Positions 1 through 64,000 of a stretch of 64,000 nucleotides of DNA are shown here, one piece after another. A program made the translations under genes and the position numbers. The DNA comes from Jatrophihabitans telluris (lineage in GTDB: Bacteria; Actinomycetota; Actinomycetes; Mycobacteriales; Jatrophihabitantaceae), in assembly GCF_023516435.1 (NCBI RefSeq), contig NZ_CP097332.1, positions 2,542,001-2,606,000 of the forward strand, in the 5' to 3' direction. Each line of letters starts with the position of its first letter. Position 1 is the stretch's first letter. The notes beneath the pieces were generated by a model that ran no database searches, was not told the DNA's origin, and was given only the letters and a program-made list of their open reading frames with translations.

Positions 1-2
1 AC

Positions 3-155
3 ACCGACGCCGACCTGGGTCGGGAGATGGAAACCTTTGCCGACATGTCCAAGAGCCGGTCGATGGGGTTCCTGGACTACCAGGACTCCGAGCACTCCTT
101 CTTGGATCTGTTCGCCACCCTGCGGGAGCACCGCATCATCCCGCCGCTGGACTGA
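3..155 (+). CDS. C-terminal fragment of unidentified protein (window edge)
   Basis: The window opens inside a plus-strand reading frame whose last 50 codons end at TGA 153-155. The visible tail ends in ...RIIPPLD and contains the stretch SMGFLDYQDSEHSF. It faintly resembles the C-terminal tail of actinobacterial NAD-dependent epimerase/SDR proteins, but this is recollection of tail style only, because no catalytic or cofactor motif is inside the window. The gene is convergent with the ABC exporter to its right, 32 bases away. The 5' part is missing only because of the window edge. Confidence 0.5.
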   Translation, partial: TDADLGREMETFADMSKSRSMGFLDYQDSEHSFLDLFATLREHRIIPPLD

Positions 156-187
156 TCCCTCCGAGTTCTACTGATGCCTTTGAGTTC

Positions 188-1336
188 TCAGGCGTCTCGG
201 GTCGTCATTCGCCAGGCGCCGATGACCGTCCACCCGATGAGCCACGCGAGGATGACGCAGATGGCCGTGGTGGTGGACTCGGTGACGCGGAAGTCCTGTC
301 CGCCGCCGCCGAACGCCAGGGGTAGCTGCCCAGGTTCCAGATGTGCGGTGGCGACACCGATAATCCCCCGCTGGCCGTTGATGAAGTGAGGTATTCGGGT
401 TCGGATGGCGATGGGGGTGAGGATGATTTCCAGCACGATCATCAGGATCACCGCGGTCGTGCGCTGGCCGAGCAGGGATCCCAGACCGAGGCCGACCAGG
501 AACCCGACCGTTGCCTCGAGTTCGAGCCACAGGCCTGTCTTGATCATCAGGGCGTTCGACGGGTACAGGAACTGCTTCTTGTAGTCAGGGTAGTTGTGGT
601 CGGCGATCTCGATGGCGGCCGCCTTGGCCTGGGCCGCGGTGGCTGTCACGAATCGCCGGTCAGCTCCGGCGACGACGATGCGGGCCGGTTGACCGGGCGG
701 GTTGTCGCACCCCACGCCCTGCTTCGCTTGCCCGTCATAGTTGAAGTTGCACAGGACTTCGGTGGGATGGGCGGCAGCCCAATTCTCCAGGCTGCGTTGT
801 GATAGGCCGGCGGGCACGGCCACGCCGTTGTACATCAGCTTGGTGGGCGCGGCGAACACGCAGACGGCACAGACGATGCCGAAGCCGATGGCGACGAGCG
901 AGGCGATGATGGCCAGCCCGGCCGGGACCCGAGCCAGGTACAGGGCCAACCGGGAACGGCCGGTAATGACCAGATGCCGGAACATGCCTTCCGACAGGTC
1001 CACCGAGCCTGCGGTGCAGCCCAGAGCGGCGGCCGCGATGAACCCGAAGGTGTAGAGCACCCCCGCCGACATCGCCGTGTACACGTCGTAGCCACCGGCC
1101 GGTCCGTACGTCTTGGGAGCAATGGCGTGCAGCACCAGTCGCACCCCGAGGAAGACAGTGGGCAGGCCGACCGTCACCAGGATCAGGGTGATCATGAGAC
1201 CGCGGCGCCGGCGTAGTTCCATGAACCGGGTCGCGATCATCGCCCCGGTCGGGATCGGCGAGCGTCGGCGATCGCTCCTGCCCTCGGCAGATGCTCCGGG
1301 GGCTGCGGATGCGTCGTCCACGCGGATGGTGGTCAC
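188..1336 (-). CDS. ABC transporter permease (BcrB/ABC-2-like)
   Basis: A 382-residue integral membrane protein, the likely permease partner of the ATPase encoded just upstream. It has an N-terminal cytoplasmic tail, then a hydrophobic segment (LMITLILVTVGLPTVFLG) and at least five more membrane segments. A large extracytoplasmic loop lies between the second and last group and contains several Cys residues. The layout fits ABC-2 type permeases that export peptides or drugs. The start chosen is GTG 1336, which overlaps the ATPase stop as GTGA and indicates translational coupling. A longer in-frame extension to 1573 exists but lies wholly inside the ATPase gene and was rejected. The substrate is unknown. 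Confidence 0.8.
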   Translation of the reverse strand: MTTIRVDDASAAPGASAEGRSDRRRSPIPTGAMIATRFMELRRRRGLMITLILVTVGLPTVFLGVRLVLHAIAPKTYGPAGGYDVYTAMSAGVLYTFGFIAAAALGCTAGSVDLSEGMFRHLVITGRSRLALYLARVPAGLAIIASLVAIGFGIVCAVCVFAAPTKLMYNGVAVPAGLSQRSLENWAAAHPTEVLCNFNYDGQAKQGVGCDNPPGQPARIVVAGADRRFVTATAAQAKAAAIEIADHNYPDYKKQFLYPSNALMIKTGLWLELEATVGFLVGLGLGSLLGQRTTAVILMIVLEIILTPIAIRTRIPHFINGQRGIIGVATAHLEPGQLPLAFGGGGQDFRVTESTTTAICVILAWLIGWTVIGAWRMTTRDA

Positions 1337-2316
1337 TCCGGATCCCCCAATCGGCTGGTGACTTGCAGGAACCAGGTCTCGAGCGAGGCCTGCACCGGGT
1401 GCAACCGATATATCGCGATACTGCCGCCGACCAGGACGCGGGCGACCTCGGCTATGACATCGCGGGTTGTGCCCGCTGGAAGGGTGATGGCCAGACCGCC
1501 GGGCTCCAACCCGACGCTCGCGCTGAGACTGCTCACTTCCAGCAAGGCCCGGGCGCGATCTGGTTCTGAGCACTCGACCTGAACGACCACCGACGTCCCA
1601 GCGAGCAGCTCCGCAATCGGGCCTTGACGGATCACCTTGCCCCGATCCACGATCGCCACCGCGTCGCAGGTCCGCTGGACCTCGTCGAGCAAGTGGGAGG
1701 ACAACACCACCGTCCGGCCTTCGTCGACCAGCGAGCGGATCATGTCGCGCATCTCCTGCATCCCCGCGGGATCAAGGCCGTTCATAGGCTCGTCCAGGAT
1801 CAGCAGCTCGGGATCTCCGATCAGACACGCCGCCACGCCGAGACGCTGCCGCATACCCATCGAGTACTTCGACACCCGGTCCTCAGCGCGGTGCAGGATC
1901 CCGACGCGTTTCAACGACGCATCGATCCGATCCCGGGCGGCGGGCTCGCGTGCTGCAGCCAGCACCTGTAGGTTCTGCCGCCCCGTCAGATGTGCGTGAA
2001 ACCGCGGCTCGTCGACAATCGCTCCCACCCGCGCCAGCGCACGGTCTCGACGGGCCGGGACCGGATGGCCGAGCAGCGACATCGTTCCGGCGTCAGCGCC
2101 GGTCAAGCCGAGCAGAACCCGGATCAGCGTCGTCTTGCCCGCCCCATTCGGACCCAGGTAGCCGAACGCACAACCCCGCGGAATCCGAAGGTCGACCCCG
2201 TTCACCGCGATATTGGAGCCGAACCGCTTGACGAGCCCGCGGGTTTCCACGGCCCACGAGCCATCTCCGGCAGGTCCGGCCGCTGTCGCGGCCACGTCCG
2301 TCGCAGTCACCGACAT
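1333..2316 (-). CDS. ABC transporter ATP-binding protein
   Basis: A 327-residue ATPase that would energise the adjacent permease. Walker A is GPNGAGKT, the signature is YSMGMRQRLG, Walker B is LLILDEP, and the switch His is in LSSHLLDEV. About 30 non-conserved residues precede the domain. The C-terminal extra region (about residues 225-327) matches the accessory domain of BcrA/CcmA-like exporters. The stop overlaps the permease start (GTGA), so the two form one transcription unit running right to left. Nothing nearby identifies the exported compound. Confidence 0.92.
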   Translation of the reverse strand: MSVTATDVAATAAGPAGDGSWAVETRGLVKRFGSNIAVNGVDLRIPRGCAFGYLGPNGAGKTTLIRVLLGLTGADAGTMSLLGHPVPARRDRALARVGAIVDEPRFHAHLTGRQNLQVLAAAREPAARDRIDASLKRVGILHRAEDRVSKYSMGMRQRLGVAACLIGDPELLILDEPMNGLDPAGMQEMRDMIRSLVDEGRTVVLSSHLLDEVQRTCDAVAIVDRGKVIRQGPIAELLAGTSVVVQVECSEPDRARALLEVSSLSASVGLEPGGLAITLPAGTTRDVIAEVARVLVGGSIAIYRLHPVQASLETWFLQVTSRLGDPE

Positions 2317-2774
2317 CGCCCCCGCGGGCGACAGGCCACGCCTCGCGCGGCTTCGCGGATGTCAAGCATCGCCAGCCTCCACAACCCAGCAGGTGTCGCG
2401 ACCAAAGCGGATTGACGCTAGCGCGAATAGGGACACGCCTACATGATTTCCGGCAGACCCACAGCGATGCATCAGGTACTACCCCGACCTCACCCTGAGA
2501 CCCTCGCGGCGGGACGGCGGCTCAACATCGTTGAGAGGTCGCGATCATCTGCATCCGTACGGGACGACAGTGGCGGACGGCCCCGCGCGCAACCGCAGCA
2601 ATCCGGTGAGCCCGATATGCATTGGCGAAGCGTTTGGGTCCAGAAAGGGGCCGTGACCTGCGGGGTCTGCCAGCATGAGGTCATGGCGTCGTTCCAGAGC
2701 GAGGAAGTCTGTGCTGCTGTCGCCCTGCACAAGCCTCGCGCAGCCGCGAAAGCTCGCGCCGATGAGGCAGACGC
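2317..2774. other. Intergenic region, no supported gene
   Basis: 458 bases upstream of the ABC operon on one strand and of a small hypothetical gene on the other. Several short overlapping open frames occur on both strands, but none has a convincing ribosome-binding site or recognisable sequence. Promoters for both flanking units should lie here. I see no clear palindrome. Confidence 0.4.
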
Positions 2775-3101
2775 ATGTTGGACCTGACGCCGGTAGGGCA
2801 GGCGCTGAAAGCAAAAGAGAACGGCCAGCGATTCTTCGAGCTCCAGATGACGATCAACAAGCTTGTCGGCAGGTCGAACTGGAATCCGTCATCAGGTGGC
2901 CGGAAGGAAGCGCCGAGCGTCCCCGACGTTCTCGGAGCCATCGAGGAAGTCGGGTGGCGGCTTGAGCACGTCGGCTACGTGTCCGTGGAGCCGACCGCCG
3001 CGTCTACCTACCGGACGCCGCCCGGCAGTGTCGGATCGGCGAGCCGCGTAACGACGGAGGGTATCTACCTCTTCCGGAACACCGACGCGCCAGACAGTTA
3101 G
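2775..3101 (+). CDS. Small hypothetical protein (108 aa)
   Basis: A soluble 108-residue protein with no signal peptide or membrane segment. The C-terminal half (DVLGAIEEVGWRLEHVGYV ... EGIYLFRN) has alternating hydrophobic residues as in a compact alpha/beta fold. Similar GWRLEHVGYVF...GIYLFR strings occur, to my memory, in short actinobacterial hypothetical proteins of unknown role. The ribosome-binding site is weak, so the exact ATG is uncertain. It stands alone with no operon partner. Confidence 0.55.
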   Translation: MLDLTPVGQALKAKENGQRFFELQMTINKLVGRSNWNPSSGGRKEAPSVPDVLGAIEEVGWRLEHVGYVSVEPTAASTYRTPPGSVGSASRVTTEGIYLFRNTDAPDS

Positions 3102-3453
3102 CAGACCTCCGCTCGCGCTGACACGATCGGCGCTCCCCGGGCGCGTCGCGATCTCGGCGATACCGCACGCCGTGAGATAAAGGGTTAGTCGGGGATCGGG
3201 TACTTGCGCGTGACAATTGTGTCGAGTGAAGCTCCCGCTAAGCAGTGGTCGAAATGCGTTATGCTCAATGCGCCCGGAGCTTCAGGTGATCGACGGAGAT
3301 CGTCTCCTGTCAATCCCACGACAAGAATATCCTGGTTATGCGCGACGTATGTCACGACTTGTTAGAAATGCTGCATAAGCCCCTCTACCCCGCATGGGCA
3401 GATTCACCTAGCATCCGAGAATCGGTCTATTTCTTCGGGGGAAAGGCACAGAC
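3102..3453. promoter_or_regulatory. AT-richer leader region before exported protein gene
   Basis: 352 bases with no supported gene. The part from about 3200 to 3420 is noticeably richer in A/T than its surroundings and contains TATGCT-like and TTATGC-like hexamers (around 3260 and 3335) that could serve as -10 elements for the plus-strand gene starting at 3454. The assignment of any single hexamer is a guess. Confidence 0.35.
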
Positions 3454-4233
3454 ATGCGCACAGGTCTGAAGGCACTCGCAATCTCGATCGGCGCAGCTGC
3501 ACTGGCGTTGTCCGGTACTGGCGTGGCATCCGCGAAGGCCAGCACGTCGCCGGTCGCATATACGTGCAGTGGCGGCAATATTCCGTCGGGGACTTATGCC
3601 AGCATCAGGGTCACCGGCATGTGCGGTGTCGCAACTGACGCCGTGATCAACGTTGTCGGCAATCTGTCCGTCGCCGCGGGTGCGGTCTTCGATGCACAAA
3701 GCGCGCCGTCGACCATCACCGTAGGACGCAACGTCACTGCCGGCTCGGGCTCCTTGCTCGGCATGGGCTGCCAACCGATGAACACCATAGGCAGATTCGC
3801 GGGTGTGCCGTGCACTCTCAAGCCGTCCGGGCACACCACCATCACCGTGAATGGGAACGTCACTGCGACCTCCGCGAACACGGTTCTGATCAGGAAAGTG
3901 ACGATCAAGGGGAACGTCACGCTCGTGGGCGGCGGCGGTGACATTCCCTGGTCGATCAAGGGAAACACGATCGGCGGCAACCTCACGATTGCCGGTGTGA
4001 CGGCTGACTGGCTCGGCGTTCAATTCAACAAGATCGACGGCGACGCGACCCTTCTCAACATCACCGCGACTGACCCTGGCGACCCTGGCCGGACTGTCGC
4101 CGTCGTGGTCAATAACGTCAGGCGGAACCTCGTTTGCATCGGACTGGCCCCGGGCGTGTCCGGCGGCTTCATTCCGGGCGAGGTCAACGTCGTCGGTGGC
4201 CACGCGATCGGTCAGTGCGCCGCCCTGGTCTGA
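3454..4233 (+). CDS. Secreted repeat-rich (beta-helix-like) protein
   Basis: A 259-residue exported protein. Residues 1-27 form a classical signal peptide ending near GVASAKA. The mature part consists of short repeated turns of the kind ITVxGNVTA / VTIKGNVTL / IGGNLTIAG. These look like the rungs of a right-handed beta-helix or a polymeric adhesin-like solenoid. Four or more Cys residues could form disulfides. A good ribosome-binding site (GGGGGAAAGG) lies just before ATG 3454. No enzyme motif is visible, and a surface or matrix role is only an inference. Confidence 0.75.
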   Translation: MRTGLKALAISIGAAALALSGTGVASAKASTSPVAYTCSGGNIPSGTYASIRVTGMCGVATDAVINVVGNLSVAAGAVFDAQSAPSTITVGRNVTAGSGSLLGMGCQPMNTIGRFAGVPCTLKPSGHTTITVNGNVTATSANTVLIRKVTIKGNVTLVGGGGDIPWSIKGNTIGGNLTIAGVTADWLGVQFNKIDGDATLLNITATDPGDPGRTVAVVVNNVRRNLVCIGLAPGVSGGFIPGEVNVVGGHAIGQCAALV

Positions 4234-4446
4234 CTCCCTTCACACCCGGCCCGAGCGCGGGCTGGAACCAGTTCAACTCCAACGGCAGGATCGCGCCGTC
4301 TGAGCGATGTCGGCTGACCCGGACAGTCACCGCGCCGTCGCACCCTGGTCATCGGCCATTCGTCCGCAATTTCCTCGGACGGGGTTCCGGGTCTGCGCAG
4401 GCAGAGTTACAGTCGGTCCGATCCGTCACCTTTGGAGAGGTTCGTC

Positions 4447-6843
4447 ATGCGCCGTCATGCCATGACGGGCCGGCGGGGTATCGCCGCCGTGTCCGCCGTC
4501 ACCCTGCTGGCCAGTACCGCAGTCGCCGTCGGGTTCACGCCCGCGGCCGCCGCCTCGAATCCGGCCTCACACTCGGGGCCCACCCTGAGCCACACCCACG
4601 CGTCCTCGTGCCAGCTCGGCAACGGCGTCAAACACGTCATCAGCATCGTGTTCGACAACGTCCATTTCTCGCGCGACAACCCCAACGTGCCATCTGACCT
4701 TGAGCAAATGCCGACCTTGCTGAAGTTCCTCACCTCCAACGGCACGGTGCTTTCCAACACCCACACACCGCTGATCGCCCACACGGCCGATGACAGCTTG
4801 ACGATCTACACCGGCCTCTACGGCGACCGGCACGGCCAGCCGTTGACCAACTCGTACAAGACCTACAACCCGGACGGCTCGACCGATCCGGCCGGCTCAT
4901 TCGCGTACTGGACTGATCCGGTGTACGACACCGCCAAGACCCCGACTGCCGGTCACGACACTGCACCGACGATGGCCTACTCCGCCAGCGTTCCGGCACG
5001 CAGCACCAACACCGGGCAGCAGACGCCGGCGCCGTGGGTGCCGTTCACCCGTGCGGGGTGTTCGGTGGGCGACTTCTCGACGGCCAACATGGTGCTGGAG
5101 AACACGGCGCTCGATCTGCCCACGGTTTTCGGTGCGGGCTCAGCCGAAGTCGCGCAGTACCAGGCGGATCCTTCCTCGTTCAAGGATGCCGAAACCGCGG
5201 ACTACGTCGGTGTCGCGGTGCACTGCGCGAAGGACGCCTCGACGTGCTCCGACGCGCAAGCGGTGAAGTATGGCAGCTCCAGCCCGGCGCCGTCCGCCGT
5301 CGCCGACAACCTGCCCACGGAGCCTGGTGGCTACCTGGGCTACCAGGCGCTGTTCGGACACCGCTACGTCGCGCCGCAGCTCGGTGCGGGCACGCCCTCG
5401 CTCACCCACAACGGTTATCCCGTCACTGATTCGGCCGGCAACCTGACCGATCTGGATGGAAACACGCTGATCAACTCCTTCGCGGGCAAGCCCGGCTTCC
5501 CAGGCTTCAGCCCGACGGCCACCCAGTCCCTGGCGTATCTGGCCGACATGCAGGAAAGCGGAATCCCCGTCACCTACGGCTACATCTCCGATCTTCACGA
5601 GCGCAAGCCTGGCAGCAGCCAGTGCACGACCGCGCCATCCGCCGGCAACGGAAAGCCGCTCGGCCCCGGTGACAGCTGCTACGTCTCAAACGCCGCGGCC
5701 TACGATGCTGCATTCAAGAAGTTCTTCGACCGCCTCGCCAAAGATGGCATTACGCCGGCCAATACCGAGTTCGTGATCAGCGCGGAGGAGAACGACCAAT
5801 TCGCCGGGGCCAACGTCGGCCGCGCGACCGTGCCGAGCCCGGCCGGCTGCAACGGTGTCACCGTGGCGTGCAATTACACCGCGACCCAGATCGGCGAACT
5901 GCAGGCCAACATCAACGGCCTGCTCTCTACCACCCCGAGCAGTGCGACGAAGTTCGACATCGAGCCACAGGGCGCATCGATCTACGTCCACGGCAATCCG
6001 GGTGCGGCCGATCCGACGGTGAGGCAACTGCAGCGCGACACGGCCGCGATGACCGCCGATGACCCCTACACCGGGGTCACGGGTGAAAAGGTGGTCAACT
6101 ACCAGGCCGGCGCCGTCGAGCAACGCATCCTGCACATGCAAACCTCCGATCCGCTGCGAACTCCCACCTACACCCTCTTCCCGAAACCTGACTACTACTT
6201 CTCCACCTCGGGACCGAACGTCAGCATCAACAACGGTTTCGCCTACAACCACGGCTACTACAGCCCCAACATCGACATCACCTGGTCGTCGCTGGTCGGT
6301 CCCGGCGTCGCCGCTCGCGGCGTGGACGGGCCTCAGGCGGCTGCGGGAAACCAGGCATCGGACCCGAACTCCCGACGCACCGTCCCACAGGCCAGCAGGA
6401 TCGGGACCTGGGTCGAGGAGACCGATCTGCGTCCGACCCTGCTGCATCTGACCGGTCTCAAGGATGACTACCCAACCGATGGACGGGTGATCAGCCAGGC
6501 GCTGAGCCGACCCTCCCGGGCACTCCGCGCGACCACAGCGCTGGCTGCCGACTACCAGCAACTGAACTCGAGCGTCGGGGCGTTCGCCACGAATACCTTG
6601 ATCGCCGACAGCGCGGCCCTGGCTTCCGGAACGGCGAGCAGCGACGCCGCGTTCGCTCGCGAGCAGCGTGCGTTGCGGGCGCTTGCCGAGGCTCGGGATG
6701 CGCTAGCCACCCGCATGAAGCAGGTTCTGGCTGACGCGCAGGCGGGACACCGTCCCTCCAGGGTCACGCTGGTCCTGCTGCGCGCGGGCGCACGAGCTTT
6801 GATCGCTGGTTCACGGGTACTCGCCGCACGCGCGACACGCTGA
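4447..6843 (+). CDS. Secreted alkaline phosphatase superfamily protein
   Basis: A 798-residue exported hydrolase of the alkaline-phosphatase/sulfatase fold. The signal peptide covers about residues 1-35 (RRGIAAVSAVTLLAS...AAA). Metal-site features are visible: SIVFDNVHF near the mature N terminus, a Thr-rich nucleophile region around HTADDSLTIYTGLYGDRHG, the late motif SAEENDQF, and FAYNHGYYSP. The last 110 residues are Ala/Arg-rich and helical. ATG 4447 was chosen over the in-frame TTG 4432 because GGAGAGG (4434-4440) sits 6 bases before it. Family members in actinobacteria are of unknown substrate; a phosphoester or phosphonate is likely. Confidence 0.82.
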   Translation: MRRHAMTGRRGIAAVSAVTLLASTAVAVGFTPAAAASNPASHSGPTLSHTHASSCQLGNGVKHVISIVFDNVHFSRDNPNVPSDLEQMPTLLKFLTSNGTVLSNTHTPLIAHTADDSLTIYTGLYGDRHGQPLTNSYKTYNPDGSTDPAGSFAYWTDPVYDTAKTPTAGHDTAPTMAYSASVPARSTNTGQQTPAPWVPFTRAGCSVGDFSTANMVLENTALDLPTVFGAGSAEVAQYQADPSSFKDAETADYVGVAVHCAKDASTCSDAQAVKYGSSSPAPSAVADNLPTEPGGYLGYQALFGHRYVAPQLGAGTPSLTHNGYPVTDSAGNLTDLDGNTLINSFAGKPGFPGFSPTATQSLAYLADMQESGIPVTYGYISDLHERKPGSSQCTTAPSAGNGKPLGPGDSCYVSNAAAYDAAFKKFFDRLAKDGITPANTEFVISAEENDQFAGANVGRATVPSPAGCNGVTVACNYTATQIGELQANINGLLSTTPSSATKFDIEPQGASIYVHGNPGAADPTVRQLQRDTAAMTADDPYTGVTGEKVVNYQAGAVEQRILHMQTSDPLRTPTYTLFPKPDYYFSTSGPNVSINNGFAYNHGYYSPNIDITWSSLVGPGVAARGVDGPQAAAGNQASDPNSRRTVPQASRIGTWVEETDLRPTLLHLTGLKDDYPTDGRVISQALSRPSRALRATTALAADYQQLNSSVGAFATNTLIADSAALASGTASSDAAFAREQRALRALAEARDALATRMKQVLADAQAGHRPSRVTLVLLRAGARALIAGSRVLAARATR

Positions 6844-7226
6844 TCCGACGAACTGGGTCGGCCCGGCAGGACCCGGCGGGCCGACCCCGGACGTTGAACC
6901 ACGGGCGGACGTCGGTCGGCATGAAGGTGTCGATCGGTGATCAGGACGGAAAGTAGTGCCCGTCACCGCAGAGCGTTCTGGCTGTGTGTCGGCGCGGACC
7001 AGAGTGCAAAGCTCATGACACACGCGGACAGCAGCACCAGCGTGCGTTGGCCGCGCAACCCGGCACATGCGTGAGCTCAGTTGCCATCTGTTCAGCACCT
7101 AAGCCCCAGCTCCGCATCGTGCTGCGCGAAGAACTCGGCCTCGGCCCTGGACCGCTGATCCAACCACTACTCGGACAGCTGCTCCGCTGATTCCCCACCC
7201 TGCTTTGAAAGCTTCGAGGCTAGGAA
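6844..7226. other. Convergent intergenic region
   Basis: 383 bases between two convergent genes. It holds the terminator-like hairpin at 6855-6887. The part from 7070 to 7190 is open in one plus-strand frame ending in a Leu/Pro-rich tail (LGLGPGPLIQPLLG) without a plausible start, and could be a gene remnant. I do not support a gene here. Confidence 0.35.
6855..6887 (+). terminator. Terminator-like hairpin after phosphatase-family gene
   Basis: A perfect 11-bp inverted repeat (GGGTCGGCCCG at 6855-6865, CGGGCCGACCC at 6877-6887) with an 11-base loop starts 12 bases after the stop codon. There is no T-run, as is common in GC-rich actinobacteria. Confidence 0.65.
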
Positions 7227-8831
7227 TCAGTGCACCGTTATCTGGCGCTCCGAGATCGGTCCTGCGCCAGCTCCAGGGAAGGCCGAGCCCGTCCCGCTGA
7301 GCATCACGAGCTTCACGGTGTATGTGCCGGGCTTGGCGTAGCTGTGATGCGGCTGGCCTACCGAGGCGATCGATCCGTCCCCGAACTCCCAGTGGTAGGT
7401 GATCACGGGCTGACTGCTGACCGTCGTCAGCGCGGCAAACCTCACGTTCTGACCCGCGGCTGGTTTGGTCGAAGAAACGGTGAAGCCGGGTGTGAAGCCG
7501 TTGTGGCCGGTCCTGGCTATTCCGCCGGTCCCCGTCGAGATTCCATCGCTGCCGACGACCGTTAGCCCGATTGAGTATGCCCCGGCCGCCGGGAAGGTGT
7601 GGCTGATGGTGGGCGTCGTCTGCTCGACCGTGTCCGCGCCGAAGGAGTCGTTGAACTGCCACACGTACTCGGCAACGCCGCCACGCGCGCTCGAACCGGC
7701 GGCGTTGAAGGTCAGTGTTGTCCCGGTACCGTGCGTCACCGCAAGCGCGGCCTTGGGCTTGGGCTCCACGGCCGGTAACCGCTGCAGGCACGTGTGGCCC
7801 TGGTTGCTCCACTCCTCCTGGTACCAGTAGAAGTGGCCGTTGATCACCTGGTTGTACTTCGCCCCGCCAGCGGTCGTTCCCAGCGGAGTACCCATCTGGC
7901 CGTCACACTGATCACCATTCTCCAAACCGTGGTTCGGACCGGCGCCGTTTGTCCAGGCGTCGTTGGGCATCGGGTCGGTGATCGACTCGTTGTGCTCGTG
8001 GCTCAACCCGCCGATGAGAGCGCCATCGGACGGCCCATTGGGGTGGTTTCCGTCGTCACAGCCTGGGTTGCCGACGACGTAGGGGTTGTTCGAGTACAGC
8101 AGCATCGGCGCGATGCTGGTGTTCTGGTGGTAAGCGCAGTAGAAGGCAAGCGACGTCGGCACCTCGCCAGCCGAGCAGCCTCCGAACGGCGGGCTCGCAT
8201 TGGGGTCGTTGCTGAAACAGTTCTCCACGTGCGGTGGGGTCATCATGAAGTATTCGTGGGTGAAGTCGCGCTTGAGATGGTGTGCAGTAACGACTTTCTC
8301 CAGTTCCTGTTGGATCTGGCCGTCGCTCAGGCACCTGATGACCGGGGCGTTGACAGGACACTGGCTGGCGGGATACGGGTCGGTGTCGAGCAATACTCCG
8401 CCGAAGGTGACGTGGTAGCGGGAGGTCGCGCCGGTCAGGTCGTTGTACTGAGTAGCTACCGAGTCGACGTTCTGCCGGCCGCCGCTGTCATGGGCCAAGT
8501 CGGTGAAGTACTGCTGCAGTCCAGTCGTGTACTGCGGTGGGGCACCGGGGCCGTAGGCACCAAGGCCTTTGGGGCTCCAGAACACGATGTAGTCGGTATT
8601 CGACGGCATCAACGGTCCACCGTTGTAGTCGAGGTTCGACAAGATGGCGTCGAACGGGGTCACCCCCTTCGGCGCGGTCCGCAACGGCACGTAGGACGCA
8701 GGCCCGCTGCGTACCTTCGAAGCCGGATTCGGCGCGCCAGGGGCGGCATGTGCCGGCCCAGCCAGCGCGGGGACGAAGACCGCCACCAGGGCGACCGCGA
8801 ACAACGCAATTCGAGCCTGACGGATCCTCAT
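7227..8831 (-). CDS. Secreted PKD-domain protein, possible metallopeptidase-like
   Basis: A 534-residue exported protein. The signal peptide ends near GPAHAA (about residue 30). The first two-thirds carry a hydrolase-like domain with DYIVFWSP, several Cys residues and the string GGLSHEHNESITDP. That string matches the H-E-x-x-E...TDP style seen in some secreted actinobacterial metallopeptidase-like proteins. The C-terminal third has two PKD/Ig-like segments (EYVWQFNDSFGADT and YHWEFGDGS...HSYAKPGTYTVKL). The start at ATG 8831 places the signal peptide at the N terminus; the longer frame to 8897 adds an unlikely Arg-rich leader. Catalytic activity is unproven, and it may be an adhesive protein. 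Confidence 0.75.
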   Translation of the reverse strand: MRIRQARIALFAVALVAVFVPALAGPAHAAPGAPNPASKVRSGPASYVPLRTAPKGVTPFDAILSNLDYNGGPLMPSNTDYIVFWSPKGLGAYGPGAPPQYTTGLQQYFTDLAHDSGGRQNVDSVATQYNDLTGATSRYHVTFGGVLLDTDPYPASQCPVNAPVIRCLSDGQIQQELEKVVTAHHLKRDFTHEYFMMTPPHVENCFSNDPNASPPFGGCSAGEVPTSLAFYCAYHQNTSIAPMLLYSNNPYVVGNPGCDDGNHPNGPSDGALIGGLSHEHNESITDPMPNDAWTNGAGPNHGLENGDQCDGQMGTPLGTTAGGAKYNQVINGHFYWYQEEWSNQGHTCLQRLPAVEPKPKAALAVTHGTGTTLTFNAAGSSARGGVAEYVWQFNDSFGADTVEQTTPTISHTFPAAGAYSIGLTVVGSDGISTGTGGIARTGHNGFTPGFTVSSTKPAAGQNVRFAALTTVSSQPVITYHWEFGDGSIASVGQPHHSYAKPGTYTVKLVMLSGTGSAFPGAGAGPISERQITVH

Positions 8832-9001
8832 ATGCACGCGCCCCGCTCGGGTTTCGGCTGTGGGCCGAACGCTAAACCTCCCCCGCTGGCCGCGCAATAG
8901 AATCCGCCACCGGCCGATCCGCGGCCGCTCGCTCGCTTGACGGAGAGGGCAGGCGGGGTCGACGATCGCTGACGAGCGATTTCACCCTTCTGGGAGGTTT
9001 G

Positions 9002-10666
9002 ATGAGCACCACTCTGAACAGTGCCGCCGCGCCCCACGACCGGACCGGACGCGAGCTACACCGCTCGGTCGGGCTGTTCGGACTGATGTTCATCGCCCTC
9101 GGTTCGATCATCGGCTCCGGCTGGTTGCTGGGCGCCCTCGGCGCGGCACAATCGGCCGGCCCTGCATCGCTACTGTCCTGGATCCTTGCCGCGATGCTGC
9201 TGATCGTGCTGGCTCTGATTCACGCAGAGTTGGGTGCTGCCTACCCAGTCGCCGGTGGAACGGCCCGGTTTCCCTACTTCGCGTTCGGCACGCTCGCGGG
9301 GTTCACGGCCGGCTGGGCTGCCTACCTGCAGGCGGTCACGATCGCTCCCATCGAGGTCGAGGCGAGCATTTCCTACCTGGCCAGCACTGGCTGGGCCAAG
9401 AAGCACCTGCATCTCCTGCACGGAAACGGCACATTGACCGCCGTAGGCGTGCTGGTGGCTTCTGCTGCGATGCTGCTGTTCACCATCGTCAACCTCATGG
9501 GCGCCAAACTGCTCGCCGCAAGCAATAACGTTCTGGTTATCTGGAAGCTCGCGGTCCCCATCCTCGCGATCGTCGTCATCATGTCGCTCTCCTTCCACGC
9601 TTCCAATTTCCATGCCGGGGGCGGGTTCATGCCCTACGGCGTGCACGGAGTATTTGCGGCCCTGCCCGCGGGAGTCGTGTTCTCGCTTCAAGGATTCGAA
9701 CAAGCGGTCCAGATGGCCGGCGAAGCGCGCAATCCTCGCAGGGACATCTCCCGCGCCATCATCTCCGCCATGTTCATCGGGGCGGCGGTTTACATTCTGC
9801 TCGAGGTTGCGTTTATCGGCGGCCTCGCGCCGAAGAACCTGGTGCACGGCTGGGCCAACCCGATCGGCGCGGGAGATTTCGGTCCCTACTACACACTGGC
9901 GCTGGCGGCCGGCGCCGGGTGGCTTGCGACCATCCTGTTGATCGACGCGGTGATATCTCCGTGCGACACCGGGTTGATCTACTTGGGAACCTCGGCTCGG
10001 TTGTCTTATGCGCTGGGCGAGGAGGAGGTCCTCAGCGACAAGCTCACTCAGACCAACCGCCGGGGCGTTCCTACCTACTCGATCCTGCTGGCCTTCGTCA
10101 TCGGCGAGATCACGTTTCTGCCCTTCCCCAGCTGGAGTTCGCTCGTGGGCCTCGTCACGGGGGCAACCGCGATCATGTACGCGTTTGCGCCGGTCTCGCT
10201 CGCGGCCCTGCAAGCACGCGATCCCGACCGCCCGCGCCCCTACCGGCTACCGATGCCCAAAGTCCTCAACCCGGTTGGCTTCGTCGCGGCGAACTTGATC
10301 ATCTACTGGGGTGGGTTCGAGGCGACCTGGAAGCTGCTCACCGCGATCTTCGTAGGACGGGTGTTGTTCGAGATCACGCTGCGCCGCGCCAAGGACGTGC
10401 GCCGAGCGGATATCGACTGGCGGGCGGCGTCCTGGATCTGGCCCTGGCTGATCGGAATCACCATCATCGGATTGATCGGTCGCTACGGTAAAGGCGCGCA
10501 TCACGCGCTGCCCAACTGGATCGACCTGCTCGTGGTTGCAGCATTCAGCCTCGTCATCTTCTACTACGCGGTCAGCCTGGCGATGGGCTCCGAGCAGATC
10601 AAAGCGGCAGTGGACAGCGAAGAACGTCAGATGGCTGAACTCGCCGACCTGAACCTGCCGGCCTGA
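9002..10666 (+). CDS. APC-family amino acid/polyamine permease
   Basis: A 554-residue transporter with about twelve membrane segments. The first carries the APC consensus (FIALGSIIGSGWLLG). The segment GVVFSLQGFEQAVQMAGEARNPRRDI is the typical APC helix followed by the conserved E-A-R/K-N-P loop. GGGAGG-type ribosome-binding sequence GGGAGG (8992-8997) precedes ATG 9002. The gene is monocistronic and convergent with the histidine kinase gene 61 bases downstream. Substrate specificity cannot be read from the sequence. Confidence 0.88.
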   Translation: MSTTLNSAAAPHDRTGRELHRSVGLFGLMFIALGSIIGSGWLLGALGAAQSAGPASLLSWILAAMLLIVLALIHAELGAAYPVAGGTARFPYFAFGTLAGFTAGWAAYLQAVTIAPIEVEASISYLASTGWAKKHLHLLHGNGTLTAVGVLVASAAMLLFTIVNLMGAKLLAASNNVLVIWKLAVPILAIVVIMSLSFHASNFHAGGGFMPYGVHGVFAALPAGVVFSLQGFEQAVQMAGEARNPRRDISRAIISAMFIGAAVYILLEVAFIGGLAPKNLVHGWANPIGAGDFGPYYTLALAAGAGWLATILLIDAVISPCDTGLIYLGTSARLSYALGEEEVLSDKLTQTNRRGVPTYSILLAFVIGEITFLPFPSWSSLVGLVTGATAIMYAFAPVSLAALQARDPDRPRPYRLPMPKVLNPVGFVAANLIIYWGGFEATWKLLTAIFVGRVLFEITLRRAKDVRRADIDWRAASWIWPWLIGITIIGLIGRYGKGAHHALPNWIDLLVVAAFSLVIFYYAVSLAMGSEQIKAAVDSEERQMAELADLNLPA

Positions 10667-10727
10667 GCCGTCCTTCCGAGGCGTTCCCTGGGCGCACCGC
10701 GATCGCGGCGAGCCGACTTCCGCGGCG

Positions 10728-12047
10728 TCAGCCCGTCGCGCCGACGACCGGGGCGCTGGGGACCGGCGCTCCATCGGGTCGGGGCGGGATCAGCAGCGTG
10801 AACGTCGGTGGATCCGTTGCGGTCACGATGAGACGCGCCGCCGCGGTCTCGGCGATGGCCCGCGCCAGCGGCAGTCCGATTCGCGAGCCGGCACCAACTC
10901 GTTCGGCGAACAGGGACTGGGCCGCCACGGTCAGCGGGGGCCCGTCCTGCGACACATCGATGGCCAGCGACCCGAGCGCGTCACGGACTACCACCGAAGC
11001 CGTCCCCTGGCCGTGCACCCCCGCGTTGTCGATCAGCACGTTCAGGATCTGGCGGGCAGCGTCCGGGCGCAGAAAGGCCGGCGGAAGGTCACCCTCGACG
11101 CGCACACTGAGCGTGCGCCCCGGACCGGCGAACGTGCTCTGCCAGCGTTGCTCGACATGAGCCACGAGGTCGGGAATGGACAGCGGCTCGTCTGGGCGGG
11201 GTGCACCACGAACCAGATGCAGCATGTCAGTCACGGTCAGCTCGAGGCGCTCGATGATGTGTTGTGCCTCGGCGATGGCCGCGGCGTTGTCGTGCGGGGT
11301 GGCCGCGGCTCGTTCGAGCACCAGTCGCAGGCCGGTCAGCGGGGTCCGGAGTTGGTGGGAGGCATCGCCGGCCAGAGCCCGTTCGCGGGCGAGCAACATC
11401 CGCAGCCGGGCTGCGGCGCGCTCCATGGACTGGTTCACCGAATCGATCTCGGCGATCCCGACGGGCACGGCCTGCGCGGTGAAGTCGCCCTCACCGACTC
11501 GTTCGGCCGCTAGGGACAGCTGCTCCAGCGGACGCGCGAGCCGACTGGCCTGGCGGCGAGCCAGAATCCCGGCCGCGGCCAGGCCGAGTGCGGCCAGGAC
11601 CACGAGCGCCACCCAGCTCAAACCGATCTGCCAACGGGTTGCGCTCACTGAGCGGGTGGCCAGTACAGCACCGGTAACCGTGTCCTGGTCGATGACAGGC
11701 ACGGAAATCACGATCTCGTCGCCGACCGTGTTCTGCTGCGCGGTGCCGGCCAGTGCGCCGCGTACCGCAGCGGCGCCACGCGGCTCGTTGACCCCGCTGA
11801 TGAAACGACCGTCCGGGCCGTAGAGCCCGACGCGCACACCGCCGATGGGCCGTTCCAGCTGTGCCAGCCTCGCTCCGGACGTGACGTTGTCCGCTGCGGC
11901 CGAGGCGACGGCATACGCGATCCGCTGCAGGTCACTTCGCTCGCGGGCCCGGAAGTAGTACGAGGCGCCCAGAGCGAGCGGGACCGCGAACAGCAGGATG
12001 CAGAGCAAGCTCGACAGCACGGTCAACGAGACGATGCGGCGACGCAT
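10728..12047 (-). CDS. Sensor histidine kinase
   Basis: A 439-residue membrane kinase. Transmembrane segment 1 is near residues 7-30 (SLTVLSSLLCILLFAVPLALG), an extracytoplasmic sensor of roughly 110 residues follows, then transmembrane segment 2 (WVALVVLAALGLAAAGIL), HAMP, and the H-box DASHQLRTPLTGL with the phospho-acceptor His. The N-box is ILNVLIDNAGVHG; the G-boxes are shortened (QDGPP, GSRIGLPLARAI). ATG 12047 is preceded by GGGAGGTGG. It is the last gene of an operon 33-44 bases downstream of two response regulator genes. The stimulus is unknown; the neighbouring copper-protein operon is a candidate target. Confidence 0.88.
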   Translation of the reverse strand: MRRRIVSLTVLSSLLCILLFAVPLALGASYYFRARERSDLQRIAYAVASAAADNVTSGARLAQLERPIGGVRVGLYGPDGRFISGVNEPRGAAAVRGALAGTAQQNTVGDEIVISVPVIDQDTVTGAVLATRSVSATRWQIGLSWVALVVLAALGLAAAGILARRQASRLARPLEQLSLAAERVGEGDFTAQAVPVGIAEIDSVNQSMERAAARLRMLLARERALAGDASHQLRTPLTGLRLVLERAAATPHDNAAAIAEAQHIIERLELTVTDMLHLVRGAPRPDEPLSIPDLVAHVEQRWQSTFAGPGRTLSVRVEGDLPPAFLRPDAARQILNVLIDNAGVHGQGTASVVVRDALGSLAIDVSQDGPPLTVAAQSLFAERVGAGSRIGLPLARAIAETAAARLIVTATDPPTFTLLIPPRPDGAPVPSAPVVGATG

Positions 12048-12078
12048 AGCGGCCCACCTCCCCCGCCGAGGTCGATTC

Positions 12079-12807
12079 TCACTGATGCTCCGCGGGGTCG
12101 GACTCGAGGCGAAAGCCACGCCCGCGCACAGTGACGATCCGCGGACAACGCACCGCCGCTGCCACAGAAGCAGCCGTTAACCGCCGTCGCAACATCGACA
12201 GGTGCACATCGATCGTCTTGTTCGCCGCGATCGAGGCATCTCCCCACACCTCCAAGGCCAGCGACCAGCGGGAGACCAGGCTGCCACGCTCGGCGGCCAG
12301 CGCGCTGAGCAGGTCGAATTCCCGCGCCCGCAAGGCGACTGGGTGGCCGGCGAGCTCGACGACCCGGCGGGAACGATCGATGACCAGCGAGTCGAACCTC
12401 TGGGTGCGCGCGGCGTTTCCCGCGGCCGAACCCCGGCGCAGGTGGGCGCGCAGCCGCGCCTGCAACTCGTTGGTGCGAAAGGGCTTGGTCAGGTAGTCGT
12501 CGGCACCGGCCTCCAGAGCGACGACGACGTCGTTCTCCGCATCGCTGGCCGTGAGGATCACCATGACGACGTTGGGGTTGAGCGTGCGGATCTGCCGGCA
12601 GACGTCGAAGCCGTCGAGATCGGGCAGGCCCAGATCAAGCAGAACCAGTTCGAAGCGCACCTGGTCGGCCAACCGGAGCCCTTCGGTACCGTTCTGGGCC
12701 CACGCGATCTGGTGGCGGCTGTCTCGCAGCGTCGCCTGCAGCGCATTGCCGATGACCGGATCGTCCTCGATCAGCAGCATCATGGCCATCGCGTGAGGAT
12801 ATTTCAT
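12079..12807 (-). CDS. OmpR-family response regulator (canonical)
   Basis: A 242-residue transcription factor with receiver and winged-helix domains. The receiver has an acidic pocket (E14-D15-D16), phospho-acceptor D58 (LVLLDLGLP), Thr in ILTASD and Lys in LTKPF. The C-terminal domain ends in IVTVRGRGFRLE as in OmpR/PhoB proteins. It lies between an atypical response regulator and the histidine kinase in one operon (gaps 33 and 31 bases). No ribosome-binding site precedes ATG 12807. Internal Met codons at residues 7, 9 or 10 are alternative starts closer to the usual family N terminus. Confidence 0.88.
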   Translation of the reverse strand: MKYPHAMAMMLLIEDDPVIGNALQATLRDSRHQIAWAQNGTEGLRLADQVRFELVLLDLGLPDLDGFDVCRQIRTLNPNVVMVILTASDAENDVVVALEAGADDYLTKPFRTNELQARLRAHLRRGSAAGNAARTQRFDSLVIDRSRRVVELAGHPVALRAREFDLLSALAAERGSLVSRWSLALEVWGDASIAANKTIDVHLSMLRRRLTAASVAAAVRCPRIVTVRGRGFRLESDPAEHQ

Positions 12808-12840
12808 ACACCGGTTTTACGCGAGGGTCAGCCGCCGTGT

Positions 12841-13608
12841 TCAGCTGGCCACGAGGCGGTAGCCGTGGTTGCGGATGGTCTCGATGCTGTTGTCGGCCAG
12901 TTTCGCCCGCAACCGTCGCACGTACACATCGACCACGTTCGTGCCCGGATCGAAGTCGACCCCCCAGACGTCGGCCAACAGCTCGGGCCGGGTGCAGATC
13001 TGGCCACGCCGCTGCAGCAGATGCGACATCAGGACGAACTCTCGCTGGGACAGCTCGATAACGCGCCCCTTGACGATCAGGGCGCGACGGTGGGAATCAA
13101 GCTGCACGCTCTCGTTCCAGGCCGGGCGTTGAGGTGGCTCGACCAGTTGCGGTTGTGCGGCTGTCGACATGGGCAGGGCGGAATCGGGGCTGTTTCGAGC
13201 CGCGGGCGCGGACGACACGCTATGCGCCAACGAAAGATGGGCCGGGCGGTCCGCGCGGATCCGCGCGCGCAGCCGGGCCAACAACTCGTCGTTGGCGAAC
13301 GGCTTGGCCAGGAAGTCGATCGCGCCGGCGTCGAGCACGGCTACCCGCCGGTGCACGTCGGTCACCCCCGACACCACCATCACCCGGCTTTCCGGCTTGA
13401 CGGCAATCAACGCGCCGACCACGTGCTCACCGGCCACGTCCGGCAACGACAGTTCGAGCATCACCAGGTCGAAATCGCCGGTGATGGCGATCGCCAGTCC
13501 CTCGGTCCCGGTGCCCACCGCACAGACCTCGTGACCGGCGTCCTGGATCAGCCGTGACAGCAGCCCGCGCAAGGTCGCCTCTTGCTCCACCACGAGAATC
13601 CTGCTCAC
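12841..13608 (-). CDS. Atypical OmpR-family regulator, Glu at phosphoacceptor site
   Basis: A 255-residue receiver/winged-helix protein. The receiver keeps Lys102 (LAKPF) and Ser80, but the phospho-acceptor Asp is replaced by Glu52 (LVMLELSLP), and the acidic pocket reads E8-Q9 instead of D/E-D. The DNA-binding domain is intact (ELSQREFVLMSHLLQRRGQICTRPELL ... DVYVRRLRAKL ... IETIRNHGYRLV). A linker of about 45 residues rich in Ala/Ser/Pro joins the domains. GTG 13608 was chosen because VSRILVVEQE gives the usual receiver start; the frame is open to 13839 but the extension is poor coding. It is first in the operon with a canonical regulator and a kinase. Confidence 0.85.
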   Translation of the reverse strand: MSRILVVEQEATLRGLLSRLIQDAGHEVCAVGTGTEGLAIAITGDFDLVMLELSLPDVAGEHVVGALIAVKPESRVMVVSGVTDVHRRVAVLDAGAIDFLAKPFANDELLARLRARIRADRPAHLSLAHSVSSAPAARNSPDSALPMSTAAQPQLVEPPQRPAWNESVQLDSHRRALIVKGRVIELSQREFVLMSHLLQRRGQICTRPELLADVWGVDFDPGTNVVDVYVRRLRAKLADNSIETIRNHGYRLVAS

Positions 13609-13966
13609 GATAGCCCCCGATTTTCGACTCTCCAACGGGCCTGAAAACGCCCCGCACAGGGGAACTAAACCGGGTGTCCGCAGCGAGCTCAAGGGTTGCC
13701 GGGACTTTGTAACTTCCGCGTACGGCGGACCACCGAGCGAGGCTGGCGTGGTTGGCCCGCAAAAACCCGCGCGGGCAGAATCTCCCTGCGACAAGGGACG
13801 TTTGCCCGAGTTGCCGCGAACAATCGTCGCTGAGGGCAATCGGCTGCGCTCCGAGCGTGAGAGGCGGTCGAAGACCTGCCACGCTGTTTGCCGCGCGCCG
13901 CGGCAGGAGAATCCCTAACGAACAGTAAAGCCTTGACATACACCGTTAACTGTTTTGCCGGGCAGG
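13609..13966. promoter_or_regulatory. Intergenic region before regulator operon
   Basis: 358 bases between the end of the copper-protein operon and the regulator operon, both on the minus strand. A short A/T-rich stretch (13918-13960) contains an imperfect inverted repeat, AACAGTAAA (13921-13929) and TTAACTGTT (13946-13954), with one mismatch per 9-bp arm. This could be a regulator-binding site or contain the regulator-operon promoter. No obvious terminator was seen, so read-through from the upstream operon is possible. Confidence 0.4.
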
Positions 13967-14545
13967 TCAGCGGGCGAAGGAGCCGGTGACGCTGGAACTG
14001 GCCAGCGCCGAGGCCGAGATCGCCGACATCGCCTTGGCGGCGGGTAGGTGCGCTGACAGCGCCAGCCGCGTCCGAAGCGCGTAGACGGTGAATCGGTAGC
14101 GGTTCACGGTTCCGCTGCGAGGGCACGCCCCGACGTAGCCCACAGTTCCGTTGGACGCAGCCGAGACGACCGCACCGCTGGGTAGCGGCGCGGTGCCCAG
14201 GGTCCGCGTCGACGTAGGCAGGTCGGAGACCACCCACTGCAGCCAGGGCGCCGGCGTCACATCGAGATCCTGAAGCACGATGGCCCAGCCTGCTGTGCCG
14301 GCCGGCGCGGCCCCGTGCCAGACGAGTGGTGGCGCGTTACCGGCGCCGGTACACCCGTAGGTCAGCGGGATCATGGATTCGGCCGCGAACGCCGGACTGC
14401 TCAACGTCAGCGGCCCGTGCTCCGCGACGCCTGTGGCGTGATGGGTCGTGCAGCCGGTACCCGCGCCCAGGACAAGCAGGAGCGGCGCCACCGCGGCGAG
14501 CAGGCCATGCTTACCCGCTCGCCTCAGCGATCCGTCCCCAGCCAT
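13967..14545 (-). CDS. YbhB/YbcL-type PEBP-like exported protein
   Basis: A 192-residue protein of the phosphatidylethanolamine-binding/Raf-kinase-inhibitor-like family. Family motifs are visible: MIPLTYGCTGAGNAPPLVW, WAIVLQDLDVTPAPWLQWVV and the late NRYRFTVYAL. The N terminus has an Arg/Lys-rich start and a hydrophobic stretch ending in GAGTGC, which could be a weak lipobox (GTGC is not ideal). It is the last gene of the six-gene copper-protein operon; its ATG overlaps the preceding stop as TGATG. Its role there is unknown; family members bind small ligands or inhibit enzymes. Confidence 0.82.
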   Translation of the reverse strand: MAGDGSLRRAGKHGLLAAVAPLLLVLGAGTGCTTHHATGVAEHGPLTLSSPAFAAESMIPLTYGCTGAGNAPPLVWHGAAPAGTAGWAIVLQDLDVTPAPWLQWVVSDLPTSTRTLGTAPLPSGAVVSAASNGTVGYVGACPRSGTVNRYRFTVYALRTRLALSAHLPAAKAMSAISASALASSSVTGSFAR

Positions 14546-15114
14546 CAGCTCGAGACCTGAACGTGTTTGAGCGTCGCCCCGTCCTTCATGGTGATGCTGA
14601 CGTAATCACCCGTGTGCACAACGCCGCCGGCGTTTCCGTAGACGATGGAGTAGGTGCGACCGTCGGCAGTATCGCCGTGGTGAAAGTGCATCAGGACCGC
14701 GCTCGGCGTGACCCGACCGCTCGTGCCGTCCACCGTGATGGTCGGCAACTGGTTGGAGCCGGCGTCACCGAGGTGGATCTTCTCGGCCTTGTTCAGGTCG
14801 AGGACCTGATACCTGAGCTCCACCCCTCCCCCATCGGCCAGCAGGATGACGCCGGTGTAGCGGATCCCCCAGGACGACTCGATGGCCGGGCTCGCGGGGA
14901 CGGGCGCAGCCGGGTGCGCCACCGAGACCACCGGGGTACTGCGGTGATGCAGCGACAGCCGGGTGCCGACGATGGCGGTTACCAGCACCAGTAACACGAG
15001 GCCGAAGGCCAGCCGGCCTCGCACCGAAGCACTACGGCGTACGCCCGCCGGGGATGAGCCCGGCTCGGCCGGGGCCCGATCCTCCCGATCGAGGTCCTCG
15101 GTGATCGCGGTCAT
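14545..15114 (-). CDS. Membrane-anchored small protein of copper-protein operon
   Basis: A 189-residue protein. A cytoplasmic N-terminal tail of about 35 residues is followed by one membrane segment (LAFGLVLLVLVTAIVG) and an exported domain of about 130 residues with beta-rich character (GIRYTGVILLADGGGVELRYQVL ... VLMHFHHGDTADGRTYSIVYGN). The HFHH motif could bind metal. AGGAAGG lies 7 bases before ATG 15114. The stop overlaps the PEBP-like gene. I do not recognise the family. The position between the oxidase-like genes and PEBP-like gene suggests an accessory or metal-delivery role, which is inference. Confidence 0.75.
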   Translation of the reverse strand: MTAITEDLDREDRAPAEPGSSPAGVRRSASVRGRLAFGLVLLVLVTAIVGTRLSLHHRSTPVVSVAHPAAPVPASPAIESSWGIRYTGVILLADGGGVELRYQVLDLNKAEKIHLGDAGSNQLPTITVDGTSGRVTPSAVLMHFHHGDTADGRTYSIVYGNAGGVVHTGDYVSITMKDGATLKHVQVSS

Positions 15115-15166
15115 GTCAGATCCTTCCTGCTCGAGCATTGGTCGTGCTCCGATCGGCCATGACTGC

Positions 15167-18100
15167 TCAGACCGTCCCGTTGGATACGGCGCTCCAGTTG
15201 CCGGCAGCGTCCACCACCCGGACGTGCACGCTGCCGTGGGGCAGACCGCTGAGGGTGTAGGACTGGATGGCGGCGGAGTTGGCCGGACCCGGGAAGGTGC
15301 CGCTCGAGCCCGTGGCCAGCGTGACCGGATTCGCGTGGCCCTCGCCGGGATCGGCTCCGACGAACCATTCCGCCCCGACCAGCCCGGAGGCCGCCCCGTT
15401 GACCAGCACGTCATGGGCCCTCAGGACGACCGACGGCGTAGTGGCCGTCACCGCCAGACCCGCGGCGTAGGACCCGGCCGGCCCGGTGACGCCGAGGAAC
15501 TGGGTGGCCGTCAGCGACGTGTAGGCGTAAGTCTTCGCGCCGCCAGCAGCCCCTGTGATCACGATCGAGCCGGCCCCGGGGAAGCCCGCGGTAGACGTCA
15601 CCTGCAGCGCGCCGGTCTGGCGGGGTGCCTGCGACGCACCGGCGGTCGTCGTGCTCGCTGTGACGCCGGCGAAGGAGTCCACGGTCGGTGGGGTCTTGTC
15701 CAGGACGAGGTCGGTGGAGCTGAAGGGCCCCCAGTTGCCGGCGATGTCGCGAGCGTGGACCCACACCCGGACCAGGCCGTCCGGCAGGCTCTGCAGCGCC
15801 GACAGCGGCAGGAATGCGTCGGAGGCCTGGGTGGTGCTGACGTTCCACTTACCACCGGCCGGAGTCATCTCCGCACCGCGGCCGTAGACCACACACCCGG
15901 TGGGCAGGTCAGGCGTCTGGCTGGTGCATTGCACCGGATCCTGCACGGTGGTGCCCGGCGCGTGACTGGTGGTGTCCAGGAACGCCTCCGCCAGATCGAT
16001 GTTGGCCCAGGTCGAGGTCGCGGTCGCCTTGACGTTGAACGAGTCGAACAGCCCGAGGTTTCCGCTCGCGGCGGTGAACCCGTTGTTCACGGCCGGGGTG
16101 ATCGTCGGGATACCTGTTTCGGGACCCTTCTTGACCACGGTCAACTTCTGGTACGTCGCGGTGTCGACCGCGGTCGCGGACTGGGAGTACAGCCAGGGGC
16201 TCCACCGGCAGCTGCCCGGCACCGAGCAGGGAGTTCCGTCCGGCCCCTCCTGCGCGCGCACCATCACCCAGAAGCGGGCGCCGTCGCTCACGCCGTTCGG
16301 CAGCTTCGGCGGATTGATGAAGCCGGCGATCGGGAGCAGCGAATCGGGTGTATCCACCGGCAGGTTCGTGACCGTGGCGGCAGAGGTGGCGCACTTGTTC
16401 GCGTCGGCGGCCACCGGCGCGGTCTCGGTGCCGGCGGCCACGACGCAGGCCTGCGCCGCGCTGATCAACCAGCCCGGCAGCGACGAGGTTGCCGTGCCGT
16501 CCACGGCGATGTAGCCGGCTGGGATGACGTCGAGCGCGACGGTGTTACCGGTGCGGAAGACGTGATTACCCGTCACTACGGACGGATCGGCGGTGACCCC
16601 GGTGAACGTGGTGGTGGTCAGGCCGGTGTAGTGGAACTGGCCGAACTCGGTGTCACCGGCGGCTGGGCCGGAGGCGATGGTCATCCCCACAGTGAGCTGG
16701 CAGGCGTCACCGAAGACGGTGCAGTCAGCTGGGAATCCCGCGGTGGACTTCACGTTGAGAGTGCTGGGACCGGCTGCGACGGCGACGTCGTTGGAATCGG
16801 CGGTCACGCTCGTCGAACTGACCGGTCCCTGGGCGGACTGGGTGTTGCCGTTGGTGACAGCCGGGTCGATCGACAGGCCGGAGATCACCGCGTCGCGGCG
16901 AGCCAGCGCAAAGGACGCGCCGATGGCCGGACCGGCAACCCCGTTGGAATCGAGGGCTTGCAGCCACACGGTGTGGTCGCCGAAGACCCGGTCGGGTTCG
17001 GTGCCCAGCAGCTGGGTGAGCAGGTCGGCCGACACGGTGAACGACAGGGACGCGGTGCTGGCTCCAGCCGGGTCGGGTGCGGCTGTGGTGTGCTGCCACA
17101 GGCCGCCGGTTCCGGGCACACCGTCCAGGGCCCACTGCAACGAGGCCACCGTGGGCGTGGCGCCGGCGGCGGTCGGCTGCGCGCTGAAGGTGCCGGTGAC
17201 CGCCAACGTCGGGATCTGGCCGTTGTCGACGTTCGGCGTGCTCGCGCTGAAGGTGGGCGTGACGGTGGCCGCGGTACCGACCGGACCTCGATCGGACGCG
17301 GTGACTCCGTTGATCACGTTGAGATTGCCGTACATGCCGCCCAGCCCGCCCGCCGCTCCGTTGTTCAGGTGCAGGCCGGCGTCGAAGATCGGGTACTGGG
17401 CGTTCTTCGGAGCATCGCCCGGAATGCTGACGAACGCGTCCGAGGTCTCACCGGCGTTGAGGAACTCGGTCGTGTGCGTTTGAGTGCCGGGCAGCAGGTG
17501 AGCATCCCGCGCGGTCTCGGTCTGCGGCACTCCGAGCAGGTTCATGGCGTGCTCGCGCAACCCGAGGTCGGCGTAGCGCAACAACACCGTGTCACCGCGT
17601 GCGGCATCGAACCGAACCGCGTTGATCGTCGGGTCGAAGGCGAGATCGCTCGGGTCCAACGCGGTCTTGCTGGTGTCATAGGCGACGCCGTCGAGGAAGT
17701 AGTTGGTCGGGTGGTAGTTGCCGGTGTCGGTACCGAAGGGGTCGGCGGCGAAGTCGGCGTCGAGCTCGTTGAGCACCACCAGCTTCTCGCGGTCGAAGTA
17801 GTTGTTCGGGTCCTTGTTGGTCACGCAATCGGCGTTGACCGCCGCATCGTAGGCGCAGCGTGCCGAGTTCGAGGCAGTCGGCACGGACGGGCGCACGATG
17901 AGCACGCCGGACATGCCCATCGCCACCTGCCGAGCGCCGCCCGGGGTCAGGCCGGCCTCGTAGATGTAGGTCCCGGGACGAGTGAGGGTAAACGGCCCGG
18001 AGGACGGGTTGGACGGGCCCGTGGAGCCAGGGGCCACCCCGTTCGGGTCAGGGGACCCGATCAGGTCAGGGACGGTGATCGAAACGGTGCCGGCCCGCGG

Positions 18101-19360
18101 GTCCAGCTCGTTGTGCACGGTGAAGGCGAGTCGCTCTCCCTCGGTGGCGACCAGTTCCGGGCCACCCAGGACGGGCTTGTCGGCGTCGGAGGTGGTGAAA
18201 CCCCAGAACGGGATGGTCTTGCGGTCGGCGCCGGTGCCGGCGACCACCGAGCCGTTGCCCTTGGCGAACAGGTCGCACGTGCGCACCCCGGAGGCCAGCG
18301 TGCACGTGACGTCCGGGCCGGCGATCGGCTTGGCCACCGTGATCGCCACCGTGGCGTTCGTGGTCGTCCCCGCGCCGGTGAGCCACAAGGTCGCCGTGTA
18401 GTTGCCCGGAGTGTAATTGTGCGCCGTGGTGCTCAGCGCGATCGTCGGGCTGGTGGCGCTGATCGTGCCGCTGTCATCAGACGTAGTGGCCGAGCAACCA
18501 GCCCGGTCCCCGTAACAGAACTGCCAGCTGTCCCCGGCGGCGACGACGGACTTGGAGCCGTCGAAGGTGACTGGCAGGCTGCCGGAACCGGAGGTGCTGT
18601 CGGCACTCAATACGGCGGTGGGATGCGGGAAGTTGACCGTGGTCGGAGCGGCCGCCGTCGTGGTGGCGCTGGGGCCGACGACGGTCAGGCTGGCCGGGTA
18701 GGTGCCCGGAGCAGCGTAGGTGTGAGAGACGGAGGCGAGGGGATGGCTACCGCCGTTGAGCGTGCCGGACAGGTCGGGCTGGGTCGCCGAGCAGGTGCTG
18801 TTGTCGCCGAAGCAGGCCCACCAGGTATCGCTGTCCGAGGCGGTGGAGCTGGTGCCGTCGAAGACCGCGGTCAGGCCCGTCACCGTGCTGGTCAGGTGCG
18901 CGGTGGCATCGATGGTGACCGTCACCGAGACCGGCGTGCTTGCGGTGATCGCGCCTGCCTGAACCTCGAACAGCACGGCCGAGTAGATGCCTTCGCTGGC
19001 GTACTGGTGGCTCAGGGTCGCGCCGCCGGCAGAGCTTGCGGCCGTCAGATCGACCGCCGTCGATCCGACGTGACTGACGTCGCAGGCGTTGGCCGCCTCG
19101 TCGCCGAAGCACACGTAGCCGGTGTCACCCGATCCGGCCCCGGTCACCGTCGCGGTGAACGTGACGGTGGGGTTACCCGCGATCGCCGACGCGCTGAGGG
19201 TGGCCGCCACGGCCGCCGAGGCCGGGCCTGCGTTCAGCAGCGCGACGATGCTCGCGAGCACCGCCACCGCCGCGATCGCACTGCGGCGCGACCGGCGGCC
19301 GGAGTGGCGTGCGGTACGTGCGAACACGCCGTGGCGCGAACCCTGTGCCGAGTTGCTCAT
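15167..19360 (-). CDS. Large secreted protein: PKD-like repeats plus degenerate cupredoxin
   Basis: A 1397-residue exported protein. The signal peptide (about 1-50) ends near AGPASAA. Three PKD-like domains (about 50-345) each carry a Cys pair (CFGDE..C, CFGDNSTC, CYGDRAGC). A two-domain cupredoxin region follows (about 350-700). It aligns by eye with the two upstream oxidase-like proteins, but where those have HCH or HSH motifs this one reads YEAG (near 467-470) and DAGLHLNN. The C-terminal half holds Ig-like modules, including two copies of an STAGFP ... YT(G/S)LTAT(Q/T)F unit. ATG 19360 lies one base after the preceding stop (TGACATG). It is probably a non-catalytic structural partner. A 1488-codon antisense frame opposite it is a shadow. 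Confidence 0.8.
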   Translation of the reverse strand: MSNSAQGSRHGVFARTARHSGRRSRRSAIAAVAVLASIVALLNAGPASAAVAATLSASAIAGNPTVTFTATVTGAGSGDTGYVCFGDEAANACDVSHVGSTAVDLTAASSAGGATLSHQYASEGIYSAVLFEVQAGAITASTPVSVTVTIDATAHLTSTVTGLTAVFDGTSSTASDSDTWWACFGDNSTCSATQPDLSGTLNGGSHPLASVSHTYAAPGTYPASLTVVGPSATTTAAAPTTVNFPHPTAVLSADSTSGSGSLPVTFDGSKSVVAAGDSWQFCYGDRAGCSATTSDDSGTISATSPTIALSTTAHNYTPGNYTATLWLTGAGTTTNATVAITVAKPIAGPDVTCTLASGVRTCDLFAKGNGSVVAGTGADRKTIPFWGFTTSDADKPVLGGPELVATEGERLAFTVHNELDPRAGTVSITVPDLIGSPDPNGVAPGSTGPSNPSSGPFTLTRPGTYIYEAGLTPGGARQVAMGMSGVLIVRPSVPTASNSARCAYDAAVNADCVTNKDPNNYFDREKLVVLNELDADFAADPFGTDTGNYHPTNYFLDGVAYDTSKTALDPSDLAFDPTINAVRFDAARGDTVLLRYADLGLREHAMNLLGVPQTETARDAHLLPGTQTHTTEFLNAGETSDAFVSIPGDAPKNAQYPIFDAGLHLNNGAAGGLGGMYGNLNVINGVTASDRGPVGTAATVTPTFSASTPNVDNGQIPTLAVTGTFSAQPTAAGATPTVASLQWALDGVPGTGGLWQHTTAAPDPAGASTASLSFTVSADLLTQLLGTEPDRVFGDHTVWLQALDSNGVAGPAIGASFALARRDAVISGLSIDPAVTNGNTQSAQGPVSSTSVTADSNDVAVAAGPSTLNVKSTAGFPADCTVFGDACQLTVGMTIASGPAAGDTEFGQFHYTGLTTTTFTGVTADPSVVTGNHVFRTGNTVALDVIPAGYIAVDGTATSSLPGWLISAAQACVVAAGTETAPVAADANKCATSAATVTNLPVDTPDSLLPIAGFINPPKLPNGVSDGARFWVMVRAQEGPDGTPCSVPGSCRWSPWLYSQSATAVDTATYQKLTVVKKGPETGIPTITPAVNNGFTAASGNLGLFDSFNVKATATSTWANIDLAEAFLDTTSHAPGTTVQDPVQCTSQTPDLPTGCVVYGRGAEMTPAGGKWNVSTTQASDAFLPLSALQSLPDGLVRVWVHARDIAGNWGPFSSTDLVLDKTPPTVDSFAGVTASTTTAGASQAPRQTGALQVTSTAGFPGAGSIVITGAAGGAKTYAYTSLTATQFLGVTGPAGSYAAGLAVTATTPSVVLRAHDVLVNGAASGLVGAEWFVGADPGEGHANPVTLATGSSGTFPGPANSAAIQSYTLSGLPHGSVHVRVVDAAGNWSAVSNGTV

Positions 19361-19361
19361 G

Positions 19362-20957
19362 TCAGTTCCCCGTCGTGCAATTGGCGTGTTGAGCAAAGGA
19401 GTTGGGTGGGTCGATGCGGATCATCGTGAGCATCCCGCCCATGGATGCGCCGTAGTTGGTCGCCTGGAACAGCGCGTGGCTGTGCGCGACCTGATACATC
19501 TCGCCGCACTGGTTGTACTGGGTCACTCCGGTGGCCAGATCACCGTGCTGGCCGAGATAAGGAGTTCCCGACCAGAACTGGCCCTCGGTGCGTGCTTGCT
19601 GGTCCGGGACGACCACCTCGCCGGCACCACCGGAGTTGATGGCGTGGTTCTTCGGATCCCAGTTCGCCTGATCGACCCACGCGAACTCGGTTTCGATCGT
19701 CGCTCCGGGAGGTACCACGATGGAGTACCGGTCGACCGAGGCGTCGGCGGGCAACGCGGCGCTGGTCGTGTTGATCAGCGGGCTGGCGTCGAAGCCGATC
19801 TGTCGCTCGTTGTTGGAGTGCGGATGGAACGGGTAATCGACCGGACCTGAGTTGAGGTAGCGAACCAGGGCCGGTTCAGGGTTGTAGTCCTGGCTCGTCG
19901 GGTCGGTATTGCGCGGCTGGATGTGCACCAGCGCGCCGTAGGGCTGAGACGGCAGGTGCGCGGCGAAGTTCGGCGAGACGGTATCGGGAAAGCTGCGCCC
20001 GTTGATAAAGAAGTACCTCGCCTTGTAAGCCGACATCTCGTAGTCGTACTTACCGGTCTCGGCTGCCTCGTGCAGGGCGGGATCGATTTCGCTGAGCAGG
20101 TGCAGGTATTCCTTTTTCGGGTTGAACTCCGAGAAGCACGCCAGCGGACCGGCCTTGCCACAACTACTTGGGTCGGTGGCCATCCCGGCGGTCGCACCCG
20201 CGTCGTCGTAGACGTGGCTGGAGGGAGTGCACGGCGTCCCGTCCGTGACCGCTGCGCCACTGAGGCAGGGGTTGCCGAGCTTGGGACGGACGATGATCGC
20301 GCCCACGAGTCCCATTTGGACCTGCAGCTCGGGATTGGTGCCCGACTCGTAGAGGAAAGTGCCCGGATGATCGGCCACGAAGCTGTAGGTCACCTTCGTC
20401 TCGGCCGTGCTGTCGGTGACGTTGGGTGCCGAACCGGGGTCTGCGCCGGCCGGGGTCGCCAACGAGTCGGTCGTCGTGGACGGCTCGGACAGCGAGCCGT
20501 TGGCCTTGACCCCGGTCAGGCCCGGGAACTGGATGGAGGTCGGTACCGGCAGGGTGTTGCGCAGGGTGATGGTGACACTGTCGCCCTCGTTCACGCACAG
20601 CACCGGACCCGGATCCTGGTAGGCACCGCTGCCGACGGCATATCCCCACATGTAGATGGAGTTTCCGTCGGGCGTGGTGATGTAGCCGTCCTGCGTGGTC
20701 AGCACGAAACTCGGGTTGGTGGCCAGCGGAGCCTTGGGTGGGTGATAGAAATCGGCCGTCGACCCGGCGGCGCAGACCAGCCCCTCGGCCTGCCCGGGGG
20801 GAGCAGGTGCAGCCGAGGAGCTGGTCGCGAATGGGGTGAAAGAGGCGGCGAGCAGGGCTGCTACCGCGATCGGCAGCTGCCACCGGTACCGTCGGCGGGA
20901 CCGCGAACGCGGACCGACGGCCGATTCCACGGGGTTGAATCTCATCGCGCGCCTCAT
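19362..20957 (-). CDS. Multicopper oxidase-like protein carrying HxH and HSH motifs
   Basis: A 531-residue exported protein with a long Arg-rich N terminus and signal peptide (about 28-50). It has two cupredoxin domains. In the first (about 80-225) the expected copper motif is degenerate: GTFLYESG ... VQMGL. In the second, YPFHPHSNN (His 378 and 380) resembles the first HxH motif and VAHSHALFQATNYG (His 492 and 494, Gln 498) the HSHxxxQ motif of multicopper oxidases. It therefore has the trinuclear-centre half that its upstream neighbour lacks. ATG 20957 overlaps the previous stop as TGATG; ATG 20945, preceded by GAGG, is an alternative. The reducing substrate is unknown. Confidence 0.85.
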   Translation of the reverse strand: MRRAMRFNPVESAVGPRSRSRRRYRWQLPIAVAALLAASFTPFATSSSAAPAPPGQAEGLVCAAGSTADFYHPPKAPLATNPSFVLTTQDGYITTPDGNSIYMWGYAVGSGAYQDPGPVLCVNEGDSVTITLRNTLPVPTSIQFPGLTGVKANGSLSEPSTTTDSLATPAGADPGSAPNVTDSTAETKVTYSFVADHPGTFLYESGTNPELQVQMGLVGAIIVRPKLGNPCLSGAAVTDGTPCTPSSHVYDDAGATAGMATDPSSCGKAGPLACFSEFNPKKEYLHLLSEIDPALHEAAETGKYDYEMSAYKARYFFINGRSFPDTVSPNFAAHLPSQPYGALVHIQPRNTDPTSQDYNPEPALVRYLNSGPVDYPFHPHSNNERQIGFDASPLINTTSAALPADASVDRYSIVVPPGATIETEFAWVDQANWDPKNHAINSGGAGEVVVPDQQARTEGQFWSGTPYLGQHGDLATGVTQYNQCGEMYQVAHSHALFQATNYGASMGGMLTMIRIDPPNSFAQHANCTTGN

Positions 20958-22651
20958 CACTTGGCCTGGTAGAGCTTGCCGGGAAACGTCTGCCGGATGT
21001 CGCTGCCGTCCCGATACTTCACGGCGGCACCGGATCCGATGAAGTTGCTGACCGAGTTGCCCTGCAGATCAAGGGTCTTCGCGTCCGGCCCGCTGGTGAG
21101 CTGGTCCAGCTCGGCCGCGGTGGGACGCTGCAGGCCGCCCGCGGGGTATACGTGCACCTCGGTGCGCATGCCGCCGTAGCCGGCCGTGGTGTCCGGGCCG
21201 TTGAGGTACCCGAACTCCCGGTCGTAAAAGGGGAAAACTGTCTTCTGGGTGACGGCCGGCAGCGGGCCGATCAGCAAGTCACGGCTCTCACCCGGGCCGA
21301 TGTCGACCCGGTTGGTCTGCGTCTGTACGTTCCCGCGCGGCGCATCGGGCACCCGCTGCGGTTTGAGCGGATCGTTCTGGGCGTATTGGTAGTCGGGGTA
21401 GTAGCCGTCGCGTCCGGCGCCCAGGAACTTCGCGTCCTGACCGATGATGGTCATCGGCAGGCCGGGTAGGACCAGCGAGTGCTGCTCGTACCCGAGGTGG
21501 GAGACGCGAACGAGCAGGTACTCCCCCGCCTCGCCCTGGATCAGCGAGGACAGCGGCTGGTAGCGCAGCCGCGTGGCGTCGACGAGCGCGTCTCCCGTTC
21601 CGATCAGCGCGGCATCGGGATCACCCGGCGCGCCGGTGGGATAGTCGCCGGCGTGCGGAGCGATGGTGTCCGGCCACGCGCGCCCGTTCATCAAGCGGAA
21701 GTAGCCGGTGAAGTCGGTCCAATCGGTGTCCTGGATGTGGGCGTCGCCGAAGTGGCCCTGCGGAAAGATCTCCGACAGGTGGATGGAGAACTGCCGGTCG
21801 AACCGACTGCTCTGTTCGTTCGGCGTGGTCGCGTCACCAGCAGTGTCGTAGGCGTAGTTCAGGCCCTTGCGCGGGGCGATGAACACCATCCCGTTCATCC
21901 CCATCTGGACGTGCTCGACGTCCTCGACGTGGCAGTGGTACATGTAGGTCCCGGCGTCGACCGGCAGGTAGCGGTAATGCAAGGACTGGCCTGGCGGCAC
22001 CGACAGCGAGGCGTCGGGTACCCCGTCGAAGTAGGCGATCTGGTTGGCGAAACCGTGGAAGTGGATGGTGTGGCTGTCGAACAGGTCCGGGCGGTTGCCC
22101 ATGCCCAGGTTGAACAAGGTCAGCCGAAGGTCCTGACCGGCCTGGGCATAGATCAAGGGGGCCGAGATCTGCACGTGGTTCTTGACGTTGTCGACGAGGA
22201 AACGACTGGTCGGGGAAAGCTGCGGGTTGTAGGCGGTGACGTTGCGAAAGCCGAAGGCGTAGGTGGTGAAGAGGTCTTTGCGGAGGTCGGTGGTGTGGTT
22301 TCCGTTGGCCGGGGCGAGACTGTCCGGGAAGTACGGGGGCATCGCGTTCGCCCCGACCGGCATGGACACCCAACCGTCGGTACCGGCCAGCGTATAAGCC
22401 TTCACCGGTGGGGTGTTGGCATCCAGCTGAAGCGCCGGGGAGGATTTCCAGTTTCCCCGGCCGAGGGCCAGGACTCCCCCGGCCGCCGCCGCCGACACCA
22501 TCGACTTGATCATCGTGCGGCGTGAGATCCGGATGGAGAAGCGGTTGATCGGTTCACTGCCGGTCACCGCGTCCTGCGGGTCAACGGTCATCGCTGAGTG
22601 CCCTTCCTGCGGTTGCTGCGCTGAGTTGTCCGGAGCTGGGGCGGTACTCAT
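20957..22651 (-). CDS. Multicopper oxidase-like protein carrying HxxHxH and HCH motifs
   Basis: A 564-residue cupredoxin protein with a twin-arginine-type signal (SRRTMIKS, about residues 43-50, then an Ala/Gly-rich hydrophobic stretch). The first cupredoxin domain has H194-x-x-H197-x-H199-G and the type-1 motif H239-C240-H241-x5-H247-x4-M252. The second domain lacks the HxH and HSH motifs, reading HLGYEQH and YDREFGYLNG at those places. ATG 22651 overlaps the giant gene's stop by ATGA. A second start, ATG 22591, has a good ribosome-binding site (AGGAAGGG) and would put the Tat motif nearer the N terminus. It likely works with the next protein. Confidence 0.87.
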   Translation of the reverse strand: MSTAPAPDNSAQQPQEGHSAMTVDPQDAVTGSEPINRFSIRISRRTMIKSMVSAAAAGGVLALGRGNWKSSPALQLDANTPPVKAYTLAGTDGWVSMPVGANAMPPYFPDSLAPANGNHTTDLRKDLFTTYAFGFRNVTAYNPQLSPTSRFLVDNVKNHVQISAPLIYAQAGQDLRLTLFNLGMGNRPDLFDSHTIHFHGFANQIAYFDGVPDASLSVPPGQSLHYRYLPVDAGTYMYHCHVEDVEHVQMGMNGMVFIAPRKGLNYAYDTAGDATTPNEQSSRFDRQFSIHLSEIFPQGHFGDAHIQDTDWTDFTGYFRLMNGRAWPDTIAPHAGDYPTGAPGDPDAALIGTGDALVDATRLRYQPLSSLIQGEAGEYLLVRVSHLGYEQHSLVLPGLPMTIIGQDAKFLGAGRDGYYPDYQYAQNDPLKPQRVPDAPRGNVQTQTNRVDIGPGESRDLLIGPLPAVTQKTVFPFYDREFGYLNGPDTTAGYGGMRTEVHVYPAGGLQRPTAAELDQLTSGPDAKTLDLQGNSVSNFIGSGAAVKYRDGSDIRQTFPGKLYQAK

Positions 22652-25600
22652 ACGCTCGCCGCCCGGTATGCACCGGCGTCGATAACCGGGTGGCCGGCCA
22701 CCGAGCCGCGAGCCGTCCCGTCCAGGTCGGTGCCCGGAGCGAACAGACCGCCTGGGACGACGTACGGCGGTGGCAACGGCACGACCGGCTGGTTGTTGCC
22801 GACGCCGGCCGCCGGCGAGGTCGGGGGAATGTGGTAGTTCCCGATTCCACCCGAGGGCAGATCGATGTTGACGATGGCCGTCACCCGGAATCGGAAGTTG
22901 ATCCGCATGGGCGCGATATCCAGCTGCAGGTCCAACGGGCTGAGGAATCCGACGGCGTTCTTGGAACCGGTCAGGGTCGGTCCGCTGGCCAGCGTCCTGT
23001 TCGTGGCCGACGTGGTGTAGCCCTCAGCGGCGGTCCGCGGCGGGTCGACCAGCGAGTACACCGGGCTCAGCTTGTCCGTGGCGAACGTGTCGGCAACGCC
23101 CATGTCCCAGTAGTTGATCTGGGTGGTGTCGCCAACCTGTCCGATACCGGCCACCGAACTGGTGGACGCGCTCCACGATCCGGCACGATTGTCGTACAGG
23201 ATGTCGTTGGCGATGATCGGGTCGCTCCACAGCTTGGTTCCAGTGGGCAGCGTTTTTTGGAACGGTCCGCTGTTGCGGGCGGTGGAGATACCCGCCGGAG
23301 CCGGCGATCCGTCGCTGGTAACGGCGGTTGCGGTGGTGATGTTCTTCGCGATCGTGTCGTTGATGATCACTACCTGCGCGGTGTCGTCGAGGGCGATACC
23401 ACCACCCTCGTGCGAGGACACGTTGTTGGTGATGCTGTTGTTCTGCACCATCATCAGCGCCTTGCCCGCTTGCAGGAAACGCAGACCGCCGCCGTCGTCG
23501 TTGGCCGCGTTGACCGCGATCACGTTGCCGCTGATCGTCACCGGACCGGCACCCGCGGAAGCCGTGGTGGAGTCCTGGGGTAGCTGACCGGCGATCATGA
23601 TGCCGCCGCCCTCGTCCTGGCTCTGGTTGAATTTGACCACGTTGTGGACGATCTGGTTCGACGGTGCTGGGGCGGAGTCGCTGGCCGCCTTGGGCTGGTA
23701 GCTGAGCACGCCGGTCTGCGGGGCGGGAAGGCGACCCGACAACTGCACCTGGTTCTGGGCCTTGAACGCCTTGATCGTCGCCCCGTTGAGTCCGAAGCCG
23801 GACACTGCCTGTCCCGCGTCGCCGGCCCGGAAGGGTGTAGCTCCGCTCGTGGTGAACACGTCCCCGCTCAGCGTGCCGGTCACGTTCAGCGGTGCGGTGC
23901 TCAGACCGTACTGGCTCATCCCGCCGCCGTACTCGGCCGACTGGTTACCGCAGATCAGGTTGTCGTGCACCTGGTAGCCGCCGGCGTCGTTGAAGATCGC
24001 CATGCCGCCACCGAGGTTGTTTCCGCCGTTGGCCACGATCTGGTTGTTGCCGAACTCGACGTTCCAGTTGTGCTGGCCGTCCAGTTGCGGGGTACCGACC
24101 CGGATCGCCCCGTAGGAACCGGAGTTTCCGTCGATCACGTCGTTGGTGACCTGAGTCCAGTCGTCGTGCCCGTTGAGGAACAGGGCACCTCCCTGGGTGG
24201 CGTCCGCACCGGTTGCCGGTCCGGTCCGCTGACCGGTGTTGGCGTTGACGTTGGCCGGGGTGTTGATGGTCAGCGATGCCTGGATGCCGAGTCCGTCGAG
24301 CACCGGGTGACTGCTGGCGCTGTAGGCCGGTTGGTCGGCCTGGGCGAGCACCGTGACGTTCTGGCCCTCGGTGATCTGCTTGTTGTCCGGGTTGGGCGTC
24401 TTGGGCCACAGTGCCGCGCTGATCGTTTGCCAGACGTCCACCGCGTGCTGGGCGCGCTGGTCCTGTGGTGCGGTGGCCCAGTTGATCGCCGCCGGCGGGC
24501 TGACCGCGGTGTCGGTCAGGCTGAAGTAGTACCGGCCGTCCAGGACGGTTCCGGGGATGCTGATCGCCGGGGTGCTCCCGCTGGCCGGGATGACCCCGCC
24601 TGGGCCGACGCCCTGCACGGTCACCGCGGAGTGCACGATGATCGGTTCGAACCACACGCCGCTGGACGTCGCGCTGTTCACCGGCGACTGCTGGGTGGCG
24701 GCCGCCGGGTAGACCACGATTACGGCGTTGGTTATCTGGCTGCCCTCCTGGGTGTAGGCGAGGGTGTTGTTGTTCGGACGCAGCCAGTAGCCGGCCGCGC
24801 GCTCCAGGGCCTCCTGGATGCTGGGGAATTTGGTCTGGGCCTTCCAGCCGGCGAGGTTGCTTGCCTCGGTGGTGAAGCTGGGATCGACTTGCAGGATCGT
24901 CGGGCTGTAGGCCCTGGTCAGGATGTAGAAGCTGATCCCGTTGATCGTCGTGAGCGGGTTCGGGCCGGCCGTCGAGATCGACAACTGATACTTTCCGCCT
25001 GCCGTGCCTGGTGGCACGGTCAGGTCGATCTCACTGTCGCTCCACCTCGTGACCCAGCCCGTGCCCGAGAGGGTGCCGGCCGGGCTGGTGAGCCGAATGG
25101 AGCCTGGGCTGGCGCCGAAGCCGAGGCCGCGGATGATGACGGCCTTGCTCGGGGGGGTCGCGGCGGTGAGGTCGACGAAGGGGTGGTCGACGGAGAACAG
25201 CTGCGGGGCCGTCAGGGGCACGCCACACTCGGCTGCGGCGGAGAACTTCTGGCCACCGTTGATGAAAGCCAGCGCGCTGCGGGTCGGTGCGGTGTCAGCT
25301 GGGGTGAACACGCCGGGCATGGCCTGGAAGTTGGCGGTGATGGTCTGGAACTGCGGGTTGTAGTTGTAGTTGGGGTGGTCGATGGTGCCCGGGTCGTTGC
25401 CGACGAACCGGTAGACGTTCTGGCAGATGCCGGCCGGAGTGGCGCAGTCGGCGACGTCGGTGGAGGGCATCAGAGCCTCCGCGATGCCGTTGGGGTCGAT
25501 GTTCATCTGGTAGGCCAGGTTGCCGTGCCAGTCGTAGACGCCTTCCGGCGAGTTCGGAATCGGAGCCGCATCGCCGTACTGGGTTTCGCCCTTGTTCGTC

Positions 25601-28600
25601 GACAGATTCGTGTCGTCGAAGTTCTGCACGATGAACGTCGTCGGGATCGGCACATCGGTGTAGAGGTAGAAGTTGGGCGCCACTGACTGGCCGCCGCCGA
25701 CGTGGATCAGGTGCACGTCGCAGGCGTTGCGGGTACGGCCCTGCAGCGGGCTGCCGCCGGCGGACTTGAAGCCGTTGTCGGAGACGTTGACCGTGAAGGT
25801 GGCCCCGGCGCACTGAGGGTCCGGTGAGGGTCCCGCCGTGTTCGGGTCCTCGACCATGGTGGTGGGCGAGTCCCCCCCGGTTGCCGGCAGCGCGACCGGG
25901 GTCTGGGTCGCCGGACCGGCCTGCGGCGGGAAGCTGAAGGCCGGGCAGGTCGCGCCACCGCAGCTGCCAGTGTGGGTGTGGCGGCTGCCGTCGGCGTTGT
26001 ACACCGCGGTCAGATCGGCGTTCTGGGGCACGAACTCGGGAGTCGTGGCATGGTCGGTCAGATCGTTGGAGTACGCCGCCAGGTTCGCACCGGCGAAGTT
26101 GTTCATGCTCGTCTCGTCGGCGACCTTGTAGAGCGGCCGGTCAACGCCCGGGCTGACCTGCGGTAAGACGGTGTCGCCGGGGATGTCGACCTTGGCCAGG
26201 AAGTCGCCCACGGCGGGCGTACCACTGCTGTCTATCGGGGTGAGCGCGAAGTTGCCATCGACCGTCTGCGAGCCGTGGGTGGGGCCGTTGGCGACGTTGG
26301 GGTCCAGCGGCAGGTTGTCGGTACCGAGGCCGAAGTTGACCGCCGAGGCCGGGGCTTCGATACAGGCCTGGGTGTAGTGCCCAGGGTTCGGGCTGGACGG
26401 GTCCACGGTGAGCCCGGGGAGGAAGTCGGTGACCGTAGCGCCACCCGGTTCGGTGCCGAGTACGGTCCCGTCTGCCTGGCGGGTGCCGGAGATGATCTTT
26501 CCGTTGGCGTCGCGAGCAACGCAGCCGGTAGCACGGGCGTAGTGCTCGGACTGGTATGCGTTGACCGTGCCGTCGGGCGGAGTCACGCCCCCGTAGCGAT
26601 CGGTGCTGACGATCTTGCCGGCGCTGTAGACCGTCGAGTAACCGCCGGTCGGACCGGTGGTTCGGTACGAGCCGTCGCAGTTGAGCAGGTAGCCGTTGAA
26701 GCTGACGTTGGGCACGCTCTGGCCGTTGCAGGTCTGCATCGCAGGGTCAGTGGCGCCGGCCCGGATCGGCTGGAACAGTTCGGTCATGACGCCGGGGATT
26801 CCGGGGAAGAAGTCATAGGCCGCCTGGCTGCGCGCCAGGTATCGGTTGCGAACCGCCTCGTAGGACACCGTCGCGACGATGCCGCCGTTGTCGGCGCGGT
26901 TGGCCTGCTTGTTCGGATCACTCTGGGACGTGGTCGAGCCGGCGTACGGTTGCACCGCCCAGTCCAGCCGACCGCATTGTGCGATGACCGGGTTGTACTG
27001 GACGTCGACGGCCGCGGTCAGCGTGGTGTGCTCCTGCGGGTCGTTGCAGGCTTGCCAGGTCACGCCGGTCGTCTTCCAGCGGGTGTTGAACGCCTGGATT
27101 ACGTCGTTGTAGCCCAACGGGTAGGCCTCGGTGAACTCGTAGTTGCCCTGATCGTCGGTGACCGAGGTGTTCTGGCCGCCCTCCTGGGCGTTGTTGGTGC
27201 GATCGAGGTTCTGCACCGTGAACTTCGGCACGCCGGCCTCTCCGGTGTCACACCGTCCGTTGCCGTTGGTGTCGATGCAGATCTTGCCGCTGATCCGGGT
27301 CCACCACTCCAGTAGTGGAACCACTCCGAGGTCGGTGACCTTGCCGTTGGACACCGTCACGTTGAAGGAGTCGAAGATGTAGTCCTGCAGCTGGTCCCAG
27401 ACTGCGACCGAGTAGGAACCGTCCGGCACGCCCTTGATCGTGAAGCTGCCGTCGAGGGCGGCATTGGAGGCCCAGATGGTCTTGTCACCGTTGTTGAGGT
27501 CGGACAGCGTGACCCACGGGTGGTGCACGGGACGGTCGAACTTGTAGCCGGCGGTGCCTGCGTTACCGCCGGTACCCGGCAGACCACCCAGGCCCGGGTA
27601 GTAGGCCGCGGCACCCATGATCTTGCCGGTGATCGACCCGGTGGGCAGCGGTGTGCGTGGCGCCCGCGGAACGGTGTTGCAGGCCGGATCGGACGGCGCA
27701 CGCCAACGGTTAGGGTTGGTCAGTCCGGCGAAGTCGACGGTTCCGAAGGCCGGATTGACCATGCAGCCGGCCCTGACGAAGCCGAACTGGACCTGGGGCA
27801 CCAACTCGCCGCCGACCAGCAATTCCGTGTCGTAGCCGGTGGAGTTGGCCTGCGGCCAGGTGTCGAAGTCGTGGTTGCCCTCCAGCGTGGTGGTCTGAAC
27901 CCAGCAGGCCTGGTCGTTGATGGCGGTGGAGGTCAGCGACGCCTGCGTGGTGCCCAGCACCGGGCAAGTCTGCTGCGGCGGGAGGAGCCTGCCGCTGGCT
28001 GGGTCGACGCCCCCGACCTGATCGGCGATCACCGAGGAGCCGTAACGGTTCGGCGCCATGTTCGGAATCAGGATGTCGCCGTTGGAGTCACTTGTGCACG
28101 AGCCGGTGGCCGGACCATCGACCTCGAAATTACCGCGGACGTGGTGTTTCGGGTCGACGATCGGCCGACCATCCAGACCGAGTTTCACGGTGTAGAACGT
28201 GTCGGTCGGGTCTGGGTGGGAGCGCGTGTAGGCGGGACTGAGCAGGTATGCCGTGCACAGCGGGTTGTTGTAGTAGTCGACGTTGACCGGTCCGTCGTAG
28301 TCGGTCAGGTGGGCGTTGTAGCCCGGCAGCCCGAACTCCGACTGCTCGTCCCACTGGCCGTTGGTGGAGGCCATGTCGCCATAGACCTTGAGCCGGATGT
28401 TGGTCAGCGGGATCGGCAATGGGTTCAGGCTGACCGCGATCGCGCCGCTGGAGGTGACATCCAGGCCGCGGTAGACGCCGTCGGTCACCGAGAAGTGCGC
28501 GCCACCGATCTGGAAGCCGTTGGCGGTGACCGAGACCAGGTACTTTCCGTTGGGCAGACCGCGCCCCTTGCCGGCGACCTGCAAAGGCAGCGCCGTGCTC

Positions 28601-29154
28601 GTGTTCCAATCCGACTGGCTTCCGTCGGACACCACGGGGCTCGAGGTGATGTTGTGGATCGAGGGCCAGTTGCAGGCGGCGGGACTCGGCGAGCCGTCCG
28701 CGGTGATCGGGCTGCTGCCGTCGCTCGGATTGGGGTAGTTGGGATTACCGGCGGGGTTCGTAGAGGTGATCGGATGACACGTCTTGACCTCGGAGGCGAG
28801 CGGGGTCTTGCGGTCCGGGCCGAGCGTCACGCCACCGGTGTTGTCCTTGTTGAGCAGCCACTTGTACGTGGAAACCGGGTCGTTCTTGCTCGGTCCCTGA
28901 CCACCGATGTGCGATCCGGGAAGGATTGAGTCCTCCGCCGCGCGCACACACAACGTCCCGGCGGCCTTGGTCGAGCAGCCCGACAGGTCCAGCGCGGGAT
29001 TGGGGTGTCCGTTGGCCGTCCAGCCGGCGGGCGCGGGCGCGGCGGCCGAGGGACCGGCGGCGTAGGCCAGCATGGGCGCCGCCAGCGCGGCGACGAGCAG
29101 CACGATGCGGATGCGGGCGGTTCGGCGGAAGCTAGGACGACCGGCTCTGAACAT
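22648..29154 (-). CDS. Giant secreted multidomain protein (2168 aa)
   Basis: A 2168-residue exported protein heading the copper-protein operon. The signal peptide is about 1-40 (IRIVLLVAALAAPMLAYAAG). Recognisable parts are an SdrD-B/Cna-B-like module near 615-720 (SGKICIDTNGNGRCDTGEAGVP, a Ca-binding-like D-x-N-x-N-G string), further carboxypeptidase-regulatory-like beta sandwiches, an IPT/TIG domain near 1325-1415 (AVIIRGLGFGASPG), and a right-handed beta-helix near 1640-1945 with repeated Asn-Gly-Gly turns. No sorting signal is seen. ATG 29154 was chosen because GGGGAGT precedes it by 6 bases; the ATG/GTG 21 bases upstream lacks one. Similar large proteins are probably scaffolds or matrix proteins; enzymatic activity is not evident. 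Confidence 0.82.
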   Translation of the reverse strand: MFRAGRPSFRRTARIRIVLLVAALAAPMLAYAAGPSAAAPAPAGWTANGHPNPALDLSGCSTKAAGTLCVRAAEDSILPGSHIGGQGPSKNDPVSTYKWLLNKDNTGGVTLGPDRKTPLASEVKTCHPITSTNPAGNPNYPNPSDGSSPITADGSPSPAACNWPSIHNITSSPVVSDGSQSDWNTSTALPLQVAGKGRGLPNGKYLVSVTANGFQIGGAHFSVTDGVYRGLDVTSSGAIAVSLNPLPIPLTNIRLKVYGDMASTNGQWDEQSEFGLPGYNAHLTDYDGPVNVDYYNNPLCTAYLLSPAYTRSHPDPTDTFYTVKLGLDGRPIVDPKHHVRGNFEVDGPATGSCTSDSNGDILIPNMAPNRYGSSVIADQVGGVDPASGRLLPPQQTCPVLGTTQASLTSTAINDQACWVQTTTLEGNHDFDTWPQANSTGYDTELLVGGELVPQVQFGFVRAGCMVNPAFGTVDFAGLTNPNRWRAPSDPACNTVPRAPRTPLPTGSITGKIMGAAAYYPGLGGLPGTGGNAGTAGYKFDRPVHHPWVTLSDLNNGDKTIWASNAALDGSFTIKGVPDGSYSVAVWDQLQDYIFDSFNVTVSNGKVTDLGVVPLLEWWTRISGKICIDTNGNGRCDTGEAGVPKFTVQNLDRTNNAQEGGQNTSVTDDQGNYEFTEAYPLGYNDVIQAFNTRWKTTGVTWQACNDPQEHTTLTAAVDVQYNPVIAQCGRLDWAVQPYAGSTTSQSDPNKQANRADNGGIVATVSYEAVRNRYLARSQAAYDFFPGIPGVMTELFQPIRAGATDPAMQTCNGQSVPNVSFNGYLLNCDGSYRTTGPTGGYSTVYSAGKIVSTDRYGGVTPPDGTVNAYQSEHYARATGCVARDANGKIISGTRQADGTVLGTEPGGATVTDFLPGLTVDPSSPNPGHYTQACIEAPASAVNFGLGTDNLPLDPNVANGPTHGSQTVDGNFALTPIDSSGTPAVGDFLAKVDIPGDTVLPQVSPGVDRPLYKVADETSMNNFAGANLAAYSNDLTDHATTPEFVPQNADLTAVYNADGSRHTHTGSCGGATCPAFSFPPQAGPATQTPVALPATGGDSPTTMVEDPNTAGPSPDPQCAGATFTVNVSDNGFKSAGGSPLQGRTRNACDVHLIHVGGGQSVAPNFYLYTDVPIPTTFIVQNFDDTNLSTNKGETQYGDAAPIPNSPEGVYDWHGNLAYQMNIDPNGIAEALMPSTDVADCATPAGICQNVYRFVGNDPGTIDHPNYNYNPQFQTITANFQAMPGVFTPADTAPTRSALAFINGGQKFSAAAECGVPLTAPQLFSVDHPFVDLTAATPPSKAVIIRGLGFGASPGSIRLTSPAGTLSGTGWVTRWSDSEIDLTVPPGTAGGKYQLSISTAGPNPLTTINGISFYILTRAYSPTILQVDPSFTTEASNLAGWKAQTKFPSIQEALERAAGYWLRPNNNTLAYTQEGSQITNAVIVVYPAAATQQSPVNSATSSGVWFEPIIVHSAVTVQGVGPGGVIPASGSTPAISIPGTVLDGRYYFSLTDTAVSPPAAINWATAPQDQRAQHAVDVWQTISAALWPKTPNPDNKQITEGQNVTVLAQADQPAYSASSHPVLDGLGIQASLTINTPANVNANTGQRTGPATGADATQGGALFLNGHDDWTQVTNDVIDGNSGSYGAIRVGTPQLDGQHNWNVEFGNNQIVANGGNNLGGGMAIFNDAGGYQVHDNLICGNQSAEYGGGMSQYGLSTAPLNVTGTLSGDVFTTSGATPFRAGDAGQAVSGFGLNGATIKAFKAQNQVQLSGRLPAPQTGVLSYQPKAASDSAPAPSNQIVHNVVKFNQSQDEGGGIMIAGQLPQDSTTASAGAGPVTISGNVIAVNAANDDGGGLRFLQAGKALMMVQNNSITNNVSSHEGGGIALDDTAQVVIINDTIAKNITTATAVTSDGSPAPAGISTARNSGPFQKTLPTGTKLWSDPIIANDILYDNRAGSWSASTSSVAGIGQVGDTTQINYWDMGVADTFATDKLSPVYSLVDPPRTAAEGYTTSATNRTLASGPTLTGSKNAVGFLSPLDLQLDIAPMRINFRFRVTAIVNIDLPSGGIGNYHIPPTSPAAGVGNNQPVVPLPPPYVVPGGLFAPGTDLDGTARGSVAGHPVIDAGAYRAASV

Positions 29155-29374
29155 CGAGGACTCCCCTGTGATCACGCCACGACCTTCGGCGCTGTCGAGC
29201 AGTGAAGCCCCGGGCGGCCTCGTTGCGACACCACTATGAGGAGCCCGTAATCGCAGATGAAACCCCTCTCACCTGATGAGGGTTGGCCGTTGGCGGGATG
29301 ACGGATCCGTCATGCAGGCGAGCAAACCGTCACGTGGACGTTCCGCCGATGGCCGCGGTCGTAGCGTGACCGGC
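29155..29374. promoter_or_regulatory. Divergent promoter region with perfect 16-bp palindrome
   Basis: The region separates the copper-protein operon (leftward) from the CopC-CopD gene (rightward) and should hold both promoters. A perfect palindrome ATGACGGATCCGTCAT lies at 29298-29313. An imperfect hairpin (AACCCCTC / GAGGGTT) lies at about 29263-29285. The minus-strand hexamer CATAGT near 29237 could be a -10 element for the operon. The palindrome may be an operator shared by both directions. Confidence 0.5.
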
Positions 29375-31231
29375 ATGCTCGCTCGGATCGTCGGCAAACT
29401 GGGCCTGTTGGCTGCGGCGTTGCTCGCCGCGCTCGTCGTCCAGATCATGTTTTCGCCGGTCTCGCAGGCACATTCCGTGTTGTTGTCCAGCACGCCGCAG
29501 GACGGTCAGGTGCTGGCGAGCGCGCCGGCTTCGATCCGGCTGCAGTTCAGCGAGGCCGTCGACCCGGCGTTCACGCAAGCGAGCGTCGTCGATAGTCAGG
29601 GGCGGGCGTTCACCCCGACGTCCACCGCACTGGTCGGTGACGCGGTTCTCGTGCTGGGCTTGCCACCGCTACCGGATGAGACCTACCGGGTGAGCTGGCG
29701 CACCGTCGCGACCGACGACCGCCATCAGACCTCTGGCGTGGTGGTCTTCGGCATCGGCGTCAGCGCCGCGGTAGGCCCGACGATGGCGGCCGATCCGTTC
29801 CCGAACGCCTCGGAAACCCTGCTGCGCTGGCTGACTCTGCTCGGGTTGAGCGCGCTCACCGGCGGCCTGCTGCTCAGTTGGCTACCTCGCTTCGGACGGG
29901 TGCGGCTAGCCGCGCCGATCGCAGGGACGTTGACCCGGGTCAGCGTCGTCGGCGGGGCCTGCGCGCTGGCAGCAATGCTGGCCCTGGCCATTCTGCAAGC
30001 GGGCGGCACAGCGGCGTTGATCGCGCTACGAACGGCTCCGTTCGGTCAGCGATCCGCCATTCGAGTGCTGGCGACGGTGGTGTTGCTGCTGGCTGCCCTC
30101 GGGCACCGACGGATAACGGCCATCGTGCGCGTGCGGTATCTGGCGGGAGCCGTCGAGCTGGGCGTGCTGGCCACGGTCGTCGGCACGACGGCCTTGCTCG
30201 GACACGACGCCGGTTCCCCGTCTCGGGTGATCATCGGTTCCGTTCATCTGGTCTTCGCGCTGGCTTGGTGCGGATCTCTGATCGGCAGCGCGGTCACCGC
30301 GGCGGCCTTGTGCCGCGGGCGCCGGGCCGATGCCGAGCACAAGCGGCAGTTCCTGCAGCTCCTGAAGGCCTTCGGCACCGTGGCTATCGCCTGCGTGGCC
30401 ATCTTGGCCGTCACCGGGGTGCTACTGACGGGCAGTGCGGCCCGCACGGTGGATGCCCTGCTGCTGTCGACGTACGGGCACGTGCTGCTGATCAAACTCA
30501 GTCTCGCTCTCGCGGGCGGCCTACTGGGCTGGTCGGCGCACCGGCTGCTACGACGGGCTCACCCCACTGTGCGCCCGCGTGCGTTGATGGTCGAGGCGGT
30601 GATGCTGGTGCTGGTGTTGGGCGGTGGCGCGGCGCTGGCCGGCACCACCCCGCCCCAGGGTTCCCAATGGCGCCCCGCAGTGCCGGTGGCCGGCAGCGTG
30701 ACCGTCTCCGGAGAGACCGCCGGGCTGGTGGAATCGGTCCGGATCGCCCCCAACCGGCCGGGCCACAACTTCGTCACCGTCGGGGTTTTCGACTCCCGGC
30801 GACCGGTGCTGGGCCCGATCTCGCAGGTCTGGATCGAGCTCACCGGACCTGGTGGGCAGCACGTCCAAAACCCAGCGACCTCCTCTTCCGGGCAGTGGGT
30901 GCTACCGACTGACGCCCTCGACGTCTCGGGCATTTGGTCTGTGCAAGTCCGAGTCGCTCGGGACGGGCAACCGGCGGTGTCGACACAATATCGCTGGGCG
31001 GTCGGCGGCACGGTCGGCGGCCCCGCGCGTCGGGTGTTCTCCCAGCTGCCGATGTCCGCAGTGGCCGATGCGGTAACCGCCGGACTCGTTCTTGTGCTGT
31101 TGGTGGGTCTCGCGCTCACCCTGCGACGGCGGGTGAAACCGGCGGCCCGACTGTCCACCAGTGCGCCGCTCACCGAGGACGACCCACAGTGGGAGGCTGA
31201 CGCCAACACACGGACCCGTCAGTCCGTCTGA
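29375..31231 (+). CDS. CopC-CopD fusion copper transport/resistance protein
   Basis: A 618-residue protein starting at ATG 29375. The signal peptide MLARIV...PVSQA is cleaved before HSVLLSSTPQDG, giving a mature N-terminal His33 as in CopC copper sites. The CopC domain continues with IRLQFSEAVD and ends near TDDRHQTSGVVVFGI. A CopD-type membrane domain with about eight segments follows. The periplasmic YtkA-like tail (about 440-590) ends in another membrane segment. It could import copper or deliver it to extracytoplasmic cuproproteins, and the divergent cupredoxin operon makes the latter attractive. The frame is open upstream to 29276, but that leader is Arg/Ser-rich and would bury the signal peptide. 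Confidence 0.88.
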   Translation: MLARIVGKLGLLAAALLAALVVQIMFSPVSQAHSVLLSSTPQDGQVLASAPASIRLQFSEAVDPAFTQASVVDSQGRAFTPTSTALVGDAVLVLGLPPLPDETYRVSWRTVATDDRHQTSGVVVFGIGVSAAVGPTMAADPFPNASETLLRWLTLLGLSALTGGLLLSWLPRFGRVRLAAPIAGTLTRVSVVGGACALAAMLALAILQAGGTAALIALRTAPFGQRSAIRVLATVVLLLAALGHRRITAIVRVRYLAGAVELGVLATVVGTTALLGHDAGSPSRVIIGSVHLVFALAWCGSLIGSAVTAAALCRGRRADAEHKRQFLQLLKAFGTVAIACVAILAVTGVLLTGSAARTVDALLLSTYGHVLLIKLSLALAGGLLGWSAHRLLRRAHPTVRPRALMVEAVMLVLVLGGGAALAGTTPPQGSQWRPAVPVAGSVTVSGETAGLVESVRIAPNRPGHNFVTVGVFDSRRPVLGPISQVWIELTGPGGQHVQNPATSSSGQWVLPTDALDVSGIWSVQVRVARDGQPAVSTQYRWAVGGTVGGPARRVFSQLPMSAVADAVTAGLVLVLLVGLALTLRRRVKPAARLSTSAPLTEDDPQWEADANTRTRQSV

Positions 31232-31278
31232 ACGACACACGGTCTCGTCGAGCATCTCCGGATCCCGTCCAGAGACGG

Positions 31279-33225
31279 TTACTTCGGCCCGGTCGCGTAG
31301 ATGTAGTAGGTCCGCCGGCCCTCTTGCGCAGTGGCTTTGAGACGGAGGCAGGCCGAGGTCAGGGGACCGCCGGCAAGCACGTAGGTCACGTGTGCCTGGA
31401 CGACCGGGTCGCACGCACTGATCGTGCTGATGACCACGTCCGCCTGTGGGCTTCCGATTGTGATGTGGGAACCGTCCGCGCCGAGTCGGAACAGGACGTA
31501 GGCGTAACGATCCCAGGCTTGCCGGTGCACCCGTTTCGGATCGAACCATTGCCACACGGCGGCGGACGGGTAGCCGTACACGCCGGATAGGTGGCTCACG
31601 CCGCTTTCGGGCAGGATCGCTGTGGAATAGATGTCGCCGACGCTGACCCAGTTACCCGGACGGCCACGGTCGACGGCGGCGACGGTCCGCCCGAGCGGAG
31701 TCTGTCCCACGTTGTATAGGCCTTGGTACAGCGGGTTGACCGGAGCACCGAGAACGCAGCACATCGTCGCCCAGAGCAGCACGGCTGCAGTCGCGCGCAC
31801 CAGCAGCAGCACGGCGATCGCACTTACCACGATCGCCGTGGCGAGCAGCGCCGTCCCCGAACGAAGCGCGTGGGGTGCAACGTGGCGCAGATGTATGCCG
31901 GTCACCAGGGTGGCCACGAGCGCCAGCAGTCCGACAGCGCCGGCGCACGCCGTCCGTCCGCGGTGACTGTGCGCTGTCGTGCTGACCCAGTCGGCGACGA
32001 CGGCGACTGCGAGCACGGTCGAGGCGAGTCCGAGACCGATGGTGAGCCGCTCGGTGGGGACCAAGCTCAGCCCGGTGACCTGAGCGATCCAGCTCAGATG
32101 TGGCACCGCTGCGACCAGGATGAACAGCACGAGCACGCCGGTCGTCGCCACGAGCATGGCGTTGAGGCGCCGTGCCCGCACCCCCCGCACGATCTGCCAG
32201 GCAGCGACCGGAAGGAGAAACAGACCCATGAGCACGAAGGAGGAACCTTCACTGGCGTTCGCTGCCCATCCCCGGAGCGAAGTGGCCCTGGGAAGATATG
32301 CCCAGTCGAATGGCCCGGAGAGCCACGTCGCGAGGTTGATCTGCCCGGTCGGCACCCTGCGTGCACCCGGGTAGACCGTGCCGGTAATCCCTCTGATCGC
32401 GGCCGTGCGAGTGAGCACGAACGCCGCCAAGAACAGGATTGACGCGGCCGCCGCACCGGCCATCACCGCCAGACGCAGCCGCCACGGACGAGCCCCAATA
32501 GCGGTGTCCGAGGGCGAGGGACTGAAGACCGATCCTAGCGCGACAGCGATCACGACCAACAGGCAAGGCAGCACGAACGGCACGTAGGCCGACATCGCCA
32601 TCGCTGTGACCGCGTAGGCCAGTGCGGTCCCCGCCCACACCGCGGCACGCTTACTTCGAGCACGCGATACGGCGATCGCGGCGGCGCCGGCCCAACAAGC
32701 CCAGCCCAGGCTGAGCAAAGTTGACGGCTCGTACCACCACTGCACGAACGGGCTGAACAACAAGGCGAGCGAAACCCCAGCAGCGAACACATACCGACCA
32801 GGCAGCAGCGCGAGCGAAAACGCGTAAGCGCCGACCGCCAAGATCCATGCCCAGGCCCACCACCAACCTGCGAAGCCATGACCGAGCGGCAGCACGAGCG
32901 CGGGCACGGTCTCCGGTCGGAACAGAACTGTCCAATCCCAGTAGGGCAAATTGAACGGCAGTGAGATGTCCTGGCCGGTCCCCAAATCCGGGTTCACACG
33001 AGCAAAGCCGTGCTGACTCTGCGAAATCGCGTACGGCGTAGCCACAAGCCACTCATCCGAACGCACACTGCGCGCCGTTCCAGCCAGACTCCGGGTGTCT
33101 CGCGCTCCGCCCGTCAACGCCGAATGCAGCACCCCCGAGGACGTGCCCGACCAGCCAAGACCGACAAGCAGTACGTACACCAGGCCGGTCGCCAGCGGAT
33201 ATAGCGCCCAGCGCGCAATCCGCAC
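31279..33225 (-). CDS. Polytopic membrane protein, unknown function
   Basis: A 648-residue protein with roughly twelve membrane segments and a C-terminal extracytoplasmic domain of about 130 residues. Its layout (N-terminal membrane anchor, short loop with SDEWLVATPYAISQ, PYWDWTVLFRPE) is like large actinobacterial membrane proteins of the DUF7657 or glycosyltransferase-C type. GTG 33225 is preferred: GGGGAGG lies 6 bases before it. The frame extends to GTG 33249. It is convergent with CopC-CopD and sits alone. A role in cell-envelope polysaccharide handling is only a guess. Confidence 0.7.
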   Translation of the reverse strand: MRIARWALYPLATGLVYVLLVGLGWSGTSSGVLHSALTGGARDTRSLAGTARSVRSDEWLVATPYAISQSQHGFARVNPDLGTGQDISLPFNLPYWDWTVLFRPETVPALVLPLGHGFAGWWWAWAWILAVGAYAFSLALLPGRYVFAAGVSLALLFSPFVQWWYEPSTLLSLGWACWAGAAAIAVSRARSKRAAVWAGTALAYAVTAMAMSAYVPFVLPCLLVVIAVALGSVFSPSPSDTAIGARPWRLRLAVMAGAAAASILFLAAFVLTRTAAIRGITGTVYPGARRVPTGQINLATWLSGPFDWAYLPRATSLRGWAANASEGSSFVLMGLFLLPVAAWQIVRGVRARRLNAMLVATTGVLVLFILVAAVPHLSWIAQVTGLSLVPTERLTIGLGLASTVLAVAVVADWVSTTAHSHRGRTACAGAVGLLALVATLVTGIHLRHVAPHALRSGTALLATAIVVSAIAVLLLVRATAAVLLWATMCCVLGAPVNPLYQGLYNVGQTPLGRTVAAVDRGRPGNWVSVGDIYSTAILPESGVSHLSGVYGYPSAAVWQWFDPKRVHRQAWDRYAYVLFRLGADGSHITIGSPQADVVISTISACDPVVQAHVTYVLAGGPLTSACLRLKATAQEGRRTYYIYATGPK

Positions 33226-33371
33226 CCGCATCCTCCCCAGTCTGCGCACGTGAGCACGCTATTCCGAGTTGATGTGACGGTCATGAACGCGCTCAACGCG
33301 GCCGCGACCGTCTCATGCCCGGGGCCGTCCGATCATGTGGACGATGCCGAACCGCTGCGTCTGATCGCGGC

Positions 33372-33411
33372 CGGCCGATGGGCGAAGGTTTTCCTGCTCG
33401 CCCATCGGCCG
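33372..33411 (-). terminator. Terminator hairpin after quinone-reductase-like gene
   Basis: A perfect 14-bp inverted repeat (CGGCCGATGGGCGA at 33372-33385 and its complement at 33398-33411) with a 12-base loop lies 10 bases past the stop of the leftward dehydrogenase gene. It should end that transcript before the membrane-protein gene. Confidence 0.75.
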
Positions 33412-33421
33412 TGCGGCGGAG

Positions 33422-34549
33422 CTAGTTGGAAGCAAGGGTGACGACGACCTTCTGGGCCGAGACGCCCTTGCGCTGAATGTCGAGAGCGTGCTGGAGGTCG
33501 TGCAGTCCTTTTCCGACGACCAACGGTTGCGGCGCGGGAACATATCGGCCGCCGGCCAGCGCCGCCGGCAGGAAGTCGCGGTAGATGGCGGTGCTCACCT
33601 CGTTCGACTTCAGGGACGTGCCGAAGATGTATTTCAGCCGCACTCCCCGGGGTCGTGCCTGAAGCTGCAGGCCGATGTTGGACGTGATCAGTCGGAAGAT
33701 GGTGCGGAACGTGACGAACGATGGTCGGTCGGCATCGCCGAGACGCTCGAACGAAACCGGTGGAGTGGCGATGGCGATGAACTTGTTGCCCTTCGAGGCG
33801 GCGGCGATGCGCACGCAGGCGGAGGCCGCGGTGGTCCCGATAGCTATCGCACCGGCGAGGGTTCGGTCAGCGAAAGCCGCGACGAGGTCGTTGACGACCT
33901 TCGGGTCGTTGTAGTCGAACACCAGGCTTGCGCCCAGGGACGCGACGTAGTCGAAGTTGTGCGGCGAGGCGGTCGTGATCACGTCGTATCCGGCTGCGAC
34001 TGCGAGCTGGATCGCGTTGCTGCCGACGCTTGTCGACCCACCCCAGATGAGGACGGTCTGGCCGGTGGGTTGCGGGCTTTGCGTCGGGTGCCGTAAACCG
34101 AGTTGGTCCTTTTGGAAGAGCGCTGACGCTGCCGTGGACACCGCGAGCGGCAGGACTGCGGCGTTCTCGTAGGCGAGAGTGTCCGGAAGCGGGGATGTCA
34201 TGCGCTCCAGCACCACGGTGTAGTGCTGGAAGGCTCCCTCGGCCGCGCGGTTGGAGTCCTTGTCGGTGCCGACTGCATGGGCGAGAACACGGTCGCCTAC
34301 CTGAAAGAGAGTGACGGATTTGCCGACCTCAACGACCTCACCGGCCAGGTCAGAACCGATCACCGCCGGGTATTGCAGCCACCGATAGGTCAGCCCGCCC
34401 GCCACTTGGATGATCCAGTCCAGCGGATTGATCGCGACCGCGTGGTTGCGAACGACGATCTGATCGTCACCCGGCGCGGGGTACGGAGCTTCGGCGACCT
34501 CCAGAGAAGCGTTCTTCGCATTGCTCCACGCCGCTGCGTTGATGGCCAT
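33422..34549 (-). CDS. Zinc-independent alcohol dehydrogenase/quinone reductase-like
   Basis: A 375-residue medium-chain dehydrogenase/reductase. The GroES-like N domain has NPLDWIIQVAGG and VIGSDLAGEVVEVG; the Rossmann part has VLIWGGSTSVGSNAIQLA. The catalytic zinc Cys/His set of classical alcohol dehydrogenases is absent, so it belongs with enoyl/quinone-reductase-like members that use NADPH. GAGAGGA precedes ATG 34549. It is divergent from a TetR gene, and two matching operators lie between them. Induction by an electrophile or quinone is a reasonable inference. Confidence 0.85.
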   Translation of the reverse strand: MAINAAAWSNAKNASLEVAEAPYPAPGDDQIVVRNHAVAINPLDWIIQVAGGLTYRWLQYPAVIGSDLAGEVVEVGKSVTLFQVGDRVLAHAVGTDKDSNRAAEGAFQHYTVVLERMTSPLPDTLAYENAAVLPLAVSTAASALFQKDQLGLRHPTQSPQPTGQTVLIWGGSTSVGSNAIQLAVAAGYDVITTASPHNFDYVASLGASLVFDYNDPKVVNDLVAAFADRTLAGAIAIGTTAASACVRIAAASKGNKFIAIATPPVSFERLGDADRPSFVTFRTIFRLITSNIGLQLQARPRGVRLKYIFGTSLKSNEVSTAIYRDFLPAALAGGRYVPAPQPLVVGKGLHDLQHALDIQRKGVSAQKVVVTLASN

Positions 34550-34575
34550 GAGGTCCTCTCGATTGGTCAAGTCTT

Positions 34576-34632
34576 GTGATTGCACTGAGTGCAGTAACCA
34601 CTGTAGGACGTGATTGCACCTTGTGCAATCAC
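34576..34632. promoter_or_regulatory. Two tandem TetR-type operators
   Basis: A perfect inverted repeat GTGATTGCAC-CTT-GTGCAATCAC occupies 34610-34632. A second copy, GTGATTGCAC-TGA-GTGCAGTAAC at 34576-34598, matches in the left arm and differs at two bases in the right. Their centres are 34 bases apart, and they lie between the divergent dehydrogenase and TetR genes. They are the evident binding sites of the TetR regulator for both promoters. Confidence 0.8.
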
Positions 34633-34647
34633 GGGTATGCTCAGGGC

Positions 34648-35214
34648 ATGGCACGGTGGGAACCAGGCGCACAGGAACGTCTCCAGCAAGCGGCGTTCGC
34701 GCTATTTGTCGAGCGCGGATACGACAAGGTCACCGTTGCCGAAATCGCCGATCGTGCCGGGCTGACTAAGCGGTCGTTCTTCAATTACTTCGCCGACAAG
34801 CGGGAGATTCTGTTCGCCGACGCGCACCTCTTCGAGGCGGGCATCGTCAAACACCTGACCGACGCCGACCCCAGCCTCGAGCCCATTGACGCGGCAGTCG
34901 CCGCGTTGACACACGGAGGACGGCAACTTTCGGTGTATGGCGAGGGCGGCCGGACCCGCCGGGATCTCATCGACTCGTCGACTGAGCTCCAGGAACGCAA
35001 CCTCGCAAAGTTGACGTCCCTGACGGCAGAGATCACTGCAGCCCTCTGCATGCGGAACGTGCCTGCACGGGATGCGAGCTTCATTGCCCGAGTCGCTGTG
35101 GCGGCGTTCATCACCGCCTACGACGACTGGCTCAACGACCTCACGGTCGACTTCGCGACACTGATGCAAAACTCAATGGCCGATCTCCGACGTGCCATTG
35201 GCGCCAACCCGTGA
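34648..35214 (+). CDS. TetR-family transcriptional regulator
   Basis: A 188-residue repressor. The helix-turn-helix is at about residues 20-50 (TVAEIADRAGLTKRSFFNYFADKREIL), and the rest is a helical ligand-binding and dimer domain. ATG 34648 was chosen because the HTH then begins at the usual distance. The longer open frame to 34576 would run across the operators. It probably controls itself and the divergent dehydrogenase through the repeats at 34576-34632. Confidence 0.88.
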   Translation: MARWEPGAQERLQQAAFALFVERGYDKVTVAEIADRAGLTKRSFFNYFADKREILFADAHLFEAGIVKHLTDADPSLEPIDAAVAALTHGGRQLSVYGEGGRTRRDLIDSSTELQERNLAKLTSLTAEITAALCMRNVPARDASFIARVAVAAFITAYDDWLNDLTVDFATLMQNSMADLRRAIGANP

Positions 35215-35254
35215 ACGCGATCTTCCTCGAAGCCGAGACCCCGAGGTGCTCCGC

Positions 35255-35725
35255 TCAGTGGTCCAGCGTCGGACTCACGGCGTGCTCCAGGTACTGCGCG
35301 CTTGCCGAGCTCCGCAGCGCCTGAGCTAGCCGCCTACTCAGGCGCTCGGGCATAAGTTGCGGCAGCTCCCGATCCTCGGCGAACCTCGCCGCGGCTATCT
35401 CGCCCGGATGAAGCTTTAGCGACTCGCGAACCTGCTCGGGTGAAACGTGCCCACGAAAGAGAAAGAGAAGCTTGTCCCCCTCGTTCGGGTGAGGTGCCCA
35501 GTCCACCAACAGCAGTTCACCAACCTGCCAATCCACGCCGAGTTCCTCGCGGACCTCGCGGATCGCCGCGGCTCGCGGACTCTCCCCAATCTCCACATAG
35601 CCGCCCGGGACGTCCCAGCCGTCCTTGTATGTCGGCTTGACGACTAGCACCCGTCCAGCCTCGTCGCGGAACAGAACCCCCGCGGCAACATGTGGCGTGG
35701 CGAGTCGATTTGCTTCATCAGGCAC
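35255..35725 (-). CDS. NUDIX hydrolase
   Basis: A 156-residue hydrolase with a full NUDIX box, G-x5-E-x7-REVREELG (WDVPGGYVEIGES, then PRAAAIREVREELGV). The N-terminal strand HVAAGVLFRDEAGRVLVV is typical. It would cleave a nucleoside diphosphate linked to an unidentified moiety using Mg2+. It starts at GTG 35725 and is convergent with the TetR gene. Confidence 0.85.
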   Translation of the reverse strand: MPDEANRLATPHVAAGVLFRDEAGRVLVVKPTYKDGWDVPGGYVEIGESPRAAAIREVREELGVDWQVGELLLVDWAPHPNEGDKLLFLFRGHVSPEQVRESLKLHPGEIAAARFAEDRELPQLMPERLSRRLAQALRSSASAQYLEHAVSPTLDH

Positions 35726-35946
35726 GACGACAGACTAGGTAGGAATTACGCCGGCCCGTGTCGCAAGGCCATCGAGTGCGGAAGTCGCTCGGGTGGCGTC
35801 TCCGCCTGATCTACCAACGTGACCGCGATCAGAACGAGCGCCATTGCGACGACGAAGCAGCTCCGTGCGTGGCCTTCTCAGCCCAGCTTGACGCGCCCGT
35901 TGAGTTCGGCATCGGGACCGATCGACGCCGCAAATCGCTCCGTGAC

Positions 35947-38067
35947 CTACGTGAACGGGATCCATTCGAGCTTGGCCAGGCTTGTCTGACTGCTGATGCG
36001 GATGCCGCTCTGGGAGAACGTCCACAGATTGCCGTTGACAATCATGCTCCGCACGATCGCCGAAACCTGGGCTCTCGCACTTCCGCCCGGATTGGATAAC
36101 GTGCCGAGTTGGACGAGGTTTTTGCTGTCCACCCGAACAGCCAGCGCGCCGCCGTTGTCGTAGTTCGCGATCGGCACCACAACGAGACCCGTTTGTGGCC
36201 AATACAGAAAGGCGTGCGGGTCGAAGCCCGGATCTCCGGGTGTGCCTGTACCGGGCAGCACCACCTTCGCAGTGCGGGTGGGATTTCTTGGGTTGCTGAC
36301 ATCGAACAGTTGCACCATGCGCCCTTCGTTGTGCGCGTACTGGCCGCCGCCCTCTTTGACGAGGCGGGTGTCCTGGCCCACGCCGAGCAAGCGGCCGTTA
36401 CCAACATCCTGCAGATAACTCGAGAAACCAGGTATCTCAAGTGAGCCCGCGAGCCGGGGCTTTGCCGGATCGGACAGGTCGAGCACATAGAGCGGGTCCT
36501 GCTGGTTGTAGGTAACCACGTAGCCGAGCTTTCCGAGGAAGCGAACGGCGTAGACACGTTCGCCCTTGCCGAGACCGCTGACCGAGCCAGTTTGCTTCAG
36601 TGTCGCGGCGTCGAGCACGTCCACGCCGCTGACCGAGGAGCCGCGTGAATCGCTGACGGTCGTTGCGATACGCAGCGAGCCCCCGTACTCAGAAAGGGAA
36701 TACTGACTTAGAAGCGACCCTCGCACGCTGCCTGAACCGAGGTAGGTCGGCTTGGCCGTGCCGGTGATGTCGAACCGGTGAACGTCAGTCGTGGTCGTCA
36801 CAGCGTTTGACCCGGCGCACCACCGGCAGTTCGGGCTGCTTGCGATGTAGAGACTCGACGTTGTGGCGTACACGGTGTTTCCGTCCGCCGAGACGCTGAC
36901 CGGCTGCGGATCGGCCGCCGGCTTGCCCGGATCAACCGTGTAGAGCGTCAGCATCGAGGCGGCTGTGAAGTCCGTTGGGTGATCGACTGCAGCGCAAGGC
37001 ACGCTCGCCGAGAACGAGCCGGCCGGGCCGGTGATCGTGTACGCAGGCAGCCACGACTTCAGCGGAGCCTTGTCGATGTTGGCGCGCAACTCCGACTTGT
37101 ACTGCGAATAGGTTCTGTACGCCTGCGGCTGCTCGATCGAAGGCGTGTTCGACGCCACTACGCGAACCGTTGTACCGACCATGCGCGCGTCCAGGATCCT
37201 GCCGGTGACCTCGAGTGAGCCGGTGATGCGTGGCGAGGCGGAGAGGTCGACATAGAGCACCATCGAGTCTGGACTGACGCTGTTCGTCCCTAGGCCGATC
37301 CCCGGGCGGCTCGGACCTCCGGCCGCCGGCATGCCGACCAGGCCGCCTAGCCCGAGTGCATCTGGCTTGAGCAGGACGAGAGCATGATCGCCGGACGTGA
37401 GTAATTGGGCGCCTTCGTAATTGGCGTAGTGCCGTAGATCGAGGCTGCCCACGATGCGTCGGCCACCCGCATCGATCACCCGAAGCACACCGTCGGTCAC
37501 TGTTACTACCCGACCGCCCTGGGTCTTCACCACGTCCGGCTCGTCGACACCTTGCTCCTGCACGTTCGTGGTCGACGTGACGTCACTGCCACCGGGCGCC
37601 GACGATGGGGCGGCGGCAGCAGCATCGGCGACGCCGGCAAAGGCAGACGAACGCACTGGGCCCCCTGCCAGCCCGAACCACGCGTCACCGCCGGAAGGCG
37701 AGAACGCCTGCAAGTGCTTCACCGCATGCGCACGCAGCCCATCGAGCAGCGCATCGCAGGAGGAATAGGGACTGAGCAGCATTGCGGCCGGACGGATCTG
37801 CGTGAGTGTCGGACCCTGCGGCTGATGAATCTCAGGGTCGGCACCCATTACTGCCGAAACGAGGACGACCGCGGCGACCGCTGTCACGGTGGTCGCCGTG
37901 GGCAGCAATGTCCACCTGCGCGCTCGGCGCCGATCCCGCATGGCCGTTATCCGTCGATGGATATCGGACAACGACTGCGATCCCTCGGCGCTGTCGACCC
38001 AGCCATCCACGTCTGGCGGCGACGTCGGCCGGACGAGGCGAAGCCAGCGGTTCACATCGTCAGCCAC
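35947..38067 (-). CDS. Membrane-tethered beta-propeller protein, probable sigma-factor partner
   Basis: A 706-residue protein with a cytoplasmic N-terminal region of about 50 residues (VADDVNRWLRLVRP ... RRRARRW), one membrane segment (TATTVTAVAAVVLVSAVMG), and a large extracytoplasmic beta-propeller. The string NVQEQGVDEPDVVKT followed by repeated blades (VTVTDGVLRVIDAGG, GPxSVLYVDLS-like turns, DPLYVLDLSDPAKP) is diagnostic of the actinobacterial beta-propeller family. GTG 38067 overlaps the upstream sigma-factor stop by 8 bases and has GGAGG 6 bases before it. The topology suggests an anti-sigma or signal receptor. Confidence 0.83.
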   Translation of the reverse strand: MADDVNRWLRLVRPTSPPDVDGWVDSAEGSQSLSDIHRRITAMRDRRRARRWTLLPTATTVTAVAAVVLVSAVMGADPEIHQPQGPTLTQIRPAAMLLSPYSSCDALLDGLRAHAVKHLQAFSPSGGDAWFGLAGGPVRSSAFAGVADAAAAAPSSAPGGSDVTSTTNVQEQGVDEPDVVKTQGGRVVTVTDGVLRVIDAGGRRIVGSLDLRHYANYEGAQLLTSGDHALVLLKPDALGLGGLVGMPAAGGPSRPGIGLGTNSVSPDSMVLYVDLSASPRITGSLEVTGRILDARMVGTTVRVVASNTPSIEQPQAYRTYSQYKSELRANIDKAPLKSWLPAYTITGPAGSFSASVPCAAVDHPTDFTAASMLTLYTVDPGKPAADPQPVSVSADGNTVYATTSSLYIASSPNCRWCAGSNAVTTTTDVHRFDITGTAKPTYLGSGSVRGSLLSQYSLSEYGGSLRIATTVSDSRGSSVSGVDVLDAATLKQTGSVSGLGKGERVYAVRFLGKLGYVVTYNQQDPLYVLDLSDPAKPRLAGSLEIPGFSSYLQDVGNGRLLGVGQDTRLVKEGGGQYAHNEGRMVQLFDVSNPRNPTRTAKVVLPGTGTPGDPGFDPHAFLYWPQTGLVVVPIANYDNGGALAVRVDSKNLVQLGTLSNPGGSARAQVSAIVRSMIVNGNLWTFSQSGIRISSQTSLAKLEWIPFT

Positions 38068-38596
38068 GGAGTGCCTCCGCAAGTTGACCAGCAGGGGTTT
38101 CGCCGCGGTAACCCGCTTCGTCGAGAGCCGCGGCGAGACGCTTGCGTGCCCGGTGCAAGCGGACCGCGTAGGTTGCAGCTGAAGTCCCGAGCGCCTCGGC
38201 CGCCTCCCGTGCGGTCAGGTCATACCAGCCCGTCAGGGTCAGCACTTCCCGGTCACCCGCCGACAAGACCGCGAGCGTCTGCCCAAAGGCCGCCTTCAGA
38301 TCCGCAACCTCGGCGTCCACCTCACGGCTGGCGTCCTCAAGCAGCCTCGCGATTAGTTCGTCGCGGCGGCGATTGCCTCGGTGCTTATTGGCAAGCAGCC
38401 TTCGGGCCGTCCCGAACAGCCAGCCGGTTGGCGGCTGAGGCACGTCCTCTGCCTTACGGAATGCAGTCACGAACACCTCCTGTAGCACGTCCTGAGCGGT
38501 CTGGGGGTCGGTTCGATGCAGCAAGTAGGCCAACACCCGGTTCGCATCGGCGCGGAACCACTGGTCGAGCAGCGCACGACGATCCTCGTCCCGCAT
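38060..38596 (-). CDS. ECF-type RNA polymerase sigma factor
   Basis: A 178-residue sigma-70 family protein with region 2 (RADANRVLAYLLHRTD ... DVLQEVFVTAFRKAED ... GWLFGTARRLLANKHR) and region 4 (FGQTLAVLSAGDREVLTL ... REAAEALGTSAATYAVRLHRARKRL). GAGGAGGG precedes ATG 38596 by 5 bases. It overlaps the downstream membrane beta-propeller gene, which is its likely regulator. The promoter it recognises cannot be deduced. Confidence 0.9.
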   Translation of the reverse strand: MRDEDRRALLDQWFRADANRVLAYLLHRTDPQTAQDVLQEVFVTAFRKAEDVPQPPTGWLFGTARRLLANKHRGNRRRDELIARLLEDASREVDAEVADLKAAFGQTLAVLSAGDREVLTLTGWYDLTAREAAEALGTSAATYAVRLHRARKRLAAALDEAGYRGETPAGQLAEALRG

Positions 38597-38762
38597 CCAG
38601 GCCCTCCTCGCGACGCGACACACCCGATTGGTAGGTGTCCAGCCGGAGCCGGAGCATTACACGTACGAGACGCGGCGGTAGCCCGCTTCTGTTGCGTGAA
38701 TCCGACCGACCAGCGAGGCGATGCTGTCCTCGCTCTTGTGCCGTCAACACGCTTGTCGAAGT

Positions 38763-38791
38763 GGCGGTCGCGGTCGCGGTCGCGGTCGCAG
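38763..38791. repeat. Short tandem hexamer repeat
   Basis: About four to five copies of GCGGTC in a row (38763-38791) upstream of a small exported-protein gene. They translate as alternating Val-Ala or Arg-Asp in different frames, but I do not support a gene across them. Slippage here could vary between strains. Confidence 0.6.
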
Positions 38792-38878
38792 TCGATAAGC
38801 ATCGGCCGGCAGCTGCTCCGTCAACGTCGGGTCGCCGTATGCTCGAAACGACCTCTGCCACCGGAGACGGAGCAGCTC

Positions 38879-39289
38879 ATGAACCCAATGCGCGCGGCCA
38901 GCATTGCTGCCATCGGCTCAACCGTCCTGGCCGCCGTCGTATTGGTCGCTTCGCGAACGCAGGCGTCCGAGTCGGCACACCACGATTCACAGGGTGAGCA
39001 ACGCGTCGCCTCCCGACGGCCGCCAGCGGCAGCTCCCCGGGTGTCCAGGCAATTCGCACAACGCGTCGCCGCGCTCGACCAACTCAATGTCCAGGTAAGT
39101 CGCGACATTGCAGCCGCGCACGTCACCTTCGGTATGACATGGGGCCCGAGTCCGGCGGACAACGCCGTCACAGTCACGATGGGTCGAGGACGCGGCCAGC
39201 GGGCCCTTGCCGACCTACTCACAACCAAGTACGGGTCACGCGTGAAGATCAGCCTCGTGGACCACTTCCCCGACAATCCTTTCGCATAA
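38879..39289 (+). CDS. Small exported hypothetical protein
   Basis: A 136-residue protein with an N-terminal signal sequence (AASIAAIGSTVLAAVVLVASRTQASE). The mature part is polar and soluble with no Cys and no recognisable domain; its end (VTVTMGRGRGQRALADLLTTKYG...HFPDNPFA) looks like a compact alpha/beta unit. GGAG 6 bases upstream supports ATG 38879, although the frame is open from 38516. The divergent sigma factor might control it. Confidence 0.65.
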   Translation: MNPMRAASIAAIGSTVLAAVVLVASRTQASESAHHDSQGEQRVASRRPPAAAPRVSRQFAQRVAALDQLNVQVSRDIAAAHVTFGMTWGPSPADNAVTVTMGRGRGQRALADLLTTKYGSRVKISLVDHFPDNPFA

Positions 39290-39344
39290 CTGAGTCGGCC
39301 ACACGCGCTGCGCCGCACCACCGCCACAATGCCGGGACTTCGCT

Positions 39345-39492
39345 GACGGCCGAAGGTGTTGAACGGCTGGAGCAGCTGGACGTGCTACGGAACGTGGGCT
39401 GCAGCACGGCCCACGGGTTTCTCATCGAACAACCACCGCCCGTCGGTCCGCTGACAGCTCTTGAGTTTGAGCCTGCGCGTCTTTCGGGATGA
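39345..39492 (+). pseudogene. Remnant of an EAL domain (c-di-GMP phosphodiesterase)
   Basis: The frame reads TAEGVERLEQLDVLRNVGCSTAHGFLI, closely following the C-terminal consensus of EAL domains (AEGVE-t-xxQ-l-xxL-x-x-LGCd-xxQGF). The rest of the domain, including the EAL motif and metal ligands, is absent: upstream sequence is another gene and non-homologous DNA. The stop is TGA 39490-39492. It is therefore a non-functional fragment of a cyclic-di-GMP phosphodiesterase gene lost by deletion. Confidence 0.6.
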
Positions 39493-39559
39493 CGACATTC
39501 GTGATGCTGAGCAGGCAGCCCTTGCTGGCGTCGGGGACGCGCGGGCGCTCCGTCCGACG

Positions 39560-39733
39560 ATGCGACTAATCAAGATCAACGAGAGTGGCGAACTCCCCCT
39601 CTACCAGTGGACGGGGCGAGGCGTCGGCGTTCACTGTGCCCCCAACGATCTGGTTGATGCGCGGCCGCGTTGGGCACAGACAGTGTTGGAAAGCTTGCGT
39701 TCAACGTCAAGACACCTCGGGCGTGCACCGTGA
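39560..39733 (+). CDS. Possible small hypothetical protein (57 aa)
   Basis: Open frame of 57 codons beginning MRLIKINESGELPLYQW and ending 4 bases before the next small gene. The composition is plausible for a small soluble protein, but no good ribosome-binding site is seen. Its support is mainly the tight spacing to the two coupled small genes downstream. Confidence 0.3.
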   Translation: MRLIKINESGELPLYQWTGRGVGVHCAPNDLVDARPRWAQTVLESLRSTSRHLGRAP

Positions 39734-39737
39734 TCGG

Positions 39738-39917
39738 GTGCAGCGTTGTGAAGTAACGGGATGTGCGAGCGCATCAGACGGCGTGTTCTGTCTCGCACCC
39801 GGGACCGGGGTGTTTGAGGAAGAAGCTGCGCACACCCCTGCGACGCTGCGCCTGTGTCAGTGGCATGCGCAGCTGTATGGGGATCACCGAGTACGCATTA
39901 GTAGGAAGACCGAATGA
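39738..39917 (+). CDS. Small Cys-rich, possible zinc-binding protein (59 aa)
   Basis: A 59-residue protein starting at GTG 39738 (VQRCEVTGCASASDG...). It has Cys at C-x4-C and x8-C spacing and a later C-x2-H (RLCQWHAQLY), a pattern fitting a zinc ribbon. Its stop overlaps the start of the next small gene as ATGA, which supports translation of both. The function is unknown. Confidence 0.5.
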   Translation: MQRCEVTGCASASDGVFCLAPGTGVFEEEAAHTPATLRLCQWHAQLYGDHRVRISRKTE

Positions 39918-40159
39918 TCGTCGCGCTGTTCATCGGCGGCCCGTTCGCTGGCAGGCGCCGCGAGGTGCAAGAGCGGGAACACGGCGCACCGCCCTTGGTC
40001 CTGGAGATCCCCTCCGGCGGTCCCGTGCTGATCCGCTACGTTCTGATCGGGGCGAGTACACGCGCTCGCGAGTGGCGCTACCGGCATGAGCCGTCACCCG
40101 ATGAGGACCAAGACCTGGGCGTCACCGATGAGATGGACGCCCGGGACGGGTCGTTGTAG
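39914..40159 (+). CDS. Small hypothetical protein (81 aa)
   Basis: An 81-residue soluble protein (MIVALFIGGPFAGRRREVQ ... IRYVLIGASTRAREWRYRHE) with an acidic C terminus. It resembles short phage- or actinobacterial-type hypothetical proteins that start with GGP(F/Y)AG and contain a Y-x-L...W-R-Y strand, to my memory. It is translationally coupled to the preceding Cys-rich gene (ATGA). Confidence 0.55.
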   Translation: MIVALFIGGPFAGRRREVQEREHGAPPLVLEIPSGGPVLIRYVLIGASTRAREWRYRHEPSPDEDQDLGVTDEMDARDGSL

Positions 40160-40319
40160 CTGAGCACAGCGGCGTTGACGGCAGCGGACATGCGTAGGTC
40201 TCGGTCGCCGGCACAAAGGATTCATCCAGTCGTAGCCGGGGCGCAGTGGTGCTTTGGCTCCATGAGTGGTTCGCTGGCCCGGATGAGGCTGCATCGTCGA
40301 GCAGGACGGGGTGGGGCGC

Positions 40320-41804
40320 ATGTCAGGGATTGCTGGGCACAGGGTCATCGTGTTCTTGCAGGAGAACAAGACCACGGATTTCTACTTCCCGACCATGGCT
40401 GCGTGGGGCGCGGCGGTGGCCAACCGGGGAAACCTGCTGGCGGCGCCACCCAACTTCGATCAGCCGCACGACCGCAACTCCTGGGTGCACTACGCGATGG
40501 GTGACTACCCGGCGTTGCCCGTGCAGATCGACAATGACGCCGTCATCCCGTTCTACAGCTATCTGGCTAAGCAGTTCGTGTTCGCAGATCATCACTTCGG
40601 ACTTGGGTCGAACTCCACCAGCGGGCACATGCTCGCGGTGGGCGGTCAGACACCGACGATGAAGAACCCGCCGTTCGTCGGCGCTCACCCGGTCTGGAAC
40701 ATCCCCTCGATCTTCACCGCGGCCGACGCGGCGGGTGTCTCGTGGGCGGCGTTCCCAGATGCCAGCGGCTACCCAACGAAGTTCTACGCGAGCCTGACCA
40801 CCACTCCGGGCGCCAACAACGTGCACCGCCCAGCGGAGTTCATCCCGATGGCCACAGGCGGCACCCTGCCGCAAGTCTGCTACGTGTGGAGTCCGTCCGG
40901 CTACGACGAACACCCACCGGCGACAAGCGATCCTTCATACGTCACGAAAGGGCAGGACCTCGTCTGGGCTCGCGTCCAGGCGGTCATCGATGGCGGCGGC
41001 TGGCCCGACACCACGTTCATCCTCACCTGGGACGACTGGGGCGGCTACGCCGACTCCATCCCCACTCCTGCGATCGAGACCGTCCCCGACGCCCTTCACC
41101 CTGGTGGATTCGCAGCCATCGGCGGCGCCCGCATCCCGCTCATCATGTTCGGCGGCAAGGTCAGGCAAGCCATCGACAACCGATGGCACTCCCACGCGAG
41201 CATCCCAAAAACCATCGTCGATCTTCTCGGACTACCCGCACTCGGCGTGCCCCGGGTCGATGATGCGCCCAGCCTCGCCGCCCTGGTCGACGCCGCCACA
41301 TCCAGGCCGCTACCGCCGGCCCACGGCAGCACGATCACCCAACCCGCCCCACCCAGCCCGACCCCCAGACCGGCTGACCCTCCCCCTTGGGCCGGGTCAC
41401 TGGACCAGCAGATGCCCGCGCTGGTCACCCTCGACGGGAGCACCCTGCCAGCCCCCACCGATGGGATCGTCCGCCCGAAGCCACCCAAGCCCCCGGTCCC
41501 ACCGACGCCCGGACCCGCTCCGGCGCCTGGACCTGGGCCTGGACCGGGACCTGGACCTGGACCTGGGCCTGGACCGGGACCTGGACCTGGGCCAGGTGGA
41601 AGCCTTGACGATCTCGTTGACAAGAAGTACGCGGGCAAGACCGCAGCCGACCTCGCCGCGGCCCCACTCGACGCGCTCAAGGGGCTCAGCAGCGCCAAGG
41701 CCACACTTCTCACCCAAGCCCTGGGCGTGAGCACGGTCGGCGAACTGGCGGCTGACAAGATCGTCCAGGCAGCGGTCGCCATCATGAAGCAGACGCACTC
41801 CTGA
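40320..41804 (+). CDS. Phospholipase C-like phosphoesterase with Pro-Gly linker
   Basis: A 494-residue protein of the phosphoesterase family that includes bacterial phospholipase C and acid phosphatases (HRVIVFLQENKTTDFYF with the ENxT-type nucleophile region, FADHHFG...GSNSTSGH, WDDWGGYAD and HSHASIPKTI for metal binding). No signal peptide is present, which is unusual since most relatives are exported. After residue 340 a Pro-rich segment leads to a (Pro-Gly)n tract, then a helical tail (DALKGLSSAKATLLTQALGVSTVGELA) resembling a helix-hairpin-helix unit. ATG 40320 has GGTGGGG upstream. The substrate is unknown. Confidence 0.8.
   Translation: MSGIAGHRVIVFLQENKTTDFYFPTMAAWGAAVANRGNLLAAPPNFDQPHDRNSWVHYAMGDYPALPVQIDNDAVIPFYSYLAKQFVFADHHFGLGSNSTSGHMLAVGGQTPTMKNPPFVGAHPVWNIPSIFTAADAAGVSWAAFPDASGYPTKFYASLTTTPGANNVHRPAEFIPMATGGTLPQVCYVWSPSGYDEHPPATSDPSYVTKGQDLVWARVQAVIDGGGWPDTTFILTWDDWGGYADSIPTPAIETVPDALHPGGFAAIGGARIPLIMFGGKVRQAIDNRWHSHASIPKTIVDLLGLPALGVPRVDDAPSLAALVDAATSRPLPPAHGSTITQPAPPSPTPRPADPPPWAGSLDQQMPALVTLDGSTLPAPTDGIVRPKPPKPPVPPTPGPAPAPGPGPGPGPGPGPGPGPGPGPGPGGSLDDLVDKKYAGKTAADLAAAPLDALKGLSSAKATLLTQALGVSTVGELAADKIVQAAVAIMKQTHS
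41508..41604 (+). repeat. GC-rich minisatellite encoding (Pro-Gly)n
   Basis: Within the phosphoesterase gene the hexamer variants CCTGGA, CCTGGG and CCGGGA repeat in tandem, with a higher-order 30-bp period, encoding about fifteen Pro-Gly pairs. It forms a rigid linker between the catalytic part and the C-terminal helical domain. Copy number is likely to vary. Confidence 0.8.
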
Positions 41805-41961
41805 CCGACTCGGAACCAGCGGGTGGACACCGTCGCCGTTGCCGATGTGCCGTGGTCTTCGCGATCGCCCCGGACCTGGGAAGTCAAAGCACGCCACTGG
41901 CGGTCTGCGTGATCACCAAGCGCAGTGACCAATTCATTCGCGATTCGATCGGTGGTCAACG

Positions 41962-42678
41962 ATGCGTCGACTAGACCCGATGAGGCTGAGGCGCATGCCC
42001 CTTCACGGATCTACCGGAGTAGACGCCCTCACTCGAAGACTGGGGCTGATTCTGCCCGCGACGGCGGCCGTTGGGCAGATTACGGCGGTCGCGTTGATGG
42101 TGTGGTGCGGCATCTATGCGCTGCAGTTGCGATTCAGTTTCGACCCGAGCCCGACCACGAGCTTCCGGTCGCATGTCAGTTCCCAGATGCTGCCCCCGCT
42201 GGTCGCCGCAGCGCTCATCCTCGGAGTTGGCCTTCTCGGAGCTGGTTGGGCCGGCCCGGGGTTGAGCCGGCGCGTGATAAAGCTGCTGGGCGCGCTCGTC
42301 TCCGCTGCTCTCGCCACGCTGGTGTTGGTTCATGGGTGGCGGCAAGTTCATCCTTCCTTCGACCAGCAGCGGGCTGCCGTTGGGGTATTCCGGCCCCCGG
42401 CTGCGGCAACCGCCCAGTACGAGGTCACCGAGGCCGCGGACCCACGCATCTTTCTCAAGGCGTGGTACGTCCCGGGACAGCCGGCCACCGTGTGTCCAGC
42501 CGCTCGACGATCCCTCGCGGCGTGGGCGGATGACGGCCTTGTCGAGCCCGTACACGATGACGCCCTGGACTGCGCTTACCGTGGCCGCAAAGGCGCCGAT
42601 GTCGTCGCACTGCATGGCTCGTACTTCCTCGGCATCAATCAGACGTTGATCAGCCTGACGCTCAGCCGGCCGGCATGA
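41962..42678 (+). CDS. Hypothetical membrane protein
   Basis: A 238-residue protein with three membrane segments (about 30-55, 75-95, 105-122) and a C-terminal extracytoplasmic domain of about 110 residues containing Cys near 178 and 203. No family was recognised. The start ATG 41962 has only a weak GGTGG upstream; ATG 41980 is an alternative. It is monocistronic. Confidence 0.6.
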   Translation: MRRLDPMRLRRMPLHGSTGVDALTRRLGLILPATAAVGQITAVALMVWCGIYALQLRFSFDPSPTTSFRSHVSSQMLPPLVAAALILGVGLLGAGWAGPGLSRRVIKLLGALVSAALATLVLVHGWRQVHPSFDQQRAAVGVFRPPAAATAQYEVTEAADPRIFLKAWYVPGQPATVCPAARRSLAAWADDGLVEPVHDDALDCAYRGRKGADVVALHGSYFLGINQTLISLTLSRPA

Positions 42679-42783
42679 AGTGGACTACACGGCCCGTGGT
42701 GATCTCGTACTCGATGGGGGTGTGAATACACCTAGACCTCAAAGCCCAGAAGACCAGCAGGTGTGGTCGAGTAGCAAAGGCCG

Positions 42784-43506
42784 TCACCAGCCCAGGCGCT
42801 GGCCGTCCCGGAAAAACCCGCCGCGAGGTCCGTCGCTAGGCAGCGTGGCGGCCCACACCACGCCACGCGCGCTGGCGTTGACCGGCCGCGCGCCCATCTG
42901 CTCGGCGCCGGGGAAAGTGGCGGTCAGACCGGGGCAAACGGCGTTGACGAGCACGTCGGTGTCGGACAGTTCGGCGGCGAAGGTCGCGGTGAGGGCGTTG
43001 AGGGCGGCCTTGCTGATTCCGTAGGTGGCTGCCGCGCCATGGCGGGCCGTGAGCCCGAAGTCGGGGTCGATGTGAGAGCCGGCACCGCTGCTTACGTTGA
43101 CGACTCGCGGGTTTGGGCTGCGGCGGAGTAGCGGCAGCAGTGCCTGGGTCAAGCGCCACGTCCCGAACAGGTTGATCTGCATGACGGCCTCGGCGGCGGC
43201 GAGGTCGGCGCCGGAGGCGGTTTCGCTCCAGTCGACGTACCCGGCCGCGTTGTTGACAAGCACATCGAGTCGGCCCGGGGTCTCGGCCACCACTCGCGCG
43301 GCCTGAGTGACCGAGTGCGGATCGCTGATGTCGAGTGAGACCGGAAGGGCCTCCACGCCAGCCACCGGGTCGGCAGCGGCCGTCGCCGCATCGACGTCAC
43401 GAGCAGCGATGAGGACCGCCATGCCTGCTGCTGCGAGCTGGGTGGCGACCTCGAGCCCGAGGCCGTGAGCGGCACCGGTGACTAGGGCGATCGGGGTGTC
43501 GGCCAT
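42784..43506 (-). CDS. Short-chain dehydrogenase/reductase
   Basis: A 240-residue classical SDR. The cofactor motif is TGAAHGLG, NNAAG is present, and the catalytic Ser is in NVSSGAG with Tyr and Lys in YGISKAAL. GGAGG lies 5 bases before ATG 43506. It is divergent from a TetR gene with a palindrome between them, so it is probably regulated by that protein. The substrate is unknown. Confidence 0.9.
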   Translation of the reverse strand: MADTPIALVTGAAHGLGLEVATQLAAAGMAVLIAARDVDAATAAADPVAGVEALPVSLDISDPHSVTQAARVVAETPGRLDVLVNNAAGYVDWSETASGADLAAAEAVMQINLFGTWRLTQALLPLLRRSPNPRVVNVSSGAGSHIDPDFGLTARHGAAATYGISKAALNALTATFAAELSDTDVLVNAVCPGLTATFPGAEQMGARPVNASARGVVWAATLPSDGPRGGFFRDGQRLGW

Positions 43507-43523
43507 AGGTCCTCCAAGGTGTG

Positions 43524-43537
43524 ACGGATCAGTCCGT
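43524..43537. promoter_or_regulatory. Palindromic operator between SDR and TetR genes
   Basis: ACGGA-TCAG-TCCGT is a perfect inverted repeat of 5-bp arms, located 18 bases upstream of the SDR start and 13 bases upstream of the TetR start. It is the likely binding site of the adjacent regulator. Confidence 0.6.
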
Positions 43538-43549
43538 ATCATTGCGACG

Positions 43550-44158
43550 ATGGAGACCGAACGCAAGTCCTGGAGCAGTCGCGAACATCGAGTGACCGTG
43601 GTGCTCGACGCCGCCGCCGACATGTTCTACGCCCGTGGTGTCCACGAAGTCGGCATGGACGAGCTGATCGCTCGCACAGGTCTGGGCAAGGCCACCGTCT
43701 ACCGCCTCTTCCCGACCAAGGCCGAGCTCATCGGTGCCTACCTGACCAGGTTGTCGGAGTCGATCCTGTCGCAGATCGACTCCGACGTGGCCCAGTCCGA
43801 CCCCGCAGGTGTACTGCTCCGGATCGTTGACGCGGTGGACGACGACCTGCGACGTGCGACGTTTCGTGGCTGCCCCTTCAACAACGCCAGCATCGAGTTC
43901 AGCGACACCAACCACCCGGCGAGAGCGGCCGCCCGGGCGTACCGCGAACAGCTGGCGCGGCGGCTGACGACGTTGTCGAAGGCACTAGCAGGCGAGGCCG
44001 AGGGAGGCGCTATCGGCGCCCAGCTCGCGACGCTCATCGATGGCGCCTACACCAACGCGGCCCATCTCGGGCCGGACGGACCAGCGGCCCACGGCCTCGA
44101 CCTGGCCCGCCAGCTCGTCCATCACGCACGATCTGTTGCCGATCGGTCACCGTCGTGA
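43550..44158 (+). CDS. TetR-family transcriptional regulator
   Basis: A 202-residue repressor with HTH at about residues 30-58 (GMDELIARTGLGKATVYRLFPTKAELI). The C-terminal half (FRGCPFNNASIEFSD) resembles TetR members controlling oxidoreductases. ATG 43550 is preferred over longer frames that overlap the divergent SDR start. It probably represses the SDR gene. Confidence 0.87.
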   Translation: METERKSWSSREHRVTVVLDAAADMFYARGVHEVGMDELIARTGLGKATVYRLFPTKAELIGAYLTRLSESILSQIDSDVAQSDPAGVLLRIVDAVDDDLRRATFRGCPFNNASIEFSDTNHPARAAARAYREQLARRLTTLSKALAGEAEGGAIGAQLATLIDGAYTNAAHLGPDGPAAHGLDLARQLVHHARSVADRSPS

Positions 44159-44210
44159 GCCTCGACTTCGACCGCATCCAGATCGAGCCCATCGAGCAGT
44201 CGTACGTCGA

Positions 44211-44879
44211 TCAGCCCGACTTTCCCTTGCTGAGATGAACCATGGCGTCGTAGAGCTGCTGGTCCGTCATCGGCGGCTCGGGGAGCGGATGGGCCCGCTC
44301 GGCCCGGTAGGCATCGAGCATGAGGTGGAGGTTGCGCCGCCAGGCGTTGGGCGCCGTGGTGCTGGTGGCGTCGATGATCGGGCCGAGGGACCAGATGAGG
44401 TTGACGACGTCGGCCAGAGTGATATCGGGGCGAGCGGCGCCGGCATCTTGAGCTCGGACGAGTACATCCCCGATTTGTAGGCACATCTGGTCGTGGATGC
44501 GCTCGGTCTCGGCGTTGTCGGTGAAGCGGCGGGAGAGGAAGTCGTTGAACCCTCGGTCTCCGGCCTGCACGCGGAACAGGTTCTCCAAATAAGCGGCGAA
44601 GCCGTCCCACGGATCGTCGATCGCCAAGGCCTTCGTGGCTCCATCGAGGAACTCCCGGAGCCGAGGCTGGAAAGCGGCCATCAGCAGGTCCAGGCGCGTT
44701 GGGAAGTGGCGATACAAGGTGCCGATGGCGACGCCGGCGTCGCGTGCGATCTTCTCCAAGGAGGCATCCACGCCGCGTGCGGCGAACTCGCGCTGCGCCG
44801 CAGCGAGGAGCCTCTCGCGGTGCTCGCGGGCGTCACGGCGCAGGGGCCTGCGCATCTGCCCAACCTCGCTCGCGCTCAC
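44211..44879 (-). CDS. TetR-family transcriptional regulator
   Basis: A 222-residue repressor with HTH SLEKIARDAGVAIGTLYRHFPTRLDLL and a helical C-terminal domain. It is divergent from the DHA2 exporter gene; the 14-bp inverted repeat at 45059-45110 lies between them. This is the usual arrangement of a repressor controlling a drug exporter. It is convergent with the preceding TetR gene. Confidence 0.87.
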   Translation of the reverse strand: MSASEVGQMRRPLRRDAREHRERLLAAAQREFAARGVDASLEKIARDAGVAIGTLYRHFPTRLDLLMAAFQPRLREFLDGATKALAIDDPWDGFAAYLENLFRVQAGDRGFNDFLSRRFTDNAETERIHDQMCLQIGDVLVRAQDAGAARPDITLADVVNLIWSLGPIIDATSTTAPNAWRRNLHLMLDAYRAERAHPLPEPPMTDQQLYDAMVHLSKGKSG

Positions 44880-45058
44880 TCCCCCAATCTATCAACGATG
44901 CCGAGGACAGCCTCCGTTTACCTGCCTTTCGCGAGTCCAGGATCGCGCGTTTCGCCGCTGGCGCCCGCAGCAGACCGCAGGAGCACCCGGCCTCGCCCAC
45001 GCTGCTGAATTCCGAAATCCGAACTTCGCTCAAAATTGAGGCTCCCCTCCGGAATAGG

Positions 45059-45110
45059 ATGAGGTACCCCTCAGGTTAGGCGTACGATCGATACCGGAGG
45101 GGTACCTCAT
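45059..45110. promoter_or_regulatory. Long inverted repeat operator upstream of exporter
   Basis: ATGAGGTACCCCTC (45059-45072) is repeated exactly as its complement at 45097-45110. An outer pair CCCCTCCGG (45044-45052) and CCGGAGGGG (45094-45102) is also complementary. Each half contains GGTACC and is nearly palindromic itself, so two repressor dimers could bind. The site ends 38 bases before the exporter start. Confidence 0.75.
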
Positions 45111-45148
45111 ATTGGTGCCCCGACTTGACCGCACGAGGAGCGAAACAG

Positions 45149-46687
45149 ATGAGCAGTAACGAGTCCTCCAGGGGCGCGGGCGCCGCAGCGACGGTGGACC
45201 CCGTCGAAGCGCGATCGACAGTCCCACCCAATCCTCACCACGAGCGCCGGTGGATGGCGCTGGGCGTCATTCTCATCGCCCAGATCATGATCCTGCTTGA
45301 TGCGACCGTCGTGAACGTCGCGCTGCCCTCGGCTCAGGCCGACCTCGGCTTCTCCAACGCCGCCCGTCCGTGGGTCGTCACCGCCTACTTGCTGGCCTTC
45401 GGTAGCTTGCTCCCGCTCGGCGGCCGACTGGCCGACACGTACGGGCGCAAGACGATGTTCATCGTGGGACTGGTGGGGTTTGCGGTTGCCTCCGCTGTCG
45501 GCGGCGCCGCTCCGAACATCGGCACGCTGATCGCCGCCCGGGCCGTTCAGGGTGGATTCGCCGCGCTGCTCGCGCCGGCGGCGCTGTCACTGATCACCGT
45601 GATCTTCACCGACATGAAAGAACTCAACAAGGCGTTCGGGATCTTCGGCGCCGTCGCCGGGAGCTCGGCCGCCGTCGGTCTGCTGCTCGGCGGGTTTCTG
45701 ACCGAGTACGTGAACTGGCGCTGGTGCATGTACGTCAACATCGCGTTCGCGGTCGCGGGCATCATCGGCGGCCTCGCGCTGCTGCACAACTCCACCGAGC
45801 CCGACAAGCCGAAACTCTCCGTACCTAGCACCATCCTCGGCGCGGCCGCGATCTTCGGGGTGGTCTTCGGATCGGCCAAAGCCCAGACCGACGGCTGGAG
45901 CTCGCCAGCCACCCTCATCCCGCTCCTCGCCGGCGCTCTCCTGCTCCTCGGTTTCGTCATGCTCCAGAAGGTCGACCGCCACCCACTCATCCCCGTACAC
46001 ATCGTCGCCGACCGCAACCGCGGTGCTGCCTACCTGACGCTCATGCTGGGACAGGGCGGCGTGTTCGCGCTGTTCCTGTTCCTGACCTACTACTTCCAGG
46101 ACGTGCTGCACTACTCGCCGATCAAGACCGGCGTCGCGTTCCTCCCGATGATGGTGACAGTTGTCGTGGTGGCAACGCTGACCCAGAACATGCTCGTGCA
46201 ACGCCTGACCATGCGGGTCATCACCGTCGCCGGTCTGATCATCAGCGGCGCAGGGGCCGCCGTGCTGGCCCAGGCCGACGCGGGCAGTCCCTACGCGGCC
46301 TGGGTGTTGCCCGGGCTGATCCTGGTCGGGGTCGGTATCGGGTCGGCGATCGTCTCGGCGGTCGCGGCCGGGCAACAGGGTGTCGATCCGCGCGACGCGG
46401 GCACCGCAGGCGCCGTCAACAACGTCGCCCAGCAGCTCGGCGCGGCTCTGGGCGTCGCAGTCATCAGCACCTTTGTCGGCACCGCCACCACCGACTACCT
46501 CACCCACCACGGCAGCACCACTCTGATCGGCGCGACCGTGCACGGGTTCGTCGTTGGCTACTGGTGGGCCGCCGGCCTCTTCTGGGCGGGTGCGCTCATC
46601 TGCGGTGCCCTGATCCGCGGCGGAACCCGGCTCCACCAGGAGGCTGGCCAGCCCGAGCCCCTAGACGAGATCAGCGGCCTGTTCTGA
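45149..46687 (+). CDS. MFS exporter, DHA2 (14-segment) family
   Basis: A 512-residue drug/proton antiporter with about 14 membrane segments. Motif A is GGRLADTYGRKTMF, and the first segment carries MILLDATVVNVALPSAQADLG, typical of EmrB/QacA-like exporters. AGGAG precedes ATG 45149. It heads a plus-strand run followed by VOC, F420-reductase-like and LLM-class genes, and is probably repressed by the divergent TetR protein. Confidence 0.9.
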   Translation: MSSNESSRGAGAAATVDPVEARSTVPPNPHHERRWMALGVILIAQIMILLDATVVNVALPSAQADLGFSNAARPWVVTAYLLAFGSLLPLGGRLADTYGRKTMFIVGLVGFAVASAVGGAAPNIGTLIAARAVQGGFAALLAPAALSLITVIFTDMKELNKAFGIFGAVAGSSAAVGLLLGGFLTEYVNWRWCMYVNIAFAVAGIIGGLALLHNSTEPDKPKLSVPSTILGAAAIFGVVFGSAKAQTDGWSSPATLIPLLAGALLLLGFVMLQKVDRHPLIPVHIVADRNRGAAYLTLMLGQGGVFALFLFLTYYFQDVLHYSPIKTGVAFLPMMVTVVVVATLTQNMLVQRLTMRVITVAGLIISGAGAAVLAQADAGSPYAAWVLPGLILVGVGIGSAIVSAVAAGQQGVDPRDAGTAGAVNNVAQQLGAALGVAVISTFVGTATTDYLTHHGSTTLIGATVHGFVVGYWWAAGLFWAGALICGALIRGGTRLHQEAGQPEPLDEISGLF

Positions 46688-46794
46688 GACCGCGCCCGAG
46701 GCGTCGGGCCGTGATACCCAACCGGATCGCGGCGCCACCCACCAGAGCATGAACCGCTGTCCCATATCCGACTTCCAACTCACCGGAGGCTTTG

Positions 46795-47229
46795 ATGACA
46801 CTGCTCGACCATGTCGTCCTGCAAGTCGACGACCTGACCACCACCGGCGACTGGTACGACCAGATCGTCACCCTCGCCGGAGGTGCACGAACCTTCGATA
46901 CGCCGAATCTGATCGGGTACGCCCTACCCGGCCAACCGACCCAACTGTTCTTCTCCCAGGCGACCGACCCCGCCGGTCGCCAGACGCACCTCGCCCTCAG
47001 GGTCGAGGACGAGGAGACCGTCCTACGCGGCTACGAGTTCGCAACCGCAAGCGGCGCGCAGATCCTTCATGAGCCCAGGCTCTGGCCGGAGTACGGACCC
47101 GACTACTACGCGGTGTTCATCCGCGACCCCGCCGGAAACAACCTCGAATTGAAGTGCCACTCCCCCGCAGCAACGGGGACGCCTTCAACGCAACCGATCA
47201 CTGCCGGCAAGACCGTCACCACCAACTGA
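46795..47229 (+). CDS. VOC-family (glyoxalase-like) protein
   Basis: A 144-residue vicinal-oxygen-chelate protein with two beta-alpha-beta-beta-beta units (LLDHVVLQVDDLTTTGDWYDQIV ... HLALRV ... FIRDPAGNNLELKCHSP). His and Glu positions fit a metal site. GGAGG supports ATG 46795. The C-terminal 20 residues are a Thr/Pro tail. It likely acts on a small toxic or aromatic substrate in the exporter-linked cluster. Confidence 0.82.
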   Translation: MTLLDHVVLQVDDLTTTGDWYDQIVTLAGGARTFDTPNLIGYALPGQPTQLFFSQATDPAGRQTHLALRVEDEETVLRGYEFATASGAQILHEPRLWPEYGPDYYAVFIRDPAGNNLELKCHSPAATGTPSTQPITAGKTVTTN

Positions 47230-47256
47230 TCCATCCACAACAAAGGAGCACACATC

Positions 47257-47874
47257 ATGACCACGATCAGCATCATCGGCTCGGGCAACATGGCCACCGC
47301 CATCGGCACCCGGGCAGCCAACCACGGCCACACCGTCGAGCTCATGAGCCGCGACACGACCAAGGCTCAGGCAGCAGCAGACCAGATAGGCCACGGCGCC
47401 ACCGTAGGCACCTACGGGGCAACGCCGGCCGGTGACATCGTTTTCCTCGCTGTCCTCTACCAGGGTGCGGTTGACGTCGTGAGGCACTACGGCGACGCTC
47501 TAGCCGGCAAGATCCTCCTCGACATCACCAACCCGTTCAACGGCGACGCAAGTGGAGTGGTGACGACCCCGGGCAACTCCGTGTCCCAGCAGATCGCGGC
47601 CGTGGCCCCTGGGGCCGCGCACGTCGTCAAGGCATTCAACACGATCTTCGGCGGCGTCATCGGTGAGAACAAGCCGATGGACGCGTTCTTCGCCGGTGAC
47701 GACGCCGAGGCCAAGGCACGTGTCTCGGCGTTCCTGGAGAGCCTGGACATGCGGGCACTCGATGCTGGCCCGCTGGAAATGGCTCACGCCCTGGAATGGG
47801 CCGGCATCCTTCTGGTGGGCGTGGCCAACAACGGTGCCGGCTTCGACATCGCCCTCGGCGCCAAGGCCCCCTGA
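47257..47874 (+). CDS. F420-dependent NADP reductase-like protein
   Basis: A 205-residue Rossmann protein (TTISIIGSGNMATAIG ... DIVFLAVLY ... KILLDITNPF ... VKAFNTIFG). These motifs fit the NADPH:F420 oxidoreductase-like family. AAGGAG precedes ATG 47257. With the LLM-class gene just downstream it could supply or use reduced F420, but a simple NADP-dependent role is also possible. Confidence 0.83.
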   Translation: MTTISIIGSGNMATAIGTRAANHGHTVELMSRDTTKAQAAADQIGHGATVGTYGATPAGDIVFLAVLYQGAVDVVRHYGDALAGKILLDITNPFNGDASGVVTTPGNSVSQQIAAVAPGAAHVVKAFNTIFGGVIGENKPMDAFFAGDDAEAKARVSAFLESLDMRALDAGPLEMAHALEWAGILLVGVANNGAGFDIALGAKAP

Positions 47875-48039
47875 ACATCCTCTTGCGGAGCGTGATCGGC
47901 CGTAGCACCGGCCATGAGCCACGAGATCGGCCAGCACGAGCCTCTCGACAGGTCAGTCAGCGCCCCGAGCTGACGACACGCTGTGCGCGACGCTGTCGCG
48001 TCGCGGATGGCCGCGCACGAACGACTGAAGGAGACATCG

Positions 48040-48927
48040 GTGCCTGACTACGGTCACCCCCTGCGTTTCGCAACGTTCATCGGTCCCACCAACTCCCCGC
48101 CGAGCCGTCCGGTCGAGTTGGCGCAGCTCAGCGAGCGGCTCGGCTTCGACTTCGTCACCTTCCAGGATCATCCCTACAGGGCCGATTTCCTCGATACCTG
48201 GACTCTGCTGGCCTGGGTGGCCGCGCGGACCGAGCGGATCGGAGTGTCCGGCAACGTGCTGAATCTGCCGCTGCGTCAGCCTCCCGCCGTGCTCGCCCGC
48301 GCGGCGTCCAGCCTCGACCTGCTCTCCGGTGGACGCATGAGCCTCGGGCTCGGCGCCGGCTACTTCTGGGACGCCGTCCAGGCGATCGGCGGACGGCGGC
48401 TGAGTCCACTGCAGAGCGTTGCGGCACTAGGTGAGGCGATCGACGTGATCCGCGGGGTCTGGGATGCCGACGCGCCGGGCGGCGTGGATGTCGACGGCGA
48501 GTTCTATTCGGTTGGCGGTGCCGAGCGTGGTCCGGCACCCGCCCATGAGATCCCGATCTGGCTCGGCGCCCACAAGCCGAAGATGCAGGACCTCGTGGGA
48601 CGCAAGGCCGATGGTTGGCTGCCGTCGCTGCCGGTCATGGAGCCGGGCGGCGTTTCAAAGGGAAACGCGATCATCGACGATGCCGCCCGGGCCGCAGGTC
48701 GCGATCCTCGCGAGATCACCCGTCTGCTCAACGTCTTCGCAGGCCAGCAGACTCCGGAGGCACTGGCCCAGCTGGCCATCGAGGACGGCATAAGCATCTT
48801 CATCCTGGCCAGCGACGACCCCGACACACTCGAACGCTTCGCCGCCGAGACCATCCCCGCGGTACGCGAACACGTCGCGCGCGGCCGGCTTACGGCTGAG
48901 GGGGGAACCGAACCGCGGAGTTCGTGA
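48040..48927 (+). CDS. LLM-class (luciferase-like) flavin/F420 oxidoreductase
   Basis: A 295-residue TIM-barrel oxidoreductase. It has the family features (VELAQLSERLGFDFVTFQDHPY ... ERIGVSGNVLNLPLRQPPAVLARAAS, LSGGRMSLGLGAGYFWDA and a late GG...IPIWLGAHKPKM). GTG 48040 was chosen because AAGGAGA lies 5-6 bases before it; the frame opens further to 47983. The cofactor is FMN or F420; proximity to the F420-reductase-like gene favours F420. Confidence 0.83.
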   Translation: MPDYGHPLRFATFIGPTNSPPSRPVELAQLSERLGFDFVTFQDHPYRADFLDTWTLLAWVAARTERIGVSGNVLNLPLRQPPAVLARAASSLDLLSGGRMSLGLGAGYFWDAVQAIGGRRLSPLQSVAALGEAIDVIRGVWDADAPGGVDVDGEFYSVGGAERGPAPAHEIPIWLGAHKPKMQDLVGRKADGWLPSLPVMEPGGVSKGNAIIDDAARAAGRDPREITRLLNVFAGQQTPEALAQLAIEDGISIFILASDDPDTLERFAAETIPAVREHVARGRLTAEGGTEPRSS

Positions 48928-49403
48928 TGAGCAGTGACGCCAACGACCAACCGGATCAAGGGCGCTTCTCTTGACGGTTCGCCAGAAGGTTCCCTCCGCC
49001 AAGCTGTGCCACCGGTGGTCGCGGCCTCCTGTCGTGCTGGAGTTTCTCTACTCGAACGGCGGGCGGCATCGAGCATCGCTGCCACCCAGGTTTGAGCTCG
49101 GCGCTCCAGTCCGAGGTACCTAGACCGTAATTGCATCCAGGGGTGCTCGTGCGGGACTCGTCGCCAGATCGGGCACCATCCGCGTCATCCGCGCCCAAGG
49201 GCGGCCGAACGGGTTCCGCCCCTCCACTACTCCACGGCCGACCTGCTCCCGCGGTGCTGTGCTCCGTTGTGGTGCCTCGGGCTCGCGGAGCCCCTTGCGA
49301 GTGACCCGTGACCTACGCTGCGTTCAGGCAGGCGTGTTGAATGTCGATACTTGCGACGGATTGCGAGCTGCCGGGCCAACGGAGCTTCCGCAGGAGGTGG
49401 CCA
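48928..49403. other. Intergenic region with dispersed repeat copy
   Basis: 476 bases between the LLM-class and aldo/keto reductase genes. I see no supported gene. It contains one copy (49001-49045) of a 45-base sequence found again at 50968-51012. The aldo/keto reductase promoter probably lies near its right end. Confidence 0.4.
49001..49045 (+). repeat. Dispersed 45-bp repeat, copy A
   Basis: About 40 of 45 bases match copy B at 50968-51012 in the same orientation; the shared core is GCCACCGGTGGTCG. The two copies bracket the aldo/keto reductase gene and the tRNA-Val fragment. The origin is unknown; it could be a remnant of a transposon end or of an integrated element. Confidence 0.6.
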
Positions 49404-50372
49404 ATGGAGTACACGCGACTGGGGAGATCGGGCCTGCGGGTAAGTCGCATCGGCTTGGGATGTATGAGTTACGGGCGGGCCGCCTCGGGGATGCATCAAT
49501 GGACGCTGGATGAGGATGCGGCCGCGCCTTTCTTCCGGCAGGCCGTCGAGTTGGGTGTCACGTTTTGGGACACTGCGAACACATACCAGGGCGGTACCTC
49601 GGAGGAGTTCGTGGGAAGAGCCATCGGCATGTTCTCCCGCCGCGAGGACATCGTTCTGGCGACGAAGGTCTACGGGAAGATGCACGACGGGCCGGGCGGA
49701 AGCGGCTTGTCCCGCAAGGCGATCCTGGAGCAGCTGGACGCCTCGCTGCGCCGGCTGGGCACCGACTACATCGACGTCTACTACACGCACCGCTTCGATG
49801 ACGAGGTGCCGGTGGAGGAGACGATGGAGGCCCTGCACGACGTGGTGAAAGCGGGAAAGGTCCGCTACCTGGGCGCTTCGTCGATGTGGACATGGCAGTT
49901 CGCCAAGATGCAGCGGGCCGCGGAGTCGAACGGCTGGACGACGTTCTCGGCAATGGAGAATCAGTACAACGTCCTCAAGCGCGAGGATGAGCGCGACATG
50001 ATCCCGCTTTGCCTCGACCAGGGCGTCGGACTGACACCCTATTCGCCGCTCGCCAAGGGGCGAGCGACGCGGCCCTGGGGTGAGCAGACCGCGAGGTCCG
50101 CCTCGGACGCGGTGGCCAAGGCATTCGACCGGGACGTCGACAAGCCAATCGTGGACGCCATCCACGGGATCGCTGACTCGCGTGGCGTCCCGATGGCGCA
50201 GATCGCCCTCGCCTGGGTGCTGTCGAAGCCAGTGGTCTCGTGCCCGATCGTCGGAGCGACCAAGCCCAATCACCTCCAGGACGCGGTCTCGGCCCTGGAC
50301 CTCACACTCACCTCGGACGAGATAGCGGCAGTCGAAGAGCCATACACCGCGCAGGACAACTACTGGTGGTGA
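49404..50372 (+). CDS. Aldo/keto reductase
   Basis: A 322-residue NADPH-dependent reductase. Catalytic residues are visible: Asp and Tyr in FWDTANTYQGG, Lys in LATKVYG and His in YYTHRFD. The cofactor-binding end (YSPLAKGRATR ... PIVGATKPNHLQDAV) is intact. AGGAGG precedes ATG 49404. Carbonyl detoxification is likely. It is the last gene before the tRNA-Val fragment. Confidence 0.9.
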   Translation: MEYTRLGRSGLRVSRIGLGCMSYGRAASGMHQWTLDEDAAAPFFRQAVELGVTFWDTANTYQGGTSEEFVGRAIGMFSRREDIVLATKVYGKMHDGPGGSGLSRKAILEQLDASLRRLGTDYIDVYYTHRFDDEVPVEETMEALHDVVKAGKVRYLGASSMWTWQFAKMQRAAESNGWTTFSAMENQYNVLKREDERDMIPLCLDQGVGLTPYSPLAKGRATRPWGEQTARSASDAVAKAFDRDVDKPIVDAIHGIADSRGVPMAQIALAWVLSKPVVSCPIVGATKPNHLQDAVSALDLTLTSDEIAAVEEPYTAQDNYWW

Positions 50373-50720
50373 CTCGCGCTCTCGCCGCGCGCAAGACACA
50401 GTTCAACGGCGGCACAAACGTCCGCAGATCGGCTATGAGCGGCCGAGATCGAGCACAGCGACAAACTGTGGATGCTGCCATCCGCTCGTCCCGCGTAGAG
50501 ACACGGCCAACGAAAGAGGACATCCGGCCGTCGCGCCGAGTGCCTCCGCTTTCGATCGATTTACTATTCGTACGCTCGGCCAACCGGTCCATCCGCTGAC
50601 GCAGGGCACACGGATGACGGTCCTGGGCTTCCGCTCGGGTCGCATCTGGGCCACACCGGAACCGTCCTCAACCAACGCCCGCGTGGCCCCGTAACGGCCC
50701 GAGAAAGATCTGGAAATGAC
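50373..50720. other. Intergenic DNA left of the tRNA-Val fragment
   Basis: About 350 bases with short shadow frames only. I see no supported gene. It borders the terminator and tRNA fragment and may be the original chromosomal flank downstream of tRNA-Val. Confidence 0.35.
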
Positions 50721-50747
50721 TACAGCCCCCGGAATCCGGGGGCTGTA
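50721..50747 (-). terminator. Terminator hairpin following tRNA-Val fragment
   Basis: A perfect 12-bp inverted repeat (TACAGCCCCCGG at 50721-50732, CCGGGGGCTGTA at 50736-50747) with a 3-base loop. Read on the minus strand it starts 1 base after the tRNA CCA end, so it is the natural terminator of the tRNA gene. Confidence 0.8.
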
Positions 50748-50748
50748 A

Positions 50749-50793
50749 TGGTGGGCGATACTGGGATTGAACCAGTGACCCCTACCGTGTCAA
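50749..50793 (-). other. 3' fragment of tRNA-Val(GAC), probable att site
   Basis: On the minus strand these 45 bases read anticodon loop TTGACAC (anticodon GAC), 3' anticodon stem GGTAG, variable GGGTC, T arm (CTGGTTCAATCCCAG), acceptor TATCGCCC and CCA. The 5' half is absent: the bases before the loop (AAACG) do not pair with GGTAG, and no GGGCGAT acceptor start is found upstream. This is the typical trace of integration into the anticodon loop. The element would lie to the right of 50793, because the terminator (chromosomal flank) is on the left. Confidence 0.75.
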
Positions 50794-51127
50794 CGTTTTC
50801 CCACCGAAGTTGGTTTCGTTGGTTGATGCCCGGGCCCGTTGGTTACGGGCCTTCCGCCAGTTGGCCACGTTGGTTGCTTGCGGCCACGGTGTTGCACGAC
50901 CGTTGCACGCCACCTCCTCAGGCGATCGTGTCTGGCGTGGCTGATCTCATGACTCGATTCAAGCCCCAAGCTGCGCCACCGGTGGTCGAGGCCTTCCATC
51001 GTGCTGGAGTTTCGCTGGTCGAGTAGCGAACGGTCGATGCGTTATCCCGCGGCCTGGTGCAAGCTGCATGATGCTGTCTGGGCCGGCTGATAGTCGCCGA
51101 TGCGCTGCACCAGGAGCTGACGATCAG
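50794..51127. other. Region right of att-like fragment, no gene
   Basis: 334 bases without a supported gene. It contains copy B of the 45-bp repeat (50968-51012). An open plus frame starting VGDTGIEPVTPTV at 50748 is a translation of the antisense tRNA fragment and is not a gene. No integrase gene or remnant is recognisable. Confidence 0.4.
50968..51012 (+). repeat. Dispersed 45-bp repeat, copy B
   Basis: Same orientation as copy A at 49001-49045 with about five mismatches. Copy B lies to the right of the tRNA-Val fragment. Confidence 0.6.
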
Positions 51128-51547
51128 CTAACCGCAGCGGGCTACCGGCGCCGGCCCGGAGAGTGTGTCCAGCGCCGCGGTCAAATGGGTACGGGCTTGG
51201 TCCGCGACCGGGGCGAGCGCGGAATTGCCGGTCGCGGTGACCATGACGTTCGGGTCCATCACCTCGACCAGCGTGTGTCGTTCATCGAGTGCGCGGATGA
51301 CGACGTTGCAGGGCAGCAGCAACCCGATCGAGGCGTCGATCGCGATGGCCTGGTGGGCCAGGGGCGGGTTGCAGGCGCCGAGGATCAGATAGGGCGGCAT
51401 GTCCACGTCGAGCTTCGCCTTCATAGTCGCGGCGACGTCGATCTCGGTGAGAATCCCGAACCCCTGCTCGGCGAGAGCGTCGCGGGCTCGGACGACGACC
51501 GGTTCGAAGTCCTCGGTCAGGGTGATGCTGAATCCGTAGTCAGACAC
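51128..51547 (-). CDS. DUF302-domain protein
   Basis: A 139-residue cytoplasmic protein of the DUF302 family (YGFSITLTEDFEPVVVRARDALAEQGFGILTEID ... YLILGACNPPLAHQAI ... LLLPCNVVIRAL). The C-N-P motif and a second Cys are typical. AAGGAGA precedes GTG 51547. It lies 25 bases after the MmpL gene and is divergent, with it, from the CsoR-family gene. DUF302 proteins often accompany metal or sulfur stress genes; the biochemical role is unknown. Confidence 0.85.
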   Translation of the reverse strand: MSDYGFSITLTEDFEPVVVRARDALAEQGFGILTEIDVAATMKAKLDVDMPPYLILGACNPPLAHQAIAIDASIGLLLPCNVVIRALDERHTLVEVMDPNVMVTATGNSALAPVADQARTHLTAALDTLSGPAPVARCG

Positions 51548-51572
51548 AGGTTTCTCCTTCGATGATGGGCGA

Positions 51573-53798
51573 TTAGTGGGAGAATCGGATGTTGGGTAGC
51601 ACTCGGGTGAGCCACGCCGGGGCGTACCAGGCGCCGTGTCCGGTCAAGCGCAGCACCACGGGCAGGATGATCAGCCGGATGCACAGGGCGTCGAGGAAGA
51701 CGGCGACCGCGAGAATGATTCCCATCTCCTTGGGGGCCAGTGGGCCGGACAGTGCGAAGGTCAGGAACACCGCGACCATCACCCCGGCTGCGGCGACGAC
51801 GACCCGGCCGGAGGTGCGCAGCGCTGTCCGCATCGCCTCCTGCGGGTCGCCGGTGGCGTCGTAGTGCTCGCGGGCGGCTGAGAGCAGGAACAGGGTGTAG
51901 TCCATCGCGACGCCGGTCAGCATCGCCCCGAAGAACAAGGGCGCCCACGCGTCGACGAAGCCTTGGGGCTGAAAGTGCAGCAGCCCGGACAGGTGACCGT
52001 CTTGGAAGATCAGCTTGGCGACCCCGAATGCGGCCGCGATCGAGGCCAGGTTGGTGATCACTCCGGCGAACGCGATCAGCGGGCTGCCCAGCGCGATGAG
52101 CAGCAACAGGAACCCGAGGCCGATCAGCAGACCGAACACCAGCGGGGTGCGGGAAGAGAGGGCGGTGTCGAGGTCGTGGTTCTCCGCGGCCGCTCCGCCG
52201 ATCAGCGACCCGCTGGGAAGTTCGGTGCGGAGCCGGTCGATGGTGGCGCCGGTGGCCGGTGCGGAGGCGTCGGTAGTGGGGATGACCTGGATCAGCGCCC
52301 ACCCGGCGTTGGTGCTGCCGGGGATCGCGGCGGCGATACCCCGGTCGCCGGTCAGGACGGCATTCGTGCGCGTCTGGTCGGCGACTGGGGTCAGGACCTG
52401 CAGCTCGCCGGGTGCCCCGGGTCCGAACGCGGACACGACCTGCACGTAGCCGGCGCGGGCGCTCTGGTCGGCTGGGATGATCGCGATGCTGGGCATCCCG
52501 GTGCGCAGGCCGAGTACCGGCCACGCCAGCACCCCCAGCACGATCACGACCAGCCCGGCGGCGATCCATGGACGACGTGACAACAGGCCACCCCAGCGGT
52601 GCAGGAGCAGTTCCAGGCCACGCTTCCGCGCCACCGCCTCGTTGGCCGTCGAAGGCAGCGGGTGCGCCGCGGGGCGGCGGGTCAGGCGTCGGGGCAGTCG
52701 CACCCGGCCGGCGTCGACGCGGTGGCCGAGGCGACCCAGGACCGCGGGCAGCAGGGTCAGGGTTGCGGCGAGGACCGCGACGACGGAAAGCATGATCCCC
52801 AGCGCCATGCTGCGGAATGCCGGGGAGGGTACGAGCAGGACCGTCGACAGCGACACCAGCACGGTGACGCCGCTGAACGCGATGGCTTTACCTGCGGTGG
52901 CCATCGTCTCGCCGATGGCGTCGACGGCAGCTTGTCTGCGGTCGGGTTGATCGGCTCGTGCGGCCAGGGCGGCGCGGAAGCGGACGACGAGGAACAGGGC
53001 GTAGTCGATGCCCAGGGCGAGGGCGAACATCAGCGCGAAGTTCAGCGCCCAGATGCTGACCGGCGCGATGTGGGTGGAGAGCACCAGCGCGCCCGCGGCG
53101 GACAGCAGCCCGACGAGGGTCAGCATCAGCGGCAGTCCGGCCGCGACCAGGCTGCCGAAAGCCAGGACGAGGACGAGCATCGTCACCGGCCAGGACAGCA
53201 CCTCGGATCGGATCATGGCCGCGTGGTTGACCTGGTTGAAGTCCGACCACAGCGCACTGTCGCCGGTCAGGTTCACCGTGATCGAGCCGGTCGCCAACCG
53301 CGCTAGGGGCTTGGTCAGGTCGTCGGCGGCGCGGACCATGTCGTTCGCGTTCGCCTTCGCGCCGGCTTGGATCACCGCGGTCGCGCCGTCTTTCGACAGG
53401 CTCACCCCGGCCTCCGGTGCGACGACGACAGAGACCCGCGGATCGGCCGCGAGTAGGTCGCTGGCCCGGGCGATGATGCGTTGCGCGGCGGGATCGGCCG
53501 CGATCGGTGCGTGGTTGTCGTGGACCACGACCTGCAACGCGGTCGCCCCGAGCCCAGAGAAGTCCCGCGCGATCACCGCCCGCGCCTGCACCGACTGACT
53601 GGTCGAATCCTGCCAACCCGCACCCGACAGCGCCGATTCCACTCGGGGCGCGAATGCGCCCAACACCGCGATGACCGCCAACCACAGCAGGAGCACCACG
53701 CGTAGGTGCGTCGCCGACCAACGGCCCAGCCGCGCCAAACCACCAGGTGATTCCGGCTGGGAAGTGGTGCGGGAAGCGGTGGTCGTCGCGGCGCTCAT
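51573..53798 (-). CDS. MmpL/RND-family membrane transporter
   Basis: A 741-residue MMPL-type exporter with two repeats of one plus five membrane segments and two extracytoplasmic loops. The proton-relay Asp-Tyr pairs are seen in GIDYALFLVVRF and AMDYTLFLL. ATG 53798 is preferred because the open frame upstream crosses the operator region. It is coupled to the DUF302 gene and is divergent from the CsoR-family repressor. The cargo, lipid or small molecule, is not deducible. Confidence 0.88.
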   Translation of the reverse strand: MSAATTTASRTTSQPESPGGLARLGRWSATHLRVVLLLWLAVIAVLGAFAPRVESALSGAGWQDSTSQSVQARAVIARDFSGLGATALQVVVHDNHAPIAADPAAQRIIARASDLLAADPRVSVVVAPEAGVSLSKDGATAVIQAGAKANANDMVRAADDLTKPLARLATGSITVNLTGDSALWSDFNQVNHAAMIRSEVLSWPVTMLVLVLAFGSLVAAGLPLMLTLVGLLSAAGALVLSTHIAPVSIWALNFALMFALALGIDYALFLVVRFRAALAARADQPDRRQAAVDAIGETMATAGKAIAFSGVTVLVSLSTVLLVPSPAFRSMALGIMLSVVAVLAATLTLLPAVLGRLGHRVDAGRVRLPRRLTRRPAAHPLPSTANEAVARKRGLELLLHRWGGLLSRRPWIAAGLVVIVLGVLAWPVLGLRTGMPSIAIIPADQSARAGYVQVVSAFGPGAPGELQVLTPVADQTRTNAVLTGDRGIAAAIPGSTNAGWALIQVIPTTDASAPATGATIDRLRTELPSGSLIGGAAAENHDLDTALSSRTPLVFGLLIGLGFLLLLIALGSPLIAFAGVITNLASIAAAFGVAKLIFQDGHLSGLLHFQPQGFVDAWAPLFFGAMLTGVAMDYTLFLLSAAREHYDATGDPQEAMRTALRTSGRVVVAAAGVMVAVFLTFALSGPLAPKEMGIILAVAVFLDALCIRLIILPVVLRLTGHGAWYAPAWLTRVLPNIRFSH

Positions 53799-53814
53799 GA
53801 CCACACCATACGCA

Positions 53815-53883
53815 TACCGGTAGGGGTATAGGCAACTCGCGACCATAGGCCTGAGGCCGCGCTTCGGTTTACCCCTGGGGGTA
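53815..53883. promoter_or_regulatory. Two CsoR-type operators
   Basis: TACCCC-TG-GGGGTA at 53870-53883 is a perfect palindrome, and TACCGG-TA-GGGGTA at 53815-53828 is a variant with two mismatches. Both sit between the divergent MmpL and CsoR-family genes. Such G/C-flanked TA palindromes are the usual binding sites of CsoR-family repressors. Confidence 0.75.
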
Positions 53884-53917
53884 TAGTCGAATTCGCACGC
53901 CAACGAGGAGGATCACC

Positions 53918-54184
53918 ATGGTTCAGCTGCCCACCGATGAGATGGAACCGGTCATCAACCGGCTCCGCCGCGCCCAGGGCCAGATCGGTGGCGTGCTAAA
54001 GATGCTCGAGGACGGCCGGGACTGCGAGGCCGTGGTCACCCAGCTCGCCGCGGTCAGCCGCGCCTTAGACAAGGCCGGGTTCGCGATCATCGCCTCCGGC
54101 CTGAAGCAGTGCCTGTCCCAACCGGAGGGCGCCGAGGGGCTGGATAGCAAGAAGATGGAGAAGCTGTTCATGTCGCTGGCCTGA
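53918..54184 (+). CDS. CsoR/CstR-family repressor lacking the copper His
   Basis: An 88-residue all-helical repressor (DUF156). Family features are RLRRAQGQIGGVLKMLEDGRDC (residues 15-36) and ASGLKQCL. Counting residues, the CsoR copper ligands Cys36-His61-Cys65 appear here as Cys36-Gly61-Cys65, so trigonal Cu(I) coordination is incomplete. A two-Cys set without His recalls the persulfide sensor CstR. GAGGAGG precedes ATG 53918. It should act at the palindromes just upstream, on itself and on the MmpL/DUF302 unit. Confidence 0.85.
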   Translation: MVQLPTDEMEPVINRLRRAQGQIGGVLKMLEDGRDCEAVVTQLAAVSRALDKAGFAIIASGLKQCLSQPEGAEGLDSKKMEKLFMSLA

Positions 54185-54236
54185 GCGACACCCAACGGGT
54201 CCGAGCAGGTACTTCGAAGGTGAACGGAGATCTCTG

Positions 54237-54425
54237 ATGTGTTCAGCCGCCCGATGTTCGACCTGCGGTAAGACGACCTGGCGGGGCTGCGGTCAGCACG
54301 TCGACGCCGTCATGGCCCGCGTTCCCGCCGACGACCGGTGCCACTGCGAGGCACCGCAACCCACCTCGCTACTGCGGCGCCTGTTCTCGCGCTCCCGTTG
54401 GCGCGGGTCCCGGAGAACACCTTGA
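54237..54425 (+). CDS. Small Cys/His-rich protein (62 aa), altered C terminus
   Basis: A 62-residue protein beginning MCSAARCSTCGKTTWRGCGQ and ending its conserved part with DDRCHCEAP. The Cys/His pattern suggests zinc binding; short proteins of this kind are familiar in actinobacteria, function unknown to me. The last 10 residues (RWRGSRRTP) are read in the wrong frame of an adjoining gene remnant, so the 3' end appears to have been replaced by a deletion junction near 54392. GGAG lies before ATG 54237. Confidence 0.7.
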   Translation: MCSAARCSTCGKTTWRGCGQHVDAVMARVPADDRCHCEAPQPTSLLRRLFSRSRWRGSRRTP

Positions 54426-54637
54426 AGTTCGCCGTCGGCGTCCTGCTCACCTCCTTCGGGACGTTCTGGGGCGTCGAAGGAGCGGGCGCGCACTGGCCCG
54501 GCTCCGATCTGGCCTTGCTCGCCGTCATCCTCGCCGTCCTCGCGTTCGCTCTGGGCGCCGTCGGCCTACTCAGGCGAGCCGACCGCGCCAAGCCCCCAAA
54601 CCTGGGGGCCGGGCCGCTCCAGGTGTCCACCCCGTGA
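54392..54637 (+). pseudogene. 3' remnant of COG4280-like membrane protein gene
   Basis: From about 54392 the frame reads LPLARVPENTLKFAVGVLL, then TSFGTFWGVEGAG, HWPGSDLALL and a final membrane helix, which I recall as the C terminus of COG4280-type membrane proteins (normally about 250 residues). The first two-thirds are missing and the sequence joins directly to the small Cys/His-rich gene. The stop TGA 54635-54637 overlaps the next start as GTGA, so the original operon order is preserved. Confidence 0.55.
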
Positions 54638-54849
54638 GGCGCGTCGTCAGCGGGTCGCGGAGTTTCGCATTGTTCTGGTGGGACTTCATCGTCGGCGACG
54701 ACTGGCGGATCGCGGCCGGAGTGGTCCTCGCGCTGGCCGGCACCGCGGCGATCGCCACGACCTCCATCCCCGCATAATGGCTCCTGCCCTTCGCGGTAGC
54801 TGCCCTACTGGCGGTCTCACTCTGGCGCGCCACTCGAACCCGGCCCTAG
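54634..54849 (+). pseudogene. Small membrane protein gene with in-frame stop
   Basis: GTG 54634 opens a frame reading SFALFWWDFIVGDDWRI, then a membrane helix ending TTSIPA. It is interrupted by TAA at 54775-54777 and continues in the same frame as WLLPFAVAALLAVSLWRAT to TAG 54847-54849. Both halves match, to my memory, one roughly 70-residue two-helix membrane protein linked to COG4280 genes. The stop removes the second helix, so the gene is probably dead unless the short product still works. Confidence 0.6.
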
Positions 54850-54873
54850 CCCACTCTGGGAGAAGGGACCCAC

Positions 54874-55312
54874 ATGACCGTCCCCACCGTGGTGGTCGGC
54901 TGCGATGCCAGCCCAGCCAGCGACCCCGCGCTGCGTTTCGCCGCCGAGGATGCACGACTGCGCCACGCGAAACTGCTCGTCATTGCCGCCTACGACCGGC
55001 CGATCGACCCCCGACCTCGACGACTTCGACACCCCCGACGCCGAACTCCAGCAGGCGGCCCGAGCCCGCACCGAATCGGCGCTACAGCGAGCGTTCGGCC
55101 AGTCGAGTATGCGCGAGGTTGAGCTTGAGATCGTCGCGGCCGAATGCGAACCGTCCCAGGTGCTCCTCGAGCACGGTCGGGACGCGGTCATGATCGTGAT
55201 CGGCAGCCACGACCGCCCCCTGCTGCAGCGACTGTTCGGCCGGGTCACCAGCCGCGGACTCCTGCACGACAGCACCGTCCCGATCACGATCGTGCCCAGC
55301 CCGACTGACTGA
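54874..55312 (+). pseudogene. Universal stress protein gene with frameshift
   Basis: The first frame reads MTVPTVVVGCDASPASDPALRFAAEDA ... LVIAAYDRPIDP. At a run of five C (55008-55012) the sensible reading moves to the +1 frame and continues DLDDFDTPDAELQQAARA ... DAVMIVIGSHDRPLLQRL ... DSTVPITIVPSP to TGA 55310-55312. Together they make one UspA-fold protein of about 145 residues with the ATP-binding G-x2-G-x9-G(S/T) region changed to GSHDRPLLQRLFG. The gene is broken by a one-base indel, or the run is a sequencing error. Confidence 0.75.
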
Positions 55313-55348
55313 CTTGCCCGGCACGGCATTCCTGAACGGAAAGTCGGT

Positions 55349-56452
55349 CTAGCTGGCGATGCGGGCGCTGGCATGGATGTGGATGCGGGGCCAGGAATTG
55401 TTCACGTAGCCCTTGGGGTTCCAGAGTTGCGCCGCTGACTCGGGTTGCATCGCGGCGGTGGTGTCCCACGCGCGCGCGATGATCTCCACGTCCCCGGGCG
55501 GCGCCAGCACGGTTGTGCGCCATTGGCACCAGGCCCACGCGCTCGGTTGACTCACGAGTTCGGCCTGCACCCAACGGTCGCCGCCGTCGATGGACACGTC
55601 GACCCGCGCGACCCCGCGGTCCTCGCCCGCCAGTGCGTACCCGGCGATCTCCAGCGGGCCGGCCTGCACGTGAGCCTGGTCGTCGGGGCTGAGGATGGCG
55701 GAGTTCAGCGCGATCGCCCCCAACGACAGGCCGACGCCGGGGCCGGCGTGGGTGGGGTCGGCCTGCGGTGGGAGCAGCCGGTAGGCGGTGGCCTGGAAGT
55801 AGTTGTCCGAGGGTTCCCGTCGGGCGGTGATGCGCTGCACCCATTTGATGCTGCGGGCCCCGATCCACCCGGGCACCACCACCCGCAGCGGCGCCCCGTG
55901 CAGCGCCGTGAGCGGCTCGCCGTTCATGGCCCAGGCCAGCAACGTCTCACCCGCCATCGCCTTCGCCGCGGGGATTGACCCGCCGTAGGCCTGGGGCGGG
56001 GTGGCGAGCTGGGACACGTCCGGGGCCTCGAACGCGATGTGGGCGGCCGCGGGCTGGAGACCGGCCGCGGAGAGCACGTCAGCCAATCGGACACCGGTCC
56101 ACTCGGCGGTCGAGGTGGCCCCCGGCCCCCAGGGATCCTCACCCGGTATGTCACGGACCTTCAGGAAACCTGCGCGTAGGTTGCCCGCGCACTGCATCGT
56201 CGCAGTCAGTGTCTGCTCGACGAACCTGTCCCGCAGCTGCCCCAGTGACAGGTTCAGCGGGGTGTCGACCAGGCCGTCGACGACCAACTCCCACGTCTCG
56301 GGGTTGAGGTCGGGGATCGGGCCGTGGTTGCGGCTGTAGAACGAATCCAGCCCCGTCAGCACGGCTCCGGCCAGCGCACCGGGCGGCGGTTCGGCGTTGA
56401 ACGGGTCGGACTCGTGCACGACCATGTCCGCGCGTTTACCCCACTGGGTCAT
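55349..56452 (-). CDS. Sulfite oxidase-like molybdenum cofactor enzyme
   Basis: A 367-residue protein of the sulfite oxidase family. SFYSRNHGPIP and the Mo-ligating Cys88 in TATMQCAGNLR mark the molybdopterin domain; the C-terminal half (about 250-350) is the Ig-like dimerisation domain (GVARVDVSIDGGDRW ... AWDTTAAMQP). There is no signal peptide and no cytochrome b5 domain, as in cytosolic plant-type enzymes. GGAGG precedes ATG 56452. The likely reaction is oxidation of sulfite, or of another oxyanion, with an unknown electron acceptor. Confidence 0.85.
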   Translation of the reverse strand: MTQWGKRADMVVHESDPFNAEPPPGALAGAVLTGLDSFYSRNHGPIPDLNPETWELVVDGLVDTPLNLSLGQLRDRFVEQTLTATMQCAGNLRAGFLKVRDIPGEDPWGPGATSTAEWTGVRLADVLSAAGLQPAAAHIAFEAPDVSQLATPPQAYGGSIPAAKAMAGETLLAWAMNGEPLTALHGAPLRVVVPGWIGARSIKWVQRITARREPSDNYFQATAYRLLPPQADPTHAGPGVGLSLGAIALNSAILSPDDQAHVQAGPLEIAGYALAGEDRGVARVDVSIDGGDRWVQAELVSQPSAWAWCQWRTTVLAPPGDVEIIARAWDTTAAMQPESAAQLWNPKGYVNNSWPRIHIHASARIAS

Positions 56453-56494
56453 TCGGATACCTCCATGGCAACTGCTGCTCCGGGCGCTTGCTGT

Positions 56495-57154
56495 TCACGG
56501 TAGGTCGTTTCGCTCGAGCGCGACTGCCGCTCCGACGCGCAACGCGTTCTCAATCCGGGTGAGAGCTTCGGTGCGGGCGCGGGTGTTGCGCTGTGAGGGG
56601 TGAGGGACGCCCAGGACGACGGGAAGGGTGAGGTTGTCGGTGAGCGTGATGTGGCGCATGAACCCGGTCAGCGCCTTCGCGCCCATGCAGATCACCAACC
56701 GCAGCTGCGGCAGCGCAGCCAGGAGGTCACCCAGTGCGGGTTCCGCGTGGAGCAGGTCCTGGTCGGTGGGCGCCCGCCAGTGTCCGTCCGGGGCGTAGAC
56801 CGCCCACGGCACGATGTTCCACCGGACGTAGGCGTCGCGGGGCAGGCTGCTGCGGTGACGCAGCTCGTGCAGGGTGGCCGCGGTCGCGTCGTCGTTGTCC
56901 TCGGAGCAGAAGCCTGCGTCGCCGTCCTGGACGGTCCTCGGTCCGGGCGCCTCCATCAGCACCAGCACTCGGGCGCGGGTGTCGCCGCCGTCGGGGTCGA
57001 ACCAGGGAATGTGGCGGGCCGCGTCTTGCTGTCGCCAGCGGCGGACCAGGTCGTTGAGCGTGACCATTCGAGGGTCATCCAGGCGTCGCATCTTCGCGGC
57101 CCGGACCTGCGGATCGCGTAACGCTCGCGCACCAGTCGGGAAGTGATCAGCCAC
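56495..57154 (-). CDS. Uracil-DNA glycosylase family protein
   Basis: A 219-residue protein of the UDG superfamily: LVLMEAPGPRTVQDGDAGF resembles the first motif with GEAPG-like water-activating residues, RWNIVPWAVY is the middle part, and VPHPSQRN is the His-containing last motif. An iron-sulfur Cys set is not evident. It would remove uracil or another damaged base. GTG 57154 is the start. It follows the sulfite-oxidase-like gene region but no functional link is evident. Confidence 0.8.
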   Translation of the reverse strand: MADHFPTGARALRDPQVRAAKMRRLDDPRMVTLNDLVRRWRQQDAARHIPWFDPDGGDTRARVLVLMEAPGPRTVQDGDAGFCSEDNDDATAATLHELRHRSSLPRDAYVRWNIVPWAVYAPDGHWRAPTDQDLLHAEPALGDLLAALPQLRLVICMGAKALTGFMRHITLTDNLTLPVVLGVPHPSQRNTRARTEALTRIENALRVGAAVALERNDLP

Positions 57155-57263
57155 GTGTGGACGTTGGGTCGCGGTTGGTGAACGGCCCCGCGCTACCCAG
57201 GACGGTCATCGCCAACCCGGGCTGAGGGGCGAGGCGGTCGGGTTCGTGGTGGTCATCGATCCA

Positions 57264-58235
57264 TCATGACCGCCTTGACGCCTGGCCTGCTGACGCGCCC
57301 GTGCGGGTGCGGGTCGCGGCGAGGGCGATGAGGTCGCGGGCGGCTCCGGCCGCCGGCATTTTCGAGCCGACCCACACCGCGCGCAGGGTGCGCCGGAGGT
57401 CCACGTCGCTCACTGCGATTTCCTTCAGTCGGCCGGCGGTGAGGTCGTCGGCGACGGCGAGCTCGCTGAGGACAGCCGGTCCGGCTCCGGCGATGACCGC
57501 AGCCCGGACCGCGGCGCTGGTCGACAGGGCCAGGGCGGCCGCAGCCAGCGCCTGGTCGTCGCTGAGGACCGCTCGCAGTGCGGTCTCAAAGGCGCTCCGG
57601 GTGCCTGATCCTGCTTCGCGGGTCACCAGTGCGGTGGCGGCGATCTCGCCGGGTGTGACCGGCGTCCGTCGGCGCGCCCACGGGTGGTCGGGCCGGACGA
57701 CGACGACCAGTCGGTCCTCGCCTACTTGGCGGCTGCGCAGCCCGCGGGGCGCCACAGGCCCTTCGACGAACCCCACATCGGCGACACCGTCGCGGACGTC
57801 GACGACGACCGTGTCGGTGTTCGTGGCGCGCAGCACGATTTGCACCGGCGCCTGGGCTCGGCGGGCCTGGTCGGCGTTCAGGGTCACCAGCCAGCCGGGC
57901 AGGAGTTGTTCGGCGATGGTCAGACTCGCGCTGACCCGCAGGGTGCTGACCCGGTCAGTGCGCAGCGAGGCCAGTCCGGCGTCGACCTCGGCGGCGGCGT
58001 CGAGCAGCCGGGCGGCCCATTCCGCGACCACCGTTCCCGCGGGGGTCAATGTCGATCCGCGCGCGGTGCGGCTCATCAGCACGACACCGGTCTGAGCTTC
58101 GATCGAGGTGATCCGGGCCGACGCCGCCTGCTGAGTGATCCCGATTTCGGTGGCGGCCATGTTCAGGCTTCCGGTCCGCGCGACGATGAGCAGCAGCTCC
58201 AGTGCCGCCAGGTCGGGGAACTGCGGACTCAGCAC
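57264..58235 (-). CDS. LysR-family transcriptional regulator
   Basis: A 323-residue regulator with HTH at about 5-60 (LAALELLLIVARTGSLNMAATEIGITQQAASARI) and a two-lobed effector domain. GTG 58235 was chosen because GGGAGG lies 7 bases before it, whereas ATG 58250 lies within the palindrome upstream. It is divergent from the TDT-family transporter gene and likely activates it on binding a small effector. Confidence 0.87.
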   Translation of the reverse strand: MLSPQFPDLAALELLLIVARTGSLNMAATEIGITQQAASARITSIEAQTGVVLMSRTARGSTLTPAGTVVAEWAARLLDAAAEVDAGLASLRTDRVSTLRVSASLTIAEQLLPGWLVTLNADQARRAQAPVQIVLRATNTDTVVVDVRDGVADVGFVEGPVAPRGLRSRQVGEDRLVVVVRPDHPWARRRTPVTPGEIAATALVTREAGSGTRSAFETALRAVLSDDQALAAAALALSTSAAVRAAVIAGAGPAVLSELAVADDLTAGRLKEIAVSDVDLRRTLRAVWVGSKMPAAGAARDLIALAATRTRTGASAGQASRRS

Positions 58236-58249
58236 GACCAGACCTCCCA

Positions 58250-58266
58250 TACAAGTACTGTTTGTA
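58250..58266. promoter_or_regulatory. LysR-type operator (T-N11-A-like palindrome)
   Basis: TACAA-GTACTGT-TTGTA at 58250-58266 has 5-bp complementary arms and lies between the divergent LysR and TDT genes, in the place expected for the LysR recognition site. Confidence 0.6.
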
Positions 58267-58323
58267 ACCCTACAACAACTCGACCCCTACCCGGAGCCCA
58301 GCAACCCGGGCACGCTGAAGAAC

Positions 58324-59538
58324 ATGAGCATCACCGAAGCACCCCAGTCGAATCTGGCCCGGCTCACCCCGAACAGTGTCACCGGCACGACGCCGGTCGC
58401 GCCGCACCGGCTGGCCCGCATCGGCGTGCTCAGCGAGCTCGAGCACCCGAGTCATCTGTTCGCGAACCTCACCCCCAACTGGTTCGCCTCGATCATGGGC
58501 ACCGGCATCGTCGCCGTCGCCGCCGCGAGCCTGCCCGAGCAGTTCCTCGGCCTGCACACCTTCGCCATCGTCGTCTGGGCAGCCGCCGCGCTGCTGCTGA
58601 TCGCCCTCACCGCAGCGACCGCGGTGCACTGGGTCCGACACACCGACACCGCCCGCAGCCACGCGAACAACCCGGTGATGGCCCACTTCTACGGCGCCCC
58701 GCCGATGGCGATGATGACCGTCGGGGCCGGGACCATCCTGCTCGGCAAAGACGTTCTGGGCCTGCGAGCTGCGGTCGACCTCGACTGGGTGTTGTGGACC
58801 GCCGGCACCGTCACCGGCCTCGCGGCCGCCGCGATCGTGCCCTACCTCATGTTCACCCGGCACACCATCACCGCCAGCAGCGCGTTCGGTGGGTGGCTGA
58901 TGCCCGTCGTCCCCCCCATGGTGTCGGCCTCCACCGGTGCCCTGCTGATCCCGCACGCCGCCGCCGGGCAAGCCCGCCTCACCCTGTTGATGGTCTGCTA
59001 CGCGATGTTCGGGCTCAGCCTGCTCGCGTCCCTCATCGTCATCACCCTGATCTGGTACCGCCTGGCCGTGCACAAGACCGGCGACGCCCGGATGGTGCCA
59101 ACCCTGTGGATCGTCCTCGGTCCGCTCGGCCAATCGATCACCGCGGCGAACCTGCTCGGCGGGGTGGCCCACGAAGCGCTGCCCGCGCCCTACTCCACCG
59201 CGCTACAGGCATTCGGCGTCGTCTACGGCGTTCCGGTGTTCGGGTTCGCACTGCTCTGGGCCGGTGTCGCCGGCGCGATCACCATCCGCACCGTGCGCGA
59301 GGGCCTGCCGTTCTCCCTGACCTGGTGGTCGTTCACCTTCCCCGTCGGCACCTGCGTCACCGGCACCAGCGCCCTCGCGCTGCACACCGGCGCGGACCTG
59401 TTCCGCTACGCCGCCGTGCTGTTCTACGCAGGCCTAGTCGCCGCCTGGATCACCGTCGCCGCCCGCACCGCGCACGGCAGCGTCCGCGGCCGACTGTTCC
59501 TCCCGGCTGCGCCCTCAGCGATCGCCGAGCCCGCCTGA
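58324..59538 (+). CDS. TDT-family transporter (TehA/SSU1-like)
   Basis: A 404-residue membrane protein with ten predicted segments. ANLTPNWFASIMGTGIVAVAAASLP is the first-helix signature of the tellurite-resistance/dicarboxylate transporter family. Yeast SSU1 and several bacterial members export sulfite. ATG 58324 is preceded only by a weak GAAGA. A sulfite-oxidase-like gene is nearby, which supports a sulfite role, but tellurite, malate or other anions remain possible. Its last 24 bases overlap the convergent ClC gene. Confidence 0.85.
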   Translation: MSITEAPQSNLARLTPNSVTGTTPVAPHRLARIGVLSELEHPSHLFANLTPNWFASIMGTGIVAVAAASLPEQFLGLHTFAIVVWAAAALLLIALTAATAVHWVRHTDTARSHANNPVMAHFYGAPPMAMMTVGAGTILLGKDVLGLRAAVDLDWVLWTAGTVTGLAAAAIVPYLMFTRHTITASSAFGGWLMPVVPPMVSASTGALLIPHAAAGQARLTLLMVCYAMFGLSLLASLIVITLIWYRLAVHKTGDARMVPTLWIVLGPLGQSITAANLLGGVAHEALPAPYSTALQAFGVVYGVPVFGFALLWAGVAGAITIRTVREGLPFSLTWWSFTFPVGTCVTGTSALALHTGADLFRYAAVLFYAGLVAAWITVAARTAHGSVRGRLFLPAAPSAIAEPA

Positions 59539-60948
59539 CCCGTCGGCGGGAACGGCAGCTGGGCCCGGCGCGGCCGGCCGAGCGGGCAGTCGCGCGGAGT
59601 AGATCGAGTACCCGTCGAGATAGCGGACCGCCGCGGTGGCGATGACGGTGGCGATGATCATCGGGGTCATCAGACCGAAGCCGCTGTGGGTCAGTTCCAG
59701 CACCAGCGCGAGCCCGGTGATCGGGGCCTGCATGGCGCAGCCGATCATCGCCGCGGCACCGACCATCGCGTACGCCCCGACCGGGGTGCCTGGCCACAGA
59801 TGGGTCCACACCAGTCCCAGTCCGCCACCGAGGACGGCGCCGGTGCTCATGACCGGAGTGAACAATCCACCGGACGCGCCGCTGGCCAGACACAGCGCGG
59901 TCACGGCCGGCTTGAGCACCGCGAGCACCAGCAGGAAGCCGATCGTGCCGCCGCCGAGGAAGGCGTCGTGGGCCATGTCCTTGCCGTTGCCGAACAGCTG
60001 CGGGTAGGCGATCCCGATAACGCCCAAGGCGCCGAACGCGACCAGCGGCGCGAACAGGCTGGGGGTGCCGGTGATGCGGTGGTGGGACAGCCACCCGATG
60101 CCACGGATGTAGCCGGCGGCGCCGAGTCCGATCAGCGGCCCGGCCAGCAGAGCCCAGACCAGTAGGGCCGGGCTGACGTGATAGCCGGGGACGTCGAGAT
60201 AGGTCGCCTGGTTGGGCAGGTAGACCCAGGCGGTCACGGTGGCGATGCCGCAGCAGGCCAGCGCAGGCAGCATCGTGGCGATGGAGACCGACCCGACGAG
60301 GATTTCGGCAGTGAAGAACGCCCCTCCGAGCGGGACGTTGTAGACGGCAGCCAGCCCGGCTCCCCCGCCGCAGGCGATCAGCAACCGCTGCTGAGCGCCG
60401 GACAAACCGAACCAGCGCCCGAGCAGGCCACCGGACAGACCGCCCATCGTCTTCGGCGCCGCCTCCCGGCCCAGCGACACGCCCATCCCGATCACGATCT
60501 CGGAGATGATGCTGCTACCCGTCGAGCGGCGGACCGACAACTCCCCCGACTGACTCCACAGCACGTCATCGATCTCGGACTTCTTGCCCGGGGTATAGCG
60601 GCGCAGCAGAAACCAGGCGATCCCGCCGAAGACGCCGGCGATCAGCAGCGAGGTGACCCGCCGCAGCGCCGATGCGGCCTCGACCCCGGACTGGAAGTCC
60701 CCGCGGTGGTAGCCGAACGCGGCGGACTCGACATGAAACAGCAGCGCCATCAGGGCGACTCCGAGCAGCCCGGTCGCGACCCCGGTCAGCACCAGCGCGA
60801 GCCAAAACCTCGGGCTCAACGCGGCCTCGCCGTCGCCGGTGACGTTCGGCTGCTCGGTGGCTCCGCGTCCGGACGGCAGCCGCGTCCGCAGGTAGGGCTG
60901 CGGTTGTCGCAGTCGCTCGCTGGCCTTCGCGGGCTTAGATCGCGTCAC
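59515..60948 (-). CDS. ClC-family chloride channel/antiporter
   Basis: A 477-residue ClC protein. Selectivity segments are present but altered: GMGVSLGREAAPK holds the gating Glu in place of GxGREGP, GSSII replaces GSGIP, and GGLFTPVM is normal. About 16 to 18 helices; no CBS domains. GTG 60948 overlaps the PAP2 stop as GTGA, so the two are co-translated. It probably exchanges Cl- or another small anion for H+. Confidence 0.87.
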   Translation of the reverse strand: MTRSKPAKASERLRQPQPYLRTRLPSGRGATEQPNVTGDGEAALSPRFWLALVLTGVATGLLGVALMALLFHVESAAFGYHRGDFQSGVEAASALRRVTSLLIAGVFGGIAWFLLRRYTPGKKSEIDDVLWSQSGELSVRRSTGSSIISEIVIGMGVSLGREAAPKTMGGLSGGLLGRWFGLSGAQQRLLIACGGGAGLAAVYNVPLGGAFFTAEILVGSVSIATMLPALACCGIATVTAWVYLPNQATYLDVPGYHVSPALLVWALLAGPLIGLGAAGYIRGIGWLSHHRITGTPSLFAPLVAFGALGVIGIAYPQLFGNGKDMAHDAFLGGGTIGFLLVLAVLKPAVTALCLASGASGGLFTPVMSTGAVLGGGLGLVWTHLWPGTPVGAYAMVGAAAMIGCAMQAPITGLALVLELTHSGFGLMTPMIIATVIATAAVRYLDGYSIYSARLPARPAAPGPAAVPADGSGGLGDR

Positions 60949-61751
60949 TGAAGTGACGCCTCCTCGACCGCGTCCTGATCTGGGGTCGGCGCCGACCGGG
61001 CGACATGCCGCACACCGAAATCAGCCAGCACCCATAGCCCCGCGCCGGCGAGCACGTCGGCCAGGAAGTGGTTGGCGGTGCCGAGCACCACCAACGCGGT
61101 CAGCACGGGATAGGCGACCGCGAGTATCCGGAGCCACCGGCGCGAGGCGAGCCGATAGACGGTGACGCCGCACCAGACGGCCCATGCCATGTGCAGGGAG
61201 GGCATCGCCGCGAACTGGTTCGCGATCGCCGCCGCCCCGGCCGGAACGCTCGCATCACTGCCCCACCAACCCCACTGGCTGTAGCCCGCCAGGGTGTCGT
61301 GGAACCCGCCGGCGGTCAGCAACCGAGGCGGGGCGGTCGGGAACCTCCAGAACCCGAGCAGCGCCGAGGCGGTCACGACGGCCAAGACCGTGCGGGCGTG
61401 GCGATAGGCGCCCGGACGCGCCTTGTAGATCCAGATCAACACCGCCGGGGTCACGACGAAGTGCAACGTGGCGTAGAAGTAGCAGGCCGGAACCGCCAGG
61501 ACGCCGACGTGCTGCAAGGCGTTGTTCAGGCCATGTTCAGGGTCCAGGTGGGTCCAGCGTTCCCACCGCAGCAGCTCAGCGGCGTCGCTCTGGGCCCGCG
61601 GGATGCTGCCGGCGATGACGCCCCGGATCGAGTCGTAGACCGCGTAGAACCCGGCGACCAAGATCAGCTCCCGCCACCACCGAACCGGCCGGCGACGGCT
61701 GCGTTCCGTGACCGAGCCCAGGTCGGTCGAGAGCCGGATCTGCGGCCTCAC
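60945..61751 (-). CDS. PAP2-superfamily membrane phosphatase/transferase
   Basis: A 268-residue membrane enzyme of the PAP2 superfamily, resembling inositolphosphotransferase-type members. Motifs are RFPTAPPRL, the central MPSLHMAW with catalytic His, and GTANHFLADVLAG. Six membrane segments are apparent. It heads a two-gene unit with the ClC gene and is divergent from the MarR operon. The substrate is a phosphorylated lipid or inositol lipid; the exact one is unknown. Confidence 0.85.
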   Translation of the reverse strand: MRPQIRLSTDLGSVTERSRRRPVRWWRELILVAGFYAVYDSIRGVIAGSIPRAQSDAAELLRWERWTHLDPEHGLNNALQHVGVLAVPACYFYATLHFVVTPAVLIWIYKARPGAYRHARTVLAVVTASALLGFWRFPTAPPRLLTAGGFHDTLAGYSQWGWWGSDASVPAGAAAIANQFAAMPSLHMAWAVWCGVTVYRLASRRWLRILAVAYPVLTALVVLGTANHFLADVLAGAGLWVLADFGVRHVARSAPTPDQDAVEEASLQ

Positions 61752-61802
61752 ACCCAGGGGCCTCTCACTGAACGCTCAGATACTCTTGCCACAGAACTAT
61801 TC

Positions 61803-61815
61803 TAGCGCAGCGCTA
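61803..61815. promoter_or_regulatory. Palindromic operator between PAP2 and MarR genes
   Basis: TAGCGC-A-GCGCTA is a perfect palindrome 10 bases before the MarR GTG. The hexamer TATCAT at 61814-61819 ends 6 bases before GTG 61826, the spacing of a -10 element for a leaderless transcript. The palindrome probably binds the MarR protein and covers that promoter. Confidence 0.65.
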
Positions 61816-61825
61816 TCATACTGGC

Positions 61826-62362
61826 GTGGCCCGCCGACCAGAGACCCCCAAGCCGGATCGCTCGACTTCAGTAGAGGTCTGGGCATTGGCTGACGTCGTC
61901 AACCGGCTGCGCCGCATCCTGCGCTCCAGCATCCGCAGCGAGTTCCCCTGGGAGCGCCTGCCCATGGCCCAGGTCGAGATCCTGCAACGCCTGGCCGAGG
62001 AACCCGGCCTGCGCGTCACCGAACTCGCCGCCCGCCAGAAGCTGGCCATCAACACCGTCAGCAACGTTCTGCAGCAGATGGTCCTGGCCGGACTGGTCGA
62101 CCGCCGCGTCGATCAGTACGACCGGCGCGCCGTCACCGTGCACCTCACCAACACCGGGCAGGAGCAGCTACAGGGCTGGATGCAGGCCAACGGCCGCCGC
62201 CTGGACGCCGCGTTCAGCGACCTGGCCGAGAAAGACCGCACCGCGATCCTCGCGACCCTGCCGTCGCTGAGCCGGCTCGTCGAACGCCTGGAAAGCATCG
62301 AGCGCCTCGAAGGACTGGACGGGTCCGACCAGTCGGCCGAACCGAACGGCAAGTCGGCATGA
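61826..62362 (+). CDS. MarR-family transcriptional regulator
   Basis: A 178-residue winged-helix repressor: MAQVEILQRLAEEPGLRVTELAARQKLAINTVSNVLQQMVLAGLVDRR is the reader helix region, and the wing is DQYDRRAVTVHLT. It starts at GTG 61826, likely leaderless. The stop overlaps the next start as ATGA, and the following pair does the same, forming a three-gene coupled operon with a small membrane protein and Lgt. Confidence 0.87.
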   Translation: MARRPETPKPDRSTSVEVWALADVVNRLRRILRSSIRSEFPWERLPMAQVEILQRLAEEPGLRVTELAARQKLAINTVSNVLQQMVLAGLVDRRVDQYDRRAVTVHLTNTGQEQLQGWMQANGRRLDAAFSDLAEKDRTAILATLPSLSRLVERLESIERLEGLDGSDQSAEPNGKSA

Positions 62363-62559
62363 CCGACTCCCCCATCCCGTCGGAACTGTCGCCACCTGTT
62401 TCGCCCGGTCCGCCAGTGCGCGGATGGGTCCTGACCGCGGCCTTAATTGTGTTTGCGGTGCTCGTGTTCGCGGTCGCCGGTCTGGGCTGGGCCGGTGTCG
62501 TCATCATCGTCGCCCTGATGGCTGGCGCGTACACCGTGCTGATCCGCTGGTCGCGATGA
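62359..62559 (+). CDS. Small membrane protein (66 aa)
   Basis: A 66-residue protein with a Pro/Ser-rich N terminus and two hydrophobic segments (WVLTAALIVFAVLVFAVAGLG, WAGVVIIVALMAGAYTVL). It overlaps both neighbours by ATGA. It may be an accessory of the MarR-controlled Lgt operon; no family was recognised. Confidence 0.7.
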   Translation: MTDSPIPSELSPPVSPGPPVRGWVLTAALIVFAVLVFAVAGLGWAGVVIIVALMAGAYTVLIRWSR

Positions 62560-63479
62560 CCCTGACCGCAATGACAGAAAAGCCGCTGGCGTATCTGCCT
62601 TCCCCGGCCCAGAGTGTCTGGCATCTCGGACCGTTGCCGATCCACGCCTACGCCCTGTGCATCGTCGCCGGAATCGCCGTCGCGCTGCGGGTGGCGGCGA
62701 ACCGGTGGCGCACCGTCGGCGGGCGCGAGGGCGACCTGTGGGACGTGTCGGGCTGGGCGATCGTGTTCGGCATCATCGGCGGACGCCTGTACCACGTGAT
62801 CTCTGACCCCGAGCTGTACTTCAAACACGGCGAGCACCCGCTCAACGCACTCAAGATCTGGGACGGCGGCCTGGGCATCTGGGGCGCCGTCGCCCTCGGC
62901 GGACTCGGTGCCTGGATCGGCTGCCACCGCAAAGGCATCCGACTCTCGGTGTTCGCCGACGTCGTCATCCCCGGCGTCGTCGCCGCACAGGGATTGGGGC
63001 GGTGGGGCAACTGGTTCAACAACGAACTCTACGGCGGACCGACCAGCCTGCCCTGGGGCCTGCGGGTGCATTGCCTGGACATCATCACCGGCCACGCCAC
63101 ACCGTTCGGGACCGCCGACGGCGGGCAAGTCTGTCACAGCAGCGCAACCGTGGCCGGACTGTTCCAACCGACGTTCCTGTACGAGTCGGTGTGGGACATC
63201 AGCCTCGCCCTGATCCTGATCTGGGTCAGCCGACGCTGGCGACTCGGCTCCGGGCAGCTCTTCGCGCTCTACGTCATGGGCTACACCGCCGGACGAGGCT
63301 GGATCGAAGCCCTGCGCCATGACCACGCCAACCACATCCTCGGCCTGCGCCTCAACGACTGGACCTCCATCATCGTCTTCCTCCTCGGCATCGCGATGTT
63401 TGCCTGGCGACGCCGAATCCGCCACGACGCCCCTTACATCAGCGAACGTTCCGAGGAACCGGTCAGCGCCAAAACCTGA
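62556..63479 (+). CDS. lgt: Prolipoprotein diacylglyceryl transferase homologue
   Basis: A 307-residue membrane enzyme that transfers diacylglycerol from phosphatidylglycerol to the lipobox Cys of prolipoproteins. The Lgt signature GRWGNWFNNELYGGP is present, as are an N-terminal PLPIHAYALCIVAG and DVVIPGVVAAQGLGRWG. The family's late Arg region is in YTAGRGWIEALR. ATG 62556 overlaps the preceding stop. A regulated, island-located copy suggests a paralogue additional to the housekeeping gene, but that cannot be checked here. Confidence 0.88.
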   Translation: MTLTAMTEKPLAYLPSPAQSVWHLGPLPIHAYALCIVAGIAVALRVAANRWRTVGGREGDLWDVSGWAIVFGIIGGRLYHVISDPELYFKHGEHPLNALKIWDGGLGIWGAVALGGLGAWIGCHRKGIRLSVFADVVIPGVVAAQGLGRWGNWFNNELYGGPTSLPWGLRVHCLDIITGHATPFGTADGGQVCHSSATVAGLFQPTFLYESVWDISLALILIWVSRRWRLGSGQLFALYVMGYTAGRGWIEALRHDHANHILGLRLNDWTSIIVFLLGIAMFAWRRRIRHDAPYISERSEEPVSAKT

Positions 63480-63547
63480 TGGCTGAGGCCGTCCCATCGC
63501 CGAAGGCGGTTCGGCTGATGCCCCTGGGCGAAGACCCCGACGTAGTC

Positions 63548-64000
63548 CTACGCCAGCAGATTCGTCGAACGATAGGCCAGCACGGCACCTTCACCGTGGG
63601 CGAGCCCCGCGCCGGCGATCATGAGCCAGCCCTGCCCGTAGCGCCAGACGAACGGATCCCGAAACGCGATCACGCACTCATCGGGGGGCCCGTCGACTAC
63701 CACGTCGACTTCCGAAGACATCCACGCCAAGCGATGTTCGGCCCGTCTCGCGACAGCGATCTGGGCGCGGTCCAGCGCATTCGTGCGCACCCGCGTGTAG
63801 AAGGCACACTCCTGCCCCTGATCGTTGGTCACGACACATCCCGACCAACAGCCAACCTCGAAGGGACCTGGCACCAGTGAGGCATCGGTCTGACGCCAGT
63901 GCACGAGATCGTCTGAAGTCGCCGTGCCCCAGGAGATCTCGGGGGACCATACGGTCTGGCCGGGCAGCGACTGGAAGTGCAGGACGTACCGGCCGTCGAC
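63548..64000 (-). pseudogene. GH32-like glycosidase gene, interrupted and cut by window edge
   Basis: The minus frame from the window edge reads VDGRYVLHFQSLPGQ ... SWGTATSDDLVHWRQTD ... WSGCVVTNDQG ... FRDPFVWRYGQGWLMIAGAG ... VLAYRSTNLLA then TAG 63550-63548. This is a five-bladed beta-propeller glycosidase of GH32 type (levanase/invertase-like), with the conserved RDP. After the stop the same frame continues DYVGVFAQG, as expected if TAG replaced a Trp codon (S-x-LL-x-W-D/E-Y-V-G). The N-terminal part lies outside the window, and the 3' part seems to end near the lgt gene. The gene is probably inactive. Confidence 0.6.

Follow-up and report, generated by a model that had tools for sequence, protein, structure and literature searches.

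A predicted multicopper oxidase with its copper ligands divided between two paralogous cupredoxin proteins

In a window of 64,000 nucleotides from Jatrophihabitans telluris (the window being the whole stretch of DNA analysed here), two adjacent genes, A and B, encode full-length paralogues between which the predicted copper ligands of a multicopper oxidase are divided. Our best reading of the sequences is that A and B would belong to a heteromer, probably a B-A-C ring that includes the product of the following gene, with one active site at the interface between the first domain of A (A1) and the second domain of B (B2). The genes, their conservation, their paralogy, their alignment to type-C oxidases and the gene order are data; from these we infer the complex, the order of the ring, the role of C, catalysis and the substrate. 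The genes concerned are as follows.

29276 to 31231, plus strand: CopC-CopD copper-handling gene, divergent from D and adjoining it
22648 to 29175, minus strand: gene D, a 2175-aa surface-type protein
20957 to 22651, minus strand: gene A, a two-domain cupredoxin protein of 564 aa, ATG start
19362 to 20957, minus strand: gene B, a two-domain cupredoxin protein, 531 aa from ATG or 532 aa from the GTG at 20960
15167 to 19360, minus strand: gene C, 1397 aa from the ATG at 19360
17249 to 18304, minus strand: two-domain cupredoxin core of C, a profile match (aa 365-716 in the numbering of the 1409-aa ORF)
14545 to 15138, minus strand: gene E, a small protein with a single hydrophobic stretch, at the N-terminus; alternative ATG at 15114

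Genes A and B occupy the positions on the minus strand at which a sequence-only reading had placed them, and the TGATG overlap it reported between them is exact; D and A overlap by ATGA. The equal synthesis and the obligate heteromer that it went on to propose are matters one may infer. Protein C consists of a PKD-like N-terminal part, the two-domain cupredoxin core and a C-terminal extension. D gives sub-threshold matches to SdrD_B and CarboxypepD_reg and weak beta-helix matches. A profile built on 52 E proteins of other loci, the window's own being left out, recovers the E protein of the window with an E-value of 2.3e-25. By eye and by regular expression the N-terminus of A is Tat-like (SRRTMIK). 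A crude expression of this kind finds Tat-like starts in 36/83 rows of A, 8/80 of B and 3/71 of C, so that co-export of the proteins is not implied here.

The predicted copper ligands are distributed as follows, with residues of B counted from the GTG start.

22055 to 22072, minus strand: A H194-T-I-H197-F-H199, predicted to supply a type-1 His together with one trinuclear-centre HxH
21896 to 21937, minus strand: A H239-C240-H241-x5-H247-x4-M252, predicted type-1 Cys, His and Met and the second HxH
19818 to 19826, minus strand: B H379-P-H381, predicted trinuclear-centre HxH in the second domain
19476 to 19484, minus strand: B H493-S-H495, predicted trinuclear-centre HxH in the second domain

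No chain holds all four copper motifs: they are split over A and B and are absent from C, which has no copper-ligand set. The second domain of A has no HxH pair, and the first domain of B is degenerate and carries GTFLYESG, with HPH and HSH in the second; the motifs are thus as the sequence-only reading described them. In the usual naming of copper motifs, the ligands of A are of the C/D type and those of B of the A/B type. The complementarity is conserved across phyla in the homologue search. Residues H194, H197, H199, H239, C240, H241 and H247 of A are each identical in 83 of 83 rows, and M252 is kept in 81 of them. In B, H379 and H381 occur in 77 of the 78 rows that cover these columns (the odd one out, L087, is a wrongly chosen ORF), and H493 and H495 in 74 of 74. 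That is, all correctly assigned rows that reach these positions have the four histidines. The A columns that hhalign sets opposite them contain His in 0/82, 0/80, 0/82 and 1/82 rows, and a type-1 site in the N-terminal domain is found in A (83/83 rows) and in neither B nor C. Since the ligands are all but invariant although 44 of the A proteins are only 30-45% identical to that of the window, the motif pattern does not reflect chance. Identity to the window's B is 34-53%, and identity to its C core is 22-39%, C being less conserved than A or B. Within the degenerate first domain of B, the positions complementary to the ligands of A mostly keep a conserved residue that is not a ligand (S206 and G207 in 78/79 rows, Q213 in 76/79, P146 in 79/80). 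Column E205, which aligns with H239 of A, is His in 26/79 rows, and so the loss of the site is incomplete in some of them.

Searches with the family profiles of A and of B both rank 2zwn and 3g5w first; these, together with 3gdc, we take to be type-C two-domain multicopper oxidases. The motif layout of 2zwn and 3g5w is seen in the profile alignments: the HxH and HCH motifs of A align with theirs, and the four histidines of B align with those of their second-domain motifs. Single-chain structure models of A and B match 2zwn over both domains, at modest mean pLDDT (71 and 78). The two-domain cupredoxin nature of C is seen by sequence profile, the best match being a Thermus laccase, with no preference for type-C enzymes.

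Copper nitrite reductases, which have one type-2 copper in place of a trinuclear centre, rank with the strong hits for A and C. They are also the best matches of B as a single sequence (E 2.8e-9, versus 0.0024 for 2zwn), the type-C oxidases coming first for B only when the family profile is used, and 4kns, which bears the title nitrite reductase, scores level with 2zwn against the model of A. However, the HxxHxH and HCH motifs of A and the double HxH of B make up the eight histidines typical of a trinuclear oxidase, and type-C oxidases top both family-profile searches; we give almost no credence to a nitrite reductase-like system of A, B and C.

In the papers covered, type-C oxidases are homotrimers whose active sites lie between subunits. 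They resemble A and B in having two cupredoxin domains per chain, alignable over the full length, with the type-1 site in the first domain (as in A) and the HxH pairs in the second (as in B). They differ in that each chain carries the ligands, whereas here the motifs are spread over two paralogues and a third has none. In our proposal a single secreted multicopper oxidase, descended from a type-C two-domain ancestor, has A and B as paralogous subunits of two domains each. In homotrimers of the ancestral type all ligands are present in every subunit, and each trinuclear centre is made of a first domain and the second domain of the neighbour. The duplicates would then have specialised, A1 giving the type-1 copper and four histidines and B2 giving four histidines, with a single active centre forming at the A1/B2 interface. 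C would most likely take the third place, closing the B-A-C ring without copper. Electrons would be taken up by the type-1 copper of A and handed on to the trinuclear centre for the reduction of O2. The giant D probably anchors the complex on the cell surface, and a metal, Fe(II) or Mn(II), perhaps mineral-bound, is likely to be the source of the electrons. As the best explanation overall, a secreted A/B oxidase of type-C ancestry, with its centre at A1/B2, C closing the ring and a metal as donor, seems to us likely.

The complementarity of the motifs across phyla, the paralogy and the homotrimeric nature of the best matches together argue for one heteromeric oxidase that needs both A and B. 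To this extent the two-gene heteromer proposed by the sequence-only reading stands, as a prediction from the letters; the system is bigger than it supposed, and it had missed C. Were A instead a separate type-1 electron-transfer or copper-binding protein, and B a copper-binding or delivery protein, then the self-contained type-1 set of A and the copper-handling genes nearby would fit, and the A-B complex is itself a prediction. But a type-1 site by itself leaves the invariant H197, H199, H239 and H241 of A unexplained, the histidines of both proteins align with the trinuclear motifs of 2zwn and 3g5w, and the complementary loss is seen again in the compact pairs described below. We therefore hold two independent proteins to be improbable.

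The gene order D-A-B-C-E recurs across seven phyla; the laboratory strain Cupriavidus metallidurans CH34, for example, carries these genes (locus L134). The core profile of C is matched in 70 of 71 C rows, that of the window included, and C comes after B at 70 of the 79 loci having B. At seven of the nine loci without C no more than 257 bases of contig remain, L087 is mis-assigned, and L037 is a real case, with no match to C found in about 3 kb after B. The ORF of C is just 326-352 aa, little beyond the core, at L043, L050, L051, L053, L055, L073 and L084, and L049 and L134-L136 have the C portion joined with a large D-type protein in one chain. The distances of A and of C correlate at 0.895. 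Neighbour families across the loci include SCO1 (at 15), Peripla_BP (at 12) and CopC-CopD (at 8), with a cytochrome c/Peripla_BP gene at L135; further clusters of conserved neighbours comprise an ABC transporter, a subtilase, NosL and others. We found no fusion of A with B, or of A, B and C, within this family. An apparent A+B fusion at L087 was rejected as an assembly gap, the ORF crossing unknown bases and containing the signal peptide of B internally, and the long A frame at L079 is, by reading, an upstream open stretch and not a fusion. At L065 the D and A matches share one frame.

We left weaker hits of the B profile out of the B set; the ones retrieved (L093-L099, L107-L126) comprise compact pairs, whole or in part, a single chain, and two-domain enzymes in which the motif set is complete. 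The compact two-gene pairs (L093-L097) encode proteins of about 335 aa with the same division of ligands, the B-like gene coming first in all five, and neither a third cupredoxin gene nor C or D was found within the flanks fetched. In the single chain (L099) the two halves occur together and, by reading, there is just one further cupredoxin-like stretch, at the C-terminus. In the tree, from which the C protein of L049 was excluded for its overlong trimmed core, the compact pairs fall outside both the A and the B groups. A constraint placing A and A' together (with the two L098 proteins) is not rejected (p-AU 0.144), and one placing B and B' together is weakly rejected (p-AU 0.040), values that are a guide only, the groups having been picked after inspection of the tree. 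On these figures the divided ligands of A/B and of the compact pairs may go back to a single origin, at least on the side of A.

The lack of a third gene in the fetched flanks of the compact pairs suggests that C may be dispensable. It also favours an arrangement in which A and B share the centre as a dimer or higher oligomer, with C outside the ring as a surface protein that associates with them, as do L099, with just one extra stretch beside its two halves, and the lower conservation of C (22-39%, where A has 30-45% and B 34-53%). Yet C is a two-domain paralogue that follows B at nearly all loci, seven of its ORFs are reduced almost to the core, and its distances track those of A; we think such an arrangement rather unlikely, though quite conceivable. 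As to the preferred B-A-C ring, the joint proposition that A, B and C form a heterotrimeric six-domain ring, that the division arose more than once, and that the enzyme is an extracellular oxidase of Fe or Mn minerals in many phyla may hold, at a little less than an even chance.

In the literature covered, multicopper oxidases are single chains, or homotrimers with a ligand set in each chain. Among the titles and beginnings of abstracts searched, in a library that covers few subscription journals, no split or heteromeric copper oxidase of the A/B kind was found. If our reading is true, ligands split over paralogous proteins would constitute a new kind of assembly, intermediate between two-domain homotrimers and six-domain proteins, ceruloplasmin among them. 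A motif search that requires the four motifs to lie on a single protein may overlook or mislabel such a system, a risk illustrated by a Paraburkholderia record in which A, B, C-D and E are all annotated as hypothetical proteins. The cluster is found again in many unrelated bacteria, some of them linked to iron and manganese chemistry.

By published description, not by sequence, the A/B/C cluster matches Slit_1816-1818 of Sideroxydans lithotrophicus ES-1, whose proteins are reported, in the available parts of PMC5566968 and PMC12016527, to be more abundant on magnetite. As described there, Slit_1812-1818 comprises three adjacent extracellular cupredoxin proteins and small hypothetical proteins; two of the three have oxidase motifs and a larger third has none, as in the window and at L134-L136. 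The description of Slit_1816 fits the C-D fusions of L049 and L134-L136. The ES-1 cluster includes SCO1/SenC and a cytochrome, whereas the window has C and D separate and CopC-CopD adjoining D. No cytochrome or SCO1 gene was found among the ten window neighbours scanned, unlike several proteobacterial clusters, and so the substrate may differ. The same parts of these papers term the motifs of the two ES-1 proteins canonical or typical and describe no divided active site. Under our reading the magnetite-linked proteins would gain a concrete mechanism, in which co-expression should be required for activity.

MnxG, MofA and OmpB are likewise large metal-linked copper oxidases, but they carry all four motifs on a single chain (some 1200 aa or longer for MnxG/MofA), whereas here the motifs lie on A and B. 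Mnx has accessory subunits, MnxG alone being the oxidase chain. The portion available of PMC9040806 reports that each of the 'Ca. Manganitrophaceae' encodes a pair of novel multicopper oxidases. The sequence-only reading had likened the pair to MnxG and MofA; taken as homology, and compared by description, this is not supported, the nearest solved relatives being type-C oxidases and the domain places different. For a split member of that family speak the large extracellular multi-gene organisation common to both, the primer layout in the accessible text of PMC3039467, by which the D motif precedes A/B in MnxG too, and the cytochrome c/periplasmic-binding gene of some proteobacterial clusters, given that mof clusters carry a cytochrome (PMC5566968, in part). 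We nevertheless judge it very improbable. The bacterial six-domain MnxG-like proteins are single chains in which domain 2 has the type-1 site and the trinuclear centre lies between domains 2 and 3 (PMC3600357, as far as its available text goes), whereas here A has the type-1 set in its first domain and B the partner histidines in its second. Moreover, the nearest solved relatives of A and B are two-domain enzymes, and the ES-1 triplet is called non-homologous to earlier suggested metal oxidoreductases in the available part of PMC5566968.

Ceruloplasmin, by the same portion of PMC3600357, is one chain with its trinuclear site between domains 1 and 6 and at most three type-1 sites, where the present system has three chains and ligands in A1 and B2. 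Ceruloplasmin and other six-domain copper proteins have six cupredoxin domains and one trinuclear centre, and A-B-C would be their multi-chain counterpart.

The genes under study form a run of five closely packed minus-strand genes, in the order D-A-B-C-E, with a divergent gene adjoining D:

22648-29175, minus strand: D, a surface-type gene
20957-22651, minus strand: A, a two-domain cupredoxin
19362-20957, minus strand: B, a two-domain cupredoxin
15167-19360, minus strand: C, a third two-domain cupredoxin
14545-15138, minus strand: E, a small protein with a hydrophobic N-terminal stretch
29276-31231, plus strand: CopC-CopD gene, divergent from D

The overlap is ATGA between D and A and TGATG between A and B; the stop of B and the ATG of C are one base apart, and 28 bases lie between the end of C and the first in-frame ATG of E. 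A Pfam scan finds copper-oxidase domains in both A and B, a PKD domain and a sub-threshold copper-oxidase domain in C and, all sub-threshold, SdrD_B, CarboxypepD_reg and beta-helix in D. The same genome holds two more copies of the D-A-B-C run (L007, L008). Downstream of the operon, at 10728-13839 (minus strand), stand a histidine kinase and two response regulators, for which copper or metal sensing is possible.

The sequence-only reading proposed that a multicopper oxidase is split over A and B, with complementary copper motifs, and we find these motifs at the positions it stated. For homologues we use the best 80 of 133 passing places from one scan of genome contigs; adding the window and the two further copies in its genome makes 83 rows for A, and the B alignment has 80 rows. 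Seven of the eight ligands of A are invariant in all 83 rows, and M252 is Met in 81 of 83, at 30-45% identity to the window protein (44 rows measured). In B, H379 and H381 are each conserved in 77 of the 78 rows with a letter there, and H493 and H495 in 74 of 74; letters at histidines are missing from L027 (broken frame), L087, and four rows at contig ends (L019, L065, L067, L088). The sole exception at H379 and H381, L087, is rejected as a true one, its ORF being mis-assigned.

The lost sites, too, mostly keep a constant non-ligand form. In B the residues S206 and G207 (78/79 rows each) and Q213 (76/79) are kept, and the columns of A opposite B's histidines contain His in only 0 or 1 of 80-82 rows. 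However, 26 of 79 rows have His in the B column matching H239 of A, and 47 of 78 have it at B position 376, which is Tyr in the window. The divided-motif observation is real and conserved, and the claim that A and B would form a heteromeric oxidase is well supported at the level of sequence.

Judged by profile comparison, C is a third paralogue of A and B: hhalign joins A to B (E 8.6e-48) and B to C (E 1.1e-66) in alignments that span all or most of both domains. Searched with a C-core profile, 70 of the 71 C rows, the window's among them, show the two-domain region; the missed row, L027, had been assigned a B fragment, and its true C match lies farther along. Seven loci have a C ORF of just 326-352 aa, barely exceeding the core. 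C carries no conserved copper-ligand set, the commonest His columns being H616 (52/68) and that of T484 (31/68).

B starts within 60 bases of the end of A in 79 of 79 loci, with spacing taken to the first possible start codon and L087 included with its wrong ORF; B is absent from three loci (L028, L039, L056), where the contig ends at this point. C follows B in 70 of the 79 loci with B. Seven of the remaining nine have at most 257 bases beyond B, L087 is mis-assigned, and L037:8284-11326, with A and B present, is the sole such locus with room, yielding no C match in ~3 kb downstream. Behind A and B, C and a giant D-type protein form one fused chain in L045, L049, L060, L071, L074, L076, L082, L086 and L134-L136; the first eight show no match to a separate upstream D (in L049, within 2 kb upstream).

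In a phylum tally over L001-L088, 76 loci have a phylum and 12 do not (presumably including the own-genome L001-L008). The phyla are Pseudomonadota, Chloroflexota, Actinomycetota, Myxococcota, Thermodesulfobacteriota, Nitrospirota, Acidobacteriota and Dormibacterota, and the D-A-B-C-E run occurs in all but the last (for example L041, L011, L023, L042, L051, L044, L062), whose single contig begins within A. In samples counting the own genome, A turns up in 3 of 296 genomes from the window's phylum and, among 41 relatives, in 7. With centre genomes counted, 6 of 229 genomes in the class of L049's genome have B at E <1e-100, as do 5 of 201 in the phylum of L011's genome; at the looser 1e-20 limit its profile finds 26 and 22, respectively. 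Eight plasmid-collection records carry B (two Cupriavidus, six Paraburkholderia); the three of these that were read, L134-L136, have A, B, a ~2700-aa C-D fusion and E in succession, with the motif division unchanged. The annotation of L135 labels each of the four a hypothetical protein; three genes past E stands a cytochrome c/periplasmic-binding gene.

E family members stand at 55 loci, mostly right after C. A profile of 52 E proteins, excluding the window's, matches the window's E at E 2.3e-25; two relatives scanned against Pfam gave no match for E.

Weaker B matches lead to a compact second form, in which adjacent ~335-aa proteins (L093-L097) carry HxxHxH and HCH in the first domain of one member and HxH motifs in the second domain of its partner. 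Pairs of this type are also seen more widely (L127-L131). Judged by eye, a Tat-type start is seen on the B-like member alone in 5 of 5 of the L093-L097 pairs, the A-like member having no visible signal peptide, as if the two were exported together as a complex. Among three more, partly fetched pairs, L115 and L118 follow this rule and L122 does not (Sec-like starts on both). L099:572-2866 (minus strand) encodes both halves in a 764-aa single chain: the type-1 and C/D motifs stand in its earlier part, the HxH pairs in its later part and, by reading, there is an extra C-terminal cupredoxin-like stretch. Unlike the complementary pairs, L098:1441-3638 (minus strand) has the type-1/C-D set on both neighbouring two-domain proteins. 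Within the class to which L093's genome belongs, 12 of 185 genomes have a B-like compact member at an E limit of 1e-25. When 81 two-domain proteins are placed in one tree, A, B and C form a group each (100/100, 100/99, 99/97), with the compact forms outside them; the test does not reject a shared origin of the compact form with A (p 0.144) and weakly rejects one with B (p 0.040).

Since a type-1 site and eight trinuclear histidines are present, the direct reading of the predicted activity is an O2-reducing oxidase. SCO1 lies near 15 loci, CopC-CopD near 8 and NosL near 4, which would be in keeping with copper loading. Bin names mention Mn in L010 and L080, and Fe in L060.

The excerpts of the literature consulted contain no description of the divided active site, of a copper-free third subunit as part of a putative ring or of the compact form; the gene cluster itself had been noticed earlier, in one organism and some others. 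Our guess that the substrate is a metal is made because of this context, namely the cluster of Sideroxydans lithotrophicus ES-1 (Slit_1816-1818). Its triplet was described in 2017 as lacking homology to previously suggested metal oxidoreductases (PMC5566968, in excerpt). As excerpted from PMC12016527, the ES-1 cluster comprises three cupredoxin proteins, of which two have oxidase motifs and the third, which is larger, lacks them, together with SCO1/SenC and a predicted cytochrome; compared with Fe(II)-citrate, its abundance was higher on magnetite. It is by description that we match the ES-1 triplet to the window genes.
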